From Thioalkalivibrio sulfidiphilus HL-EbGr7 (GTDB lineage: Bacteria > Pseudomonadota > Gammaproteobacteria > Ectothiorhodospirales > Ectothiorhodospiraceae): a DNA stretch of 64,000 nucleotides. Location: NCBI RefSeq assembly GCF_000021985.1, contig NC_011901.1, positions 1,798,001 to 1,862,000 on the forward strand, written 5' to 3'. A program made the position numbers and the translations under genes. The notes under the pieces were generated by a model. It was not told the origin of the DNA. It did not search any database and worked only from the letters and a program-made list of their open reading frames with translations. Below, one piece after another: positions 1 to 64,000 of the stretch. The stretch's first letter is position 1. Each line of letters opens with the position of its first letter.

Positions 1-387
1 TTCGACGCCAACATGGCCTGGGCGGTGAAGTTCGACAAGCCCTTCTTCCAGGGCAAGCGCAGCCTGCAGATCCTGAAAGAGCGCGCCGCCAACCGCCTGG
101 TGGGCTTCCGCCTGCCGGGCAGCCATCCGGGCCCGATTCCCAGGGAATGCCACCTGGTGATCCACGACGACGACATCGCCGGCCGGGTCACCAGCATCGG
201 CTACAGCCCGAGCCTCAAGGCCTGGGTGGGGCTCGCCATGGTGGACAAGACGCTGGCCGATGCGGCGCAGCTCTCCATCCGCGTGGAAGGCGCGGTGATC
301 ATCCAGGCCGACGTGGTGCCCACGCCCTTCTACGACCCGGAAGGTCTGCGCCAGAAACCGGAAACGGCCGGGGAGGTGAACGCATGA
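1..387 (+). CDS. mgdC: N-methylglutamate dehydrogenase subunit C, C-terminal part (partial)
   Basis: This is the 3' end of a gene that starts before the window; the frame is open from base 1. The visible 128 residues match the C-terminal barrel of the glycine-cleavage T / sarcosine oxidase alpha family (F-F-x-G-K near the start, then R-L-V-G-F, G-R-V-T-S-I-G-Y-S, and a short hydrophobic end). The next genes are an MgdD-like protein, a glutamine-synthetase-like GmaS and MgsABC. From that context the best reading is the large subunit of N-methylglutamate dehydrogenase, which oxidises N-methylglutamate to glutamate and passes the methyl carbon to tetrahydrofolate. Its stop codon overlaps the mgdD start (ATGA). 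A sarcosine oxidase alpha subunit is the alternative; context decides. Confidence 0.8.
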   Translation, partial: FDANMAWAVKFDKPFFQGKRSLQILKERAANRLVGFRLPGSHPGPIPRECHLVIHDDDIAGRVTSIGYSPSLKAWVGLAMVDKTLADAAQLSIRVEGAVIIQADVVPTPFYDPEGLRQKPETAGEVNA

Positions 388-1028
388 AACGTCTGAGCCC
401 CGCCCATGGCCTCCTGCCCCGCGACGGCTTCGAGTGGGGCGAGGTGCGCGGCATGCCCGCGCCGCTCAAGGCAGTGCAACTGCCGGACACCTGGCTCGCC
501 GACCTGAGCCCGCTGCTTCGCGTGCTGGTCAAGGGCGGTGACGCGGCAGGCTGGATGCGCGCCCACGAACTGCCGGTGTCCGAGGACTGGTTCGTCTGCC
601 AGGACCTGCCGCAGTTCGGGCCCGACGCCTTCCTGGCCCGCACCGGCAACGCCGAGTTCCTGCTCCACGACGGGCCCTCGGGCGGCCTTGCCCGGCACCT
701 GGGTCCGCTGTCCGAAGGCCTCGACAACGGCACCCGCATCCTGGTGCGCGACGACCAGGAGATCGCCCTGGGCGGTGAACACGCGGCGCAGCTCATGGCA
801 GAGTTCTGCTCGCTGGATCTCGCAAGCGTGGGAGATGCGCTGCTCTACACCCGCGTGGCGGGGGTGGGTGTGTGGTTGCGGGTCGAACCCGGCCCGGTGT
901 ATCGCATGGGCTGCGAGCCCAGCTACGGAGAATACCTATTCGAGACCCTGATGCACGGGGTCCATGACATGCAGGGGGAAGTCATCGGCTTTTCCGACTT
1001 CTACATATCCCGGGAGGATAAAAAATGA
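384..1028 (+). CDS. mgdD: N-methylglutamate dehydrogenase subunit D (SoxG-like)
   Basis: A 214-residue protein related to the gamma subunit of heterotetrameric sarcosine oxidase, a folate-enzyme accessory chain with a GcvT-like fold. The first residues carry the short N-terminal segment usual for SoxG/MgdD proteins, and the length is normal for the family. The ATG at 384 overlaps the stop of the preceding subunit, and its own stop overlaps the gmaS start (both ATGA), so the three genes are translationally coupled. Role in methylamine use: part of the complex that splits N-methylglutamate. The assignment to N-methylglutamate rather than sarcosine oxidation is inferred from gmaS and mgsABC downstream. 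Confidence 0.8.
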
Positions 1029-2359
1029 CACCACAGGAAGCGAAGACCTATCTGGAGAGTCACCAGGTCAAGTACATCCTGGCCCAGTTCGTGGACATCC
1101 ACGGCGTGGCCAAGACCAAGTCCGTGCCCGTCAGTCACCTGGAGGACGTGCTCACCGACGGCGCCGGTTTCGCCGGCTTCGCCGTGTGGGGCCTGCGCAT
1201 GGGTCCCCACGAGGCGGACTACATGGCCCGGGGCGATCTCAGCACCCTGTCCATCGTGCCCTGGCAGCCCGGCTATGCGCGCATCGTCTGCGACGGCTAC
1301 GTCAACGGCGAGCCCTACATGCTGGACACCCGCAACATCCTCGCCGCCCAGGTGAAGCGCCTCAAGGAGCGCGGCTGGACCATGAACACCGGGCTCGAGC
1401 CCGAGTTCAGCCTGCTGCGCCGCGACGGCAACGGCTGCGTCGTCCCCGCCGACGATTCCGACCGGCTCGACAAGCCCTGCTACGACTACAAGGGGCTGTC
1501 CCGTTCCCGTGAGTTCCTGGAGCGCCTGGTGGAGTCCCTGCAGGCGGTGAACTTCGATGTCTACCAGGTGGACCACGAGGACGCCAATGGCCAGTTCGAG
1601 ATCAACTACACCTACTCGGACTGCATGACCTCCGCGGACCGCTACGTGTTCTTCCGCATGGCCGCCGGCGAGATCGCCAACCAGCTGGGACTCATCTGCT
1701 CCTTCATGCCCAAGCCCTTCTCCAACCGCACGGGCAACGGCATGCACATGCACATCTCCATCGCCGATGAATCCAATCCCAACATCTTCCAGGACCCGTC
1801 GGACCCCCGCGGCCTGGAACTCTCCAAGACCGCCTATCACTTCGCAGCGGGCCTGCTGGCCCACGCCCCGGCGCTGACCGCGCTCCTGGCGCCGAGTGTG
1901 AACTCCTACAAGCGCCTGGTGGTGGGCCGCGCACTGTCCGGTTCCACCTGGGCCCCGGCCTTCATCTCCTACGGCGACAACAACCGCACCTCCATGGTGC
2001 GCATCCCCAAGGGCCGCCTGGAGCTGCGCCTGGGCGACGGTGCCTGCAACCCGTACCTGGCCGCCGCCGCGGTGATCGCCGCCGGTCTCGATGGCGTGGA
2101 CCGCAAGCTGGAGCCGGGCGAACCGCAGAACTTCAACTTCTATGACCTGAGCCCCGTGGAGCTGGCGGAGAAGGGCATCAAGACCCTGCCCCAGAGCCTG
2201 CACGAGGCCATCGCCGCGCTGCAGAAGGATGCGCTGTTCGCCGAACAGCTGGGCCAGGACTTCATCGAAGAGTTCATCCGGCTGAAGAACATGGAATGGG
2301 TGGAATACTCCCGCCATGTGTCCGACTGGGAACTCAACCGTTACGTGGAATTTTACTGA
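1025..2359 (+). CDS. gmaS: gamma-glutamylmethylamide synthetase
   Basis: A 444-residue member of the glutamine synthetase superfamily. The N-terminal beta-grasp domain (about residues 1-105) is followed by the catalytic domain with the expected signatures: E-P-E-F (near 128), [16 protein letters not shown] (near 240), [16 protein letters not shown] and E-L-R-L-G-D. GmaS ligates methylamine to glutamate with ATP, giving gamma-glutamylmethylamide, the entry step of the indirect methylamine pathway. It lies between mgdD (4-base overlap) and mgsA. An ordinary GlnA is unlikely given that context and the divergent length and sequence. Confidence 0.87.
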
Positions 2360-2375
2360 TCGAGGAGATTCCCCC

Positions 2376-3266
2376 ATGTGTGGAATCGTAGGACTCTTGC
2401 TCAAGAACCCGTCCCTGAACGGGCAACTGGGCCAACTGGTGACCCCCATGCTGGAAAGCATGTCCGAGCGCGGCCCGGACTCGGCGGGGCTCGCCGTCTT
2501 CGCCGACACCGACCGGGGCGAGAAGTACAGCCTGTTCGCCCAGGACGCGGACTTCGACTGGGACGCCCTGGAGCGCGCCCTGGACGAGGCCCTGGTGCCC
2601 ACGCCGCGCATCGAGGCCCAGGGCCGCTACGCGCGTCTCTACCTCGCTGCCGACCCGGATACCGTGCGCCCCTGGTTCGCGGAACACTTCCCGGCGCTGC
2701 ACATCCTCAGTGCCGGGCACTTCATCGACATCTACAAGGACGCGGGCCACCCGGCGGCCATTGCCGAGCGCTACGGCTTCCCGGCGCTCACCGGCAGCCA
2801 CGCCATCGGCCACACCCGCATGGCCACGGAGTCGGCCATCACCCCGGCCCACGCCCACCCGTTCACGGCGGGCGAGGACTTCTGCCTGGTACACAATGGC
2901 TCGCTGTCCAACCCCTACAAGATCCGCCGGCAACTGGAACGCAAGGGCATCCGCTTCGAGACCGACAACGACACCGAGGCCGCCTGCCGCTTCCTGGAAT
3001 GGCGCCTGCGCGACGGGGACAGCCTGGAGGACGCCCTGTCCCAGGGCTTCAACGTTCTGGACGGCTTCTACACCCTGCTCATGGGCACCCACGACAAGCT
3101 CGCCCTGGTGCGCGACCCCTTCGCCTGCAAGCCCGCCGTGGTGGCCGAGACCGACGACTACGTGGCCATCGGCTCCGAGTACCGGGCGCTCGCCCACCTG
3201 CCCGGGGTGAAGGAGGCCATGCTGTTCGAACCCAAGCCCGAGGAGATCTACTCGTGGACACGCTGA
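2376..3266 (+). CDS. mgsA: N-methylglutamate synthase subunit A (class II glutamine amidotransferase domain)
   Basis: A 296-residue Ntn-hydrolase of the GATase class II type, starting M-C-G-I-V-G so that Cys2 becomes the N-terminal nucleophile after Met removal. Other family landmarks are S-E-R-G-P-D-S, the G-H-T-R-M-A-T block near 148 and H-N-G-S-L-S-N. The ATG at 2376 is preceded by a GAGGAG ribosome site; an upstream in-frame ATG would put the catalytic Cys inside the chain and is rejected. In N-methylglutamate synthase this subunit resembles the amidotransferase part of glutamate synthase GltB. It overlaps mgsB by 13 bases. Confidence 0.85.
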   Translation: MCGIVGLLLKNPSLNGQLGQLVTPMLESMSERGPDSAGLAVFADTDRGEKYSLFAQDADFDWDALERALDEALVPTPRIEAQGRYARLYLAADPDTVRPWFAEHFPALHILSAGHFIDIYKDAGHPAAIAERYGFPALTGSHAIGHTRMATESAITPAHAHPFTAGEDFCLVHNGSLSNPYKIRRQLERKGIRFETDNDTEAACRFLEWRLRDGDSLEDALSQGFNVLDGFYTLLMGTHDKLALVRDPFACKPAVVAETDDYVAIGSEYRALAHLPGVKEAMLFEPKPEEIYSWTR

Positions 3267-3964
3267 ACCCCACCGCCGAGGCCGTGCGTTTCGACCTGTC
3301 GGAAACCACGGTGCGCGAGCTGAACCAGTATCTGCACCACGACCTCCCCGGCAGCGGCGCGAAACACGTCGAGGTGCTCAACCCCAACGGCCGGCACAAC
3401 CTGGCCGTGGGCGTGGACGCCCCCGTGAGCATCGACATCCGGGGACACGCCGGCTACTTCGTGGGCGGCATGAACAAGCTGGCCCACATCACCGTGCACG
3501 GCAACGTGGGCTGGAGCGTGGGCGAGAACATCATGTCCGGCAGCATCCGGGTGAAGGGCAACGCCTCCGAATGCGTCGCCGCCTCCGGCCACGGCGGGCT
3601 GGTGGTCATCGAGGGCGACGCCTCGTCCCGCTGCGGCATCTCCATGAAGGGCTGCGACATCGTGGTGGGCGGCAGCGTCGGCCACATGTCCGCCTTCATG
3701 GCCCAGGCCGGCACCCTGGTGGTGTGCGGCGACGCGGACCCGGGCCTCGGGGATTCCCTCTACGAGGCGGTCATCTACGTGCGCGGCACCATCCACGGCC
3801 TGGGCGCCGATGCCCGGGAAGAACCCATGAGCGACGATGACTACGCCCGGGTGGCCAACCTGCTGGAGCGGGCCGGCTTCGACCACGACCTCCAGGAGTT
3901 CAAGCGCGTGGCCTCCGCCCGCAGCCTGTACCACTGGAACGCCGATCACCACCAGGAGTACTGA
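3254..3964 (+). CDS. mgsB: N-methylglutamate synthase subunit B (GXGXG domain)
   Basis: A 236-residue protein equal to the C-terminal GXGXG beta-helix domain of the glutamate synthase alpha chain, with regularly repeated glycines (G-G-M, G-N-V-G-W-S-V-G, G-G-S-V-G-H-M-S). The start is taken as GTG at 3254, which has GAGGAG eight bases upstream and lies inside the end of mgsA; no ATG lies near this position. Together with MgsA and MgsC it rebuilds, as three polypeptides, the parts of a glutamate synthase large subunit. It makes N-methylglutamate in the methylamine pathway. The short gap to mgsC keeps the stoichiometric subunits in one operon. Confidence 0.82.
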   Translation: MDTLNPTAEAVRFDLSETTVRELNQYLHHDLPGSGAKHVEVLNPNGRHNLAVGVDAPVSIDIRGHAGYFVGGMNKLAHITVHGNVGWSVGENIMSGSIRVKGNASECVAASGHGGLVVIEGDASSRCGISMKGCDIVVGGSVGHMSAFMAQAGTLVVCGDADPGLGDSLYEAVIYVRGTIHGLGADAREEPMSDDDYARVANLLERAGFDHDLQEFKRVASARSLYHWNADHHQEY

Positions 3965-3967
3965 GTG

Positions 3968-5314
3968 ATGAGCAAGAACATCTACATCGAGCCCAACTAC
4001 ACCTACGGCGACCACACGCTGCACTACATCCAGCAGGCCGCCGAGCACGGGCTCTACGAGATCCGCGGGCTCGGCGCCAAGCGCCGCCTGCCCACCTTTG
4101 ACGATCTGACCTTCCTCACCGCCTCGGCCTCCCGCTATCCGCTGGAAGGCTACCGGGAGAAGTGTGAGACCAAGACGGTGCTGGGCACCCGCTTCGCCAA
4201 GAATCCCATCGAGCTCGGCATCCCCATCACCATCGCCGGCATGAGCTTCGGCGCGCTCACCGCCCAGGCCAAGGACGCGCTGGGCCGCGCCGCCGGCGAG
4301 ATGGGCACCTCCACCACCACCGGCGACGGCGGCATGACCCCGGAGGAACGCCGTTCCTCCAAGACCCTGGTCTACCAGTGCCTGCCGTCCCGCTACGGCT
4401 TCAACCCCGACGACCTGCGCAAGGCCGACGCCATCGAACTGGTGATCGGGCAGGGCGCCAAGCCCGGCGGCGGCGGCATGCTGCTGGGCCAGAAGATCAG
4501 CCCCCGGGTGGCGAAGATGCGCACCCTGCCCGAGGGCGTGGACCAGCGTTCCGCCTGCCGCCATCCCGACTGGACCGGCTCCGATGATCTCGCCATCAAG
4601 CTCTCCGAGCTGCGCGAGATCACCGACTGGCAGGTGCCCATCTACGTGAAGGTGGGCGCAACCCGGGTGAAGAACGACGTGAAGCTCGCTGTGGCCGCCG
4701 GCGCCGACGTGGTGGTGGTGGACGGCATGCAGGGCGGCACCGCCGCCACCCAGCAGGTGTTCATCGAACACGCCGGCATTCCCACGCTCGCCGCCCTGCG
4801 CCAGGCGGTGGAGGCCCTGGAGGAGATCGACATGGTGGGCCAGGTGCAGCTCATCATCTCCGGCGGCATCCGCAGCGGGGCGGACGTGGCCAAGGCGCTC
4901 GCCATGGGCGCCGACGCCGTGTCCATCGGCCAGGCCGCCATGATGGCGCTCGGCTGCAACGCCCGGCACTACCACATGAACGGCGAACTGGTGGACGCCA
5001 CCGAGGACTTCGCGGCGCTGGGCACCGCGCCCGGCTACTGCCACCACTGCCACACCGGCCGCTGCCCCGTGGGCATCGCCACCCAGACGCCGGAACTGGA
5101 AAAGCGCCTGGACGTGGACTGGGGCGCGCGCCGCGTGAAGAACTACCTGCAGACGCTGACCATGGAACTCACCACGCTCGCCCGGGCCTGCGGCAAGTCC
5201 AACGTGCACAACCTGGAGCGCGAGGACCTCGCCGCGCTGACCATCGAGGCCGCCGCCATGGCCAAGATCCCCCTGGCCGGCACCGACTGGATCCCGGGCG
5301 TGAGCGGCTACTGA
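3968..5314 (+). CDS. mgsC: N-methylglutamate synthase subunit C (FMN and Fe-S glutamate synthase domain)
   Basis: A 448-residue protein of the FMN-binding glutamate synthase domain family (TIM barrel). Visible signatures are G-M-S-F-G-A-L (near 92), the glycine-rich stretch K-P-G-G-G-G, K-V-G-A near 230, the phosphate-binding G-G-I-R-S-G-A-D, and a cysteine cluster C-H-H-C-H-T-G-R-C-P around 361 that fits the [3Fe-4S] site of glutamate synthases. It forms the catalytic core that transfers methylamine to the glutamate skeleton. ATG 3968 is chosen over the GTG immediately before it. It is three bases after the mgsB stop and followed two bases later by the regulator gene. Confidence 0.86.
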   Translation: MSKNIYIEPNYTYGDHTLHYIQQAAEHGLYEIRGLGAKRRLPTFDDLTFLTASASRYPLEGYREKCETKTVLGTRFAKNPIELGIPITIAGMSFGALTAQAKDALGRAAGEMGTSTTTGDGGMTPEERRSSKTLVYQCLPSRYGFNPDDLRKADAIELVIGQGAKPGGGGMLLGQKISPRVAKMRTLPEGVDQRSACRHPDWTGSDDLAIKLSELREITDWQVPIYVKVGATRVKNDVKLAVAAGADVVVVDGMQGGTAATQQVFIEHAGIPTLAALRQAVEALEEIDMVGQVQLIISGGIRSGADVAKALAMGADAVSIGQAAMMALGCNARHYHMNGELVDATEDFAALGTAPGYCHHCHTGRCPVGIATQTPELEKRLDVDWGARRVKNYLQTLTMELTTLARACGKSNVHNLEREDLAALTIEAAAMAKIPLAGTDWIPGVSGY

Positions 5315-5316
5315 GC

Positions 5317-5982
5317 GTGTCCACCGTGGCCACCCGCAAGGCGAAACCCAAGGCGGCCGGGAAGGCCGCGCGGCCTGCAGCGCCCGAACCCGCAGCGCAC
5401 GCGGAGGACCGCAACCTGGACCAGCACATCGGCCACGTGCTGCGGGAAAAACGCCAGGCCCAGTCGCTCACCATCGCCGACGTGGCCGATCTCGCCGGCG
5501 TGAGCCGGGGCATGCTCTCCAAGATCGAGAACGGCCAGGTCTCCACCAGCCTGGAGACCCTGCGCAAGCTGTCGGGTGTGCTGGGCATGACCCTGGCCCA
5601 GCTGTTCAAGAACTTCGACGTCCCCGAGGGCGGCGCCCAGCACGTGAAGAGCGGCGAGGGCCTGGAAGTGGTGCGCCGCGGCACCCGCCGAGGTCATACC
5701 TATCACCTGCTCGCCTACGACCAGGGCCCCCGCAAGCAGGTGGAGCCCTTCCTCATCACCATGGACGACGCCAGCGAGGTGTTCCCCACCTTCACCCATC
5801 CGGGCACCGAGTTCATCTACATGCTCGAAGGCCGCATCGAATACCGCCACGGCCGCAACACCTATCTCCTGGAGCCCGGCGACTCCCTCACCTTCAAGGG
5901 CAGCATCCCCCACGGCCCCGAGCGACTCCTGGAAGTCCCGATCCGCTTCCTGGCGGTGATCAACTATGGGGACGAAGAGTGA
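5317..5982 (+). CDS. XRE-cupin transcriptional regulator, likely of the methylamine operon
   Basis: A 221-residue regulator. After a lysine/alanine-rich N-terminus comes an XRE-type helix-turn-helix (about 38-95, with I-A-D-V-A-D-L-A-G-V-S-R-G-M-L-S-K-I-E-N-G). A cupin domain follows (about 150-215, with H-P-G-T-E-F-I-Y-M-L-E-G and G-D-S-L-T-F). This layout is typical of PuuR-like regulators of amine and amino-acid catabolism, in which the cupin senses a small ligand. The GTG start lies two bases after the mgsC stop, so it is co-transcribed with the pathway and plausibly autoregulates it. A gamma-glutamyl intermediate is a reasonable inducer but nothing in the sequence proves it. Confidence 0.85.
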   Translation: MSTVATRKAKPKAAGKAARPAAPEPAAHAEDRNLDQHIGHVLREKRQAQSLTIADVADLAGVSRGMLSKIENGQVSTSLETLRKLSGVLGMTLAQLFKNFDVPEGGAQHVKSGEGLEVVRRGTRRGHTYHLLAYDQGPRKQVEPFLITMDDASEVFPTFTHPGTEFIYMLEGRIEYRHGRNTYLLEPGDSLTFKGSIPHGPERLLEVPIRFLAVINYGDEE

Positions 5983-6427
5983 GCCCGTCCTGATCCGCGA
6001 CGCCGTGGCGGACGACATCCCCGCCATGGTGGAGCTCCTCGCCCAGCTGTTCAGCATCGAGCAGGACTTCGTGCCAGATGCGGAGAAGCAGGGCAGGGGG
6101 CTTGCGTTGCTACTGGTGCAGCCGGGCGCGCAGGTGCTGGTGGCCGAGCGGGAGGGCGGGGTGGTGGGCATGATCAGCGTGCAGACACTTATCTCCACGG
6201 CGGAAGGGGGGGCTGTGGGGCTGGTGGAGGATCTGGTGGTGGGTGAGGGCCATCGGGGGGAGGGGATTGGCGGGCGATTGCTTCGGGGGATGGAGGCTCG
6301 CGCGTCGGAGATGGGGCTTAGCCGGCTGCAACTGCTGGCCGATAGCGACAATGCGCCGGCCCTGGATTTCTATACGCGGCGCGGGTGGCGCCGCACTTCA
6401 CTGCTGGCCTTGCGCCGGAATTCCTGA
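5966..6427 (+). CDS. GNAT family N-acetyltransferase
   Basis: A 153-residue GNAT protein with the acetyl-CoA loop H-R-G-E-G-I-G-G-R-L-L at about 93-103 and the C-terminal motif B D-F-Y-T-R-R-G-W-R. The ATG at 5966 overlaps the end of the regulator gene by 17 bases, so it is the last gene of the methylamine operon. The substrate is unknown; the position suggests an amine or amino acid, but this is only context. A decayed copy of its 3' end lies 2.4 kb downstream (8869-8968), so this locus was duplicated or rearranged when the mobile DNA arrived. Confidence 0.85.
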   Translation: MGTKSEPVLIRDAVADDIPAMVELLAQLFSIEQDFVPDAEKQGRGLALLLVQPGAQVLVAEREGGVVGMISVQTLISTAEGGAVGLVEDLVVGEGHRGEGIGGRLLRGMEARASEMGLSRLQLLADSDNAPALDFYTRRGWRRTSLLALRRNS

Positions 6428-6636
6428 ATACAAGCTTTCCTGTACCGTAGGGCGTATGAGCGGAGCGCGTCCGCTGCGCCCTGCTTATCTCGCCACGGGT
6501 ACAGCCCCATGGAAACCTGCGTTATTCTTGGGGCAATTCTGCATGACCCCGAGAATCAGGGGTGCTATACAGAATCCGTATATCAGCGATGTGACAGAAT
6601 CTGTCTAACATTCTGTCATGTTTCAAAAGGTGCACA

Positions 6637-7047
6637 GTGAAGATACACGGTGATGGATTCTTATCCGAAGCTGGACAAGAGAAGGCACGCCAGATACGCG
6701 TGCGAAACGATCGGCTATTTCGGGCGCTCGAACGAAGCATTTCGGAAGTTCGTTCATTCGCATCGTCAAAAGATGTTTGTCAGCAAGATACTGACAGGGA
6801 TCGCCAGAAGATAATTGCCCTCGTGTTGGCGGCCAGAGTTCTTGAGATTTCCGAAGCTGCTTTACTTGTTATGAAAAATGGCATGAGCAACGAAGCAAAC
6901 ACTCTATTCCGTGTATTTTTAGATGCATACTTTGTATTTGCAAATGTTTGTAGTGACCCTTCATTTGTCTCGAACTATTTCAAATCAGATAAGACCGCCC
7001 GACTTAAGAAAGTAAAAGAGGACACCCATCATTTATTTGAAAAGTAA
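6637..7047 (+). pseudogene. DUF5677-like gene truncated by a RAYT-associated repeat
   Basis: About 125 residues of a protein resembling the N-terminal part of DUF5677 proteins (helical, with R-V-L-E-I-S-E-A-A and N-G-M-S-N-E-A-N-T-L-F-R near 85). Real coding sequence appears to stop at about 7011, where a repeat beginning GTAAAAGAGGACACCC enters and supplies the last residues before a TAA. DUF5677 proteins are usually more than 200 residues long, so the C-terminal half is missing. Base composition is much more AT-rich than the neighbours, a sign of horizontal origin. The start could also lie at an earlier codon; no strong ribosome site is visible. Confidence 0.55.
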
Positions 7048-7060
7048 AAGAGGATGAGAA

Positions 7061-7255
7061 GTAAAAGAGGACACCCATCATTTATTTGACACCCCCGCCG
7101 GGGCAGCCTAGCCTCTGAATCGTCAGTCCAATCAAGGAATAAGGAGCATTCCTATGACACGAGCCAGAAGGGAACTCGTTCATCCGGAAACCACCCCCTA
7201 CTACCATTGCATCGCGCGCTGCGTGCGCCGGGCCTATCTGTGCGGCCAGCGGGCA
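7061..7255 (+). pseudogene. RAYT (REP-associated Y1 transposase) head, broken copy 1
   Basis: The leader GTAAAAGAGGACACCCATCAT is followed by a conserved ~90-base 5' region, an AAGGAG ribosome site and ATG at 7154. The first ~34 codons are those of a TnpA_REP transposase (M-T-R-A-R-R-E, then Y-Y-H-C-I-A-R-C-V-R-R-A-Y-L-C-G-Q). The reading frame is cut off just before the HUH region, so no catalytic His-x-His or Tyr remains. A shorter copy of the leader (7012-7040) lies immediately upstream. Four such fragments follow one another, none complete. Confidence 0.75.
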
Positions 7256-7291
7256 GAACAAGAGGACACCCATCATTCTGTAACCGAAAAC

Positions 7292-7424
7292 AAGAGGACA
7301 CCCATCATTCTGTTGACACCCCCGCCGGGGCCGCCTAGCCTCTGAATCGTCAGTCCAATCAAGGAATAAGGAGCATTCCTATGACCCGAGCCAGAAGGGA
7401 ACTCGTTCATCCGGAAACCACCCC
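7292..7424 (+). pseudogene. RAYT head, broken copy 2
   Basis: A second copy of the same leader and start region (AAGAGGACACCCATCATTCTG, then ATG at 7381), nearly identical to copy 1 and to copy 3. It ends after only ~14 codons in a run of C and A. Another 22-base piece of the leader is at 7260-7281. Because the copies share their left part but stop at different points, they look like successive nested insertions or template-switch products rather than simple tandem duplication. Confidence 0.72.
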
Positions 7425-7436
7425 CAAAAAAGGAAC

Positions 7437-7730
7437 AAGAGGACACCCATCATTCTGTTGACACCCCCGCCGGGGCCGCCTGGCCTCTGAATCGTCAGTC
7501 CAATCAAGGAATAAGGAGCATTCCTATGACCCGAGCCAGAAGGGAACTCGTTCATCCGGAAACCACCCCCTACTACCATTGCATCGCGCGCTGCGTGCGC
7601 CGAGCCTATCTGTGCGGACAGGATTCGTTCTCGGGCAAGAGCTACGAGCACCGCAAGGGCTGGGTGCTGGACCGGCTGGAAGCGCTGACTGCTGTCTTCG
7701 CAGTCGATATCTGCGCCTACGCGAAAAGCT
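7437..7730 (+). pseudogene. RAYT head, broken copy 3
   Basis: The longest left-end copy. The leader starts at 7437, ATG is at 7526, and the frame runs for about 66 codons through S-Y-E-H-R-K-G-W-V-L and A-V-F-A-V-D-I-C-A-Y-A. It breaks off at the point where intact RAYTs carry the H-x-H motif (copy 4 shows V-M-S-N-H-Y-H-L-V-V at this place). The sequence then switches to AAAAGCTAAAAGGGGTCGGTG, the hairpin end described separately. Confidence 0.75.
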
Positions 7731-7777
7731 AAAAGGGGTCGGTGACAAATGATTTTCATTAGTCACCGACCCCTTTT
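7731..7777. repeat. Long hairpin ending RAYT copy 3
   Basis: Perfect 16-base inverted arms, AAAAGGGGTCGGTGAC (7731-7746) and its complement (7762-7777), around a 15-base AT-rich loop. The same hairpin occurs at 8054-8100. It starts directly at the truncation point of the RAYT fragment, so it acts as a right-end structure of these elements, and the T-rich right arm could also stop transcription. Confidence 0.8.
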
Positions 7778-7820
7778 ACTGACCCGATTTTCATTAGTCA
7801 CCGACCCCTTTTACTGACCC
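7751..7820. repeat. Perfect 35-base tandem duplication
   Basis: Bases 7751-7785 and 7786-7820 are identical 35-mers beginning GATTTTCATTAGTCACCG. The first unit contains the loop and right arm of the 7731-7777 hairpin. The second is joined straight to the internal end of RAYT fragment 4. Confidence 0.85.
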
Positions 7821-8051
7821 GGCATCGCGCGCTGCGTGCGCCGAGCCTATCTGTGCGGCCAGGATTCGTTCTCGGGCAAGAGCTACGAGCACCGCAAGGG
7901 CTGGGTGCTGGAGCGGCTGGAAGCGCTGACCGCTGTCTTCGCGGTCGATATCTGCGCCTACGCGGTGATGTCCAACCACTACCACCTGGTGGTGCGCCTG
8001 CACCGCGAACAGGCACGGGCCTGGTCGGAACAGGACGTCATGGATAATTAG
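7821..8051 (+). pseudogene. RAYT internal fragment, broken copy 4 with HUH motif
   Basis: This copy lacks the leader and start. It begins inside the coding region (I-A-R-C-V-R-R-A-Y-L-C-G-Q) and continues past the break of copy 3 into N-H-Y-H-L-V-V-R-L-H, which contains the His-x-His metal site of Y1/HUH transposases. It ends ...S-E-Q-D-V-M-D-N-stop, well short of the catalytic tyrosine helix. It overlaps copy 3 in sequence with a few synonymous differences, so it derives from a separate RAYT. Confidence 0.72.
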
Positions 8052-8053
8052 CT

Positions 8054-8100
8054 AAAAGGGGTCGGTGACAAATGATTTTCATTAGTCACCGACCCCTTTT
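8054..8100. repeat. Long hairpin ending RAYT copy 4
   Basis: The same 16-base arms and 15-base loop as 7731-7777, here attached to the TAG-AGC end of fragment 4. It lies just upstream of the toxin-antitoxin promoter and would insulate it from read-through. Confidence 0.8.
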
Positions 8101-8112
8101 ACTTTTTGCTGC

Positions 8113-8142
8113 TTGACGTGCTATACGCCAATGGCGTACATT
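8113..8142 (+). promoter_or_regulatory. Promoter and palindromic operator of the HigBA-like module
   Basis: A -35-like TTGACG (8113-8118) and -10-like TACATT (8137-8142) flank the inverted repeat TACGCCA-A-TGGCGTA (8124-8138). The palindrome sits exactly in the spacer, where an HTH antitoxin would block RNA polymerase. Autoregulation is inferred. Confidence 0.6.
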
Positions 8143-8149
8143 CGTGCCA

Positions 8150-8464
8150 ATGCTGACCATCATTGAGTCGCCACTCTTTAGCAAGCTCTGGCCTGACTAC
8201 TGGTCGGTTGAGGAGCACGGCGAGTTCACCACCCATCTGGCGGGCAACCCCGAAGCTGGCGACTTGATCCCCGGTTCCGGTGGGTGTCGCAAGATCCGGT
8301 GGACTCGCCCCGGGATGGGCAAACGCGGCGGTGTACGAGTCATCTACACCGTGCGCCTCAAACGCGGCACAGTAGTGCTGCTCACAATCTATTCCAAGAG
8401 CGCGAAGGACAATATTCCATCGCATGTATTGCGCCAGATCGCGGAGGAACTTGATCATGACTAG
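8150..8464 (+). CDS. RelE/HigB-like toxin
   Basis: A protein of about 104 residues in the RelE/HigB mRNA-interferase superfamily. It begins M-L-T-I-I-E-S-P-L-F-S-K-L-W and carries the family core G-D-L-I-P-G-S-G-G-C-R-K-I-R-W, G-K-R-G-G-V-R-V-I-Y and a late I-Y-S-K-S-A-K-D-N. The ATG at 8150 is used; a GTG two codons earlier is possible. The toxin precedes and overlaps the antitoxin by 8 bases, the HigBA order. HTH antitoxins of this kind normally neutralise and co-repress. The module sits directly beside RAYT debris, so it was probably gained with or near mobile DNA. Confidence 0.85.
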   Translation: MLTIIESPLFSKLWPDYWSVEEHGEFTTHLAGNPEAGDLIPGSGGCRKIRWTRPGMGKRGGVRVIYTVRLKRGTVVLLTIYSKSAKDNIPSHVLRQIAEELDHD

Positions 8465-8765
8465 CAAAAAGTCCATTTCAGCGCGTGATGCGAACCGTAA
8501 CATCGGTGAAGAGCTGCTGCAGGCCATTCGTGACGTCAAGAACGGAAAGCACGGCGCCAAGTACAGCGTTGAGGCCAATGACGTGGTTGCGGCGCGCCTC
8601 AAGTCGGGCCTTTCGCAGGCGCAGTTTGCTGCCGCCCTGCATATTTCGTCCCGCACGCTTCAGCAATGGGAGCAAGGGCGCCGGCAGCCATCTGGTGCGG
8701 CTGCAACCCTTCTTAAGATTGTGTCTCGCCATCCAGAGGTTCTTCGTGAGGTCGCAGACGCATAA
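8457..8765 (+). CDS. HigA-like XRE antitoxin
   Basis: A 102-residue protein. The C-terminal half holds an XRE helix-turn-helix (R-L-K-S-G-L-S-Q-A-Q-F-A-A-A-L-H-I-S-S-R-T-L-Q-Q-W-E-Q-G-R-R-Q-P). The N-terminal half is polar and probably wraps the toxin. The ATG at 8457 overlaps the toxin gene by 8 bases, giving tight translational coupling. It is the likely ligand of the TACGCCA-N-TGGCGTA operator just upstream of the pair. Confidence 0.87.
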   Translation: MTSKKSISARDANRNIGEELLQAIRDVKNGKHGAKYSVEANDVVAARLKSGLSQAQFAAALHISSRTLQQWEQGRRQPSGAAATLLKIVSRHPEVLREVADA

Positions 8766-8868
8766 TTCAGGAATGAACCGGGTCAGAGAGGAATTTCCGC
8801 TTATATTAGAAAAGACTTTTCTTCCGGACCCGACTTCCCTGAAACAGGCTCTCCCTCACCGTAGACTC

Positions 8869-8968
8869 AAGCGATTGCAGTTGCTGGCCGATAACAGCAC
8901 TATGCCAGCGATGGATCTCCACCCTCGATAGCCTTGGCAGCAGAGTGTCCTGCCTGCCTTGCGTCTGG
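8869..8968 (+). pseudogene. Decayed copy of the GNAT 3' end
   Basis: About 100 bases align base by base with the last part of the acetyltransferase gene at 6318-6420. R-L-Q-L-L-A-D is kept, then D-N/N-S, P-A-M-D for P-A-L-D, an in-frame TAG, and the trailing C-C-T-T-G-C-G region. It has no start and no complete domain. It marks the far side of the inserted RAYT/toxin-antitoxin segment. Confidence 0.6.
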
Positions 8969-9039
8969 CCTGTCACGGGATCCCTGATCATGGACACGAT
9001 CAGACACCCTGAACCCCAATAGTCAACGGGAGCGCACCG

Positions 9040-11046
9040 ATGTCCAACGTGTTGTCGGATAAGCAGTTTCTACGGGAGATGCCATTCGTCAACACATGCA
9101 ATGAAACCCTGCTGGCTCTGGGTGAGTGGTGGCGCAAGGTCGCCCTGATCGGAAAAATCAGCAGCCTGGACGTGGCGGCCACAATCCTGGACGACATGGA
9201 CCTGGCCCGCAACGGGTTCCAGACACTCCAGAAGGAACTCATCGATAACCTTGTCCGGGAGAATCTGCGCAAGCTGGACCAGGAACTGGGCGCCCGGGCG
9301 CAGTTTGCCATCGACATCCTGATCCGCAATCTCTTCGAGCGCACGGCGGATGTGGGTTTCCTGGCGACGGACGAGGACATCCGCGAATTCCTGCGTCACC
9401 CGGAGGCCTCGCCGGAGGCCACCGAGGCGATCGTCGAGCGCCTGCGCGAATACACCCTCAAATACAGTGTGTATGACGAAATCCTGCTGCTCGACCCCCA
9501 GGGTCATGTTCGCGCACACCTGGACCCCGCCAACCCGGTGGTCCATTCCAGGGATCCGCTGATCAGTGAAACACTCCGCGGCGAGGCCCCCTATGTCGAG
9601 ACATTCCGCCCCACGGATCTCCTGCCCGGGCGCCGCGCCGGTCTGATCTACTCGGCACCGGTCACCGACTCAGACCAGCCCGGTGCCCGGGTCCTCGGTC
9701 TGCTCTGTCTGAGCTTTCGTTTTGATGACGAGATGGCCGGCATCTTTGCCAACCTGGTGAGGCCCGGAGAGTTGGTGGCAATCCTCGACCGCAACGACCG
9801 CGTCATTGCCAGCAGTGATGAACGGCGCCTGCCCATCGGCACCTCGATCACCGGTGCCCGTGACGGGCAGCTGTCCAGACTGGGCCATGGCTCGGACGCT
9901 TATCTGGCTCGGAACTGCCAGACCAAGGGCTATCAGGGTTATATGGGGCTGTCCTGGAAAGGGCAGGTGATGGCGCCGATGGAATCCGCCTTCAGGACTG
10001 GCGAGCAGGGCGGGGAGGGTAGCGATGCCGGGACACACCAGGAGGGTGAATTCATCTCTCTTGAGTTGCGCAACATCCGCAAGAACGCCGCCCGGGTCAC
10101 CGACGACCTGTCCCTGATCGTGCTGAACGGACAGATCGTTGCCGCCAAGCGCGATGCCCACGAGTTCATGCCCGTGTTGAGCGAGATCCGGGTGATCGGC
10201 AACCGCACCCGGCAGGTCTTCGACAACTCGATTACCCGCCTCTACGCGACCGTGCTGGAATCCCTGATGAACGAGGTCCAGTTCCAAGCGTTTCTGGCCG
10301 TGGACATCATGGACCGCAACCTCTACGAGCGTGCCAACGACGTTCGCTGGTGGGCGCTGACCAGCCGTTTCAGGGAGATCCTGGACCTGACCACGCGCAC
10401 TGAAGATCAACGGCAGACGCTGACGGAGATCCTCGCCTACATCAACAGTCTCTATACCGTTTACACAAATCTGATCCTGTTCGATGCCAACCGGGTCATC
10501 GTTGCAGTCTCCAGCCCCGAAGAGCAGCATCTGCTCGGCACGATTCTGCCTGCCGAGGGCGGCTTCTCTGAGGCACTCGGGATCCGCGATTCACAGCGTT
10601 ATGTGGTATCGCCGTTTAATTCCACGCATCTCTACAAAGATCGCCCGACCTATATCTACATGACCTCCGTGCGTTCTCCGAAAAGCGGACGCGCCCTTGG
10701 CGGCATTGCAATCGCCTTTGACAGCGAACCACAGTTCGCTGCGATGCTCGAGGATGCGCTTCCCAGGGATGATGCGGGCCATATCATCGAAGGCAGCTTC
10801 GCCGTCTTCGCGGATCGCCAGGGCAATGTCATCAGCGCCACCGGTGGAGACCTGCGCCCCGGTGACCGGATCGATCTGGAAGGAGATCTGCTCAGTCTCG
10901 AGAACGGCACGCGTCGATCCGCACTGATTGAATATCGCGGCAGAAACTACGCGGTGGGCGCTGCGGTGTCTCAGGGATACCGGGAGTACAAGACCACCAA
11001 CGACTACGACAATGACGTGGTGGCACTGGTGTTCATGTCTGTCTAG
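9040..11046 (+). CDS. Duplicated Cache-type sensor protein without output domain
   Basis: A 668-residue protein with no signal peptide and no obvious membrane segment. Two halves look alike. Residues ~85-330 read A-I-D-I-L-I-R-N-L-F-E-R-T-A-D-V, then Y-S-V-Y-D-E-I-L-L-L-D-P-Q-G. Residues ~400-660 read A-V-D-I-M-D-R-N-L-Y-E-R-A-N-D-V, then Y-T-V-Y-T-N-L-I-L-F-D-A-N. Each resembles a Cache/PAS-like sensory fold as in chemoreceptors, but no methyl-accepting, kinase, GGDEF or HTH domain follows. Similar soluble proteins in other genomes are sometimes labelled as chemotaxis-related; I cannot confirm that here. The start at 9040 (ATG) is the first good one. It has no operon partner. Confidence 0.6.
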   Translation: MSNVLSDKQFLREMPFVNTCNETLLALGEWWRKVALIGKISSLDVAATILDDMDLARNGFQTLQKELIDNLVRENLRKLDQELGARAQFAIDILIRNLFERTADVGFLATDEDIREFLRHPEASPEATEAIVERLREYTLKYSVYDEILLLDPQGHVRAHLDPANPVVHSRDPLISETLRGEAPYVETFRPTDLLPGRRAGLIYSAPVTDSDQPGARVLGLLCLSFRFDDEMAGIFANLVRPGELVAILDRNDRVIASSDERRLPIGTSITGARDGQLSRLGHGSDAYLARNCQTKGYQGYMGLSWKGQVMAPMESAFRTGEQGGEGSDAGTHQEGEFISLELRNIRKNAARVTDDLSLIVLNGQIVAAKRDAHEFMPVLSEIRVIGNRTRQVFDNSITRLYATVLESLMNEVQFQAFLAVDIMDRNLYERANDVRWWALTSRFREILDLTTRTEDQRQTLTEILAYINSLYTVYTNLILFDANRVIVAVSSPEEQHLLGTILPAEGGFSEALGIRDSQRYVVSPFNSTHLYKDRPTYIYMTSVRSPKSGRALGGIAIAFDSEPQFAAMLEDALPRDDAGHIIEGSFAVFADRQGNVISATGGDLRPGDRIDLEGDLLSLENGTRRSALIEYRGRNYAVGAAVSQGYREYKTTNDYDNDVVALVFMSV

Positions 11047-11229
11047 CAGGCTGGAAAAGGCGCCCCTCACGAGGTCTTTCCTGATCAAGCGATTGATTTA
11101 AATGAAAGAGTCCACCATAAACCGGGGCAGAGAGTGGTTACCCTGCTATCAGAAAAGGGGACGGAGGATTGGAACTCAACCCCCCCTGTCCCCGTTGCCT
11201 CCATGCCTTTCCCTGTTTCGGTCGGATAA

Positions 11230-12018
11230 TCAGCGGGTCGCCAGTATTGAAACGCTCTTCACGCCCCAGGTCTTGCTGGCGCCGTTGGCCGAGTCGGTGA
11301 GGAATCCGTACTGGGGATTCTCGCGCACCTTGGCCACCTTGAGTCCACCCGCCGTGATGGCGGACCGGTAGTCATCCTGCTGCAAGGCGCCGCCGATGCA
11401 CGCGGCCCATAATGTCGCATCACACTTGACCTCTTCGGGCAGCGGCTTCTCGGTGACGATGTCCGAAAGGGCCAGGCGTCCGCCGGGCTTGAGCAGCCGG
11501 GCGGCGGCAGCGAACACCCGACCCTTCTCGGCTGACAGGTTGATCACGCCGTTGCTGATGATCACGTCCACGCTGTCTTCATCAAACGGCGGATCCTCGA
11601 TGTAGCCCTCATGGAAGGAGACGTTGTCGATGCCTGCAGCCTTTGCCAGACGTTTCGCCTTCTCCCTCTGGGCCTCGGTCATGTCCAGTCCCAGCACGCG
11701 GCCCCGGGGTCCCACCTTGAGGGCCGCGATGAAGGTGTCCATGCCGGATCCGCTGCCCAGATCCAGCACCACGTCACCGGGCCGGATGTCGGCCAGATCC
11801 ATGTGATAGCCGACGCCGGCGAACGAGTCCACGGACTGCGCGGGGATCCGGTCAAGATCGGCTGTGGGATAGCCCAGCCTTTCGGCGAGCCGGCGGCCCA
11901 TCTCGAAGTGAAATTCGCCGTCAGGCTCCTCGGCGACACGTTTGTACATCTCCTTGACCTTGTGCTCGAGCGCCGTGCGGTCAACGGCTTCGTCGATCCT
12001 GGTTGCTCTCATCTGCAT
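11230..12018 (-). CDS. ArsM-like SAM-dependent methyltransferase
   Basis: A 262-residue class I methyltransferase. The SAM loop is [11 protein letters not shown] (around 84-94), followed by the acidic G-L-D-M-T and the post-motif S-N-G-V-I-N-L. The sequence around F-A-G-V-G-Y, L-S-D-I-V and L-W-A-A-C-I-G-G-A is like arsenite methyltransferases, but the full set of ArsM cysteines is not obvious, so arsenic as substrate is not established. The start ATG 12018 has GGAGGAA upstream. It is 117 bases behind the DUF302 gene on the same strand and probably shares its ECF promoter. A paralogue with an added membrane domain lies at 15019-16254. Confidence 0.75.
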
Positions 12019-12135
12019 GTTTGCGTTCCTCCATTCAATGCCATTTCTCTTGGTGTTGTGGGTCAGGCGCGGCCTGCACCGGAAGGTGCCGGCCGCGACT
12101 GACGTCCTGTCATTCCGTGTGTGTGCGGCGAGACC

Positions 12136-12582
12136 TCAGCGCCACACTGATTCCAGCATGGACTCGAAGGCCGGCGTGGCCCGCGCCACCGCACGCTCCA
12201 GGTTCGGGTCGGGATTGAGGGTGGTCATGAACCTGGGGTGCAACAGCGTCATGTACGTCCTGCCGTTCTTCTCGTAGAGCGCCATATGTCCGCAGGGCAT
12301 CATCGCGGCCACGTGCATGCCGGCGGCGAAGATGTCCTCGCCGATAGGCAGGTAGCAGATCTTTACCGCGGTCACTTCGCCCCCCTTGAGTCCGAACGTA
12401 GACAGGAAGATCCAGTCGTCTTCCTCGGTGGCGTAGCGCTCCACACGGGCGAGCACTTCGTCCAGCGAGTCCGTGGTGTCGCGCACGATGAAGTGATCGT
12501 TAGGCTCGGCAATCGCCGTGTAGCCGATGGCGGTCAGCGCGGTCGCGAGCAGCAGAGAAACAATGGTGTTTTGTGTGTTCAT
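12136..12582 (-). CDS. Secreted DUF302 protein
   Basis: A 148-residue protein with a signal peptide (N-terminal hydrophobic stretch ending near T-A-I-A-E) and a DUF302 domain. The domain is recognised from the D-S-L-D-E-V start, M-M-P-C-G-H-M-A-L-Y near the middle and the conserved L-L-H-P-R-F-M end. DUF302 folds are small alpha-beta sandwiches often found with redox or sulfur genes; the function is unknown. A good AGGAGG ribosome site precedes ATG 12582, and an ECF-type promoter lies about 60 bases upstream. The downstream methyltransferase is in the same transcription unit. Confidence 0.82.
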   Translation of the reverse strand: MNTQNTIVSLLLATALTAIGYTAIAEPNDHFIVRDTTDSLDEVLARVERYATEEDDWIFLSTFGLKGGEVTAVKICYLPIGEDIFAAGMHVAAMMPCGHMALYEKNGRTYMTLLHPRFMTTLNPDPNLERAVARATPAFESMLESVWR

Positions 12583-12641
12583 GGTGGTCGTCCTCCTGAT
12601 GGGTTTGTTGTCAGCCCGGTCATGTGTGCCGGGTGATCCAA

Positions 12642-12668
12642 GGACGCATGGACCAGCGGAGGGTTCCC
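12642..12668 (-). promoter_or_regulatory. ECF-type promoter for DUF302-methyltransferase unit
   Basis: Read on the minus strand: GGGAACC (-35) and CGTCC (-10), with 16 bases between GGAAC and CGTC, followed by TTGG. This fits the general ECF pattern GGAAC-N16/17-CGTC. It matches the plus-strand copy at 12724-12751, which shares the same GGGAACC and CGTCCTTG blocks. Confidence 0.65.
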
Positions 12669-12723
12669 GCGAGCGCGGATTTCATGAGGTGTTTGGCAAA
12701 ATAAACCTCGGGTGCCGCCGGTC

Positions 12724-12751
12724 GGGAACCATTGCCGGGGCTCACGCGTCC
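12724..12751 (+). promoter_or_regulatory. ECF-type promoter for the sigma factor operon
   Basis: GGGAACC (12724-12730) and CGTCC (12747-12751), with 17 bases between GGAAC and CGTC. The downstream leader is about 165 bases. The pair of divergent near-identical elements suggests that the sigma factor drives both its own operon and the DUF302 unit. Confidence 0.65.
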
Positions 12752-12923
12752 TTGCGCTACGGAAGGTGCGACCTGCACCGGGTCCGTTGCCGGCGGGGCA
12801 CTGTGGAATCCTCGCGGAGGAACACCCATCATGGAGGATAGAGCAGTCTCTCAGAGATCGCCTCGCCGTGCATACGACGTGTACGCGGTCACCAATCCAA
12901 GGAGATGAAGTGCGGGGGAAAGC

Positions 12924-13574
12924 ATGCCGGATCCAGGATCAGGCGGGCAGGGAAAAGATGATCGTCGGCAGCGGCGGGCGCTGTTCGAGCAGGAGGTGGT
13001 TCGTCTGATGGACCGGTTATACGGCACGGCGCTCAGGCTGACGGGCAATCCGGACGACGCGCAGGACGTGGTCGCGGAGGCGGTTAGCAAGGCGTGGTCA
13101 AAGCTGGACGACCTGCGTGACCTCGAGTCCATGGAAGGGTGGCTGTTCCGAATTCTTAACAACGCGTTCGTCAGCCAGTGGCGGCGTCGAAGGACCCGCG
13201 ACGAGGTGGAGCGCGAAGCCGTGGAGACCTCCGACGCGGGGGATTTCTCCCTTTTCCAGCAGTTGCACCAGCCGTTCCTGCTCTGGTGGGGCACGCCGGA
13301 GCAGCAGTTTCTCAATGATGTGCTGCAGGAGGACCTGCAGAAGGCGCTGGATGCATTGCCGGACGGTTTTCGCGTGGCGATCGTCCTGGTGGAGGTTCAG
13401 GGTTACACCTACGAGGAGGTTTCCGCATTGCTTGAGATACCGGTTGGCACCGTGCGGTCCCGCCTGAGCAGGGGGCGAGCGCTGCTGCAGAAGGCGCTCT
13501 GGCAGCAGGCCTCCGAGGCCGGCCTGGTTCATGGTCGCCACCCCTCCGACAGCGGCGCCGGAGATTCGACATGA
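12924..13574 (+). CDS. ECF sigma factor (sigma-70 family)
   Basis: A 216-residue ECF sigma factor. Region 2 (about 25-95) includes D-A-Q-D-V-V-A-E-A-V-S-K-A-W and W-L-F-R-I-L-N-N. Region 4 (about 135-190) includes A-L-D-A-L-P-D-G-F-R and the recognition helix Y-E-E-V-S-A-L-L-E-I-P-V-G-T-V-R-S-R-L-S-R-G-R. The linker is longer than average and Trp/Phe-rich (F-L-L-W-W-G-T). It overlaps the anti-sigma gene by four bases (ATGA), so the two are made together. Divergent GGAAC/CGTC promoters upstream suggest autoregulation. Confidence 0.92.
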   Translation: MPDPGSGGQGKDDRRQRRALFEQEVVRLMDRLYGTALRLTGNPDDAQDVVAEAVSKAWSKLDDLRDLESMEGWLFRILNNAFVSQWRRRRTRDEVEREAVETSDAGDFSLFQQLHQPFLLWWGTPEQQFLNDVLQEDLQKALDALPDGFRVAIVLVEVQGYTYEEVSALLEIPVGTVRSRLSRGRALLQKALWQQASEAGLVHGRHPSDSGAGDST

Positions 13575-13807
13575 GCGAAGACAAGCTCAATTGTGAGGAG
13601 GTGATCGAGCAGCTGTTCACTTATCTGGACGGTGAGCTTGATCATGTTCACAGCGCCGCTATCGACCGGCATCTGGAGCGTTGCCGCGATTGTTTCAGTC
13701 GCGCCGAATTCGAGAAGAGACTGCGGGAACGCATCAGGGCTTCTGCCAAGGCGAGTGCGCCGGACAGCCTGCACCGCAGGGTCAAGGGGCTGCTTGATCA
13801 ATACTGA
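13571..13807 (+). CDS. Zinc-finger anti-sigma factor
   Basis: A 78-residue soluble protein with the ZAS pattern: Cys8, then H-L-E-R-C-R-D-C near 36-43 (His-x3-Cys-x2-Cys). It lacks a membrane segment, so it acts in the cytoplasm, as in redox- or metal-responsive anti-sigmas such as RsrA/ChrR types. The Zn-Cys centre makes thiol-reactive or metal stress a plausible signal. The gene ends 13 bases before the IS5-family insertion. Confidence 0.88.
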   Translation: MSEDKLNCEEVIEQLFTYLDGELDHVHSAAIDRHLERCRDCFSRAEFEKRLRERIRASAKASAPDSLHRRVKGLLDQY

Positions 13808-13820
13808 CGTTATGCTCTAG

Positions 13821-14984
13821 GGCATCTCTGAATAACCCAGCCCATTTGGCATAATCCCGGCATCGCATCCAACCCGAGCCATTCGCCATGAGCCAGCTGA
13901 CTTTCGCAGAAGCCGAATACGAGAACAAGAAGCACAAGACCCGGCGTGAGTTGTTCCTGGAGCGGATGGAAGGGCTGATTCCGTGGAAGCGGCTGGAGAA
14001 GAAGATCATTCGCTACTACGCCAAGGCCGGTCCGCAGGGCGGTCGGCCTGCCTACCCGTTGCCGACCATGCTACGCGTGCACTGCCTGCAGTTGTTCTAC
14101 AACCTGAGTGATCCGGGGCTGGAGGACGCGCTGTACGAAGTGGAGTCGATGCGCCGCTTCGCCGGCTTGAAGTTGGACCGGATCCCCGATGAGACGACGA
14201 TCCTGAACTTTCGACGCCTGCTGGAACGCCACAACCTGGCAGCGAAGCTGTTCAAGGAGATCAACCAGACTCTGGCTGAGCAGGGCTTGATGCTGAAGGA
14301 GGGCACGATCGTGGATGCCAGCATTCTGTCGGCGCCGAGTTCGACCAAGAATGCGTCTGGCGAGCGCGATCCGGAGATGCACCAGACCAAGAAGGGCAAC
14401 GCCTGGCATTTCGGCATGAAGGTGCATGTGGGCGTGGATGACACGCTGGGCCTGATCCACAGCCTGGAGACGACGCCCGCCAATGAAGCCGATATCAACG
14501 TGGCCGACAAACTGCTGCATGGTGAGGAAAAAGTGGTGTGGGCCGATGCCGGCTATCAGGGCATCGAGAGGCGCGAAGAGCATCAAGATCGCCGGGTGGA
14601 CTGGCGCATCGCGATGCGGCCAGGCAAGCGCGCGGCGCTGCCGAAGAGATCGCCCTTGCACAAGATCGAGAAGAACAAGGCGAGCATGCGCGCAAAGGTG
14701 GAGCATGTGTTCCAGCGCATCAAGCAGATGTTTGGCTATGCCAAGGTTCGCTATCGTGGCCTGGCCAAGAACACGAGCCGACTGTACCTGCTGGCAGGGT
14801 TTACAAACCTGCTGCGGGCGGAACCCTACATGCTCGCGTAGGGGTAGTACGCCTGTTTTCCACCCCAAACCGGCGGGAAATGGGCGGAATGAGCCCCTTT
14901 GGGGGGTAGCATTGATCGAAATTTGAACGACTAGACTGCGGAAGCAGATTTTTTTGGCATCAGGCTGGGTTATTCAGAGATGCC
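13821..14984 (+). mobile_element. IS5-family insertion sequence (complete)
   Basis: A 1164-base element bounded by near-perfect terminal inverted repeats of about 22 bases (GGCATCTCTGAATAACC... at 13821 and its complement ending at 14984) and flanked by a CTAG target duplication (13817-13820 and 14985-14988). It contains one intact transposase gene. The intact ends and duplication indicate recent insertion. It separates the anti-sigma gene from the methyltransferase gene at 15019, which was probably the third gene of the sigma operon. Confidence 0.92.
13888..14841 (+). CDS. IS5-family DDE transposase
   Basis: A 317-residue transposase with an N-terminal DUF772-type domain (L-P-T-M-L-R-V-H-C-L-Q-L-F-Y-N-L-S-D) and a DDE catalytic domain: D in I-V-D-A-S near 142, D in W-A-D-A-G-Y-Q-G near 221, and the Y-(2)-R-(3)-E-like helix ending V-E-H-V-F-Q-R-I-K. 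It appears intact. Transposition is cut-and-paste-like with a 4-base YTAR-type target, matching the CTAG duplication seen here. Confidence 0.93.
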   Translation: MSQLTFAEAEYENKKHKTRRELFLERMEGLIPWKRLEKKIIRYYAKAGPQGGRPAYPLPTMLRVHCLQLFYNLSDPGLEDALYEVESMRRFAGLKLDRIPDETTILNFRRLLERHNLAAKLFKEINQTLAEQGLMLKEGTIVDASILSAPSSTKNASGERDPEMHQTKKGNAWHFGMKVHVGVDDTLGLIHSLETTPANEADINVADKLLHGEEKVVWADAGYQGIERREEHQDRRVDWRIAMRPGKRAALPKRSPLHKIEKNKASMRAKVEHVFQRIKQMFGYAKVRYRGLAKNTSRLYLLAGFTNLLRAEPYMLA

Positions 14985-15018
14985 CTAGGGTTACCAGGCA
15001 AGGGGGAGGGACCTTGCC

Positions 15019-16254
15019 ATGGTGGCGATACTTGGATATTCGCGTGAGCAGATCTTCGCGGCGGTAAAGGACATGTATACCGCCGTGGCCGATTCACCCG
15101 ACGCCCATTTCCACTTCCCGGTAGGTGGAGAAGCCTGCCGCACACTGGGCTACCCGCCCGAGCAGATCGCGGCGTTGCCCGAGGCGGTCAGGCAGTCTTT
15201 TGCCGGGGTGGGGTATCCGTTCAACGCCCAGGCGGTGCGTGCCGGGGACACTGTGCTGGACATCGGTGCCGGCGCGGGCAACGACACGGTGATTGCCAGC
15301 CGAATTGCGGGCTCCGAAGGGCATGTAATCGCACTGGACCTCACGCCGGCCATGACGCGCAAACTCAAGGCGGCCTGCGATCAGACCGCAGTCGCCAATG
15401 TCAGCGTCCTGCAGGGCAGCGCGGAGCGTCTTCCGCTCGCTGACGGCAGCGTGGACAGCATCACCAGCAACGGCGCCCTCAATCTCGTGCCCGACAAGCG
15501 ACGCGCCATTGGCGAGATGTTTCGCGTGCTGCGGCCCGGAGGCCGGGTGCAGCTGGCCGACGTTGTGATCCGTCGCCCCGTAACCGTCGATTGCCACGAG
15601 GATCCCAGGCTCTGGGTGGAGTGCGTCGTCGGCGCCACCGTGGACGAAGACTTGCTCACCATGTTCCGCGACGCGGGCTTCGAGGATGTGGAGGTGGTTC
15701 GCGAGCTCGATTACTTCGCACACAGTCCCAGCGCGCAGACCCGAGAGGTGGCGGCAAGCTTCGATGCCCGATCCATGGAGCTCGGCATGAGTCGTGGCGA
15801 TCGGGCGCCCTCCCGCCTGATGCAGTGGCTTAAGCGACTCAATCCGGTGCGTTGGGTAAAGTCCCTCTGGCGGCGCGGATTCTTTGGCCTGGTGAGCCTC
15901 GCGGCCGCAGTGATTGTCTGTTACGGGACGTTGGCCGCATTGGCCCTGCTCGGTGTCCTCGGCTTCGGGTTCGCGCTGGATGAAGGCCTCTGGGCAGGCG
16001 CCATTGCGCTTTTCGCTGTGCTGGCTGCAGCGGCAATCACCGCGGGCGCACGGCGCCACCGAAGTCCGGGTCCGCCGATTCTCGCGGCGACCGGTGCCGG
16101 GGTCATTCTGTATGCCCTTTTCGTCGACTACAGCCTGATCGTGGAGCTGATCGGTTTCATCCTTCTCTCGGTCTCCGCGTTGCGGGATCTGCAGCTACGT
16201 CGCCGCGTGCAGGCGCGCGTGCTCGGTTTGCAGCACGCCGTCGGAATGAAGTAA
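15019..16254 (+). CDS. Methyltransferase fused to a C-terminal membrane domain
   Basis: A 411-residue protein. Residues 1-255 are an ArsM-like SAM methyltransferase (V-L-D-I-G-A-G-A-G-N-D near 79, S-N-G-A-L-N-L, R-L-W-V-E-C-V-V-G-A) clearly paralogous to the one at 11230-12018. After a basic linker (W-L-K-R-L-N-P-V-R-W), residues ~287-390 hold three to four hydrophobic helices that somewhat resemble MerC-type membrane proteins. The ribosome site is GGGGGAGGG before ATG 15019. It was probably expressed from the sigma operon; the IS now lies between, so expression may be reduced or driven from the IS. The substrate is unknown. Confidence 0.78.
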   Translation: MVAILGYSREQIFAAVKDMYTAVADSPDAHFHFPVGGEACRTLGYPPEQIAALPEAVRQSFAGVGYPFNAQAVRAGDTVLDIGAGAGNDTVIASRIAGSEGHVIALDLTPAMTRKLKAACDQTAVANVSVLQGSAERLPLADGSVDSITSNGALNLVPDKRRAIGEMFRVLRPGGRVQLADVVIRRPVTVDCHEDPRLWVECVVGATVDEDLLTMFRDAGFEDVEVVRELDYFAHSPSAQTREVAASFDARSMELGMSRGDRAPSRLMQWLKRLNPVRWVKSLWRRGFFGLVSLAAAVIVCYGTLAALALLGVLGFGFALDEGLWAGAIALFAVLAAAAITAGARRHRSPGPPILAATGAGVILYALFVDYSLIVELIGFILLSVSALRDLQLRRRVQARVLGLQHAVGMK

Positions 16255-16268
16255 AAGAGAGTAAAAGC

Positions 16269-16434
16269 GTAAAAGAGGACACCCATCATTTATTTGACAG
16301 CCCCCGGAGCCGCCTGGCCTCTGAATCATCAGTCCAATCAAGGAATAAGGAGCATTCCTATAGCGAAGAGAAGTTGGGTGTCCTCGCTTGTGCCCTTATA
16401 GCGAAGAGAAGTTGGGTGTCCTCGCTTGTGCCCT
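16269..16434. mobile_element. Miniature RAYT-derived element (left end plus duplicated right end)
   Basis: Bases 16269-16361 repeat the leader of the RAYT heads at 7.1-7.5 kb (GTAAAAGAGGACACCC through AAGGAGCATTCCTAT) but lack the coding part. Two tandem 38-base units follow (16359-16396, 16397-16434), each carrying TGGGTGTCCTC, the exact complement of GAGGACACCCA in the leader. The result is a coding-free element with inverted ends, like a MITE. Confidence 0.65.
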
Positions 16435-16478
16435 TACTCGCTTGTGTCGCTTGTGCCCTTAAACCCCTTTCCCCGTGG

Positions 16479-16546
16479 GTCGGGCTTTAGCCCGACAGGC
16501 GCGGTGCCCATGGATACCATGCTGTCGGGCTGAAGCTCGACCTACG
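16479..16546. repeat. REP pair (inverted)
   Basis: Two imperfect 18-base palindromes of the form GTCGGGCT-T/G-A-GCCCGAC (16479-16496 and 16524-16541), the second followed by CTAC. The same family occurs at 59565-59634. Such paired REPs are the usual substrates of RAYT transposases, fragments of which occur in this window. Confidence 0.7.
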
Positions 16547-16609
16547 GAAGAAAGACGTGATCTTTAAACTCTGTGACCTCTGTGTCCTCTGCGGCTAAAC
16601 AATCCGCCT

Positions 16610-17356
16610 TCATGCCGCCGGCATCGGCAACACCCCCTCCACCAGAAACCTTTCCAACGGCAACACATGCACCTGGGTCTGGGTCTCGCCCAGGAAGCGC
16701 ACGTGTGCGCCGTCCGTTTCGCACAGCCAGTGTTCCTGTGACCGGGGCCGGGCATCGGCCAGAGCCCGGGGCGTGAACAGGGCGACGTTGATGCCCTCAT
16801 CCCGCGCCGAGCGGTACTCGAAGGCCTGCACCCCCGCCTCGCGCAGGGCCGTGCCCAGCTGCTGGGTGGCGCGATAGTCGGCGGGGTGGGTGAGCGCGTC
16901 CCGAAAGGCGTCAAAGGGCGGTTCCTGGAGTCGCAGTCCCCGGCGGCTGCGGTAGGCGGCCTCGAACACCGTGTGCCGGGTCACCAGGGCGCTGGCGGGC
17001 GGGATCGCCATGCCGTACCAGAAATAGAATCGGTAGAAGGCGGCTTCGGCCAGCAGGGTGGACAGGCTCAGCGAGCCGTAGAAGAGGCTCGGCTCGAAGC
17101 GGCGGCCGAACCGGGAGCCGTGGCGCAGGGGCGGGTAGCGGAACGGGGTGACGAGCAGGTAGTGGCGCGGTCCTTCGGCGGGCAGGGGGGGCTTGGTGGC
17201 CTCCAGCATGGCCTCGAGAGCGGCCTGCTCCTCCAGGGAGTCCACCAGCCGGTTGGTGGCCACCTGTTCCTGGCTTTCCACCAGGCGCAGCAGGGTGCCC
17301 TTGAGCGGGCCCGGCGCGGCGGTCTCCCGACAGGCGGCCCAGATATCAGGATACAC
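16610..17356 (-). CDS. RES-domain toxin
   Basis: A 248-residue RES-family protein. The family's conserved residues are visible as R in R-H-G-S-R-F-G-R, the Y-G-S-L-S-L-S-T-L-L-A-E block, and E near E-A-A-F-Y. RES toxins deplete NAD+ through a fold related to ADP-ribosyltransferases. GTG 17356 follows the antitoxin stop without a gap, so the two genes are coupled; the first residues are M-Y-P-D-I-W. At about 250 residues it is longer than the shortest RES toxins but within range for the clade with an N-terminal extension. Confidence 0.82.
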   Translation of the reverse strand: MYPDIWAACRETAAPGPLKGTLLRLVESQEQVATNRLVDSLEEQAALEAMLEATKPPLPAEGPRHYLLVTPFRYPPLRHGSRFGRRFEPSLFYGSLSLSTLLAEAAFYRFYFWYGMAIPPASALVTRHTVFEAAYRSRRGLRLQEPPFDAFRDALTHPADYRATQQLGTALREAGVQAFEYRSARDEGINVALFTPRALADARPRSQEHWLCETDGAHVRFLGETQTQVHVLPLERFLVEGVLPMPAA

Positions 17357-17722
17357 TCAGACTTTGCCTCGCATCGCGTCGAGGTATTCTGTCACTCTGA
17401 CCAGACCCTGGGCCGTGAGCACCTGCTCGGCCGGGACGCCGCCGGTGTGGTGGTTGGCCGTGTGCATCCAGTGGCGCAGCTGTTCGGGATCGCCGCCCAC
17501 CAGCACGAACAGGGCCCGGTAGCAGCGCACCAGCAGCAGCGCCAGTTCCCCGGCCTTGCTGTCGGGATCGATCTGGCCCCGGGTGAGGGTGCTGCGGTCC
17601 TTGCCGATCACCTGGCCCAGGGCGGCGCGGTTGAGTCCCAGTTCCTTGCCAGCATTGAGAAACGCCTTGGTGAGCACCTGGGCGGGATCAGTACGAGGAG
17701 TGGCGGTGGCAAGCTGGCTCAT
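17357..17722 (-). CDS. Xre/MbcA/ParS antitoxin of RES toxin (DUF2384)
   Basis: A 121-residue antitoxin of the type partnered with RES toxins. An N-terminal HTH-like part (A-L-G-Q-V-I-G-K-D-R-S-T-L-T-R-G) is followed by the C-terminal MbcA/ParS domain (A-L-L-L-V-R-C-Y-R-A-L-F-V-L-V-G-G-D). ATG 17722 is chosen because GGAGG stands five bases upstream. The stop abuts the toxin GTG. A perfect palindrome (TGCATATGCA, 17741-17750) in the 46-base gap to the divergent phosphoesterase is a likely operator. Confidence 0.82.
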   Translation of the reverse strand: MSQLATATPRTDPAQVLTKAFLNAGKELGLNRAALGQVIGKDRSTLTRGQIDPDSKAGELALLLVRCYRALFVLVGGDPEQLRHWMHTANHHTGGVPAEQVLTAQGLVRVTEYLDAMRGKV

Positions 17723-17740
17723 GGCAGCCTCCAAATATGA

Positions 17741-17750
17741 TGCATATGCA
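17741..17750. promoter_or_regulatory. Candidate operator between RES/Xre and phosphoesterase
   Basis: TGCATATGCA is a perfect 10-base palindrome placed centrally in the short AT-rich gap between two divergent start codons. It could let the antitoxin control both units. Confidence 0.4.
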
Positions 17751-17768
17751 AATTATTAGACCATAAAA

Positions 17769-18455
17769 ATGCGAATGCAACGAATCATCTTCTACGGAGA
17801 TCCCCACGGGGACTTCTCCGGCCTGATCCGGGCCGCCGAGGCCCGGCGACCGGAGGCGGTGGTGATCCTGGGGGATTTGGGCCTGACGGAGGCGTCACTG
17901 GACCGGGTCCTGGCGCCCCTGGTGGAGGCGGGCATCCAGGTGGCCTGGGTGCATGGCAACCATGAATCCGACTCGGTCCGGGAACATGACCACGCCTTCC
18001 TGTGCCGCCTTGGCAATCTCAATCTCCATGGCCGGGTGATGGAGGTGGGCGGCCTGCGCATGGCGGGCCTGGGCGGGGTGTTCCGGGGCAAGGTCTGGTA
18101 TCCGGGCACCGAGCCGGTGTTCCGCACCCGCAGCGCACACCTGGCCAGCTTCCCGAAACGGGACCACTGGCGGGCGGGCTTGCCGCTTCGCCACCGCACC
18201 ACCATCTATCCCGAGGACCTGGACCTTCTCGCCAGCCTGGAGGCCGACGTGCTGGTGTGTCACGAGGCGCCCGGCTGCCACCCCCACGGATTCGGCGTGA
18301 TCGACGAACTGGCCCGCGCCATGGGAGCGGGGCTGATCGTCCATGGCCACCAGCACGTGGACTACGAGGACAGCATCGGCGGGGTGCGGGTGCGCGGCGT
18401 GGCCGAGGCCACCGCGGTGATCATGGATGAGGCGATGCGTTTCGAGGCCTGTTGA
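17769..18455 (+). CDS. Calcineurin-like metallophosphoesterase
   Basis: A 228-residue protein with the complete metallophosphoesterase motif series: G-D-P-H-G-D (9-14), G-D-L-G, G-N-H-E, a late V-C-H-E-A-P and H-G-H-Q-H. These coordinate a two-metal centre. The substrate is unknown; small stand-alone enzymes of this class act on nucleotides or protein phosphates. No Shine-Dalgarno sequence is visible before ATG 17769 (a second ATG lies two codons on), and a -10-like AT stretch is only ~12 bases upstream, so the mRNA may be nearly leaderless. It is divergent from the RES/Xre module. Confidence 0.85.
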   Translation: MRMQRIIFYGDPHGDFSGLIRAAEARRPEAVVILGDLGLTEASLDRVLAPLVEAGIQVAWVHGNHESDSVREHDHAFLCRLGNLNLHGRVMEVGGLRMAGLGGVFRGKVWYPGTEPVFRTRSAHLASFPKRDHWRAGLPLRHRTTIYPEDLDLLASLEADVLVCHEAPGCHPHGFGVIDELARAMGAGLIVHGHQHVDYEDSIGGVRVRGVAEATAVIMDEAMRFEAC

Positions 18456-18532
18456 TCGGGAAAAGGCATCTCAGCGGACAGGATTAACAGGCTCTTCAGG
18501 GACTCACGGGGCAGACGTACATCAAAAGCATT

Positions 18533-18607
18533 TGACAGGATTGACATGATTTACGGGATTTAACGGCATTTTCATCCTGTAAATCATGTCAATCCTGTCA
18601 GATTTTT
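18533..18607. terminator. Large inverted repeat with T-run (terminator)
   Basis: Arms of about 27 bases (18533-18559 and 18574-18600; TGACAGGATTGACATGATTT and complement) followed by GATTTTTTC. It lies between the converging phosphoesterase and aminotransferase genes and can stop both. It is built from the TGACAGGATT-type unit common as a dispersed repeat. Confidence 0.7.
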
Positions 18608-18665
18608 TCTTTGGGTTCCTTTGTTCCAGTCCATTCAGGTTTGAACAGGGGACGCAAGGCCAGGG

Positions 18666-19775
18666 TTACAGGAGATCCAGGGCCGCGTCGAGATCCGCTT
18701 GCGGAGTGTAGAAATGCGGGCTGAAACGCACCCCGCCGCCCCGATGGGCGCACAGCACCCCGGCGGCCATGAGGCGCTGATGCAGGGCCGCCATGTCCTG
18801 ACCAGGGCGACGGAAGGTGAGGATGCCGGCACGCCGAGCCGCGGCCTTTGGCGTGAGGATATCGAAGCCTTTTGATTCAAGTGAATCAATAAGATAAGAT
18901 ATCTTTCCAGAAATACTCTCAGCTATATTCTCAAGCCCTGTCTCCAGCAGCAGGTCCAGGCTCGCCGCCAGGGCGTGGATGGCCAGCATGTTGGGGCTGC
19001 CGCACTCGAAGCGCCGGGCCGAGGCGGCCGGTTCCCAGTCAGTGCGGTCGTAATCCCCGAGGGCCTCCACCATGTGCCAGCCGAACTGATTGAGCTTCAG
19101 CCAGTCGCGGATTCCGGCGCGCACGTAGAACACCGCCAGACCTTCCGGGCCCAGCATCCACTTGTGCCCGTCGGCTGCCACGAAGTCCGCATGGCAGGCC
19201 TGGGCATCGAAGGGCAGGGCGCCCAGCTGCTGGATGGCGTCCACGCAGAACAGCACGTCCCGCTTACGGCAGGCCGCCCCCAGGCGTTCCAGGTCCAGGC
19301 GCAGGCCGCTGGCGTACTGCACGGCGCTCACCGACAACAGCCGGGTGTTGGCATCCATGGCCTCGATCAATGCAGCCTCCGGGTCCACCGCGCCGGCGAG
19401 ATCCACCCGCCGGGCCTCGACGCCAAACCGGGGCTCCAGGGACTCCCAGACCAGGCGGTTGGACGGGAACTCCTCCCGGGGGAACACCACGTTGTCGCCC
19501 CGCACCCAGTCCAGGCCGTAGGCCACCACAGACAGGGCCTCGGAGGTGTTCTTGAGCAGGGCGATGTCTTCTGGGGAGGGGGCGTTGATCAGCCGTGCCA
19601 GCAGCCCCCGCAGGCGGGTTTCCTCCCGGGTCCACGCGGGGTAGTCCCGGGAACCGGCGCGCAGGTTGGCCTCGGCAAAGCGGTGCACCGCCTCCGCCGT
19701 GCGCCGGGGCCAGGGGCCCACGGCGGCGTGGTTCAGGTGGATCAGGCCAGGTTCGAGGGGGAATTCGGGGTGCAT
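18666..19775 (-). CDS. Class V PLP-dependent aminotransferase (isopenicillin-N epimerase/cysteine desulfurase-like)
   Basis: A 369-residue fold-type I PLP enzyme. The N-terminus I-H-L-N-H-A-A-V-G-P-W-P-R-R is typical of the family, as are N-T-S-E-A-L-S, F-C-V-D-A-I-Q-Q-L-G and the cofactor lysine in A-D-G-H-K-W-M-L-G-P-E-G near 207. ATG 19775 gives the usual start; longer upstream frames lack family sequence. Members act as desulfurases, epimerases or aminotransferases and the exact reaction cannot be read here. It is transcribed away from kamA over a 305-base gap. Confidence 0.82.
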   Translation of the reverse strand: MHPEFPLEPGLIHLNHAAVGPWPRRTAEAVHRFAEANLRAGSRDYPAWTREETRLRGLLARLINAPSPEDIALLKNTSEALSVVAYGLDWVRGDNVVFPREEFPSNRLVWESLEPRFGVEARRVDLAGAVDPEAALIEAMDANTRLLSVSAVQYASGLRLDLERLGAACRKRDVLFCVDAIQQLGALPFDAQACHADFVAADGHKWMLGPEGLAVFYVRAGIRDWLKLNQFGWHMVEALGDYDRTDWEPAASARRFECGSPNMLAIHALAASLDLLLETGLENIAESISGKISYLIDSLESKGFDILTPKAAARRAGILTFRRPGQDMAALHQRLMAAGVLCAHRGGGVRFSPHFYTPQADLDAALDLL

Positions 19776-20080
19776 AGGGGTGCAGGCCAGGTCGGGTGAG
19801 GTGTGAAGGGTCAGGTGATAGGAGTGTAAACCCTCTAGGAGCCTGGCGATGCATGCCCGGAAATGGGGCATGTTCAGCGCCACCCGGTTTGCATTATGCA
19901 ACGCCCATTTGTTACTTTGGGCGGCTAACCGGGCCGACGGCACAGGATCTCTGTAGCGATCTGCGTTATCTCGTCGGCCTTCCCATGTCCGGTCTTGCAC
20001 GCCTGCGAGGGCCGGACAGCACACTGGGTCCGAAGGGGGCTTGAGTTCCCCGGGACCCGGCAGCATCGGAGGCGCACTGC
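19776..20080. other. Divergent intergenic region, no gene seen
   Basis: A 305-base gap between two divergent starts. It contains TGCATTATGCA (around 19892) and ordinary AT-poorer sequence. I see no convincing ORF or RNA gene; it presumably holds both promoters. Confidence 0.4.
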
Positions 20081-21448
20081 ATGAGTTCCGTTCTCAAGTT
20101 CTACAGCGATACCGACCTGGGTGCGATCGAGGCCCGCCCCTTCAAGGTCTTCAACGAGCGCAGCCTGGAGAAGATCCCCCAGCTGGCCAAGCTCTCCGAG
20201 GCCCAGCGCTTCGAGATGAAGGTGGTGGCCAGCGTGCTGCCGTTCCGGGTCAATGAATACGTCATCAACGAGCTGATCGACTGGAGCAACATCCCCGCCG
20301 ATCCCATCTTCCAGCTCACATTCCCCCAGAAGGGCATGCTGGCCCCCGAGAGCTACGAGCGCATGGCCGAGCTGCATCGCCGGGGCGCCGACAAGGCGCA
20401 TATCTCGGCCCTGGCCAAGGAGCTTCGCGACGGGCTCAACCCCCATCCCGCCGGCCAGCTGGAGATGAACCTGCCCCGGGTCAACGGTGAGGTGGTGGAG
20501 GGCCTGCAGCACAAGTACCGGGAGACGGTGCTGTTCTTCCCCAGCCAGGGCCAGACCTGTCATTCCTACTGCACGTTCTGCTTCCGCTGGGCCCAGTTCG
20601 TGGGCGACAAGGACCTGCGCATCGCCTCCAACCAGAAGGACCAGGTGCTCGGCTACCTGCGCGAACACCCCCAGGTCACCGACCTGCTGGTCACCGGCGG
20701 CGATCCCATGGTCATGAAGACCAAGAACCTGGCCCAGTACCTGGAGCCGCTCATGGAGGATGACAGCCTGGCCCACGTGCAGACCGTGCGCATCGGCACC
20801 AAGGCGCTCACCTTCTGGCCCTACCGCTTCGTCACCGACAACGACGCCGACGAGCTGCTGGATCTGCTCACCCGCCTGGTGAAGTCCGGCCGCCAAGTGG
20901 CCATCATGGCCCACTACAACCACTGGCGGGAGCTGGAAACCCCCATCGCCCGGGAGGCCATCCGCCGCCTGCGCGAGACCGGCGTGGAGATCCGCAGCCA
21001 GGGTCCGCTGCTGGCCCACATCAACGACGACCCCGCAGTGTGGGCGCGCCTGTGGAAGACCCAGGTGCAGCTGGGGATCATCCCCTACTACATGTTCGTG
21101 GAGCGCGACACCGGCGCCCGGCACTACTTCGAGGTGCCCCTGGCCAGGGCCGCGAACATCTACCGGGAGGCTATGAAGCAGGTCTCGGGCCTCGGCCGTA
21201 CCGCCCGGGGTCCGTCCATGAGCGCCGGCCCCGGCAAGGTGGAGATCCAGGGCGTGGCCGAGATCCAGGGCGAGAAGGTGTTCGTGCTGCGCTTCATCCA
21301 GGCCCGCAACCCCGACTGGGTGCAGCGCCCGTTCTTCGCCAAATATGATGAACAGGCCACCTGGCTGAACCACCTCAAGCCCGCCTTCGGGGAAGAGAAG
21401 TTCTTCTTTGAGGACGAGTACGAGGCCATGCAGGCGGGCAACGGGTAG
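20081..21448 (+). CDS. KamA-family radical SAM aminomutase
   Basis: A 455-residue radical SAM protein of the lysine 2,3-aminomutase family. The 4Fe-4S motif is C-H-S-Y-C-T-F-C near 166, followed by G-G-D-P-M at ~207. The PLP lysine region appears as S-A-G-P-G-K near 386, so both cofactors are retained. It is longer than EpmB (about 340 residues), and no EpmA or EF-P gene is adjacent. It could make beta-lysine or act on another amino acid; a beta-lysine acetyltransferase, which would indicate osmolyte synthesis, is not adjacent. The ribosome site is weak. Confidence 0.82.
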   Translation: MSSVLKFYSDTDLGAIEARPFKVFNERSLEKIPQLAKLSEAQRFEMKVVASVLPFRVNEYVINELIDWSNIPADPIFQLTFPQKGMLAPESYERMAELHRRGADKAHISALAKELRDGLNPHPAGQLEMNLPRVNGEVVEGLQHKYRETVLFFPSQGQTCHSYCTFCFRWAQFVGDKDLRIASNQKDQVLGYLREHPQVTDLLVTGGDPMVMKTKNLAQYLEPLMEDDSLAHVQTVRIGTKALTFWPYRFVTDNDADELLDLLTRLVKSGRQVAIMAHYNHWRELETPIAREAIRRLRETGVEIRSQGPLLAHINDDPAVWARLWKTQVQLGIIPYYMFVERDTGARHYFEVPLARAANIYREAMKQVSGLGRTARGPSMSAGPGKVEIQGVAEIQGEKVFVLRFIQARNPDWVQRPFFAKYDEQATWLNHLKPAFGEEKFFFEDEYEAMQAGNG

Positions 21449-21469
21449 TTTTCTCCGGCGTTCGTTGGG

Positions 21470-21560
21470 AACGCAGAGGGCGCGGAGACGCAGAGAACGC
21501 AAAGGTATTTTTTTGATCATCAAACCTTTGCGCTCTCTGCGCCTTTGCGTCCTCTGCGTT
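21470..21560. repeat. Inverted dispersed repeat acting as terminator
   Basis: Imperfect arms of ~36 bases (21470-21505 and 21525-21560) built of CGCAGAG and GCAAAGG units around a T-rich loop. Related CGCAAAGACGCGAAGG units recur at 61.27-61.6 kb. It lies between kamA-like and bioA and probably ends kamA transcription. Confidence 0.65.
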
Positions 21561-21613
21561 ACAACACCCAAGCAAGCAAAGCCCACCCCTGCGTCTGCTG
21601 ATACACTTTTGCC

Positions 21614-22969
21614 ATGACGCGCAACGACGAACTCACCCGCCGCGACCTGTCCGTGGTCTGGCATCCCTGCACCCAGATGAAGGATCACGAGCGCCTGCCC
21701 ATGATCCCGATCCGACGGGGGGAGGGGGTCTGGCTGGAGGACTTCGATGGCAACCGCTACATCGACGCCGTCAGCTCCTGGTGGGTGAACCTGTTCGGCC
21801 ACGCCAATCCCCACATCAACCAGGTCATCCGCGATCAGCTGGATCAGCTGGAACACGTGATCCTGGCCGGCTTCACCCACGAGCCGGTGATCCGCCTCTC
21901 CGAGAAGCTGGTCAACATCACCCCGCCGGGCCTCAGCCGCTGCTTCTACGCCGACAACGGCTCCTCCGCCGTGGAGGTGGCGCTCAAGATGAGCTTCCAC
22001 TACTGGCTCAACCGGGGGCAGCGGAAAAAGACCCGCTTCATGTGCCTGTCCAACAGCTACCACGGGGAGACCCTGGGCGCGTTGGCGGTGGGAGATGTTG
22101 CTTTATACAAAGAGACTTACAAGCCTCTTTTAATGCAACCTATCACGATAGAAGGGCCCGATTGTTACCACCGGGAGCCGGGCGAGAGCTGTGAACAGGT
22201 GGCCGAGCGCCAGTTCCGGCACATGGAGCAGGCCCTCGCCGAGCACGCCCACGAGACCTGCGCGGTGATCGTGGAGCCCCTGGTGCAGTGCGCCGGCTCC
22301 ATGCGCATGTACCACCCCCGCTACCTGACCCTGCTCCGGGAGGCCTGCGACCGTCATGGAGTGCACCTGATCGCCGACGAGATCGCCGTGGGCTTCGGCC
22401 GCACCGGCACGATGTTCGCCTGCGAACAGGCGGGTATCAGCCCCGACTTCATGTGCCTCTCCAAGGGTCTCACCGGCGGTTACCTGCCGCTGTCCGCCGT
22501 GCTCACCACCGAGGAGGTCTACCAGGCCTTCTACGATGAGTACGATAAGCTCAGCGCCTTCCTGCATTCCCATTCCTACACCGGCAATGCCCTGGCCTGC
22601 GCCGCCGCCCTTGGGACCCTGGATCTGTTCGAACGGGAAGACGTGATCGGCAACAACCGCCGCCTTGCCGCCGTCATGGCCGAGGCCCTGGCGCCGTTCA
22701 AGGATCACCCCCACGTGGCCGATGTGCGCCAGACCGGGATGATCGCCGCCGTGGAGATGGTCAAGGACAAGGCCGTCCGTACACCCTATCCCTGGCAGGA
22801 ACGACGCGGCCTGAAGATCTACCAGCACGCCCTCAGCCGCGGCGCCCTGCTGCGGCCCCTGGGCAACGTCAGCTACCTGATGCCGCCCTACGTGATCACC
22901 GAGGAGCAGATCCGGTTCCTGGTCCAGGTGATGGGGGAGGGGATTGATCTGGCGACCGGGGCTGGTTGA
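21614..22969 (+). CDS. bioA: Adenosylmethionine-8-amino-7-oxononanoate aminotransferase
   Basis: A 451-residue class III aminotransferase. H-P-C-T-Q-M-K near the start, S-S-W-W-V-N-L-F-G-H, the SYHGET block (N-S-Y-H-G-E-T-L-G-A), D-E-I-A-V-G-F-G-R-T-G and the PLP lysine in C-L-S-K-G-L-T-G-G-Y are all BioA signatures. It makes 7,8-diaminononanoate in biotin synthesis, using SAM as amino donor. No other bio gene is adjacent, so the pathway is split in this genome. The start ATG 21614 agrees with the family N-terminus. Confidence 0.93.
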   Translation: MTRNDELTRRDLSVVWHPCTQMKDHERLPMIPIRRGEGVWLEDFDGNRYIDAVSSWWVNLFGHANPHINQVIRDQLDQLEHVILAGFTHEPVIRLSEKLVNITPPGLSRCFYADNGSSAVEVALKMSFHYWLNRGQRKKTRFMCLSNSYHGETLGALAVGDVALYKETYKPLLMQPITIEGPDCYHREPGESCEQVAERQFRHMEQALAEHAHETCAVIVEPLVQCAGSMRMYHPRYLTLLREACDRHGVHLIADEIAVGFGRTGTMFACEQAGISPDFMCLSKGLTGGYLPLSAVLTTEEVYQAFYDEYDKLSAFLHSHSYTGNALACAAALGTLDLFEREDVIGNNRRLAAVMAEALAPFKDHPHVADVRQTGMIAAVEMVKDKAVRTPYPWQERRGLKIYQHALSRGALLRPLGNVSYLMPPYVITEEQIRFLVQVMGEGIDLATGAG

Positions 22970-22984
22970 TCTGACGTCAATAAA

Positions 22985-23001
22985 GGTATAGTTTTTATAC
23001 C
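22985..23001. promoter_or_regulatory. Palindromic operator/promoter of BrnTA
   Basis: GGTATA-GTTTT-TATACC ends directly at the brnT ATG. The AT-rich core doubles as a -10-like box. BrnA-type antitoxins autoregulate by binding such palindromes, so this is the expected site. Confidence 0.55.
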
Positions 23002-23274
23002 ATGCTCTCATTTGAATTCGACGAGCAGAAGAGCCGGGCCAACCGTGCTAAACACGGGATCGATTTCCTTGATGCCCAGGCGCTTTGGCTTGACCCCGCT
23101 CTCGTCGAAATCCCCGCCAGGACCGTTGATGAGCCACGGTTTCTGGTCATTGGCAGGATCAAGGGGAAGCACTGGTCGGCAGTCATCACGCACAGGCGCA
23201 GCCGTATCCGAATCATCTCTGTTCGTCGGGCCCGGGCCGAAGAGGTAGCCCTTTATGAAAGCGAAGACATTTGA
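23002..23274 (+). CDS. brnT: BrnT-family toxin
   Basis: A 90-residue BrnT ribonuclease toxin. The N-terminal F-E-F-D-E-Q-K-S-R-A-N-R-A-K-H-G-I-D-F and the later P-R-F-L-V-I-G-R-I, I-T-H-R-R and R-I-I-S-V-R-R-A-R-A-E-E are family hallmarks. It is the first gene of the pair and overlaps the antitoxin by 20 bases. There is almost no untranslated leader between the operator and the ATG. Confidence 0.9.
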   Translation: MLSFEFDEQKSRANRAKHGIDFLDAQALWLDPALVEIPARTVDEPRFLVIGRIKGKHWSAVITHRRSRIRIISVRRARAEEVALYESEDI

Positions 23275-23491
23275 TAGCAAATTTGACAACGGCGAGGACG
23301 TCACAGACCACCTGGACGTTGCAAAGGCCCGCCGCCCACTGCAGAAGCAGCGAAGAGTCAATGTGGACTTCCCGGACTGGATGATCGAATCCCTGGACCG
23401 GGAGGCCAGTCGCCTGGGCGTCACGCGTCAATCGATCATCAAGGTCTGGTTGGCCGAACGCCTGGAGCAGACCGCCGCCAAGCGGACGTGA
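23255..23491 (+). CDS. BrnA-like ribbon-helix-helix antitoxin
   Basis: A 78-residue protein. The C-terminal part resembles a ribbon-helix-helix (V-N-V-D-F-P-D-W-M-I-E-S-L-D-R-E-A-S-R-L-G-V-T-R-Q-S-I-I-K-V-W-L). The N-terminal part is polar and binds the toxin. It is overlapped by brnT (20 bases). It is probably also the repressor acting on the GGTATA palindrome. Confidence 0.82.
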   Translation: MKAKTFDSKFDNGEDVTDHLDVAKARRPLQKQRRVNVDFPDWMIESLDREASRLGVTRQSIIKVWLAERLEQTAAKRT

Positions 23492-23541
23492 CTCATGAAT
23501 ATCATCCGATAACGACCATGCTTGGAGACACCTCAGAAGCC

Positions 23542-23835
23542 ATGAAGCAACCCCGCACCATCCCCTATGACGTCGCGGACCAGCTGCGCACGCCTGAGGA
23601 AATGGCCGAGTATCTCGAGGCCTGGCTGACCGAGGCGCCGGAGGATGTGGCAGGGATCGCCGGTGCCCTCGGGGATATCGCTCGCGCCAAGGGCATGTCG
23701 GCAGTGGCGCGGCAGGCCGGTCTCAGTCGCGAGAGCCTGTACAAGGCGCTCAGCGAGAACGGCAATCCCAGCCTGGCAACGGTATTGAAGGTGGCCAAGA
23801 CGCTGGGACTGCGGTTACACGCCAAAGTGGCGTAG
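23542..23835 (+). CDS. Orphan HigA-type addiction-module antidote
   Basis: A 97-residue protein of the putative addiction-module antidote family. It has the N-terminal Y-D-V-A-D-Q-L-R-T-P-E-E-M-A-E-Y-L-E-A-W and the HTH A-R-Q-A-G-L-S-R-E-S-L-Y-K-A-L-S-E-N-G-N-P. Its usual partner, a RelE/ParE-like toxin encoded just upstream, is missing; the preceding genes are brnT and brnA instead. ATG 23542 is used because family members start M-x-x-x-R-T-x-P-Y-D; an earlier in-frame start adds unrelated residues. It may be a relic, an anti-addiction gene, or now part of the BrnTA operon. Confidence 0.75.
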   Translation: MKQPRTIPYDVADQLRTPEEMAEYLEAWLTEAPEDVAGIAGALGDIARAKGMSAVARQAGLSRESLYKALSENGNPSLATVLKVAKTLGLRLHAKVA

Positions 23836-23912
23836 CAGCCCCGCCCCCCCAGCCGTAGGAGTCCTGTTCTCTGGGCGAATACTCCCGCAGACCCGGTCAA
23901 CCCTGGAGTCGG

Positions 23913-26249
23913 TCAGTTACTGACAACCCGGTTACGCCCCTGCTGCTTGGCCTGATACAGACGCTTGTCCGCATGGCTGATCCAGTCATTCACAGATTGC
24001 GACGGCCGTAACTCTGCGATACCAGAACTGACAGTCTGGGTGCCGACTTCTTCAAAGACGATTTCGGCCAGTTGCACACGCACCCTGTTGGCCAGGTCGG
24101 CCGCATCCAAGGCGGTGGTTTCCGGACAGATCAGTAAGAATTCCTCGCCACCCCAGCGCCCGAACACATCGCTTTTGCGTGCAAGGCTCAACACAAGTTC
24201 GGTAAAGCGCCGCAAGATCAGATCGCCGGCATGGTGTCCGTGAGTGTCGTTGACACGTTTGAAATCATCCAGGTCAAACATCACCACCGAAACTGGTCGT
24301 TTATAGCGCTCGGCCAGGGCGTGCTGCTGTTGCAGGACTTCATCGAGTTTGAGACGGTTGTAGGCCCCGGTCAGTTTGTCGGTAATCGATAGCAGTTCCA
24401 GTTGATGGTTTTGCTCGATCAGGCGCTGCTCGGCCAGATGTAGTTGTCGATTGGCCTCTTGCAAGCGTCGGTGCAAGCGACGCACTCGCCAGGCATCCAG
24501 GCTGACCAGGGCGAGTATCAGCAGCAGGGCGATGAAGTAGGGCGCTACCTTGCTCAGGTCGGGGCGGGTTTCCACCTCCAGACGCACCCACTTGTCGTAG
24601 ATGGCGTCCCGTTCCTCCTGGCTGATCGCATCCAGACCCTTTTGCAGGATGGTGCGCAACTCAGGCCAGTCGCTGCGCACGCCCATGGCCAGATCGAAGC
24701 CCAGCGGCAACTGGCCCGATACCTTGAGGTTGGACAAGCCACGTTGCTTGATCAGAAAAGTCACTGAAGCGAGGTTATCGACAAGGGCATAAACCTCGCC
24801 CGTGGCGACGCGCTCCAGTCCCTCGACCGTGGTGTCCACCAAGCGTAAAGGGATCTCCGGTTGATTGCTTGCCAGCCATTCGTGCGAGGCGTAACCCCTG
24901 ACCACGGCCACCTTTTTGCCATGCAGTCGCACGGGGCTGTCAATGTAATCCACTCCCATGTCGGTGACGATGACCATGGGTGAGCGGATGTAGGGCTGGG
25001 TGAACAAGGCAAAATGATCACGTTCCGGGGTTCGCGCAGCCATGGCGAACATGTCCAGTTCGCGTTCACGCACCATCGTCACGGCATCGGCCCACGAGAC
25101 CCCTTGCGCGATTTCAAACCTGATTCCCAGGCGCTGGGACAGCAATGCCAGGTAATCCGCGGCGATCCCTCCGTGCTGACCGGATTCATCCACGAATTCC
25201 ATGGGATACCAGCTTGGGTCGACCGCTACACGAATCACGTCGTTCTGATCCAGGAAGAGACTTTCTTCGTCTGTGAGGTTGCTGCCTTCGCCGGCAGCGC
25301 GATCGAAATACATGCGTCGATCGACGCGAAAATGATCATCCAGGAGGCCGTGACGCTGGTAGATGCCGGCGATGTACTGGAGTCGTCCACTGTCGAGTGT
25401 GCCGAGCGGCACGGCGAAACGATCTACCGCCTGCTCGATGGCATGGGCTTCAAACATCAGGGCGGCCAGGGATTTTCGCTGGCTGTATTTCTCCCGTATC
25501 AGTTGGGCGATCTCCAGCTTGTTGTCCAGGGCATACTCCCACCCGCGCAATACCGCCCGACGCATCGCCTGCAAACGCTCTGGATGCTGTATTGCCTCGG
25601 ACTCCGAGCTGAACAGCATGTCCCCGTACATATCGATGCCGTAATGCGCGGGATGGATGATGCGCACGTCCAGACCTTTCTCACGCAGCTGGAAGGGTTC
25701 ATTGCTGCTGTAGGCGAAAATGGCATCCGTTTCGTTACGAATCAGCGCCTCGAGATCCGGACTGTAGGGTTGGCGAATCACTCCCTGGGCCAATACCCCT
25801 TGTTCGGCGAGCATCGCCATGATCGGGAAACCGTCGGTCTCGTTGTTGTAGAGGCGCACCCGCCGGCCGACCAGATCCTGTGGTGAGAGGATCCCCGAAT
25901 CGGCCCGGGTCACGATCACATTGGGCGAGTGTTGGAAGATCGGGGCCACGATACGCAGCGGGGCGCCCTGTTGCTGATAGAGCAGGATGGCGGAATCGGC
26001 GATGCCGTACTCGGCTTCGCCCGCAAGAACCTGCTGGATGTTGTTGCGGCTGATGTCCCGTTCGATCAGCTCGACCTGCAGGCCTTCCTCGGCGAAATAG
26101 CCTTTTTCCAGGGCGGCGTAATAGCCAGCAAACTGAAACTGATGAAACCACTTGAGCTGGATACGCACGGTCTCAGCTGAGGCCAGCGAGCCAGATGTGG
26201 TCAGGAACAGCACCATCATCAATAACAGGCCCCGCTGTATTGCCCTCAT
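23913..26249 (-). CDS. Diguanylate cyclase with two periplasmic binding-protein sensor domains
   Basis: A 778-residue membrane protein. A signal peptide (1-26) precedes an NMT1/THI5-like solute-binding domain (~27-320; L-K-W-F-H-Q-F-Q-F-A-G-Y-Y-A-A). A second solute-binding domain of the SBP_bac_3 type follows (~345-575), then one membrane helix (~590-610), a coiled linker and a GGDEF domain (~650-778) with intact G-G-E-E-F and an R-K-S-D inhibitory I-site five residues before it. It should therefore make c-di-GMP under product inhibition, gated by small periplasmic ligands such as thiamine-precursor-like or amino-acid compounds. The gene stands alone. Confidence 0.88.
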   Translation of the reverse strand: MRAIQRGLLLMMVLFLTTSGSLASAETVRIQLKWFHQFQFAGYYAALEKGYFAEEGLQVELIERDISRNNIQQVLAGEAEYGIADSAILLYQQQGAPLRIVAPIFQHSPNVIVTRADSGILSPQDLVGRRVRLYNNETDGFPIMAMLAEQGVLAQGVIRQPYSPDLEALIRNETDAIFAYSSNEPFQLREKGLDVRIIHPAHYGIDMYGDMLFSSESEAIQHPERLQAMRRAVLRGWEYALDNKLEIAQLIREKYSQRKSLAALMFEAHAIEQAVDRFAVPLGTLDSGRLQYIAGIYQRHGLLDDHFRVDRRMYFDRAAGEGSNLTDEESLFLDQNDVIRVAVDPSWYPMEFVDESGQHGGIAADYLALLSQRLGIRFEIAQGVSWADAVTMVRERELDMFAMAARTPERDHFALFTQPYIRSPMVIVTDMGVDYIDSPVRLHGKKVAVVRGYASHEWLASNQPEIPLRLVDTTVEGLERVATGEVYALVDNLASVTFLIKQRGLSNLKVSGQLPLGFDLAMGVRSDWPELRTILQKGLDAISQEERDAIYDKWVRLEVETRPDLSKVAPYFIALLLILALVSLDAWRVRRLHRRLQEANRQLHLAEQRLIEQNHQLELLSITDKLTGAYNRLKLDEVLQQQHALAERYKRPVSVVMFDLDDFKRVNDTHGHHAGDLILRRFTELVLSLARKSDVFGRWGGEEFLLICPETTALDAADLANRVRVQLAEIVFEEVGTQTVSSGIAELRPSQSVNDWISHADKRLYQAKQQGRNRVVSN

Positions 26250-26327
26250 GTTCGATCTATCCGCGCTGATGGACTTTCAGGTTCTGTATTAGGCCCACAA
26301 ACTGCGATGCCTAAACGCAAAGAATAC

Positions 26328-26361
26328 CCGTAATGCATTAGTAAACTCTAATGCATTACGG
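26328..26361. terminator. Perfect 13-base hairpin between convergent-side genes
   Basis: CCGTAATGCATTA (26328-26340) and its exact complement (26349-26361) with an 8-base loop. It lies just after the amidohydrolase stop (minus strand) and upstream of the cyclase gene, so it may be a terminator or an operator; no long T-run follows. Confidence 0.55.
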
Positions 26362-26370
26362 AGGCCCCTC

Positions 26371-27831
26371 TCAGGACAAAGTATTCTTGAAAATGGACCC
26401 GCCCTTCATGATCAGGCGCAACTTGTCCGCCGGTTCATCGAGCCAGCTGAGGTCGGTTTCCGGGTCGCCGTCCACCACCAGCAGGTCGGCCAGCGCCCCT
26501 TCGGTGATGACGCCAAGACGACCGTCATAAGGGGCACGTTCACCGGACAGCGCCAGCAGTCTGCCAGCGGCGCCGGTGGCCATGTGCAGGGCCTCCAGGG
26601 GCGACATGAAGCGGGCGAGCTTGGCGAGCTGGCGGCCCTGGCTGGCGCCTCCGGCGGCGCTGAACAGGATATCGGTGCCGAAGACCATGGGTACGCCGTG
26701 CTTGCGGCCCAGTTCAAAGGCCCGGACCGTGCCCTCCGACACCTGGAGTTGCTTGGCCCGGGAGACGGGATCGCTCTTGGGGTTGGCGTCCTCGTCGTCC
26801 AGAAAGGGCTGGATGCTCCACCACACGCCTTCATCCGCCATCATGCGCACGGTGTCCTCGTCGGCCAGCTGACCGTGCTCGATGGATTTGACCCCGGCGC
26901 GGATGGCGCGCTGGATGCCCGTGGGGGTGTAGACGTGGGCACACACGTAGGTGCCCCAGTCCTCGGCGGCACGCACGGCGGCACGCATTTCCTCTTCCAG
27001 GAACTGGGCCGTATCCAGGGGATCGTACAGGCTGGAGACGCCGCCGCCGGCCATGATCTTGATCTGGCTGGCGCCCTTCATGAGCTGTTCCCGGGTGCGA
27101 CGCAGGACTTCATCAACCCCGTCGGCAATGGCCGCCACGCCGCTGGCCTCTATATGACTGGGCGGCGTGCCGGGCATGCGTGGCAGCTCGTGCAGGTGCC
27201 GGAAATCGCCGTGTCCGGAGGTCTGGGAGATCATCGCCCCGGAGGGGAAGATGCGCGGGCCGCTGACCACGCCCCGGTCGATGGCCATCTTCAGGCCGAA
27301 GGCCGGTCCGCCCACGTCGCGCACCGTGGTGAAGCCGCGCATCAGGGTGGCGCCCGCCTCGCGGCCCGCCATCAGGTGCAGAAAGCCCACGTCGGCGGTC
27401 ATGGCCACCATCTGGCTCACACCCGCCAGGGTGGCGTGCCAGTGGGCGTCGATCAGGCCGGGGATCACCGCCCGTCCGCCGCAGTCGATCACCTGGGTGT
27501 CGGCGGGGCGCTGTCCGCGGCGGGGCAGGGCGGCGATGCGCCCGCCTTCGATCAGGATGTCCACGTCGTCCCGCAGGGAGAGCGTCTCGCCGTCGAACAG
27601 GCGCAGATGGGTGAGCAGCAGCGGCTGGCCCGGTGCCTGGGCCCGGACCTCACGGGGCGCGAGACCGAAGCCCGCGAACATGCCCAGCACGGCGGCGGCA
27701 CCGCCCAGGAACTGCCGACGTGTCAGGTCGGCGTCGATGCGCTGGAAGGCGGCCTGGGTATGGGGCGCGCCACAGTGACAGGGATTGATGCCGCTTGCGG
27801 CGGCGTGTGGCGCACAACACGTCATACCCAT
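26371..27831 (-). CDS. Tat-exported metal-dependent amidohydrolase
   Basis: A 486-residue amidohydrolase. The N-terminus has several Cys/His, then a twin-arginine signal (L-T-R-R-Q-F-L-G-G-A-A-A at about 38), so the enzyme is exported folded. The metal site is intact: D-A-H-W-H (near 133), K in I-K-I-M-A-G-G, H in C-A-H-V-Y, H in I-E-H-G-Q and D in F-G-T-D-I-L. It looks like the imidazolonepropionase/prolidase-type amidohydrolases. ATG 27831 with GGAG eight bases before is used. The substrate is unknown; the GltS-like symporter gene upstream on the same strand suggests a peptide or amidated amino acid. Confidence 0.83.
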   Translation of the reverse strand: MGMTCCAPHAAASGINPCHCGAPHTQAAFQRIDADLTRRQFLGGAAAVLGMFAGFGLAPREVRAQAPGQPLLLTHLRLFDGETLSLRDDVDILIEGGRIAALPRRGQRPADTQVIDCGGRAVIPGLIDAHWHATLAGVSQMVAMTADVGFLHLMAGREAGATLMRGFTTVRDVGGPAFGLKMAIDRGVVSGPRIFPSGAMISQTSGHGDFRHLHELPRMPGTPPSHIEASGVAAIADGVDEVLRRTREQLMKGASQIKIMAGGGVSSLYDPLDTAQFLEEEMRAAVRAAEDWGTYVCAHVYTPTGIQRAIRAGVKSIEHGQLADEDTVRMMADEGVWWSIQPFLDDEDANPKSDPVSRAKQLQVSEGTVRAFELGRKHGVPMVFGTDILFSAAGGASQGRQLAKLARFMSPLEALHMATGAAGRLLALSGERAPYDGRLGVITEGALADLLVVDGDPETDLSWLDEPADKLRLIMKGGSIFKNTLS

Positions 27832-27952
27832 GGTGGATGCTCCGCCTCTGAAAGGGTGTCCGGATTTGCATTGAAGTATTGCATGTGACCCGGCTGTACG
27901 CACCGATCGACAAGGAACTCACGGCGGCACGGCGCCATTGGGGAAACCGAGC

Positions 27953-29368
27953 TTAAGTCGAAGATGATGCCTTCTCCGGTCTGAAGACCCAAAACCCGAA
28001 TACCAGCCAGCCCAGCATGAGCACGCTGCACAGGATCAGTATGGGCAGGGCGCCGAAGTGGTAGATCAGGGGCAGGGACAGGGCCGTGAACAGGCCGCCG
28101 CCCACCACCGGCTCGAACAGCAGCTGCTTGTAGCCGAAGCTCTCCATGGCCCCGGACCGGTTGTCCGGGTCGGCCATGCGCACCAGGAGCAGGCCGATCA
28201 CGGTCATGCCGATGCCCTGGCCGAAGTTGGCCAGGCCCATGGGGAACCAGTCTTTGGGAAACATGCGCGGCGCCAGCACCAGGAAACCGAACAGGGCCCA
28301 GGCGATGCCCGCGACGGCGAGGATCAGGAAGGTCCAGATGTGGCTGCCCACGGCCTCCAGCGACAGGGTGGCCAGGGCGGAGATGATCAGCACGTCCAGG
28401 GCGGCGCCGGAGATGCGGTTGACCAGGCCCCGGTCCAGGGATTTCGCATGTCCCAGGCGCATGAGCGCCACCTGAACCAGCACGCCACCCACCATGGCCA
28501 GCGGGAACAGCGGGATGTGCTCCATGAGGGCCAATCCGTCAGCGCCGCGATTCCAGGTGACGGATTCCACCCAGATGAGTCCCTGCAGGATCAGCCAGCC
28601 GATGGCGATGGCCAGGGCGAAGAAACCCAGGTGGATGGACAGCGGATCGATGGAGCGGGCCCGGGAAAATCGGGGCACGGATTCCCGCTCGTCGTGGTCG
28701 CTGAAGCGCTCCGTATCCATGCGCTGTGCTTCCTCGATATCCAGGCGGCCGCTGCGCACACCCCAGTTGACCAGGATCGTGCCCAGCAGGACACCGGCCA
28801 CCACGCCCACGGTGGCCAGCCCCAGGGCCAGGTCCGCGCCGTTTTCGAAGCCGAGTTCTCGAAACGTTCCCGCCAGGCCCGCGGCCGTACCGTGGCCACC
28901 CTCGAAGCCGATCTCAATCAGGGCGCCGGCCATGGGGCTGACGCCGAATACCGGGGTCAGCAGCAGCAGTGCCAGGGACAGGCCGATGACATACTGGCCC
29001 CAGGCCAGGGTCTGGCCGTGGGCTACCATGGGGCCGGCCCGGCGCCAGATGGCCCTGGGGCCGGGGATGGTCTTGCCCAGGAACAGTCCGGCGAACACCA
29101 CGCTGATCAGAAGACCCGGCAGGCCGGACCAGATCTCCAGGCTGGCCTGGGGGAGCAGTCCGGTGGCGAATCTCGATTCGTCACCGGACAACAGGGATGC
29201 GAGCGCGCCGAAGCCCTGGGGACCCAGCAATAGGCCAAGCGCGCCACCCAGGATTGCACTGGGCAGGAACAGTTTGCCGAACAGGGCGACGTGCACCCGG
29301 AGCCATTTACCGGCGAGCATGAGCAGGCCGAGCAGGACCAGGGCCATGAACAGTTGATCCAGGGACAT
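27953..29368 (-). CDS. Sodium/glutamate symporter family (GltS-like) membrane protein
   Basis: A 471-residue protein with about 11-12 hydrophobic helices. Several blocks resemble GltS: the G-F-E-G-G-H-G-T-A-A-G-L loop near 175 and the second pseudo-symmetric G-L-A-N-F-G-Q-G-I-G-M-T near 390. An insertion of charged residues around 225-250 separates the halves. ATG 29368 has AAGGAGG. It is followed by the Tat amidohydrolase on the same strand with a 121-base gap, so the pair may release and import an amino acid. Confidence 0.82.
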   Translation of the reverse strand: MSLDQLFMALVLLGLLMLAGKWLRVHVALFGKLFLPSAILGGALGLLLGPQGFGALASLLSGDESRFATGLLPQASLEIWSGLPGLLISVVFAGLFLGKTIPGPRAIWRRAGPMVAHGQTLAWGQYVIGLSLALLLLTPVFGVSPMAGALIEIGFEGGHGTAAGLAGTFRELGFENGADLALGLATVGVVAGVLLGTILVNWGVRSGRLDIEEAQRMDTERFSDHDERESVPRFSRARSIDPLSIHLGFFALAIAIGWLILQGLIWVESVTWNRGADGLALMEHIPLFPLAMVGGVLVQVALMRLGHAKSLDRGLVNRISGAALDVLIISALATLSLEAVGSHIWTFLILAVAGIAWALFGFLVLAPRMFPKDWFPMGLANFGQGIGMTVIGLLLVRMADPDNRSGAMESFGYKQLLFEPVVGGGLFTALSLPLIYHFGALPILILCSVLMLGWLVFGFWVFRPEKASSST

Positions 29369-29779
29369 GGAAACCTCCTTGTGGGCGCTGACCAAGGATG
29401 GCGTTAAGCCTAACATGGATGACCCATAAGAGTTCGCATAATGTATATTATGTTAAATGCAAGATGTGTACGGATGGCTTCCATGTGGCAGTACTCCCTT
29501 CCCTGAGCCTCTTTGGCTGGTTCACTGGCAGGCTGCGCGACGTATATTCTGCATAAAGTATGTTGCGTATCTTTATGTTTATAGATAACTAATTAATTTT
29601 CTTCACCCGCTTTTCATGTTCTTCTCTGAGATGACGCACCTGTGTCACGGCTCAATCGCAAGCCTCGCGCCCGCCTTTTGTGTGCAAATCCCCGCCATCA
29701 CACATAATCAGGGTACGCGGTGCGCAGCATGCAGGTGCTGCCCACTTCATTCACGCCGGATACCCGACAAGGCGGCCCC
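29369..29779. other. Divergent 411-base regulatory gap
   Basis: No gene seen. Two AT-rich inverted repeats stand out from the GC-rich surroundings: CATAAT-N4-ATTATG (29437-29452) and CATAAAG...CTTTATG (29552-29577). They lie between the divergent symporter and malic enzyme genes and are candidate operators. Confidence 0.45.
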
Positions 29780-32071
<2,292 letters not shown>

Positions 32072-32228
32072 GCATTTCCCCTCACATGACATCTCATCAC
32101 CGGACAGTTTGACCTGTCCCTGGCCGCGCCATGCTCTGGCACAATCAGTGAACATCCGCGCAGCCAATCGGTCGCATCCCGTGTGTGATTTATGCCGGGG
32201 TCAACCAGGCCTGCAGCTGATGCGTTAA

Positions 32229-32440
32229 ATGTTATGTACGCCGTCCCAACACCGTGGAGGCTTTTCGAAGTGGACAATAGCGCAGATTCAACCCAGCAGG
32301 AGCAAGACGAGCGTCCCGGCGAGGACCGGGACAGGGAAGCCGGAGATGACCAGGCAAAAAAGGCCATCCTGGATCGCAGTACCGCCGAATTGGCCGGCGG
32401 CTTCAGGGTCATAACGCAGACCAACAAACGAAACGAATAA
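32229..32440 (+). CDS. Possible small acidic protein ahead of the RND operon
   Basis: An open frame of about 70 residues ending one base before the MFP gene, rich in Asp, Glu and Arg with no hydrophobic segment. It could start at a GTG inside (near 32271, after GAAG). I recognise no family. The spacing to the next ATG would allow coupling, but codon use is not decisive, so it may be non-coding. The rest of the 370-base gap after maeB shows nothing clear. Confidence 0.25.
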
Positions 32441-32441
32441 C

Positions 32442-33646
32442 ATGAACAAACTGATCCTCCCCGCCCTGCTCCTCGTCGCCTTTGCCACTGTCCTATGGTG
32501 GCTCAATGCCCCCGAGACCCCCGATGCCTCGGCGCCGGGCGCCGCGCCCGGCGCCGTGCAGGGTTCCTCGCGGGCGGTGGCGGTCACGGTGGCGGAGGTA
32601 GAGAGCCGGGAGATGCGCGAGGTGCTGCGCTTTACCGGTTCCCTGGTCGCCGCCAGCCGGGTGGAGATCACACCCCGCGTGGCGGGACGGCTTGACCGCG
32701 TGTTCGTGGATATCGGCGACACCGTGCGCCGGGGTGATCTGCTGGCGCGACTGGACACCGATGCCTTCGAGCAGGAATTGCAGCAGTCCCGGGCTGAGCT
32801 GGCGGTGGCCCGTGCCGGGCTGGCCGAGGCGGAGGCCTCCCTGGAGGCGGCGCGGCGCGCCCTGGTGCGCACCCGGGAACTGCGTGCCCAGCGGGTCGCT
32901 TCACAGTCGGAACTGGAGGCGGCAGAGACCGAGGTCCAGGCCCAGGCGGCACGTCTGGAGCTGGCCCGTTCCCAGATCCAGCAACGGGAGGCGGCCCTGG
33001 CCGGGGCGCAGATCCGCTTGTCCTACACGGAGTTGCGTGCCCAGTGGCACGGCGATGACACCGAGCGCCTGGTGGCCGAACGTTACGCCGACGAGGGCGT
33101 CATTCTCCAGGCCAACAGCCCAGTGCTGGCCCTGGTGGAGCCCAATCCCCTGCGCGCGGTCGTGTTCGTCACCGAGCGTGACTACGCGCGTCTTGCCCCG
33201 GGGCAGGAGGCGATCCTGCGTGCCGAGGCCTATCCCGGAGAGCGATTCACCGGCGCACTCTCCCGGCTTGCGCCGGAGTTCCGTGAGACCTCGCGGCAGG
33301 CGCGGGTGGAGATCAGCGTGCCCAATGATGAATTGCGCCTGCGACCGGGTATGTTCGTGGAGGCCAGCATCCAGGTGAGCCGCGTCGAGAATGCCACGGT
33401 CGTGCCCCTGGACGCCCTGGTGGAACGGGAGGGGGCGCCGGGTGTGTTCCTGCTGGATGAATCCGGCGAGGCGCCCCTGGCGCGCTTCGTGCCGGTGGGC
33501 ACGGGGGTGCGTGAGGGCGACTGGGTGGAGATCCGCAGTCCCGAGCTGCAAGGCCGTGTGGTGACCCTGGGCCATCACCTGCTCAGTGACAGTGGCCGGG
33601 TGCGCGTGGTGGACGCCGAGCAGGTGGACGGCCGGGGCGCCCGTCG

Positions 33647-33650
<4 letters not shown>
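32442..33650 (+). CDS. RND efflux membrane-fusion protein (HlyD/AcrA type)
   Basis: A 402-residue periplasmic adaptor. A hydrophobic N-terminal anchor (4-22) is followed by the barrel-sandwich half motif (R-V-E-I-T-P-R-V-A-G-R-L, G-D-T-V-R-R-G-D-L-L-A-R-L-D) and an alpha-helical hairpin rich in Ala, Glu and Arg (~115-190). The second lipoyl half and the beta-barrel (R-P-G-M-F-V) come next. It is the first gene of a complete tripartite pump; its stop overlaps the permease ATG. The substrate is not predictable from sequence. Confidence 0.9.
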
Positions 33651-36714
<3,064 letters not shown>

Positions 36715-36730
<16 letters not shown>

Positions 36731-38394
36731 TTCCCCTGCTCTGTGCGCTGTGCCTCCCTGCCCTGTCCATGGCGCAGGACACCGGCAGCGCGTCGCGTCC
36801 CGGTGATGCCGGGCGTAGCCAGATCGAGACCCGCGCCGTGGATATCAACGCACCGCGGGTGGACGATCAGGAACTGCGCCTGGACAAGGGCAGTCCGGTG
36901 GCCTCCGATGGCGTGCGTGGACAGGGGCTGAGGCTGGATATCCCCGAGGGCTGGTCGCCAGTGACCGGCGATAGCGAGACCCTGTCGCTGTCCGTGGAGA
37001 ACGCGGTGTTCCTGGCCCTGCGTCACAACCGGGCGCTGTCCATCCAGCAGCTGCGGCCGCTGATCACCGGCACCTTCGAGGCCACCGAGCGCGCGGTGTT
37101 CGACCCGGTGCTGTTTGCCGAGGCCAGCCATTCGGGTGATCGGGTGGTCAGGCAGCTGGTGGAGGTCGAGGAAGTCGATCTCGTGACCTCGGATCGGGAT
37201 CTTCTCGAGGCCGGCGTGCGTCAGCAGTTTCCCACCGGTACCCAGGTGGAGCTCAGTCTGAGAAGCGTGCGCAGCGGCTCCAGCCGACTCGATGACGACC
37301 AGTTCAGCGCCCGTGCCGGCATCACCCTGACCCAGGCCCTGCTGCGCGGTGCACGCATGGAATCCAACCTGGCCCGTCTGCGCCAGGCCGAGCTGGATAC
37401 CCTGGCCTCGGAGTACGAGCTGCGCGGATTCGCCGAGGCCCTGGTGGCGGACGTGGAGCGCGCCTACTGGGACTTCGTACTGGCGAGCCGCCGCACGGAG
37501 ATCTTCGCCGAGGCCCTGGCCGTGGCCGAGCAGCAGCTCTCCGATACCCGCAGCCGCATCCGCGTCGGTCAGCGCGCCGAGACCGAGGAGACCGCGGCGC
37601 TTGCCGAGGTGGCCCTGCGACGCCAGGGACTCATCAATGCCCGGGCCCAGCAGGCCACCACGCGCATGCGCCTGTTGCAGCTGGTCAACCCCGCCGGTGC
37701 CAGTTGGGATACGCGCATCGAACTGGAGCAGCGTCCGGAGATCTCCACCAGCGTGCTGGATCCGGTGGACCTGCACGTGCGGCTGGCCCGGCAGTTGCGG
37801 CCGGATCTCAATGAGTCCCGCATCCGCGCCCGGCGCGGCGAACTGGAGGTCATCCGCACGCGACAGGGTCTGTTGCCGCGTCTGGATCTGTTCATCACCC
37901 TGGGCGAGTCCGGCTATGCCGATGCCTTCGGCCGTGCCTGGCGGGATCTGGATGGCCCCGGCTATGACTACAGTCTGGGCCTGCGTTTCGAGACGCCTTT
38001 CGGCAACAGGGCCGCCCAGGCGGAGACGCGCAGGGCCCGCCTGAGTCGCCAGCAGGCCCTGGAGGCCGTGGCCAACCTGGCGCAGCTCGCCGCACTGGAC
38101 GTGCAGACGGCCTGGCTCGAGGCGGAACGCACCCGTGAACAGATCAATGCCACGAAGGTGACCCGCGAGTTGCAGGAAGAGGTATTGCGCGCGGAGCAGG
38201 CGCGTTTCGCCGTGGGCACAGGAACCGCCCTGGCGCTGGCCCAGGCGCAGCGGGATCTGCTGGAAAGCCAGCTGGAGGAAGTGGAGGCGTTGATCCGCCA
38301 TCGCCAGGCCCTCACCGACCTGTATCGTCAGAGCGGAACCCTGCTGATCCGCAGGGGCATCAATGCGGCGGGTGATGAGGAAGTGGTTTTGTAG
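36715..38394 (+). CDS. TolC-family outer-membrane factor
   Basis: A 559-residue protein with a signal peptide (M-H-Q-R-L-I-P-L-L-C-A-L-C-L-P-A-L-S-M-A). Two repeated helical regions are typical of TolC family trimers, seen in the L-R-G-A-R-M-E-S-N-L-A-R-L-R-Q-A-E block and the final Q-A-R-F-A-V-G-T-G-T-A-L-A-L-A-Q-A-Q. It completes the MFP-RND-OMF efflux set. The ~80 residues after the signal peptide are polar and less conserved. A strong hairpin (38429-38452) follows. Confidence 0.9.
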
Positions 38395-38428
38395 GCGTAA
38401 GGAGTGAGGCGTCAGGAGTCAGGCATGA

Positions 38429-38456
38429 GGCGGCGGCCTGCAGGCCGCCGCCTTTG
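38429..38456. terminator. GC-rich hairpin after the RND operon
   Basis: A perfect 12-base stem (GGCGGCGGCCTG and complement, no extra loop) followed by TTTG. It lies between the converging TolC gene and the small periplasmic gene and can terminate the plus-strand operon. Confidence 0.7.
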
Positions 38457-38499
38457 CTGACTATGACACGCCTGTCCCTTCATGCCGCATCCTTTACGT

Positions 38500-38844
38500 T
38501 CAAAGCGAGTAGGCCACCATGCGACGGATGCCGTCGATGCGGTTGTCCTCCTGGTAGAGCACGAAGACCGCATCCCTGGCCTCGTCGGAGAGTTTCTGAT
38601 AGAGCAGATGGGTGCCCAGGAAGCGCTCGCTCAGTTCCTGTTCGAAGGCGTTCCTGTCCAGGCCCGGCGTCAGGGCGCTGCGGCCGGAGGGCACGCTGAT
38701 TTCCGAGTGGATCGCCTGGGTCGAGCTGTCCAGAGCGGCCAGTTGCTGGAACTGTTCCGCCTCACCCTGACTGGCATAGACGGAACCGATGATGAAGAAG
38801 GCGGCGGTGGTAACGACAGTCCGTGTGATCTTCCGTGTAAACAT
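38500..38844 (-). CDS. Small periplasmic protein, DNRI family, copy 1
   Basis: A 114-residue protein: signal peptide (~1-24), a Gln/Ala-rich middle and a C-terminal conserved core F-E-x-E-L-x-x-R-F-x-G-T ... Y-x-x-L ... D-N-R-I-x-x-I-R-R-x-V-A-Y-S. A paralogue with the same core is encoded at 39977-40396, and a rhodanese gene lies between them. I do not recognise a named family. ATG 38844 is chosen because it starts the signal peptide. The gap to the rhodanese gene is 393 bases, so it may have its own promoter. Confidence 0.7.
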   Translation of the reverse strand: MFTRKITRTVVTTAAFFIIGSVYASQGEAEQFQQLAALDSSTQAIHSEISVPSGRSALTPGLDRNAFEQELSERFLGTHLLYQKLSDEARDAVFVLYQEDNRIDGIRRMVAYSL

Positions 38845-39237
38845 GTTTGTATCTCCCGGGCGATGCCCAATCATCAGGTCAGCTTGCAGTGTCACTCTGG
38901 CAGTGATCAGGACCCTTGTGCAGAGATCGGCGTCACAGCTTTGCATGCGGGTCCTGCGGTGTCTTCAGTCAGTCAGTCGGTCGTCGGACACTGAGAGGGA
39001 GGCTAGCGGGAAGAAATGCGTTTGGGGGGGCACTGAGGATGAGATGCTGCGATTTACGGACAGGCTGTGAACCGACCTTCCATTCTGTGACCGGGCTCCC
39101 ACGCAAAGTGTGACGGCCAGCGCGTGCAGCCCCTATGACCGTCACTGGCAGCTGCGGCGGAGTGATCTCTGGGGATGATGGATTCTATCAGCTGACCAGA
39201 TGAATGGGTGCGGTGTGTGGGAGATAGGAATGAAGCC
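38845..39237. other. 393-base gap in the sulfide-oxidation region
   Basis: No gene or clear hairpin is seen. I looked for the -24/-12 and TGCAAC palindromes present at the neighbouring promoters and found no good copy, so the small downstream gene may depend on read-through or a sigma70 promoter. Confidence 0.35.
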
Positions 39238-39963
39238 TCACTGGTTCTCCGGGATGATGACGGTGAGACCGAACAACTGCCACATCTGCATCCCTCCACG
39301 GTAGGAGTAGAGCTTTTCCGCCGGATAGCCAATATCCAGCAGTGCCCTGATGGCCCTGGGAGACTGGTCACACCAGGGGCCATTGCACCAGAGCATGAGT
39401 TCCTTTGCGTCGCTGAAATCCCAGCGACCCTCGTTGGCTGATGCTGTACGGCTCATAAGTCCGCTCAGCCTGTCCAGCAGCCCCGACCACCAGGATGTCT
39501 GCGCCACGCGCGGAATGACGCCAAGCTGTGCCATGAGCCCCTGGAATGCCTGAGTGTCTTCGCTCTCGAGGAATGCGGTAAAGGGAATATGGATGGAGCC
39601 TGGAATCGTGCCGCGCTCGTACCATGCTTGTGTCCTCGCATCGATCAGCAGTTGTTTTTCCGGACCAGCGCCTCGGGAAACGAACTGAAGCAATTCCAAC
39701 TCGCCGACGGTCTTGACATCGGGAGCCACCTGGATCGGATTGATGCAAAATGGTGGGCAATGCCGCGATGTGCGCGCATAGCTCCCGGTGATGACGTGTG
39801 TTTCGTCCTGAATGCGCTGAACCCTTATCTGCTGTTGTCCATGTGATACATCCACGTAGGGAAGATCGGGTGCAATGCCCACCGGATAATCTAGAGATTG
39901 AGATTGGGACTGCGCGCTTGCAGACCAGAATAAGAGACCGAGCAGAATCGCGGCATGCTTCAT
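39238..39963 (-). CDS. Periplasmic rhodanese-domain protein
   Basis: A 241-residue protein with a signal peptide and a rhodanese domain over the C-terminal two-thirds. The catalytic cysteine loop is in L-M-L-W-C-N-G-P-W-C-D-Q-S-P-R-A, with a second Cys five residues on. A-R-T-Q-A-W-Y-E-R-G-T-I-P-G-S-I-H-I-P is the usual rhodanese CH2A block. Two Cys near R-H-C-P-P-F-C could form a disulfide. ATG 39963 follows AAAGGAGG. In the periplasm beside fccAB it could shuttle sulfane sulfur. Confidence 0.85.
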   Translation of the reverse strand: MKHAAILLGLLFWSASAQSQSQSLDYPVGIAPDLPYVDVSHGQQQIRVQRIQDETHVITGSYARTSRHCPPFCINPIQVAPDVKTVGELELLQFVSRGAGPEKQLLIDARTQAWYERGTIPGSIHIPFTAFLESEDTQAFQGLMAQLGVIPRVAQTSWWSGLLDRLSGLMSRTASANEGRWDFSDAKELMLWCNGPWCDQSPRAIRALLDIGYPAEKLYSYRGGMQMWQLFGLTVIIPENQ

Positions 39964-39976
39964 GGTCAGACCTCCT

Positions 39977-40396
39977 TTACATCGAATAGGCAATCTGGCG
40001 CCGGATGACAGCAATCCGGTTGTCCTGTCTGTAGCCTTCATAAATCGTCAGCCGAATGTCTCCGGCGAGGCTCTTGTATATCATGCTGGTTCCGGGGAAA
40101 CGTCGTTCCAGTTCCGCCTCGAAATCCTCAAGGCCCATGCCCGGGGTCATGAAATCCCTGGCGCGCACACTTGCCGGTCGCGTATCGGTGGGGTCCAGTC
40201 GTTGGGCATTGGCGGGTGTATCCAGGACACTTGCCTCCCTTTCGATGGCGCTCAGATAGGGATCTGTGTCGGCAATGAGCTGTCCGCCCGTGAGTGTGAC
40301 GAACAGCGCGAACGGAAGCACTCCAGTTCTGGAACGGCGCCTGATCGATCTCAAGGTTGAGGCCCTCGTACCTGTCAGGTTCTGGTGCTTGACCAT
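39977..40396 (-). CDS. Small periplasmic protein, DNRI family, copy 2
   Basis: A 139-residue protein as drawn from ATG 40396. A TTG start at 40354 would give a neater signal peptide (R-S-I-R-R-R-S-R-T-G-V-L-P-F-A-L-F-V) and has GAGGG eight bases ahead, and I consider it equally likely. The C-terminal core G-L-E-D-F-E-A-E-L-E-R-R-F-P-G-T...D-N-R-I-A-V-I-R-R-Q-I-A-Y-S matches copy 1. It is the gene just beyond the terminator after fccB and directly before the rhodanese gene (13-base gap). Function unknown. Confidence 0.7.
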   Translation of the reverse strand: MVKHQNLTGTRASTLRSIRRRSRTGVLPFALFVTLTGGQLIADTDPYLSAIEREASVLDTPANAQRLDPTDTRPASVRARDFMTPGMGLEDFEAELERRFPGTSMIYKSLAGDIRLTIYEGYRQDNRIAVIRRQIAYSM

Positions 40397-40416
40397 GGGC
40401 GTACCTGAGGAAAGCC

Positions 40417-40442
40417 TAAAAAAGGCCGCCCCGAAGGGCGGC
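40417..40442 (-). terminator. Rho-independent terminator after fccB
   Basis: On the minus strand: GCCGCCC-TTCG-GGGCGGC (40425-40442), then a T-run (A-tract 40417-40423 on plus). It follows fccB and precedes the small periplasmic gene, so downstream expression would need partial read-through or a separate promoter. Confidence 0.8.
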
Positions 40443-40514
40443 ACATGGGAGACGATGCCTAGAGGAGGTCAGGACAATCGCCTTGCTTGCCGGGTTGCTC
40501 TGTATGTGTTGGCG

Positions 40515-41807
40515 TCAGCCCCAGGTGTCCCTGGTGATGCTGGCATACCAACCCCGCGTGAAGATCGCTTCCTGCTGACGCACACCCCTTGCTGCGTCCG
40601 CCGGGCTGACACCACCGCCCTGCTCTGCCTGAATCGAACCTTCTTTGAAACTGTAGACGTTGGCCACGCTGATCCCGTAATCCGGCGCGACCAGGCTGTA
40701 GCAGGTGTTGGCCGTGGATGGAGCGACCATGTCCTGACCGAGGAATGCTCGTATGACCGCCACGGCCGTTACCTTGCCCTGGCTGTTGGCCGAATGACCT
40801 GACTTGGGCATGGCGCCGGCGATGCTGGCATCGCCGATGACATGGATGTTGTCGTGGATCGAGGACTCGAAGGTCAGCTGGTTGACCGGGCACCAGCCTG
40901 TCTCGTTGGTCAGCCCGGCATTGACCGCTATGTCGCCAGCCCTCTGAGGGGGGATGTAGTTGAGCACGGTGGCCTTGAACTCGTTCAGACCGCCATCTGA
41001 CAACGCAGTCAGAGTAGCGGTGTCGATGCGTTCTACCTGCCCGCCCTTGGTGCTGGGCACCCACTCGATCATATCGCCGTAGAGCTCCTTCCAACCCGAC
41101 AGGAACAGACCCTGCTTGGAGAAATTCTCCTTGTTGTCGAGAATGATGATCTTGGACTTTGGCTTGTGCGTCTTGAAGTAGTGGGCGACCATGCTGGCCC
41201 GCTCGTACGGCCCGGGGGGGCAGCGGAAGGGGTTTCCGGGTGCGACCATCACGAACACGCCGCCATCGGGCATGGCCTCGAGCTGGGCACGCAGCAGACG
41301 GGTCTGATGACCCGCCTTCCATGCATGGGGTATGTCCTGACTGTGGGCCGCGGTCATGCCTTCCGCCGCGTTCTCCCAGCGGAAATCGATGCCTGGAGAC
41401 ACCACCAGACGATCGTAATTGAGGGTATTTCCGCCACCCAGCCGGACCGTGCGGCGCTCCGGATCAATCGTTGTGGCACGATCGTGTACGACGCGAACGC
41501 CGGCGGCGCGCAGGCCATCGTAGGTCTGGATGATATCAGACATCTCTGCGATACCACCGAGCACCCAATTGCTGCCATAACAGGTGGCGTAATCCGTGCT
41601 GGGTTCGACCAGAGTGACTTGCATAGCGGGGGAGAAATGCTTGAGATAGCGGGCGCAGGTTGCGCCCCCGGTGCCTCCGCCAATGACGATTACGTGTGCC
41701 TTGGCATGATTGCGGGCACTTGCCTGGCTGGCCAGGCTGCCGAGGCCCAGAGTTGCACCGCCAAGTGCCATGGACTTGAGAAACCTTCTTCGACCTGATG
41801 ACATCAT
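40515..41807 (-). CDS. fccB: Sulfide dehydrogenase (flavocytochrome c) flavoprotein subunit
   Basis: A 430-residue FAD protein with a Tat signal (S-G-R-R-R-F-L-K-S-M-A-L-G-G). FAD binding: V-I-V-I-G-G-G-T-G-G-A-T near 42. The redox-active cysteines are visible in N-P-F-R-C-P-P-G-P-Y-E-R and G-W-C-P-V-N. Later V-I-G-D-A-S-I is the second FAD motif. It oxidises sulfide in the periplasm and passes electrons to the FccA heme. Downstream of fccA (79 bases), it belongs to the sigma54-controlled unit starting at 42288. Confidence 0.92.
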   Translation of the reverse strand: MMSSGRRRFLKSMALGGATLGLGSLASQASARNHAKAHVIVIGGGTGGATCARYLKHFSPAMQVTLVEPSTDYATCYGSNWVLGGIAEMSDIIQTYDGLRAAGVRVVHDRATTIDPERRTVRLGGGNTLNYDRLVVSPGIDFRWENAAEGMTAAHSQDIPHAWKAGHQTRLLRAQLEAMPDGGVFVMVAPGNPFRCPPGPYERASMVAHYFKTHKPKSKIIILDNKENFSKQGLFLSGWKELYGDMIEWVPSTKGGQVERIDTATLTALSDGGLNEFKATVLNYIPPQRAGDIAVNAGLTNETGWCPVNQLTFESSIHDNIHVIGDASIAGAMPKSGHSANSQGKVTAVAVIRAFLGQDMVAPSTANTCYSLVAPDYGISVANVYSFKEGSIQAEQGGGVSPADAARGVRQQEAIFTRGWYASITRDTWG

Positions 41808-41886
41808 GTATGTCTTCCCCTCGTGAACTTGATTGTTGTGTTGTCAGGATCGACGCATGTCTCATGCCTCGATTCGGACATGGCTA

Positions 41887-42198
41887 TTACATGTTGGCGA
41901 TGTAGTCAGCCATCAGTTCGAATTCTTCGTCCGTGTAGCCTTTGGCGTGTCTGGGCATCACAGTCCCTGGGCGTGTGCCGTCGCGGAAGGCCTGCATCTG
42001 GGAGACCATCACGTCGCGCGGGTAGCCGGCGAGGCTGGGCATGCTGCCGTTGCTCTGACCCATCGGTCCGTGACAGGAGAAACAGGTGGCGGCTAGCAGC
42101 GCGCCCCTGCTGGGACCTTCCTCGGCGAGGGCTGTGCCTGATACGAGGCTCAGCGTCAGGGCCACGGGGACAATCAGTGTGAGTGCCTTGAATTTCAT
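41887..42198 (-). CDS. fccA: Cytochrome c subunit of sulfide dehydrogenase
   Basis: A 103-residue c-type cytochrome: a signal peptide to about A-L-A-E, one heme site C-F-S-C-H, and a distal Met in T-V-M-P-R-H. It is a small single-heme subunit as in FccA/SoxE-type flavocytochrome partners. ATG 42198 has a GGAG-like site upstream. It is the first gene after the sigma54 promoter at 42273-42288. Confidence 0.88.
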   Translation of the reverse strand: MKFKALTLIVPVALTLSLVSGTALAEEGPSRGALLAATCFSCHGPMGQSNGSMPSLAGYPRDVMVSQMQAFRDGTRPGTVMPRHAKGYTDEEFELMADYIANM

Positions 42199-42272
42199 CT
42201 GGAGTACCTGTTGTGTTTCAGCCAGTGTGGTGGGCGTCAGGTTTATGTTTTTGTGACGCCTGTGCACACTTA

Positions 42273-42288
42273 TGCAAAGCACGGGCCA
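42273..42288 (-). promoter_or_regulatory. Sigma54 (-24/-12) promoter of fccAB
   Basis: On the minus strand TGGCCCGTGCTTTGCA has GG and GC separated by exactly 10 bases, the -24/-12 pattern. The fccA ATG lies 75 bases downstream. The activator palindrome is ~140-180 bases upstream. Confidence 0.8.
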
Positions 42289-42429
42289 AAACCCGGGTTA
42301 GGCATGGCGCGGATGCGATCGCATCCAAAAATACCTTTTCAAATCAATTTTCTAGAATCTCTTGTTCCATCTGCTGCTGCTGTCATGGATGGCGTCTGCG
42401 AGTCGAAACCGGTGTTGCAGACGCTGGAA

Positions 42430-42470
42430 TGCAACGCGCGCGTTGCAGGGGGCCTGCAACGCGCGCGTCG
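42430..42470. promoter_or_regulatory. Activator-binding palindromes upstream of fccAB
   Basis: TGCAACGCGCGCGTTGCA (42430-42447) is a perfect 18-base palindrome. A second imperfect copy starts 25 bases on (42455-42470), and a GTTGCA half site is at 42414-42419. The core TGCAAC-N6-GTTGCA recurs at 44018-44035 ahead of the other sigma54 promoter, so it is the likely enhancer site of the activator encoded next to it. Confidence 0.75.
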
Positions 42471-42527
42471 GATGAGGGAGGGTTATGAAGGTGCGCCTGT
42501 GGGATGACAGAGCGCGGGGGGGCCTAG

Positions 42528-43904
42528 TTAATTCGTGATGCCATACTTGACCATCCTGCGCCACAGGGTGGTTCGGTCGATCTCCAGCAGGCTGGCTGCC
42601 AGGGCCCTGTTGCCTCCGGCCTCGTCGAGCGCCTCCAGGATGCGGTCTTTCTCACTGCTGATATCCACCACGTCGGATTCCACGTCAGCGGGTAACGTCG
42701 CGTTCGCGCCGGCGTTTTGTCCAGTGGCGTGCGCATAGTGTCGCTGGATGTCACTGGGCAGGCTGTCCACCTGGATCACGCCGTCCTCGGCGCAGATCAC
42801 GCCATGTTCAATGGCGTTCTCCAGTTCCCGAACATTGCCTGGCCAGGGGTAGTCCAGCAACGCCCCCATGGCCTTTTGGCTGATGCGAAAATCGCTGGCA
42901 TAGCCACGGTTTTCCAGCACCTGGCGATAGTGTTCGATCAGGTGGGGAATGTCGCCGGTGCGTTCACGCAGTGGCGGCACTTCCAACGGGATCACGGCAA
43001 GACGGTAATAAAGGTCGGCGCGCAGGCTGCCGGATTCGAGCAGGTCTTTGGGGTTGCGGTTCGAGGCCGCTATCACACGCACGTTCACCTTGATGGTCTT
43101 GTCGGATCCAACCATCTCGAATTCCTGGTCCTGCAGGGCGCGCAGCAGCTTCGCCTGGATGTTCAGGGGAATCTCCGTGACCTCATCCAGGAACAGGGTG
43201 CCCTTGTGTGCGGACTGGAAGCGCCCTGCCCGGTCATGGAGCGCTCCGGTGAAGGCGCCTTTGACGTGCCCGAACAGTTCGGACTCGATCAGTGATTCCG
43301 GGATGGCGGCGCAATTGACCTCGACAAAGGGTTCCCTGGCCCTTTCACTGAGGGCATGCACCATGCGGGCGAGCCTGGTCTTGCCGGTACCGGACTCACC
43401 CAGGATCAGCAGTGACGCGGTGGTGGGCGCCACCTGCTGGATTCGGGTCACGACATCCCGCATCCGCGAGTCATTGGTGACCATGCCGCCGTCCTGGATG
43501 CTCCCGGACACCTCCTTGCGGCGTCGCTCGGTGATATCGCTGATCAGCACCAGGCGAAGTGTCGTCTTCGCACTGGGCAGGTCCACCAGCCCGCTGTGAA
43601 AGCGCAGAGACGTGAAGCCCCCGTTGCGTTCACGCAGGATCTCGAAACTGAGGAAGTTCCCGCTGGGTCTGCCCGCCGCATCCACTTCACCGGCCTCGAT
43701 GGCGGCGCGCAGCATCTCCTTGTTGAAGCTGATGCCGGGGATGTTTTTCAGATGATCCAGCGGCACACCGCCCTCGATACCGAGCAATTCGAATGACGCC
43801 GGATTCTGGTAGATCACCTCTCCACTGCGTTCGGCAATGACGACACCCTCGTCGATAAAGGCCACCACCGCTTCCATCATCGGCAGCAGGGAACGTATGT
43901 CCAT
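42528..43904 (-). CDS. PAS-domain sigma54-dependent transcriptional activator
   Basis: A 458-residue enhancer-binding protein: PAS-type sensor (~10-125), AAA+ domain with Walker A G-E-S-G-T-G-K-T (~168) and the sigma54-contact G-A-F-T-G-A (~215). R-N-P-K-D-L-L and W-P-G-N-V-R-E-L-E-N follow, then a C-terminal Fis-type HTH (R-A-L-A-A-S-L-L-E-I-D-R-T-T-L-W-R-R). The sensor part has no cysteine, unlike sulfide/polysulfide-sensing FisR, so a bound cofactor or ligand is more likely. ATG 43904 has GGAGGAG. It sits between the two sets of promoters it probably controls. Confidence 0.9.
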   Translation of the reverse strand: MDIRSLLPMMEAVVAFIDEGVVIAERSGEVIYQNPASFELLGIEGGVPLDHLKNIPGISFNKEMLRAAIEAGEVDAAGRPSGNFLSFEILRERNGGFTSLRFHSGLVDLPSAKTTLRLVLISDITERRRKEVSGSIQDGGMVTNDSRMRDVVTRIQQVAPTTASLLILGESGTGKTRLARMVHALSERAREPFVEVNCAAIPESLIESELFGHVKGAFTGALHDRAGRFQSAHKGTLFLDEVTEIPLNIQAKLLRALQDQEFEMVGSDKTIKVNVRVIAASNRNPKDLLESGSLRADLYYRLAVIPLEVPPLRERTGDIPHLIEHYRQVLENRGYASDFRISQKAMGALLDYPWPGNVRELENAIEHGVICAEDGVIQVDSLPSDIQRHYAHATGQNAGANATLPADVESDVVDISSEKDRILEALDEAGGNRALAASLLEIDRTTLWRRMVKYGITN

Positions 43905-44017
43905 CAAACTCCTCCGCAGAGCTTTACTGTTTTAGTCGTCTATTAATCAGAGTAGTCACAATTCCTGCCCCGATTCAATACTCCTTTTTGTTCTCCTCTC
44001 GCCGATTGGCTGCCAAC

Positions 44018-44055
44018 TGCAACACGTTCGTTGCAGGGTCGCCGCAACATGCAAC
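44018..44055. promoter_or_regulatory. Activator-binding palindrome upstream of the SCP2/RND operon
   Basis: TGCAACACGTTCGTTGCA (44018-44035) shares the TGCAAC-N6-GTTGCA arms with the fccAB site. A further TGCAAC half site occurs at 44050. These lie 66-84 bases upstream of the sigma54 GG, a normal enhancer distance, and also upstream of the activator gene itself. Confidence 0.75.
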
Positions 44056-44100
44056 ACAGTTAAATTAATAAAGTTACTTATTAATCATCTACTTATTGAT

Positions 44101-44116
44101 TGGCACCCTCCTTGCA
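44101..44116 (+). promoter_or_regulatory. Sigma54 (-24/-12) promoter of the SCP2-MFP-RND operon
   Basis: TGGCACCCTCCTTGCA matches the consensus TGGCAC-N5-TTGCA perfectly, with GG and GC 10 bases apart. Transcription should start near 44127, ahead of the ATG at 44152. The surrounding ~100 bases are AT-rich. Confidence 0.88.
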
Positions 44117-44151
44117 TTGCCACCACAACGAAATCTGCAAGGAGACTCGAC

Positions 44152-44595
44152 GTGTTGTTCAGCCCCACCTGGATGCAGCAGTACCAGCGGATCTGGAATG
44201 CCGATACCGATATGGTCCGGAGCCTGGAGACCGCCCTGTTCAACGGCTCAATTGCCTATGGGTTCATGGGCAAGGTCCGCCCCGAGGGTTATCTGAACGT
44301 CCAGCAGGGCCGCATCGAGGCGGTGTCGACTGCGCTCGCGGACGGCGTGCATCCGGACTGGGATCTGCGCGCCGGCCCCGAGCTCTGGCAGGAATGGATC
44401 ACCTGCCCCCCGGGCTTGATGCAGGTGGGCATGGCCTTCAGTGCCCGCCGTTTCTGCTTCGCCCGGGGTGATTACGTCCAGATCCTCAAGAACCCCCTGC
44501 TTGCCAAGGCCTTTGTGCGCAGCTTCGAACTCATGCACCGGGTGTGTGATGAGGCTGGCGCGGATGCTGTCAGCAAAACTCCGGAGGTGAAGTGA
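44152..44595 (+). CDS. SCP2-like protein
   Basis: A 147-residue soluble protein. The order W-N-A-D-T-D-M-V-R, R-P-E-G-Y-L-N-V, W-D-L-R-A-G-P-E-L-W, and M-A-F-S-A-R-R-F-C-F-A-R-G-D-Y resembles the SCP-2 lipid-binding fold, which carries hydrophobic ligands. The match is by pattern only. It is the first gene after the sigma54 promoter, and its stop overlaps the MFP start (TGATG). A role in handling a lipid or hydrophobic sulfur compound for the pump is speculation. Confidence 0.55.
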   Translation: MLFSPTWMQQYQRIWNADTDMVRSLETALFNGSIAYGFMGKVRPEGYLNVQQGRIEAVSTALADGVHPDWDLRAGPELWQEWITCPPGLMQVGMAFSARRFCFARGDYVQILKNPLLAKAFVRSFELMHRVCDEAGADAVSKTPEVK

Positions 44596-45740
44596 TGTAC
44601 AAGCGCACACCCAAGCATGCGCCCAAAGGACTTTCGTGGAAGACCGTCTGCCGATGTGGGGCCAAGACGCTCTTTTTTGTCACTGTGGTGGGTTTCCTGA
44701 TGGTCCATTCCGCCCGGGGCGAGGTGCTCACGGTGCAGAGCGTGGCGAGCGCGGATCACACGCTGGTCAATGGTCGGGTCATTCCCTTCAGGGAGATCAC
44801 CCTGCGTGCGCGCCTGCCGGGCACGCTCCTGCATGTGGGGCCTGAGGCGGGTGATCAGGTGCCGCCGGGCAGCCTGCTGGCCGTGGTCTCCCATCAGGAT
44901 CTGCTCGCCCAGCGCGACGCGCAGATTGCCACCATCCGCCATGCGCAGGCGGTCCTCGAGAACAGCCAGATCCATTACATGCGCGAAATCTATTCCCCCC
45001 GGGGCTCCGGAAATTCCATGTTTCCGGGCATGTTCGGACTCATGGACAGCATGATGGGCAACGGCTTCAACACCATGCTGGGCAACCACCACCCGCTCCT
45101 GGACCGCCACGCCAATCTCCATGACAGCAGCGTCATGGTGCATCAGGCCCAGACCGCCATCAGCGCCGCTCAGGCCCGCCTGCGGGAGATCGAGGTGCGT
45201 CTCGCGGATGCCATGACCGTCGCCCCCATGGAGGGGGTCATCACCCAACGCCACGTCGAACCAGGTGAATACGTGCAGCCCGGTCAAGCCCTGTTCGGTC
45301 TCGCGCACACCCGCTGGTTGAAGGTGGAAGCGGATGTGCCTACGCGTCTGATGGCCGGTGTCGGCCTGGGTCAGGAGATTGGGCTGCGCCTGGATGGACA
45401 GAGTGCAACGGTGAACGGTCGGGTGTCGCGCATTGCCCCGGGTGCGGACACCCGATCCCAGACCGTTCGCGTCGAACTGGACCTTCCCGCTGATGTGATT
45501 GCTTCCGTGGGCCAGATGGCAGAACTGCGTCTGACCTCTGCCATGGACCGAAGCCATCAGCGTCTTCTGCTCCCCCAGAGCGCCATCATCCAGCGCGGCA
45601 GCCTGCCCTCGGTCAGGGTCCAGGACCCGGATGGCAGCCTGCGTCTGCGGGTGGTGCGCCTGGGTGAACGGCTGGCCGATGGCCGTGTGGAGGTGCTCTC
45701 GGGACTGAGTCCCGGTGACCGGGTGGTGAACGGTCACTGA
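44595..45740 (+). CDS. Met-rich membrane-fusion protein of an RND pump
   Basis: A 381-residue MFP. An N-terminal hydrophobic segment (~25-43) leads to the beta-barrel/lipoyl parts (L-R-A-R-L-P-G-T-L-L-H-V-G, G-D-Q-V-P-P-G-S-L-L-A-V-V). The usual coiled-coil hairpin is interrupted at ~130-170 by an unusual Met/Phe/Gly-rich stretch (S-M-F-P-G-M-F-G-L-M-D-S-M-M-G-N-G-F-N-T-M) and His residues. The closing half is M-T-V-A-P-M-E-G-V-I-T-Q-R. ATG 44595 overlaps the preceding stop. No OMF gene follows, so an outer-membrane channel must come from elsewhere. The Met/His stretch could bind metal. Confidence 0.85.
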   Translation: MYKRTPKHAPKGLSWKTVCRCGAKTLFFVTVVGFLMVHSARGEVLTVQSVASADHTLVNGRVIPFREITLRARLPGTLLHVGPEAGDQVPPGSLLAVVSHQDLLAQRDAQIATIRHAQAVLENSQIHYMREIYSPRGSGNSMFPGMFGLMDSMMGNGFNTMLGNHHPLLDRHANLHDSSVMVHQAQTAISAAQARLREIEVRLADAMTVAPMEGVITQRHVEPGEYVQPGQALFGLAHTRWLKVEADVPTRLMAGVGLGQEIGLRLDGQSATVNGRVSRIAPGADTRSQTVRVELDLPADVIASVGQMAELRLTSAMDRSHQRLLLPQSAIIQRGSLPSVRVQDPDGSLRLRVVRLGERLADGRVEVLSGLSPGDRVVNGH

Positions 45741-45795
45741 GGGTCCGCGCGCGACGTGGACCTCCCCATGGACTCAACTGCACTGCGATGACGCG

Positions 45796-48700
45796 ATGAC
45801 AGATCAAAACAAAGACACCGTAAGCCCGGGTATTGCCGGCAGTCTGGCCAGACAATTCATCCACTCTCCCCTGTCGCCGCTGCTGCTGATGGCGGCCCTG
45901 GCCATCGGCTTCATCGGGCTGGCCATCACGCCGCGCCAGGAAGATCCCCAGATCTCCGTGCCGATGGTGGACATTTTCGTCGCCTATCCTGGCGGTAGCG
46001 TGGAGGAGGTCTCGCGACTAGTCACTGAACCGCTTGAACGCATCATGAGCGAGATCACCGGGGTCAAGCACACCTACTCCGCCTCGCGTCGTGGCGAGGC
46101 CATGGTGACCGTGCAGTTCGATGTGGGCGAGCGTATGGAGGAATCCCTGGTCAAGGTCCATGACCGGGTAATGTCCAACCTGGACCGCATGCCCCCCGGT
46201 GTGTCCATGCCGCTGGTCAAGGCCAAGGGCATCGACGACGTCCCAGTGGTCACTCTCACCTTCACCTCCGAGGAACTGGACGACAACCTGTTGCGCCTGA
46301 TTGCCCTGGATGTGCTGCATGCGGTCAAGGAGGTCCCGGACACGGCACAGGGCTTCGTGGTGGGCGGGCGTCGGGAGGAATTGCGCATCGAAGTGCAGCC
46401 AGAACGTCTTGCCGCATTTGGTCTGGCTGCGCCTGCCATCGCCGAGGCGGTGCAGAGTGCCAACACAGTGCGCCGCGTCGGCAGTTCCGAGCGGGATGGA
46501 CGGGTGCAGGCAGTGCATGCCGGTGCCTTCATCCGCGGCGCATCGGACCTGGAATCACTGGTGGTGGGCGTCTCCGATAACAGGCCCGTCTACCTGGGAC
46601 AGGTGGCCGAGATCCGTCACGGGCTCGAAGAGGCCCGGGACATGGTGATGGATTTCCGCCCTGCTGGGCAGGCCGGCGTGCCTGCCGTGACTCTGGCACT
46701 GGCCAAGAAGCCCGGTTCCAACGCGGTGACCGTGGTGGACGGTGTGCTGCAGCGCGTGGCGCAGATCCAGGGCCAGCGTATTCCAGACAACGTCGATGTG
46801 CACGTCACCCGCAACTACGGACAGAGCGCCAACCAGAAGGTCAATGAACTGATCGTCAAGCTGTTCATTGCCACCGGCGCGGTCACGCTGCTGGTCTGGC
46901 TGTTCCTGGGGCTGCGTGCCGCCATCGTGGTGCTGGTGGTCATCCCGGTGGTCATCCTCAGCACGGTGTTCTCTGCCTGGCTGCTGGGTTACACCATCGA
47001 CCGGGTGTCCCTGTTCGCGCTGATCTTCGCCATTGGCATCCTGGTGGATGATGCCATCGTGGTGGTGGAGAACATCTACCGTCGCTGGCTGATCAAGGGC
47101 AGTCCGGATACCGAGACCACCGTGGATGCGGTGCGTGAAGTAGGCAACCCCACCGTGCTCGCCACCCTCACGGTCATCGCGGCCTTGCTGCCCATGGGCT
47201 TCGTCGGCGGCATGATGGGCCCCTACATGGAGCCGATCCCGGTGCTGGGTTCGGTGGCCATGGTGCTATCCCTGTTCGCCGCCTTCGTGTTCACGCCCTG
47301 GCTGACCCAGCGTCTCAAGCCCAGCCTGGAGAAACTGCACCAGGCCGAGACCAGCGAACATCGTCAGGCCGAGCGTCTGGAGCGGGGTTTCCACCGCATC
47401 CTGGACCCGCTCATCGACGACCGCCGGCGCGGCTACCTGTTTCTGGTGTCCCTGGTGGTGGTGTTCTTCCTGTGCACGCTGCTGTTTTACACCAATTCCG
47501 TGCGCGTGAAGATGCTCCCTCTCGACAACAAGCCGGAATTCTCGGTGGTGATCAACTTCCCGGAAGGCACTGCTCTGCCGATCACCTCCGAATGGGGTAA
47601 TCGCATGGCACAGGCCTTGCTGTCCATCGATGAGGTGACTGGGGTTCAGCTCTATGCCGGCACCGCCGCACCGTTCAACTTCAATGGCCTGGTGCGCCAC
47701 TACTATCTGCGCCAGGATCCCTGGCTCGGTGAACTGCAGGTGCAGCTCACGGACAAGTCCGAACGCCGTCGTTCCAGTCACGAGATCGCCAGTCACGCCC
47801 GGGAACTGCTCACCCCCCTCGCCGCCACGGCAGGGGCCCGTATCCAGGTGGTGGAAATGCCGCCGGGACCGCCGGTGCTCCAGTCGGTGGTCGCCGAGGT
47901 GTATGGTGCCGATCCCGTCGAGCGACGCGCGCTTGCCGTTCACCTGGAAGAGACCTTTGCCCGTGCGGCGAATCTCACCGATGTGGACAGCTACCTGCAA
48001 CAGGCCACCCTGAGGACGCATTTCCAGGTGGACCGGGACCGCGCCCAACGGCTCGGGGTGCGTATCGAGGATATCAACCAGGCCCTGGAGGCCACCCTGG
48101 GGGGACATCGTCTGGGTGACATGAAGACGGCACATTCCCTGGAACCGGCGGCCATTGTCATGGAGGTGCCGCTGGCACGTCGGGCCGAACTGGGCCGCCT
48201 CGCCACCCTGCCCGTGCGCACCCGTCTGGGGGGCACAGTGGCCCTCTCGGAGCTGGGCCGGTTCGTGGAGTTCTACGAAGAGGATCCCATCTACACCAAG
48301 GATCTGCGTGGCGTGGAGTATGTCACTGCCGAGGTGACCGGACGGCTCGCTGCCCCCATCTATGGCATGCTGGAAGTGGAGGCCCTGCTGCGGGAGTCCG
48401 CGGGTGATGGCGGCCTTGAACAGGGCGGCAGTTTCTTCTCGGTACCCGAGACAGGCACCGGTACGGGGTTCATGTGGGGCGGCGAGTGGACTGTGACCTG
48501 GGAGACCTTCCGGGACATGGGCATCGCCTTCGGTATCGCCCTGATCCTCATCTACATGCTGGTGGTCTGGGAGTTCGGCAACTTCATGCTGCCTGCCATC
48601 GTCATGGCACCGATCCCCCTGACCCTGATTGGCATCATTCCCGGGCACTGGATCATGAATGCCGAGTTCACGGCAACTTCCATGATTGGCTTCATCGCCC

Positions 48701-49581
48701 TGGCGGGAATCATCGTACGCAACTCCATCCTGCTGGTGGACTTCTCCAAGCAGAAGGTGGCCGATGGCGTGCCGGTACGGGATGCCCTGCTCATGGCCTG
48801 CACCACCCGCACGCGTCCGATCCTGATCACCGCACTGGCCCTGGTGGCTGGCTCCGGGGTGATCCTGTTCGATCCCATCTTCCAGGGGATGGCCATCTCG
48901 CTGATGTTCGGCGTGCTGGTCTCCACCCTGCTGACCCTGGTGGTCATCCCTCTGGGTTGCCTGAGCGCACGCCGCTACTTCTGTGCCGGCGGCGGGTCTG
49001 CGCAGGAGGGTGTCGTCATCGCATCCGGTCCCGGCGGTGTCGCCACGCTGTATCCGGGACATGACGCCGGGGGCACCAGCAGCGTTTCCCCGGGCAAACA
49101 GGGTATCGCGAGCCTGGTCCTCGAATACGGCATCGCCTATCTGCGCATCATCGTCACCGAGACCCTGGATGGACTGCGCCAGTGGCTGGTTATCGGATGG
49201 AAATCCATTCCCAGACTCCTCGCCTTCTTCAGGACCCGTGGTGCGGGGCACGCGACAGGTCCTGCGACGACAGAGACACCCGCTGCCACGGCGAGGTCAT
49301 CACCGTTCTCCGATCCTGCCGAGCAGGGTGCTGACTCCCGGACCGGGGATGTTGAGGAGGTGCCGAGCCAGACGGCGGATAGCCGGCAAGGAAAACCTGC
49401 AAAAGCCCGTGCCAGGACGCCTGCCGCGCGCAAGGCCAAGCCGGCCCGGGGGGCTGCCCCGCAGAAGAAGACCTCAACCCCGCCCAACAAGGTCCGAACC
49501 AAGGCCGGCACGTCGAAGCGCCGTGGCATTCGTCTTGACGATCCGACCACGGGACCCAAGGACACAGGAGATGAAGCATGA
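45796..49581 (+). CDS. RND permease with long basic C-terminal tail
   Basis: A 1261-residue RND transporter. Residues 1-1055 follow the family: TM1, L-P-G-type periplasmic loop, TM4 with G-I-L-V-D-D-A-I-V-V-V-E-N (both Asp present), second loop, and A-G-I-I-V-R-N-S-I-L-L-V-D in TM10. About 200 residues follow the last helix; the end (~1198-1245) is Lys/Arg/Ala/Pro-rich, like a histone H1 tail, and must lie in the cytoplasm. This tail is not usual for RND pumps. The gap from the MFP gene is 55 bases and the next gene overlaps by four bases. Confidence 0.9.
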   Translation: MTDQNKDTVSPGIAGSLARQFIHSPLSPLLLMAALAIGFIGLAITPRQEDPQISVPMVDIFVAYPGGSVEEVSRLVTEPLERIMSEITGVKHTYSASRRGEAMVTVQFDVGERMEESLVKVHDRVMSNLDRMPPGVSMPLVKAKGIDDVPVVTLTFTSEELDDNLLRLIALDVLHAVKEVPDTAQGFVVGGRREELRIEVQPERLAAFGLAAPAIAEAVQSANTVRRVGSSERDGRVQAVHAGAFIRGASDLESLVVGVSDNRPVYLGQVAEIRHGLEEARDMVMDFRPAGQAGVPAVTLALAKKPGSNAVTVVDGVLQRVAQIQGQRIPDNVDVHVTRNYGQSANQKVNELIVKLFIATGAVTLLVWLFLGLRAAIVVLVVIPVVILSTVFSAWLLGYTIDRVSLFALIFAIGILVDDAIVVVENIYRRWLIKGSPDTETTVDAVREVGNPTVLATLTVIAALLPMGFVGGMMGPYMEPIPVLGSVAMVLSLFAAFVFTPWLTQRLKPSLEKLHQAETSEHRQAERLERGFHRILDPLIDDRRRGYLFLVSLVVVFFLCTLLFYTNSVRVKMLPLDNKPEFSVVINFPEGTALPITSEWGNRMAQALLSIDEVTGVQLYAGTAAPFNFNGLVRHYYLRQDPWLGELQVQLTDKSERRRSSHEIASHARELLTPLAATAGARIQVVEMPPGPPVLQSVVAEVYGADPVERRALAVHLEETFARAANLTDVDSYLQQATLRTHFQVDRDRAQRLGVRIEDINQALEATLGGHRLGDMKTAHSLEPAAIVMEVPLARRAELGRLATLPVRTRLGGTVALSELGRFVEFYEEDPIYTKDLRGVEYVTAEVTGRLAAPIYGMLEVEALLRESAGDGGLEQGGSFFSVPETGTGTGFMWGGEWTVTWETFRDMGIAFGIALILIYMLVVWEFGNFMLPAIVMAPIPLTLIGIIPGHWIMNAEFTATSMIGFIALAGIIVRNSILLVDFSKQKVADGVPVRDALLMACTTRTRPILITALALVAGSGVILFDPIFQGMAISLMFGVLVSTLLTLVVIPLGCLSARRYFCAGGGSAQEGVVIASGPGGVATLYPGHDAGGTSSVSPGKQGIASLVLEYGIAYLRIIVTETLDGLRQWLVIGWKSIPRLLAFFRTRGAGHATGPATTETPAATARSSPFSDPAEQGADSRTGDVEEVPSQTADSRQGKPAKARARTPAARKAKPARGAAPQKKTSTPPNKVRTKAGTSKRRGIRLDDPTTGPKDTGDEA

Positions 49582-49844
49582 ACTATCCATTCATCAAGGG
49601 CGTAACCCTGATCGCCCTCGCCGGCCTCATGGGCGTATCCATGGCCGGGACCGTGGAACAGGGGCAGGCCGCCAGGACCGTGGAGGTACCTGTGCCCCAC
49701 ATCGTGCGGCCCGCACATCCAATGGTGCCAGGACCCTATCGGTCCGATGAGTTCTTCATGGTCTTGGAACCGCTGAAGCACCCCGGCCAGGCGCACATGC
49801 CGGTCCGGCGACAGGGCGACGATGCAACGGGTAGCGGTTCATGA
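49578..49844 (+). CDS. Small secreted protein, unknown
   Basis: An 88-residue protein with a signal peptide ([17 protein letters not shown]) and a short Pro/His-rich mature part. I recognise no family. It overlaps the RND gene by four bases (ATGA) and the next small gene by four, so it is part of the operon. Likely periplasmic or envelope-associated. Confidence 0.7.
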
Positions 49845-50128
49845 GTCCGTGCAGGCTGCTTTGGGTTCCTGTGCTGGCGGGCGCCCTGATACCCGGGGTT
49901 GCCCTTGGCGGACAGTGGACGCTGCGAGGTGGCGAAGCGCCGAACCAGGCCCGTCACCCGGTTTATGTCAGTCCCGGATACAACCCCATGAGCCCGGTGC
50001 ATCCAGGAACCGTGGGACTGCGGCATCTCGAACAGCCGGCCGAACCGCGGGGGACTGCTGGCGCTCTTCCCCCGGGCCTTGGCCATCTGCATCTATTTCC
50101 CGTGCCACCGGTGATCACCTCCTGGTAG
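49841..50128 (+). CDS. Small secreted Gly/Pro-rich protein, unknown
   Basis: A 95-residue protein with a signal peptide ending near A-L-G-G and a Pro/Gly/His-rich mature part ([11 protein letters not shown]). No recognised domain. The ATGA overlap with its neighbour supports translation. Its composition is similar to the sulfur-globule-like protein encoded just downstream. Confidence 0.68.
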
Positions 50129-50232
50129 GCGCCAGAACGGAATCATCACGATCGCACCGACGGTCCATCCCTCCCGTCAGGAACGCGTCATTCAAGCGAG
50201 GGGTTTCTGATCCAAGCAACGAGGTAATGAAC

Positions 50233-50721
50233 ATGGCTCAATCCACACTGAAGATGATCCTGACCGGTGCCGTGGCAGCGACTGCAATGTCCGTCGGCAG
50301 CGCCCAGGCCTGGTTCTATGGCCCCGGCCATGGCATGGGCAACATGCTGGGTGATTTCAACATGTCCGTACGCGGAGGCGGCCAGGGTCACGGTTATGGT
50401 TATCCCGCATACGGTTATCCCGGTTACGGAGCGCCCGTGTACGGTGCACCGGGTTTCGCCGCCCCAGGCTATGGTGCACCCGCACCCGTGTACGGCGCGC
50501 CGATGATGCCCCACTACGGTCACCCGGGTTACGGTCCTGGCTTTGGTCATGGCGGCGGCAATTTCAACATGGGCTTCCAGGGCGGTGGTTACGGTCACCC
50601 GGGTTTTGGCTATCCCGTCTATGGCGCGCCCGGCATGCCTGTTCCCATGTATCCCCAGCAGCCCTACGGTGCTCCGGGAGCCCAGCAACAGACACCGCCC
50701 CCCCAGCAGGAAGGCAACTGA
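50233..50721 (+). CDS. Sulfur-globule-like Gly/Tyr/Pro-rich secreted protein
   Basis: A 162-residue protein: a signal peptide, then [18 protein letters not shown], then repeats of [10 protein letters not shown] and P-V-Y-G-A-P. This layout (signal peptide, aromatic/Gly start, then G-Y-P repeats) is that of the structural proteins coating periplasmic sulfur globules in purple sulfur bacteria. ATG 50233 has GAGG eight bases upstream. The neighbours (fccAB and the sigma54 operon) make a sulfur role plausible. An unrelated low-complexity envelope protein is the alternative. Confidence 0.68.
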
Positions 50722-50784
50722 CCGTCATCAGGGCACAGGGACGTGCCCGCCTGTCTGTGCCTACAGGGGGGAGTCATTGATCTG

Positions 50785-51426
50785 ATGAACATACTGTGTG
50801 CAAGCCTCAAGGGTGGCAGCGGGAAAAGTACCCTGGCATTCAATCTGGCGGTCTGGCTGTGTCATAAGGACATTAAGTGTCATGTGCAGGATCTTGATCC
50901 TCAGGCGACGCTGAGTTCTGTCATGTCCTTGCGCAGGCGTGAGTCACTGGGTCCCGTGCCGAATCAACTGCCGTCCTCAGGACCGATTGGACAGGCTCAG
51001 GGACTGACGGTGATAGACGCGAGCGCGGGTGATCCATGGTGTTTTGCCAAGGCGATCAAGATGGCAGACCTGATCATCATGCCCGTATGCCCGAGTCAGG
51101 CAGACGTGTGGTCAACGCAGAGATTCATTCGACAGATTTCTGGAATTCGAGGGGACCTCGCGATCGACTGCATGGCATTCATCAATCGCGCGGACACGCA
51201 TCCTGGGATGTCGGAAACCGCAGAGACCGAGGCCGTTCTGCTGAAGATGGAGGGTATCTGCTACACGGGAAAACGCCTTGGCATGCGTGCGGCATTCAGG
51301 CGTGCTTTTAGCGAAGGCGTATCCGTGAACGAGCTGGATCCAGGCAGTCAGGCTGCTATCGAGTTCGATGCCCTCGCCACACAAATCCATGAAACCATAC
51401 ATCACACGCTACAGAGAGGCTCATGA
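50785..51426 (+). CDS. Orphan ParA-like ATPase
   Basis: A 213-residue ParA/MinD-type ATPase. The deviant Walker A is K-G-G-S-G-K-S-T at about 10, followed by V-Q-D-L-D-P-Q-A-T, and a Walker B-like V-I-D-A-S-A-G-D. There is no N-terminal DNA-binding extension and no ParB gene, as for the McdA and ParC-type positioning ATPases. ATG 50785 follows GGGGGGAG. It is encoded between the sulfur-globule-like protein and two membrane proteins, one with a coiled coil, which could be its partner. Its stop is overlapped by the next gene. Confidence 0.83.
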   Translation: MNILCASLKGGSGKSTLAFNLAVWLCHKDIKCHVQDLDPQATLSSVMSLRRRESLGPVPNQLPSSGPIGQAQGLTVIDASAGDPWCFAKAIKMADLIIMPVCPSQADVWSTQRFIRQISGIRGDLAIDCMAFINRADTHPGMSETAETEAVLLKMEGICYTGKRLGMRAAFRRAFSEGVSVNELDPGSQAAIEFDALATQIHETIHHTLQRGS

Positions 51427-52211
51427 TGAAGCGCCTGTTGTTGATGTTGTTCGTTCTTTTAGTCCTCTTAAGTGGTGCTGCGGGTGCGTACTGGGCCACC
51501 ACGAAGCCGGCAGAGTTCCAGGCACTTCGTGATCGAGTGAGCACCGGCGTCGAGACGAAATGGCTGGCCCTGCGCGCAAGTCTTCCAGGCGGGCGGGAGT
51601 CAGTACAGACGGCCGGTTCCGTGACAGGTGCGGGTGAGGCCGACAGCCCTCAGAGAGACGAGGTTGCGGCGCTGGAACCGCACACTGATGGACGTGGGGT
51701 TCATCGGTACTCCGACAATCGAGCTCCGGTCAGGACGGTCATGACTATCGACACTGAACAGAGGGCCCCTGCTGCGCTACGACCTGTAGCGAACCAGGAT
51801 GCGGTGCCGGAGCCATCCCTGAGACAACCCTGGTGGATGGAAGATCCTGGCCTTGCAGCGCAATGGGACCGTGCGCGCCGCCTTGCCTGGCAGGGCGATC
51901 TGGAGCAGGCCCTGGTCATCATGCGTGGGCTGGCCAGTGAACATCCTTCCGCCCCCAACCTGCACGGCGAACTGGGCAATCTGGAGTGGGCGATGGGCCA
52001 TGTATCCGATGCGGCTGCCCACTATCAGCATGCCATGGAGGCCTGGCTACAGGTGTGCCGATTCGACCGGGCAATGATGACTGCTCGCCTGGTGGCCTGG
52101 GTTGATCCGCAGAGCAGCGAAGCCCTCCAGAGACGGTTCACTGATGAGGCCTTGCACGCGCGTTGCGCCCAGCATTCTGGGCACGTCCACGGTGGGGAAA
52201 TGTCGCGATGA
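51423..52211 (+). CDS. Membrane-anchored protein with TPR-like C-terminus
   Basis: A 262-residue protein with one N-terminal helix (M-K-R-L-L-L-M-L-F-V-L-L-V-L-L), a long polar linker, and a C-terminal segment (~150-235) resembling one or two TPR hairpins (A-R-R-L-A-W-Q-G-D-L-E-Q-A-L, H-G-E-L-G-N-L-E-W-A-M-G). The end of the chain has extra Cys and His. It overlaps the ParA gene and the next gene, so it is in the same operon. Role unknown; likely scaffolding in the periplasm. Confidence 0.7.
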   Translation: MMKRLLLMLFVLLVLLSGAAGAYWATTKPAEFQALRDRVSTGVETKWLALRASLPGGRESVQTAGSVTGAGEADSPQRDEVAALEPHTDGRGVHRYSDNRAPVRTVMTIDTEQRAPAALRPVANQDAVPEPSLRQPWWMEDPGLAAQWDRARRLAWQGDLEQALVIMRGLASEHPSAPNLHGELGNLEWAMGHVSDAAAHYQHAMEAWLQVCRFDRAMMTARLVAWVDPQSSEALQRRFTDEALHARCAQHSGHVHGGEMSR

Positions 52212-52714
52212 ATGATACACAATCCGTATCGGTCGATGCCCGCTCTCACGGGATTCCGGAGGTCATGGTTCAGCGACTGAGGCTGGTGGTCTATTCCGCC
52301 CTGCTTGCCTTTGTCGTTCTGGCAAGCTTCGGTTTTTACCTGATCTACAACCTCACCCAGGACGTGCGCCAGCTGTCCAGGAACATGGCCGTGCTGACGG
52401 TCTCCATGGACGAGAACATGAGACGGGTAGTGAGTAACATGGATCACATGACCGGTTATGTCGGACGGATCGATCAGTCCACACAGACCATATCCCTGTC
52501 CATGCGCGGGATGCAGCACGACATGGGGCAGATGAACCACAACGTCTCGGCCCCCATGGGCTTCATGAACAGCTTCATGCCATGGGGTTCTGGAGCGCCG
52601 GCCCGGGGCTACAACGGCTACCCGCCTCCCCTGCACTATGGCTATCCCCTGGAAATGAACCCTGCCTCTGCCCGTGTGCCCATGCAGCAACCTGTCCCGC
52701 CCATGTCGCGGTGA
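52208..52714 (+). CDS. Membrane coiled-coil protein with Met- and Gly/Tyr-rich tail
   Basis: A 168-residue protein: one membrane helix (~26-49), a coiled-coil stretch (~50-105; T-Q-D-V-R-Q-L-S-R-N-M), then a Met-rich portion (M-R-G-M-Q-H-D-M-G-Q-M-N) and a Gly/Tyr/Pro tail with A-R-G-Y-N-G-Y-P-P-P. The tail resembles the sulfur-globule-like protein in the same operon. ATG 52208 overlaps the preceding stop. It is a candidate membrane partner of the ParA ATPase. Confidence 0.72.
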   Translation: MNDTQSVSVDARSHGIPEVMVQRLRLVVYSALLAFVVLASFGFYLIYNLTQDVRQLSRNMAVLTVSMDENMRRVVSNMDHMTGYVGRIDQSTQTISLSMRGMQHDMGQMNHNVSAPMGFMNSFMPWGSGAPARGYNGYPPPLHYGYPLEMNPASARVPMQQPVPPMSR

Positions 52715-52733
52715 CTCCACAGGGAGATTGAAC

Positions 52734-53321
52734 ATGAAAACCGTGCGTAATCTGCTGGCCCTGGCAGGCGTGTTCCTGATGATTCCGGTGATCTATCTGG
52801 CCTTCGTTCTTGCACCCTATGTGTCGCAGTTTCAGGCGCTGGATGAGGGTGCCGCGAGGGTGTATCTCACTATGGCCCGAACCGTGCTCTCTTCCGGGGA
52901 TGCGGCTGAGGCCACGGTGTACAAGCGACGCGTGGAACCCGGTCTTGGAATCGATGAAGTGGAAGAGACCCTGCGATTCGTCGCCAACGAACTGAACGTC
53001 AGGAATGTCGGCGAGTTGCCCATGTACCTGGAGGTCCAGGCACTGACCGGCGAAGCGTTCCCGTTCCTCAAGATCTATATGTTCTGTGACGCAGGTATCG
53101 CGTCGAGGATGGTGACCTACAGCAGCGCCATGGCGGCGTACCTCCCGTGTCGGATCGTGTTACAGGAAGACGCAGACGGTAACCTGTGGCTGATGACGCT
53201 CAACCTCGACCTGATGATCCACGGTGGCAAGCCGTTGCCAGAGGATCTGCTCAAGGATGCGTTGTTCGTCCGGGACTCGCTCAACGAGATCATTGACAGG
53301 GCCGCCACGGGTGCATTTTGA
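52734..53321 (+). CDS. Membrane-anchored DUF302 protein
   Basis: A 195-residue protein with an N-terminal helix (~5-28). A DUF302-like domain follows, recognisable from the E-E-T-L-R-F-V start, Y-M-F-C-D-A near the middle, then L-P-C-R-I-V-L-Q-E-D-A-D-G-N and a closing D-L-M-I-H-G-G. ATG 52734 has AGGGAGA. It is the last clear gene of the operon that began at 44152. Another DUF302 gene is at 12136-12582. The domain is common in sulfur oxidisers but its reaction is unknown. Confidence 0.75.
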   Translation: MKTVRNLLALAGVFLMIPVIYLAFVLAPYVSQFQALDEGAARVYLTMARTVLSSGDAAEATVYKRRVEPGLGIDEVEETLRFVANELNVRNVGELPMYLEVQALTGEAFPFLKIYMFCDAGIASRMVTYSSAMAAYLPCRIVLQEDADGNLWLMTLNLDLMIHGGKPLPEDLLKDALFVRDSLNEIIDRAATGAF

Positions 53322-53480
53322 CGGCAGCGGCCAGTGCTGTGCCAGCCGGCCCGGCCGGCAGATGTGTGCTGGTGTGGACCGACACGGAAGTCAGCCCTGC
53401 CCCTGTCTGTTTCCAGCCCTCACCACCGCCCGCCCTGCCGCTCCAGTGGGGCCTGTTCGCTCTGACTCATTCAGGTAAGA

Positions 53481-53493
53481 TAGTGGTCTACTA
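53481..53493. promoter_or_regulatory. Candidate GntR operator
   Basis: TAGTGGTCTACTA: inverted TAGT/ACTA arms with the GT..AC core of GntR sites, 72 bases upstream of the regulator start. Autoregulation is inferred. Confidence 0.35.
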
Positions 53494-53564
53494 CAGAACC
53501 GCGGACGCCGACAGAGGTCAACGTCGGGGTTCGGCAGGCTGGTTTGAGGGAAGACCGATTGATC

Positions 53565-54314
53565 ATGAACGAGTCGATCAGTACGCCGGATATCCACCAT
53601 GGCCCGCTGTACAAACGGGTCAAGCGACTGCTGACCCAGGGGCTCGCTGCGGGCGAGTGGAAGCCCAACGAGGCCATCCCCAGCGAGTCGAAGCTGGCGC
53701 AACGCTTCAACGTCAGCATCGGCACGGTGCGCAAGGCCATCGATGAACTGGCTGCCGAGAACATCCTGGTGCGCCAGCAGGGCCGTGGCACCTTCGTGGC
53801 CACCCACTCCGTGAACCGCTACCTGTATCACTTCTACCATGTGATCAACGAAGACGGGACCAAGCACCTGCCCGTCCCGGAACTCCTGTTATACCGGCGC
53901 ATCAAGGCCGATGCCCGCCTTGCCGCCCACCTGAACCTGGATCGGGGTGATCGAGTCATCCATGTGCGCAACCTGTTGCGCATGCAGGGCAAGCCGGTGG
54001 AGGTCTACGACATCTACCTCGATGCCGCGCGGTTCGATGCCCTGGACCGGGAGAGCTTCGAGCAGCGCAAGGGGCCTGTCTACCAGCTCTACCAGGAGCG
54101 GCTGGGCCTGAACGTGATCCGCACCTCGGAGCAGCTGCGCGCGGTGGGTGTGGGTGCCGAGGAAGGGCAACTACTCGGGGTGGCGGCCAACACGCCGGTG
54201 CTGCAGGTTGAGCGCATCGCCTACACCTACCACGACATGCCGGTGGAATACCGCTGCTCCCTGGTGAATACCACGGGTCACGTGTATCAGAGCGACCAGG
54301 AAGCCCGGCCTTGA
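53565..54314 (+). CDS. GntR/HutC-family transcriptional regulator
   Basis: A 249-residue regulator: N-terminal winged helix (~15-80; P-S-E-S-K-L-A-Q-R-F-N-V-S-I-G-T-V-R-K-A-I) and C-terminal UTRA ligand domain (~95-240). ATG 53565 gives the usual N-terminus; a TTG seven codons earlier is possible. The AEC transporter gene follows 59 bases after the stop on the same strand, suggesting control of an organic acid or amino-acid exporter/importer. Confidence 0.88.
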   Translation: MNESISTPDIHHGPLYKRVKRLLTQGLAAGEWKPNEAIPSESKLAQRFNVSIGTVRKAIDELAAENILVRQQGRGTFVATHSVNRYLYHFYHVINEDGTKHLPVPELLLYRRIKADARLAAHLNLDRGDRVIHVRNLLRMQGKPVEVYDIYLDAARFDALDRESFEQRKGPVYQLYQERLGLNVIRTSEQLRAVGVGAEEGQLLGVAANTPVLQVERIAYTYHDMPVEYRCSLVNTTGHVYQSDQEARP

Positions 54315-54373
54315 TCTACGGGTCTGTTCGCGGGCGCCGTTGGTACGCGTCAGCCTAGATCGCACGACAGCCC

Positions 54374-55267
54374 ATGAATGTCCTCGGTCTGCTCCTGCCG
54401 ACCATTGCCCTGGTCCTGATCGGTTACCTGTTGCGCCGTTACGGGGTGTTCGGCCAGTCCTTCTGGTCGGACCTGGAACGACTCACCTACTACATCCTCT
54501 TCCCTGCCCTGCTGTTCGGCACCCTGGCCAGCCGGCCGCTGCAACTGGACCAGGCCAGCCCCATGATCTACACCGGCGTGCTGTTCATGGGCACGGGCAT
54601 GCTCCTGGGTTACGCCGCCCGCTGGCTGTTCAAGATGCCCACGGTGTCGTTCGGCTCGGCGTTCCAGTGCAGCTTCCGCTTCAACAGCTACATCGGGTTC
54701 GCCATCCTGGGCGCCCTGTATGCCCAGGATGGCATCGCCAGCTTCGGCCTGCTCGCGGGTTTCATGATCCCCCTGGTGAACGTGGCCTCGGTGTGGGTCC
54801 TGGCCCATCACGGCGGAGGCGGGGTGTTCAGGGAGATCCTGGGTAACCCGCTGATCCTCTCCACCTTCGCGGGCCTGGCCTGGGCTGCACTGGGCATGCC
54901 GGTGCCGGAGGTGCTCGACGTCACCCTGGGTTTTCTCGGGGGTGCGGCCCTGCCCCTGGGCCTGATCGCGGTGGGCGCGGGTTTGCGCCTGGTGATTCCC
55001 GGGCGGCAGGTGGGCGTGGTGGTGTATCTCACCACGGTGAAGCTGCTCGCCGTGCCGGCGATGGCCTGGTGGGTGGGAGACATGTTCGGTCTGCAGGGGG
55101 AATACCTGGCCGCGGCGGTGGTCATGGCCGCCCTGCCCACCGCCTCCTCGGCCTACATCCTCGCCGTGCGCATGGGCGGCGACGGCCCGTTGGTGGCATC
55201 CATCACCGCGGTGAACATGCTGGCGGCGATCGCCACGCTGCCGATCTGGCTGGCACTGCTGCCCTAG
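54374..55267 (+). CDS. AEC-family transporter (auxin efflux carrier type)
   Basis: A 297-residue membrane protein with about ten helices. Two repeats (L-P-T-I-A-L-V-L-I-G-Y-L-L-R-R and the later L-G-F-L-G-G-A-A-L-P-L-G-L-I-A-V-G-A-G-L) and P-T-A-S-S-A-Y-I-L-A in the last part are AEC hallmarks. Bacterial AEC proteins move dicarboxylates such as malate. Co-directional with the GntR regulator upstream. Confidence 0.87.
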   Translation: MNVLGLLLPTIALVLIGYLLRRYGVFGQSFWSDLERLTYYILFPALLFGTLASRPLQLDQASPMIYTGVLFMGTGMLLGYAARWLFKMPTVSFGSAFQCSFRFNSYIGFAILGALYAQDGIASFGLLAGFMIPLVNVASVWVLAHHGGGGVFREILGNPLILSTFAGLAWAALGMPVPEVLDVTLGFLGGAALPLGLIAVGAGLRLVIPGRQVGVVVYLTTVKLLAVPAMAWWVGDMFGLQGEYLAAAVVMAALPTASSAYILAVRMGGDGPLVASITAVNMLAAIATLPIWLALLP

Positions 55268-55276
55268 GCTGCAGTG

Positions 55277-55381
55277 CAGTGGCAAGTGGCTAGTCTCAAG
55301 TGGCAAGGAAAACCGTTTGTATCGTGATTTCCTTGCCACTAGCCACTTGAGACTTGCCACTGCTCTAACGCGCACGCGTTA
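55277..55381. terminator. Inverted repeat between converging genes
   Basis: Imperfect ~35-base arms (55277-55311 and 55328-55362) made of AAGTGGC and CTAGTCTCAAG units, followed by the palindrome TAACGCGCACGCGTTA (55366-55381), which overlaps the stop of the next gene. It can serve as a terminator for both sides. Confidence 0.6.
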
Positions 55382-56125
55382 GAGCGTTTCTATGGTGGTC
55401 TCCAGCACATGCCGCACGTTGGACATGGCGGCGGCGATGTTCTCCTGCACCTCGTCCATGGTGATCTCCCCTTCCCCGCGTCCGGCGGCCCAGTTGGCGA
55501 TCACGGCGCAGGTGGCGTAGGGCAGTTCCAGTTCCCGGGCGAGCACCGCCTCGGGCATGCCGGTCATGCCCACCATGTCGCAGCCGTCGCGCTCCAGGCG
55601 GTTGATCTCGGCGGCGGTCTCCAGGCGCGGACCCTGGGTGGCGGCGTAGGTGCCCCGTTCCACGGCATCGACACCGATACTGCGCGCAGCGGCGATGAGC
55701 CGCTGGCGCAGGGCCGGGTCATAGGGCTCGGTGAAATCCACGTGGGTGACGTGGGTGAGGTCCTGGTCGAAGAAGGTGTGGGCCCGGGACCAGGTGTAGT
55801 CGATGATCTGGTCCGGGAAGGCGATGCGCCGCGGCGCCATCTCGGTGGTGATGCCACCTACTGCAGCCACGGCCACCACCCCATGCACCCCCGCATGCTT
55901 GAGCGCCCAGATGTTGGCGCGGTAATTCACCTGGTGGGGCGGAATGGTGTGGCTGTAGCCATGACGGGCGAGGAACACCACCTCGCGACCGGCGAGCAGT
56001 CCATGGGTCAGGGGGCCGGAGGGTTCTCCATAGGGGGTGTGCATCACCTCGCGGCGGGTGATCTCCAGCCCCTTGAGCGTGGTCAGTCCGGTGCCACCGA
56101 TGATGGCCAGTGTGGTTTGGGTCAT
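55379..56125 (-). CDS. S-methyl-5'-thioinosine phosphorylase (MTAP family)
   Basis: A 248-residue purine nucleoside phosphorylase family protein: A-I-I-G-G-T-G-L at the start, L-A-R-H-G-Y-S-H-T near 54, and Y-A-A-T-Q-G-P-R-L-E-T-A-A-E-I near 150. Family members split methylthioadenosine or, in many gammaproteobacteria, methylthioinosine to hypoxanthine. An adjacent hypoxanthine phosphoribosyltransferase supports the second reaction, as a purine and methionine salvage pair. ATG 56125 is the family start. Confidence 0.85.
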   Translation of the reverse strand: MTQTTLAIIGGTGLTTLKGLEITRREVMHTPYGEPSGPLTHGLLAGREVVFLARHGYSHTIPPHQVNYRANIWALKHAGVHGVVAVAAVGGITTEMAPRRIAFPDQIIDYTWSRAHTFFDQDLTHVTHVDFTEPYDPALRQRLIAAARSIGVDAVERGTYAATQGPRLETAAEINRLERDGCDMVGMTGMPEAVLARELELPYATCAVIANWAAGRGEGEITMDEVQENIAAAMSNVRHVLETTIETL

Positions 56126-56230
56126 GACGGGATGTCCAGGTTGAGGAGAAAACCGGCTAGCGCGATGTGCAAAGGGTCATTCAGCGATCAATCCTGCGGC
56201 ATCCTGCCAGGCGTGTCCATGGCGGGAGCG

Positions 56231-56788
56231 TTACATGCCCTTCACGGCGTAGATGCCCGGGGCATTGCGCAGGTATTCCTTGTAGTCCATGCCATAACCG
56301 AACACGTAGCGGTCTTCCACTTCCACGCCCACGAAGTCGGCCTTCATGTTCGGGTCGCGGCGGTCGTGCTGCTTGAGCACCAGCATGGCGGTGTGCACGG
56401 AACTGGCCCCGTGCTGGCGGCAGTAGTCGATGATGCCGGCCAGGGTGTGGCCTTCGTCGAGGATGTCGTCGACCACCAGTACGGCGCGGCCTTCGAGGGG
56501 GGTCTGGGGACGCACCAGCCAGTGCAGCTCGGCGGCGCCCTTCACGTCACCGCGATAACGGGTGGCGTGCAGGTAATCCACTTGCAGGGGGAAATTCAGG
56601 CGGGTCAGGAGATGACCGGCGGCAACCACGCCGCCGGTCATGACACAGAGTACGAGCGGATCACGTCCGCCGAGGCTATCGGTGATCTCCCGGGCCATGC
56701 GGTCCAGGGCCTTCTCCACCGCGGCCTGGTCGTGCAGGCAGTCCGCCTCACGCCAGACCTGCTCAGCCTGTTTGGCGCTTACCGCCAT
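56231..56788 (-). CDS. hpt: Hypoxanthine-guanine phosphoribosyltransferase
   Basis: A 185-residue type I PRTase with the PRPP loop V-L-V-V-D-D-I-L-D-E-G-H-T-L near 104 and M-T-G-G-V near 50. It converts hypoxanthine or guanine with PRPP to IMP or GMP. The order dsrE-like, hpt, methylthioinosine phosphorylase on one strand with short gaps fits a salvage unit that uses the hypoxanthine released by the downstream gene product. Confidence 0.9.
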   Translation of the reverse strand: MAVSAKQAEQVWREADCLHDQAAVEKALDRMAREITDSLGGRDPLVLCVMTGGVVAAGHLLTRLNFPLQVDYLHATRYRGDVKGAAELHWLVRPQTPLEGRAVLVVDDILDEGHTLAGIIDYCRQHGASSVHTAMLVLKQHDRRDPNMKADFVGVEVEDRYVFGYGMDYKEYLRNAPGIYAVKGM

Positions 56789-56837
56789 GGTGCCACCGCG
56801 CCGCGGTCGGTCCGGTTGGCACCCTGCTTCACCCTCA

Positions 56838-57206
56838 TCAGTAGGTGAAGGTGACGGTGTCGTCGTCCATGGCCTCGCTGATCACGTAGGCGCCACCGAC
56901 GGTCTCTTCGATCTCGGGGATCAGGTCGTCGCCCCACAGGTCCAGGGTCGGGGTGCAGACCTTGAACTTCACGCCGGCTTCGGCGGCGTCCTTGATGAAC
57001 TCATACACGGACTTGGGGCTGCCTTCCTGCACGAACAGGTTTTCAGCAACGCCCTTCTTGGCCAGCTCGCCGGCACGGCCGGTCATGACCACTTCCACGT
57101 CATATTCCATGGCGGCTGCCACGGTGGCCTGGAAGAACGGGGCACCCAGTTCGGAGGGGTTGGTGGGGTCGGTGTTGACCATGACGATCAGCAGCTTGTC
57201 AGCCAT
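56838..57206 (-). CDS. DsrE/DsrF-family protein
   Basis: A 122-residue protein starting M-A-D-K-L-L-I-V-M-V-N-T-D-P, with a single mid-chain Cys in V-C-T-P-T-L-D-L-W-G (near 82) and an acidic end. This is the DsrE/F fold; the Cys position suits sulfur binding. It differs from the DsrE of the DsrEFH complex and is closer to stand-alone DsrE-like proteins. ATG 57206 has a weak ribosome site. A sulfur-carrier or peroxiredoxin-like role is inferred. Confidence 0.78.
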   Translation of the reverse strand: MADKLLIVMVNTDPTNPSELGAPFFQATVAAAMEYDVEVVMTGRAGELAKKGVAENLFVQEGSPKSVYEFIKDAAEAGVKFKVCTPTLDLWGDDLIPEIEETVGGAYVISEAMDDDTVTFTY

Positions 57207-57365
57207 TTGAGTAATCTCCAGCAGTGAGTCGTGCTTGAAAGAAAGTGCGGCATTATAGGGACGTGTTCCCCGCAAAGCCAGTCACCTTACTAGCTCCGTG
57301 GGAGGGCAAAAATCACCTGATGCGGGCATAAATTATAGCTCTGCTCCGGCGCTTTGTCGGTCGGT

Positions 57366-58409
57366 TCAGACATCCAGTTCCATCAGGGGCGAATCGTCCA
57401 GGGCGTTGATCACCGCCCTGGCCTTCTGCCACTCATCGGAGTCCGTCAGCTCCCCCCAGGTCATGCCCTTGCGTCCGTGCATGCGGGCCAGCCGGGCGAT
57501 GGAGACCGGGTCTGGTTCGTCGTCCAGGGCGTCCAGCACCCGGGCAGCCTGTTCCGGATGGTTGCAGACCAGCACCATGTCGCAGCCGGCCTTGAGTGCC
57601 GCGCGGGCCCGGTCCGGGTAATCTCCCATGCACTCGGCGCCGGCCATGCTCAGGTCGTCGCTGAAGATCACGCCTTCAAAGCCCAGCCGGTCGCGCAGTT
57701 CGCCGCGCAGCCAGTAGCTGGAAAAGCCCGCAGGCAGGGGGTCGCAGCGTTCGTAGACCACGTGGGCGGGCATGATCCCCGCCAGGCCGAAACGCACCAT
57801 GCGTTCAAACGGCAGGATGTCCGTGTAGAGATCCGCCGGTGTGCGCCGGTCCACCGGCAGGGCGAGATGGGAGTCCTCGCGCACCCCGCCATGCCCTGGA
57901 AAGTGCTTGCCCACGGCGGCCATGCCCGCGTGCTGCATGCCGCTCATATAGTGATGCGCCAGGTCTGCCACCACCTCGGGATTCCGGTGGAAGGCCCGGT
58001 CGCCGATCACGCCGCTGACCCCGTGGGCCAGGTCCAGCACCGGGGCAAAGCTGAAATCCACGCCCACGGCGCGCAGCTCGGCGGCCATCAGCCAGCCGGC
58101 CATGCGCGCCAGTTCCCTGCCACGGGCATGGTTGCGGTCGTACTGCTCGCCGAAGCGGGCTGCGGCTGGCAGGCGCGTGAAGCCCTCGCGAAAGCGCTGC
58201 ACCCGTCCACCCTCGTGGTCCACGGCCACCAGCAGCCGAGGCGTGCGCAGGGCATGGATCTCGCGCAGCAGTTCCGTGAGTTGTCCCAGGGACTCGAAGT
58301 TGCGGGTGAACAGGATCACCCCACCGGCCCGGGGATGGGTCAGCAGGCGGCGTTCCGTCTCGGTGAGCGCGGTGCCCTCCAGGTCCAGCATGACGGGGCC
58401 CAGTGACAT
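57366..58409 (-). CDS. nagZ: beta-N-acetylhexosaminidase
   Basis: A 347-residue GH3 enzyme: V-D-H-E-G-G-R-V-Q-R-F (~61), K-H-F-P-G-H-G (~165) and the catalytic aspartate region F-S-D-D-L-S-M-A-G (~245). NagZ removes N-acetylglucosamine from anhydro-muropeptides during cell-wall recycling, in the cytoplasm. ATG 58409 follows AAAGGAA; upstream frames lack family sequence. Confidence 0.92.
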   Translation of the reverse strand: MSLGPVMLDLEGTALTETERRLLTHPRAGGVILFTRNFESLGQLTELLREIHALRTPRLLVAVDHEGGRVQRFREGFTRLPAAARFGEQYDRNHARGRELARMAGWLMAAELRAVGVDFSFAPVLDLAHGVSGVIGDRAFHRNPEVVADLAHHYMSGMQHAGMAAVGKHFPGHGGVREDSHLALPVDRRTPADLYTDILPFERMVRFGLAGIMPAHVVYERCDPLPAGFSSYWLRGELRDRLGFEGVIFSDDLSMAGAECMGDYPDRARAALKAGCDMVLVCNHPEQAARVLDALDDEPDPVSIARLARMHGRKGMTWGELTDSDEWQKARAVINALDDSPLMELDV

Positions 58410-58654
58410 GAATGGTTCCTTTCGGTTGGGTGGGGTCGTGACCAGTCGGTCAGGATCGTGGGCCGATTGTAGCGGAAGCAGCGGCGCCGGCGGTGCTTGC
58501 TCAAATGCACGATTCCGTGCAGGCGCGCACCACCTTGGTGCGCGGACTTGGCTGGGCAAGCCATTCAGGGCTGTAGAACGTAGTGATCGGACTGGCCCGA
58601 AGGGTGCATGGCGCCCTGTGAATGCCCAGATCCTGCACGGGAGCACCCGCAAGC

Positions 58655-59488
58655 ATGTCCCAAACTGTCGAACGCGCCGTCTCTGTTCACGACCTCGGTC
58701 CGCGCACCCAGCGCCCCCGCGTCGCGCTGGTCAATGCCGGCGGGCACAACATCAATGCACGCTTTGTTCTGGCCCGTCTGGCCGCCTACCTGCGCGGCCT
58801 GGAACAGGGAGATCCGTCGGTCCCGGGCAGACTGCGCCAACGGGTCCTGGTGGTGCCTTCCGGGCAGCCGGAGGTGCTCCCGGACGAGGTGCTGGTCCAG
58901 GCGGGTCAGGCCTGGCACCGGGTGGTGCTGGACACCGGCTGCCGGGGCATGGACGCCCTGCCCCAGGTTCGCCTGGGCGCAAGACCCTCCGATGACGAGC
59001 GCGCCTCGGCCTGCCTGTTCGGCCTGCCCTCGGTAAGCGAGGCCGATGACATCGGATCTGATGTCCATGGTGTGCCGTGGCTGGAGCACCTGGACGGCGC
59101 CTCCGGAGAACGCTACATGGTCATTGCCGGCCATGGCGAGGATCTGCAGCCGGCTCTGTGCGAACGTCTGTTCCGGGCGCTGATCGCCTTCCTGCTGCGG
59201 GTGGAGGCCATCCAGGGCATCGAACTGGCGGACGAGGAGGACGACCTGCACTACTTCGGCAGCGACCAGGTGTTTCGCTTCACCAGCCAGCAGCCGGGCC
59301 TGTTCGTGTTTCGCCAGGTCCCCGGCCAGTGGCTGCAGGCCGGAGACCTGTTGGGCTACCTCTACGACGAGCACGACGGCACACTGCTGGAGGAATTGCG
59401 CGCGCCGGTCGCGGGTCTGCTGGCAAGCCTTCGGCGCAGCCCCCTGGTGAGCGAAGGGGCGGTGCTGGCGCTGATACACCGGCGTTGA
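58655..59488 (+). CDS. Degenerate succinylglutamate desuccinylase/aspartoacylase-like protein
   Basis: A 277-residue protein of the AstE/AspA (M14-like) family. The zinc motif normally G-x-H-G-x-E is V-N-A-G-G-H-N-I-N-A: His is kept, but Glu is absent. The second metal ligand region (L-D-T-G-C-R-G-M-D) also differs from the usual. The C-terminal part (F-V-F-R-Q-V-P-G-Q-W-L-Q-A-G-D) is family-like. It may be a non-catalytic or altered-specificity homologue. ATG 58655 is used. It is divergent from nagZ. Confidence 0.62.
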   Translation: MSQTVERAVSVHDLGPRTQRPRVALVNAGGHNINARFVLARLAAYLRGLEQGDPSVPGRLRQRVLVVPSGQPEVLPDEVLVQAGQAWHRVVLDTGCRGMDALPQVRLGARPSDDERASACLFGLPSVSEADDIGSDVHGVPWLEHLDGASGERYMVIAGHGEDLQPALCERLFRALIAFLLRVEAIQGIELADEEDDLHYFGSDQVFRFTSQQPGLFVFRQVPGQWLQAGDLLGYLYDEHDGTLLEELRAPVAGLLASLRRSPLVSEGAVLALIHRR

Positions 59489-59564
59489 TGAAGGGGGGTA
59501 TTTCAGTCGATGACGCCCAGGTGGCCGCAAAGTGTTCAGGTCCACCGGGTAATAGGAAGCATCC

Positions 59565-59634
59565 GTAGGTCGGGCTTCAGCCCGACAAACGCGGCTCCGG
59601 TGGGCAGCGGCAGTCGGGCTGAAGCCCGACCTAC
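59565..59634. repeat. REP pair (inverted BIME)
   Basis: Two 22-base REP units in opposite orientation (59565-59586 and 59613-59634), each GTAGGTCGGGCTTCAGCC-type with a perfect palindromic core, 26 bases apart. Same family as 16479-16546. It lies between converging genes. Confidence 0.8.
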
Positions 59635-59664
59635 ACTACGTGTAGTCCTTCGACAATCAGCGCC

Positions 59665-60198
59665 CTAGAGCGCGCTTCTGAGCCGCTGATACTCCGGATC
59701 CGCGTTCGAGCCGAACAGGGGATCCGTGGCCCGTTCCTCGGCCATATCCATGTCATCCCAGTCCTTGGTGCTGATGTGGGTCCGGGCCATGGGAAAGATG
59801 GTGGTTTCCTCGAAATCCAGGTGCCGGCGCTGGTGCTGCAGGTAGTCCTGCGCCACCTCCAGGAAGCTGCGCCGTTCCATGGCAGCTTCGCTCTCCACGT
59901 CCCGCACCGCGTCGCGAAAGGCCTTGCCCTTGGCATAGAGGGCCTCGTGTTCCTCCCGGAGCCGGTTGACCGCCTCGCGGGTGGAAGGATTGACTTCCTC
60001 CAGTCGGGCGAAGACCCGGTCCTCCAGGGGGTGATGGCAGCGATCCCCGTGCTGGGTCAGGTAATGCAGACCGTCATAGATGAGCGACAGGTCCGCCGGC
60101 AGGTTGCCGTTGAAGCGCTTGAGTTCGCGTTCGATCAGGTCGAGCACGCGGGCCATGTGGATGTGGTCCTGGTGGAGGTGTTCGAGTATCTGGCTCAC
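59665..60198 (-). CDS. Hemerythrin-like protein
   Basis: A 177-residue hemerythrin-domain protein. Iron ligands are visible in H-L-H-Q-D-H, Y-D-G-L-H-Y-L-T-Q-H-G-D-R-C-H-H-P-L-E-D, E-E-H-E-A-L-Y and H-Q-R-R-H-L-D-F-E-E. GTG 60198 starts V-S-Q-I-L-E-H-L-H-Q, the normal N-terminus, with GGGAG upstream; a longer ATG frame adds unrelated residues. It binds O2 or NO or stores iron; no partner gene is adjacent. Confidence 0.85.
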   Translation of the reverse strand: MSQILEHLHQDHIHMARVLDLIERELKRFNGNLPADLSLIYDGLHYLTQHGDRCHHPLEDRVFARLEEVNPSTREAVNRLREEHEALYAKGKAFRDAVRDVESEAAMERRSFLEVAQDYLQHQRRHLDFEETTIFPMARTHISTKDWDDMDMAEERATDPLFGSNADPEYQRLRSAL

Positions 60199-60797
60199 GA
60201 CCTGACTCCCGGAGTATCCGCATTCCAGCCCGAGCGGCATGAAACACGCAATGTGGCACCTATCTGGAGTATCAGACCCGCCCCCGGGGGCGTCAAGGCG
60301 GCTCACCGGTGGCTGTTTTCTGCACCTCTTCCCGACCAGCCCGACCAACAGGCTCGCAGCGGCAAACCTGATCGCGGCTTGTGGATCACAGTGCCCCTGG
60401 ATGCACTCTCCAAAAAAAATGGGGTGCGTGATGCACCCCAAAGCAGGAGGAGTTGAGACATGGCCAACAAGAGCGGAAGGTCCGTCAAGTTAGTCACGAC
60501 TGGAGTAATGCATTGGGCGTGCCAAGAATTAATATCTCGATAAAACATGGAGTTATAAAATATGCTTCAGATCGGGGTGCGCCAGGGATGCACAAGGAGC
60601 GATAAAACTGCGCCGGCTTGGTGCATTGCGCAAAAGAGGACGCGGTTTCGTGCCGGATACAAACTGGGACGCGGGTCGTGTAAGCCGGCCTGAAGCCTGC
60701 TAAGATCACCGCAAGTCGGGGATTTACCGCATTTTATCGGCGGCCAGGTGGCCGCGTCTTCAACCCACCCATTGTTCATCAGTCCAGGGAGAGTTCG
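60199..60797. other. 599-base gap; possible RNA or tiny ORF
   Basis: Contains a hairpin with a T-run on the minus strand (60412-60440) and, on the plus strand, an AGGAGG site before ATG 60461 with a 27-codon frame (to 60544) of no known family. AT-rich promoter-like sequence is at 60525-60570. No standard gene is seen. Confidence 0.4.
60412..60440 (-). terminator. Minus-strand terminator hairpin
   Basis: On the minus strand TGGGGTGC-ATCAC-GCACCCCA (60440-60420) runs into eight T (A8 at 60412-60419). No annotated gene precedes it on that strand, so it may end a small RNA. Confidence 0.6.
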
Positions 60798-61109
60798 ATG
60801 TCCACTAAATTGACCCGTTTGAGTGTTCTGTCCGGCCTGCTCCTGTCCGCCGCCCTGCTGGGTGGTTGTGCCACCACCTCGGATCTCGCCGAGGTTCGCA
60901 CTACGGCCGATGAGGCCAAAGCCGCAGCCGCCCGTGCCCAGAGCGATGCCGCCCAGGCGCGCACCGCTGCCGACGCCGCCACCCGCACCGCCAACGAGGC
61001 CCGCAACCTGGCCGTCGAAGCGAACCGCAAGGCAGACGCGGCCCTGGAAGAGAACGCCCGTCTGAAGGAAAGCATGGAGCGCATGTACCAGCGCAGCCCT
61101 GCCAAGTAA
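60798..61109 (+). CDS. Lpp/OprI-like alanine-zipper lipoprotein
   Basis: A 103-residue lipoprotein: signal with lipobox L-L-G-G-C-A near 24, then a long Ala-rich heptad coiled coil (E-A-K-A-A-A-A-R-A-Q-S-D-A-A-Q). It fits the murein-lipoprotein group (Lpp/OprI), which forms trimers at the outer membrane. The C-terminus is P-A-K, ending in Lys as in Lpp, which would allow covalent attachment to peptidoglycan. The L,D-transpeptidase gene nearby could be the enzyme that makes this link. A terminator follows at 61216. Confidence 0.82.
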   Translation: MSTKLTRLSVLSGLLLSAALLGGCATTSDLAEVRTTADEAKAAAARAQSDAAQARTAADAATRTANEARNLAVEANRKADAALEENARLKESMERMYQRSPAK

Positions 61110-61215
61110 CTCGGATTGAAGTCATCGGACCGGCGAGCCAAGGCGACCCGGTCCGGTTTCTCATCGGCCTGCGTGTAACCGCCCGGAGGGCTTCATGCGC
61201 AGCCGACCCTGATAG

Positions 61216-61237
61216 CGCCCGATTTCGGGCGTTTTTT
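61216..61237 (+). terminator. Rho-independent terminator of the lipoprotein gene
   Basis: CGCCCGATTTCGGGCG followed by six T. It ends the lipoprotein transcript. Confidence 0.9.
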
Positions 61238-61266
61238 GTGGGCATTCAGTCAAAGGCTTGAAAGGC

Positions 61267-61605
61267 CTGGATCTCTCGCAAAGACGCGAAGGCGCGAAGA
61301 AATCTCTTGGGAGAGTTCTCCCCGTGGCTCCGTGTCTCCGTGAGAGAACACTGTCTTGTGGTCGTCCGGAAAAAAACCAATGTTCTCTCGCGGAGACGCT
61401 GGGACGCAGAGAAAATCTTTTCAAGACATGAGGTAATTTTTCTTGGCGCCTTCGCGTCTTGGCGAGAGGTCCAGGCCTTTTGGGTTATGTCCGTGTCACA
61501 GCTCAAAACAGGCCCTCTCACGGAGGCACGGGGCCACGGGGATCAAGCGATTGAAGAACTTGTTTCCCCCGCGTCTCCGCGAGAGAATGATCTTTCGCTT
61601 TTCAA
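61267..61605. repeat. Complex inverted dispersed repeats
   Basis: A stretch of about 340 bases made of CGCAAAGACGCGAAGGCGC-, CTCCGTGAGAGAACA- and CGGAGACG-type units in both orientations. The first part (61270-61295) pairs with 61437-61465, and inner parts pair with each other (61313-61350 with 61380-61412). Related to the 21470-21560 repeat. No gene is supported here. Confidence 0.6.
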
Positions 61606-61615
61606 TAGACCGGGA

Positions 61616-62890
61616 TTACTCGTCGGCCTCGCGCAGATTCAGCAGGTGTCCCTTGAGGCCCACGGCCTCCTCCAGCAGGGTGACCAGGGCCTTGGCGTCG
61701 TTGGCATTCTGCTCCGGTCCGACCAGCACACGGGTCATGGCCCGCTCGCCGGGGGCGTGGTCCTGCAGGTGGGCACTGAAGCCCGCCTCTTCCAGGCGCA
61801 GGGCCAGGCGCCGGGCATTGCCCGCATCGCCGAAACTGCCCAGCTGCACATACCAGCCCCGTTCGATCCCCGCCGCTTCAGTCACCCGGGCGCTCGGCGC
61901 CGGCGCGGGTGCCATGGCGGTCTGGATCTCCACCGGGACCGGGGCGTGTTCCTCGTCCGCCAAGGCCCTGGCGATGCCCACCGCCTCCGGTATGCCGGTG
62001 CGCGCGTTGGCGATGCGGGTCACGGCGGCCCAGTCCACCTCGGCCGGGCGAGCGCCGGTGGCCCGAACCACGGCACGTACCGCGGGGGTCAGGTTGTTGG
62101 GCTCCTGGAGCTCTTCCAGCACCGGGTGTGCCTCCAGGTACAGGGTGTCGCCGTCCCAGCCCGCCTTCACCGGTTCGTTGACGATATGCACCGGCGTACC
62201 CACCGGGATGCGCGAGAACAGGTGCTCGATGTCCGAGGGGGCCAGGCGGATACAGCCGTGGGTGGCGCGCATGCCGATGCCCTCGGGCCAGTTGGTGCCG
62301 TGGATCAGGTAGCTGGGGTTGCTCAGGCGCATGGCGAATTCGCCCAGCGGGTTGTCCGGTCCCGGCGGCACCACCGCCGGCAGGGACTCGCCCCGGGCGG
62401 CATAGGCCTGCCGGATGGAGGCCGGCGGCGTCCAGGTGGGCTGCTCGGTCTTCTGGATCACCCTGAGCGTGCCGAGCGGCGTGGACCAGTCCATGCGCCC
62501 GATGCTGATGGCATAGGTCATGATGTGGTCCTGGCCGGCGGTGTAGTCGTAGAGACGCATCTCCGGCAGGTTGATGACGATGCCCGAGCGGTGCTGCCGG
62601 GGCAGGATGTGCCGGCGCGGCAGGATCACCTCGGTGCCCTCCCCCGGGATCCAGGCGTCCACGCCGGGGTTGGCGTTGCGGATCGCGTGGTAGCCCAGGC
62701 CGTGGGCGCGGGCGATGTCGATCAGGGTGTCCTCGTAGCGGGAGCGCACCGTCTCCACGCTGCCCACCAGTTCCGAATCCGGGTTCAGGGCGCGCAGGGC
62801 CTGTTCGGCCGGGTCCGCGGCCAGGGTGCTACCCCCCCAGGTGACGGCCAGCAGCGCCGCCGTGATCAGCAGGGTTCTCATGATCTTCAT
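61616..62890 (-). CDS. L,D-transpeptidase with LysM and SPOR domains
   Basis: A 424-residue periplasmic protein: signal peptide (1-24), a LysM peptidoglycan-binding segment (~48-90; [12 protein letters not shown]), YkuD catalytic domain (~98-235) with the active Cys in T-H-G-C-I-R-L, and a C-terminal SPOR domain (~345-420; [13 protein letters not shown]). The combination of YkuD and SPOR would direct it to glycan strands free of stem peptides. Its ATG overlaps the uvrB stop. The 5' half matches ErfK/YbiS-type enzymes that can attach Lpp-like proteins. Confidence 0.9.
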
Positions 62891-64000
62891 CCGTTCGCGG
62901 TCTCCGGCATGCCCAGGGAGCCCTTGCGCAGGTGCTCGATGCGGTCGCGCAGGAGCGCGGCCTCCTCGAACTCCAGGTTGCGGGCATGCTCGTACATCTG
63001 GCTTTCCAGCCGGGCGATCTCCTTGACCGCCTTCTCCGGCGGCAGGCCGTAGGCAATCTCCTCCTCGGCCACCTTAGCGAAGCGCTTTGGCGAGGCCATC
63101 GAGCCACCCGCGTAGGCGCCTTCCATGATGTCGGCGATGCGTTTTTCCACGCTCCTGGGCGTGATGCCGTGCTCCAGGTTGTGGGCGATCTGCTTCTCCC
63201 GGCGTCGCTCGGTCTCCTCCATGGCCCGGGCCATGGAGCCGGTGATCCGGTCGGCATACAGGATGGCCTTGCCGTGCACGTTGCGGGCGGCGCGTCCGAT
63301 GGTCTGGATCAGGGAACGGTCGGAACGCAGGAAGCCCTCCTTGTCCGCGTCCAGGATGGCCACCAGGGAGACCTCGGGCATGTCCAGGCCCTCGCGCAGC
63401 AGGTTGATGCCCACCAGCACGTCGAACTCCCCCAGGCGCAGGTCGCGGATGATCTCAACCCGCTCCACGGTATCGATGTCCGAGTGCAGGTAGCGCACAC
63501 GCACGTCGTGCTCGTGCAGGTATTCGGTCAGGTCCTCGGCCATGCGCTTGGTCAGGGTGGTGATCAGCACCCGCTGGTTGACCGCCACCCGGGCGCGGAT
63601 CTCCGAGAGCACGTCGTCCACCTGGTGGGTGGCCGGGCGCACCTCCACCTCCGGGTCCACCAGGCCGGTGGGGCGCACCACCTGCTCCACCACCTGGCCC
63701 GCGTGCTCCAGTTCGTAGGGCCCCGGGGTGGCGGAGACGTAGATGGCCTGGGGCGAGAGGGCCTCGAATTCCTCGAAGCGCAGGGGGCGGTTGTCCAGGG
63801 CCGAGGGCAGGCGGAAGCCGTATTCCACCAGGGTCTCCTTGCGGGAGCGGTCGCCCCGGTACATGCCGCCCAGCTGGGGGACGGTCACGTGGCTCTCGTC
63901 CACCACCAGCAGGGCGTCCTTGGGCAGGTAGTCGAAGAAGCACGGCGGGGGCTCGCCGGGCTTGCGGCCGGAGAGGTAGCGGGAGTAGTTCTCGATGCCC
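62887..64000 (-). CDS. uvrB: Excinuclease ABC subunit B, C-terminal part (partial)
   Basis: The 371 residues inside the window cover the later part of UvrB. They include the [11 protein letters not shown] stretch, helicase motifs ([30 protein letters not shown]) and the C-terminal UvrC-binding coiled coil ([13 protein letters not shown]). The gene runs beyond base 64000. UvrB loads damaged DNA for incision. Its stop overlaps the L,D-transpeptidase start. Confidence 0.95.

Follow-up and report, generated by a model that had tools for sequence, protein, structure and literature searches.

How are periplasmic sulfur globules placed in the cell, and how are they inherited? We found no description of either in the literature searched, which does not prove that none exists. 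The question is raised by a stretch of 64,000 nucleotides from Thioalkalivibrio sulfidiphilus HL-EbGr7 (the window), in which a ParA ATPase is encoded directly after a gene for a sulfur globule protein (Sgp)-like protein and within a run of genes for envelope proteins.

The gene cluster

An earlier note on this sequence had described four genes at 50233–52714, encoding the Sgp-like protein, ParA, a TPR protein and a transmembrane (TM)/coiled-coil protein, and all four are present at these positions. They are part of an operon-like run on a single strand, 44152–53321 (+), in which five adjacent gene pairs have 4-base overlaps. The order of the run is SCP-like protein, RND periplasmic adaptor (MFP), RND permease, two small proteins, Sgp-like protein, ParA, TPR protein, TM/coiled-coil protein and DUF302 protein. 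The longer run (MFP and RND upstream, DUF302 downstream) and the motif in the RND tail had been overlooked in the earlier note. The features are as follows, where numbers of loci refer to the 80 ParA loci described below.

44101–44116 (+): sigma-54-like -24/-12 site, TGGCACCCTCCTTGCA, with 1 mismatch, upstream of the run
44152–44595 (+): small SCP-like protein, whose gene opens the run; orthologue on the same strand and upstream of ParA at 17/80 loci
44592–45740 (+): RND periplasmic adaptor (MFP); HlyD_3 5.6e-19, TIGR01730 1.8e-41; 46/80 loci
45796–49581 (+): RND permease with a long C-terminal tail; ACR_tran 1.2e-144; 61/80 loci
48958–49578 (+): low-complexity, net-basic C-terminal tail of RND, residues ~1055–1261
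49519–49536 (+): RRGIRL motif in the tail (residues 1242–1247 of RND), proposed to bind ParA
49578–49844 (+): small protein 1, with an N-terminal hydrophobic stretch, probably secreted
49841–50128 (+): small protein 2, judged by eye to be probably secreted
50233–50721 (+): Sgp-like secreted Gly/Tyr/Pro-rich protein; PF17228, E 2.7e-5, 25.4 bits against a cut-off of 26.7
50785–51426 (+): ParA ATPase, ParF-like; CbiA and AAA_31 matches; invariant KGGxGKST and DLDPQATL
51423–52211 (+): membrane-anchored TPR protein with an N-terminal TM, its bulk probably periplasmic; TPR_14 1.2e-4, under its cut-off; 36/80 loci
52208–52714 (+): TM/coiled-coil protein, with a short N-terminal part, one TM and then a long Met-rich part; 61/80 loci
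52734–53321 (+): membrane-anchored DUF302 protein; PF03625 2.4e-11; 25/80 loci

We take the SCP-like protein to resemble SCP2; a Pfam scan of one of its orthologues gave no match. No relatives of small proteins 1 and 2 were found among the 80 ParA loci. Genes that we take, by eye, to be flavocytochrome c sulfide dehydrogenase-like lie near the run at 40515–42282 (−), and dsrA is present in the source genome. The DUF302 proteins carry FC...PC cysteines in 25 of 26 cases, a pair that is general to DUF302. The tail of the coiled-coil protein had been thought to resemble Sgp; this likeness turned out to be compositional and unconserved, and Sedimenticola-type orthologues (alignment A2) end at FMPW.

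The window contains four sigma-54-like sites, against 0.86 expected. Sigma-54 control was rejected as a general feature of the run, a site being found near the first gene in 2/35 loci (the window and L037) against a background of 19/1361 sequence windows; such control is lineage-specific at best.

The ParA protein

ParA has the features of a deviant-Walker ParA/MinD ATPase, namely the signature-lysine motif (residues 8–16, LKGGSGKST), a Walker A' DxDPQ and the ParA fold. In an alignment of 28 sequences, K9, G10, G11, G13, K14, S15, T16 and residues D36–T42 are invariant. The structure model has a mean pLDDT of 91.2, and the closest known relative is TP228 ParA/ParF (profile E 1e-14; Foldseek TM ~0.8 to 5u1g and 4dzz). 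The earlier reading that no ParB stands beside ParA holds: none of the ten proteins scanned from the operon region around ParA matches a ParB/ParG-type family, so that the partner of a ParABS system is missing among them, and the neighbours that recur are envelope proteins.

Conservation of the cluster and co-occurrence with Sgp

A scan for ParA gave 153 relatives in 236 candidate stretches, and the best 80 of the 153 were used. These 80 loci come from gammaproteobacteria, alphaproteobacteria and Magnetococcales, and many are cut by contig ends. They include Thioalkalivibrio, Sedimenticola, Thiothrix, Beggiatoa, Thioploca, Thiorhodospira, symbionts, Magnetococcales and Rhodospirillales, with approximately 22 titled just “Gammaproteobacteria bacterium”; the named taxa are sulfur oxidisers or groups containing them. 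Profiles built from the neighbours were placed on ParA's strand around ParA in each locus. RND and ParA are same-strand neighbours in 61 of the 80 loci, spread over three proteobacterial lineages, with RND ending as much as 5 kb upstream of ParA, while a LolA/DUF4412-like secreted protein and a dynamin-like GTPase are each found at 33.

At least 45 of the 80 loci have an Sgp-type gene upstream of ParA. This number is a lower bound, consisting of 46 matches minus that in L068, which is 8.6 kb away; the profile also missed L038, where an Sgp-like gene is visible. The products of many of these genes begin like a signal peptide and share a core similar to GDFSMNFSGRGSG. When five candidates from other loci were compared with Pfam, those of L037 (33.7 bits) and L045 (35.1 bits) scored over the cut-off and three gave no match. 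The Sgp-like protein of the window is the only PF17228 match in its genome.

The earlier note had asked whether the gene set recurs in other sulfur oxidisers, and would have counted a ParA unrelated in occurrence to the sgp-like gene as a refutation. The set does recur across lineages, and ParA tracks Sgp. A search of 274 gammaproteobacterial genomes with the ParA profile gave 66 matches at E 1e-25, of which 50 were called orthologues (≥192.6 bits) and 16, at ≤117 bits, were left out as non-orthologous. PF17228 was matched in 43 of these genomes (41 over the cut-off) and dsrA in 93 (87 over the cut-off). Both ParA and Sgp occur in 39 genomes, ParA only in 11, Sgp only in 4 and neither in 220 (odds ratio 195, p 1e-32); inside the dsrA-positive genomes the corresponding numbers are 35/9/4/45 (p 1e-12), and within family f125, where ParA occurs in 11/20 genomes and Sgp in 8/20, they are 8/3/0/9 (p 0.001), all eight Sgp genomes having ParA. 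These p-values are inflated by kinship, which was handled by family grouping alone. Counted per family label, the distribution is 24/7/2/134, where 167 is the highest label seen rather than a known number of families. For ParA and dsrA it is 44 both, 6 ParA only, 49 dsrA only and 175 neither. In 14 of the 50 ParA loci, ParA has a PF17228 match no more than 3 kb away; the exceptions are 11/50 ParA genomes with no PF17228 match and 4/43 Sgp genomes with no ParA. ParA is in these respects both co-encoded and co-evolving with its proposed cargo, with exceptions such as G388 (see below).

The C-terminal tail of the RND permease

The core of the RND protein is a full-length ACR_tran domain (residues 20–1053), and its MFP partner is encoded beside it, which identifies it as an RND permease. 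Beyond TM12 it continues into a tail. In the 58 tails measured, which exclude the RND loci with no anchor (L073, L076, L096 and L102), the tail is 95–370 residues long, of low complexity, and ends in RRGI[RQ]LK; its net charge is positive in 53, the exceptions being L032, L040, L044, L085 and L090. The sequence [KR]RGI[RQ]L occurs within the last 60 residues of 61 of the 62 RND copies whose 3' end is intact, including the window, and the 62nd has RRGIRIK. We take RRGIRL to resemble the ParB sequence (K/R)RGLGRGL. Of 6250 ORFs, a single one outside RND bears the motif; it is rich in Lys, Ala and Pro, lies at the edge of L103 and probably represents the end of a truncated RND. A paralogous RND clade, 44–46% identical, has neither tail nor motif: all 21 members fetched end 10–24 residues past the core.

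A TM-like stretch (19 residues with a Kyte-Doolittle mean of ≥1.6) is found in 40 of the 58 tails. Eleven are intermediate, including the window at 1.50, and seven lie below 1.0, with the motif still present. The AlphaFold model of RND residues 1–1150 (mean pLDDT 74.5) has, at low confidence, a 44-residue helix at 1104–1147, in a block with pLDDT 50–69. A 13th TM helix in the tail is possible, and this is the main weakness of a reading based on the pump tail, since a tail helix that crosses the membrane would make the motif periplasmic. The lineages with no TM-like stretch in the tail argue against a periplasmic motif.

The tail motif follows ParA

Among 45 chosen genomes, the RND clade was matched at 1240–1490 bits in genomes with ParA or Sgp and in G208, where the copy runs off the contig. 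Four genomes have Sgp and no ParA. In two of them, G126 and G250, RND has no tail; in G186 the tail ends STRKSVRIKQNPSDES; and G134 has RRGIRLK, on a contig that ends 0.7 kb past RND. G126 and G250 belong to family f81, in which ParA is found in 0/20 genomes and both tail and motif are absent from 13/13 assessable RND orthologues. Their loci retain the genes for RND, secreted proteins, Sgp, LolA-like, TPR, coiled-coil and dynamin proteins in order, with ParA missing.

Family f141 contains 57 genomes, 43 with ParA. The motif is present in 39/39 assessable ParA-positive genomes (37 strictly, with WRGIRL in G298 and LRGIRL in G385), G340, G343, G359 and G371 being not assessable. In the 14 genomes lacking ParA, the clade RND is missing from six (G346, G347, G368, G378, G386 and G387) and cut off in G351. 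The motif is absent from G186, G384 and G358, the last scored as such with its third copy cut by a contig end, and present in G348, G352, G381 and G388. The contigs of G348, G352 and G381 end 1.9–2.3 kb past RND, so that ParA may be missing from the assemblies and not from the genomes. With the data at hand, G388 is a genuine exception: it has the motif and 9.8 kb of DNA downstream of RND, and no ParA. Taking f81 and f141 together, the motif is found in 39/39 genomes with ParA, and among those lacking ParA in 4 and not in 16 (p 4e-11, or 0.002 without f81, with no correction for kinship).

The same association is seen within genomes. All 11 ParA-positive genomes with two or three assessable RND copies have exactly one copy with the motif (WRGIRL in G298), and this copy is on the contig and strand of ParA, at 0.9–3.7 kb from it, the distance being taken from where the core match ends. 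The motif is also kept in five draft genomes in which ParA and RND are on different contigs (G353, G367, G376, G385 and G389). In G345 ParA was matched a second time, more weakly. In a FastTree tree of 64 RND cores (G186 being included twice), several tail-less groups are nested in the tailed clade: f81 with G384 beside the tailed L108 and L175, G186 beside G298, and two f141 groups (L204–L207 with L218; L209, L216 and L219). Repeated derived loss of the tail is the simplest reading of this tree, and it is possible that the tail was regained in L108/L175.

A different explanation of the association is that the tail motif serves assembly, stability or DNA tethering in this pump subclass, that the neighbouring ParA regulates or partitions something else, and that shared ancestry produces the correlation. 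The Lys/Ala/Pro-rich tails do look histone H1-like to the eye, the p-values are inflated by phylogenetic non-independence, and the loss in f81 may be a single event. Shared ancestry does not readily account for several nested losses in the tree, for the contrast between paralogues in 11/11 genomes, or for the five drafts that keep the motif with ParA on another contig, and we judge this explanation unlikely.

It could also be that the coiled-coil protein meets ParA through its short N-terminus and reaches the globule with its periplasmic coil, while the RND tail does something else. The coiled-coil gene is linked to ParA as often as RND is (61/80), and the protein has basic residues before its TM and its long part after it. 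In the alignment, however, the N-terminus is variable except for this basic stretch just before the TM; the gene is kept in G126, G250 and G186, which have no ParA; and what differs between RND copies beside ParA and those elsewhere is the tail motif. We regard this arrangement as rather improbable, and the coiled-coil protein was rejected as a dedicated ParA adaptor on the f81 operons read (G126 and G250), where it is retained without ParA. The proposal of the earlier note, that either the TPR or the coiled-coil protein acts as a transmembrane adaptor, is not upheld, as both genes remain in these two genomes while the RND tail is gone. Comparison of these sequences suggests instead that the partner tracking ParA is probably the C-terminal tail of RND.

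That the cluster is a drug or metal efflux operon of the usual kind, with a partition-like ATPase and secreted proteins of low complexity beside it by chance, would agree with how common RND and MFP families are and with a window Sgp just below the Pfam cut-off, and is very hard to reconcile with neighbours recurring over three lineages, the co-occurrence with Sgp, above-cut-off Sgp proteins beside ParA in L037 and L045, and a paralogous clade that is tail-less in 21/21 members.

A proposed model for positioning of the globule-building complex

We return to the pump tail as the probable partner of ParA, and propose, with a probability of roughly 0.6 on the basis of gene content and sequence conservation, that the run is a conserved operon for export and assembly of sulfur globules with a ParA positioning module, in which ParA binds the tail of the pump and positions the globule-building complex. 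The RND-MFP complex would span the envelope and work with the periplasmic Sgp, TPR, coiled-coil and DUF302 proteins where sulfur globules form. ParA-ATP would bind the nucleoid, and the RND trimer would present three cytoplasmic tails, each ending in RRGI[RQ]LK, which may act like the activating peptide of ParB/ParG by binding the ParA dimer and triggering ATP hydrolysis. The pump would then follow the ParA gradient, so that globule-building sites would be distributed along the cell and divided between the daughter cells. The transmembrane adaptor would be the RND trimer itself, its tails holding ParA in the cytoplasm and the pump and MFP holding the periplasmic globule proteins. We infer that ParA contacts the tail, that the motif is on the cytoplasmic side, that ParA binds the nucleoid and that the cargo moves, and likewise the nature of the exported substrate; the DUF4412/LolA-like and SCP-like neighbours hint weakly at a lipid or hydrophobic cargo for the pump.

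More tentatively, and at somewhat less than even odds, ParA may act across the inner membrane to move or space a storage organelle that lies outside the cytoplasm, with RND as adaptor through a C-terminal RRGI[RQ]LK activator peptide and, in many lineages, a dynamin-like GTPase as membrane-remodelling partner. If this is true, positioning by ParA extends beyond the inner membrane, and a pump doubles as cargo adaptor.

Comparison with known systems

RND is proposed as the adaptor because RRGIRL fits the description of ParA-activator peptides and because ParA is ParF-like. According to the sections of PMC12462528 and PMC13170346 available to us, ParA/MinD activators characteristically act through a short peptide in which one positively charged residue is critical; in ParB this is a central arginine or lysine, combined with hydrophobic residues. 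Known activator peptides are described there as being at or near the N-terminus, which counts against the C-terminal peptide proposed here, while the activity of PomY maps to its C-terminal region, so that PomY is a partial precedent for a C-terminal activator. An arginine in the N-terminal tail of TP228 ParG was once proposed as an arginine finger, a role doubted in the same sections of PMC12462528. The present system resembles TP228 ParF-ParG and ParABS in its small ParF-like ParA and, as we propose, in a basic activating peptide carried by a flexible tail, and differs in having no ParB/ParG-type match in the cluster, a membrane pump as proposed partner and a peptide that is C-terminal.

The McdAB carboxysome system, chemoreceptor ParA and PomXYZ likewise have non-DNA cargo and a ParA encoded with the cargo genes; here, in contrast, the cargo is outside the cytoplasm and the force would have to cross the inner membrane. 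By inspection of the ParA neighbours, rather than by profile search, no McdB-like small partner was recognised. With ordinary RND efflux pumps (ACR_tran) the permease shares its core domain and an MFP partner, and differs in its extra tail of 95–370 residues, its RRGI[RQ]LK end and its position in a clade separate from the 44–46% identical tail-less relatives.

In the portions of the open-licence literature that were accessible (including PMC10386293, PMC11267869, PMC11773610, PMC3368242, PMC4213376, PMC5358917 and PMC6509183), we found no link of ParA, of the tail motif or of a dynamin-like GTPase to sulfur globules. Nor did a search of such portions for sulfur globules together with RND or dynamin yield a report on the present cluster, and for ParA positioning of sulfur globules the sole mention of ParA was a speculation on carbonate inclusions. 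SgpA–D of Allochromatium vinosum are secreted Gly/Tyr/Pro-rich coat proteins (PF17228), which the Sgp-like protein of the window resembles with a PF17228 score just under the cut-off; no link to ParA was found for SgpA–D in the accessible portions. The available part of PMC10386293 reports that the A. vinosum gene for SgpD adjoins a gene for a hydrophobic/amphiphilic exporter, which is a precedent for a link between an exporter and an Sgp.

Possible sigma-54-type control and neighbouring genes

The ParA/RND operon and the flavocytochrome c-like genes flank a gene for a sigma-54-type activator, and each has a candidate -24/-12 site near its start (window positions):

42528-43907 (-), sigma-54-type activator gene, assigned by eye
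44101-44116 (+), -24/-12 site, one mismatch, near the operon start
42273-42288 (-), -24/-12 site, one mismatch, near the start of the flavocytochrome c-like genes

Joint control of the two gene groups by sulfide is possible. A relative of the activator gene, divergent, was found in two related loci, L037 and L067, of which only L037 has a -24/-12 site (two mismatches).

Two other genes were noted:

39238-40041 (-), rhodanese-like secreted protein, by eye, adjoining the flavocytochrome c-like genes
56838-57275 (-), small protein, presumably DsrE-like from its appearance by eye, with purine salvage-like genes close by

RND copies outside the pattern

The window holds a second transporter set, whose RND has neither the long C-terminal tail nor its RRGI[RQ]LK motif:

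32442-38394 (+), MFP-RND-outer membrane factor set, assigned by eye

In the gammaproteobacterial genome G388, the RND (locus L321) keeps an intact RRGIRLK tail; the usual genes downstream are missing, and ParA has no match anywhere in that genome.

Genes flanking ParA in related loci

Among the best 80 of 153 ParA relatives, 33 loci have a conserved secreted protein gene upstream of ParA, and 33 a dynamin-like GTPase gene downstream:

L038:8127-8996 and L099:7194-7967, conserved secreted protein
L037:10880-12445 and L045:11547-13040, also L197, L198 and others, dynamin-like GTPase

The secreted protein, which we take to be LolA-like from its look, gives no Pfam match or a very weak one to DUF4412 (L038, L099). 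The window operon encodes no dynamin-like GTPase. This protein is predicted to have two transmembrane segments, and the L045 copy matches PF00350 (3e-16).
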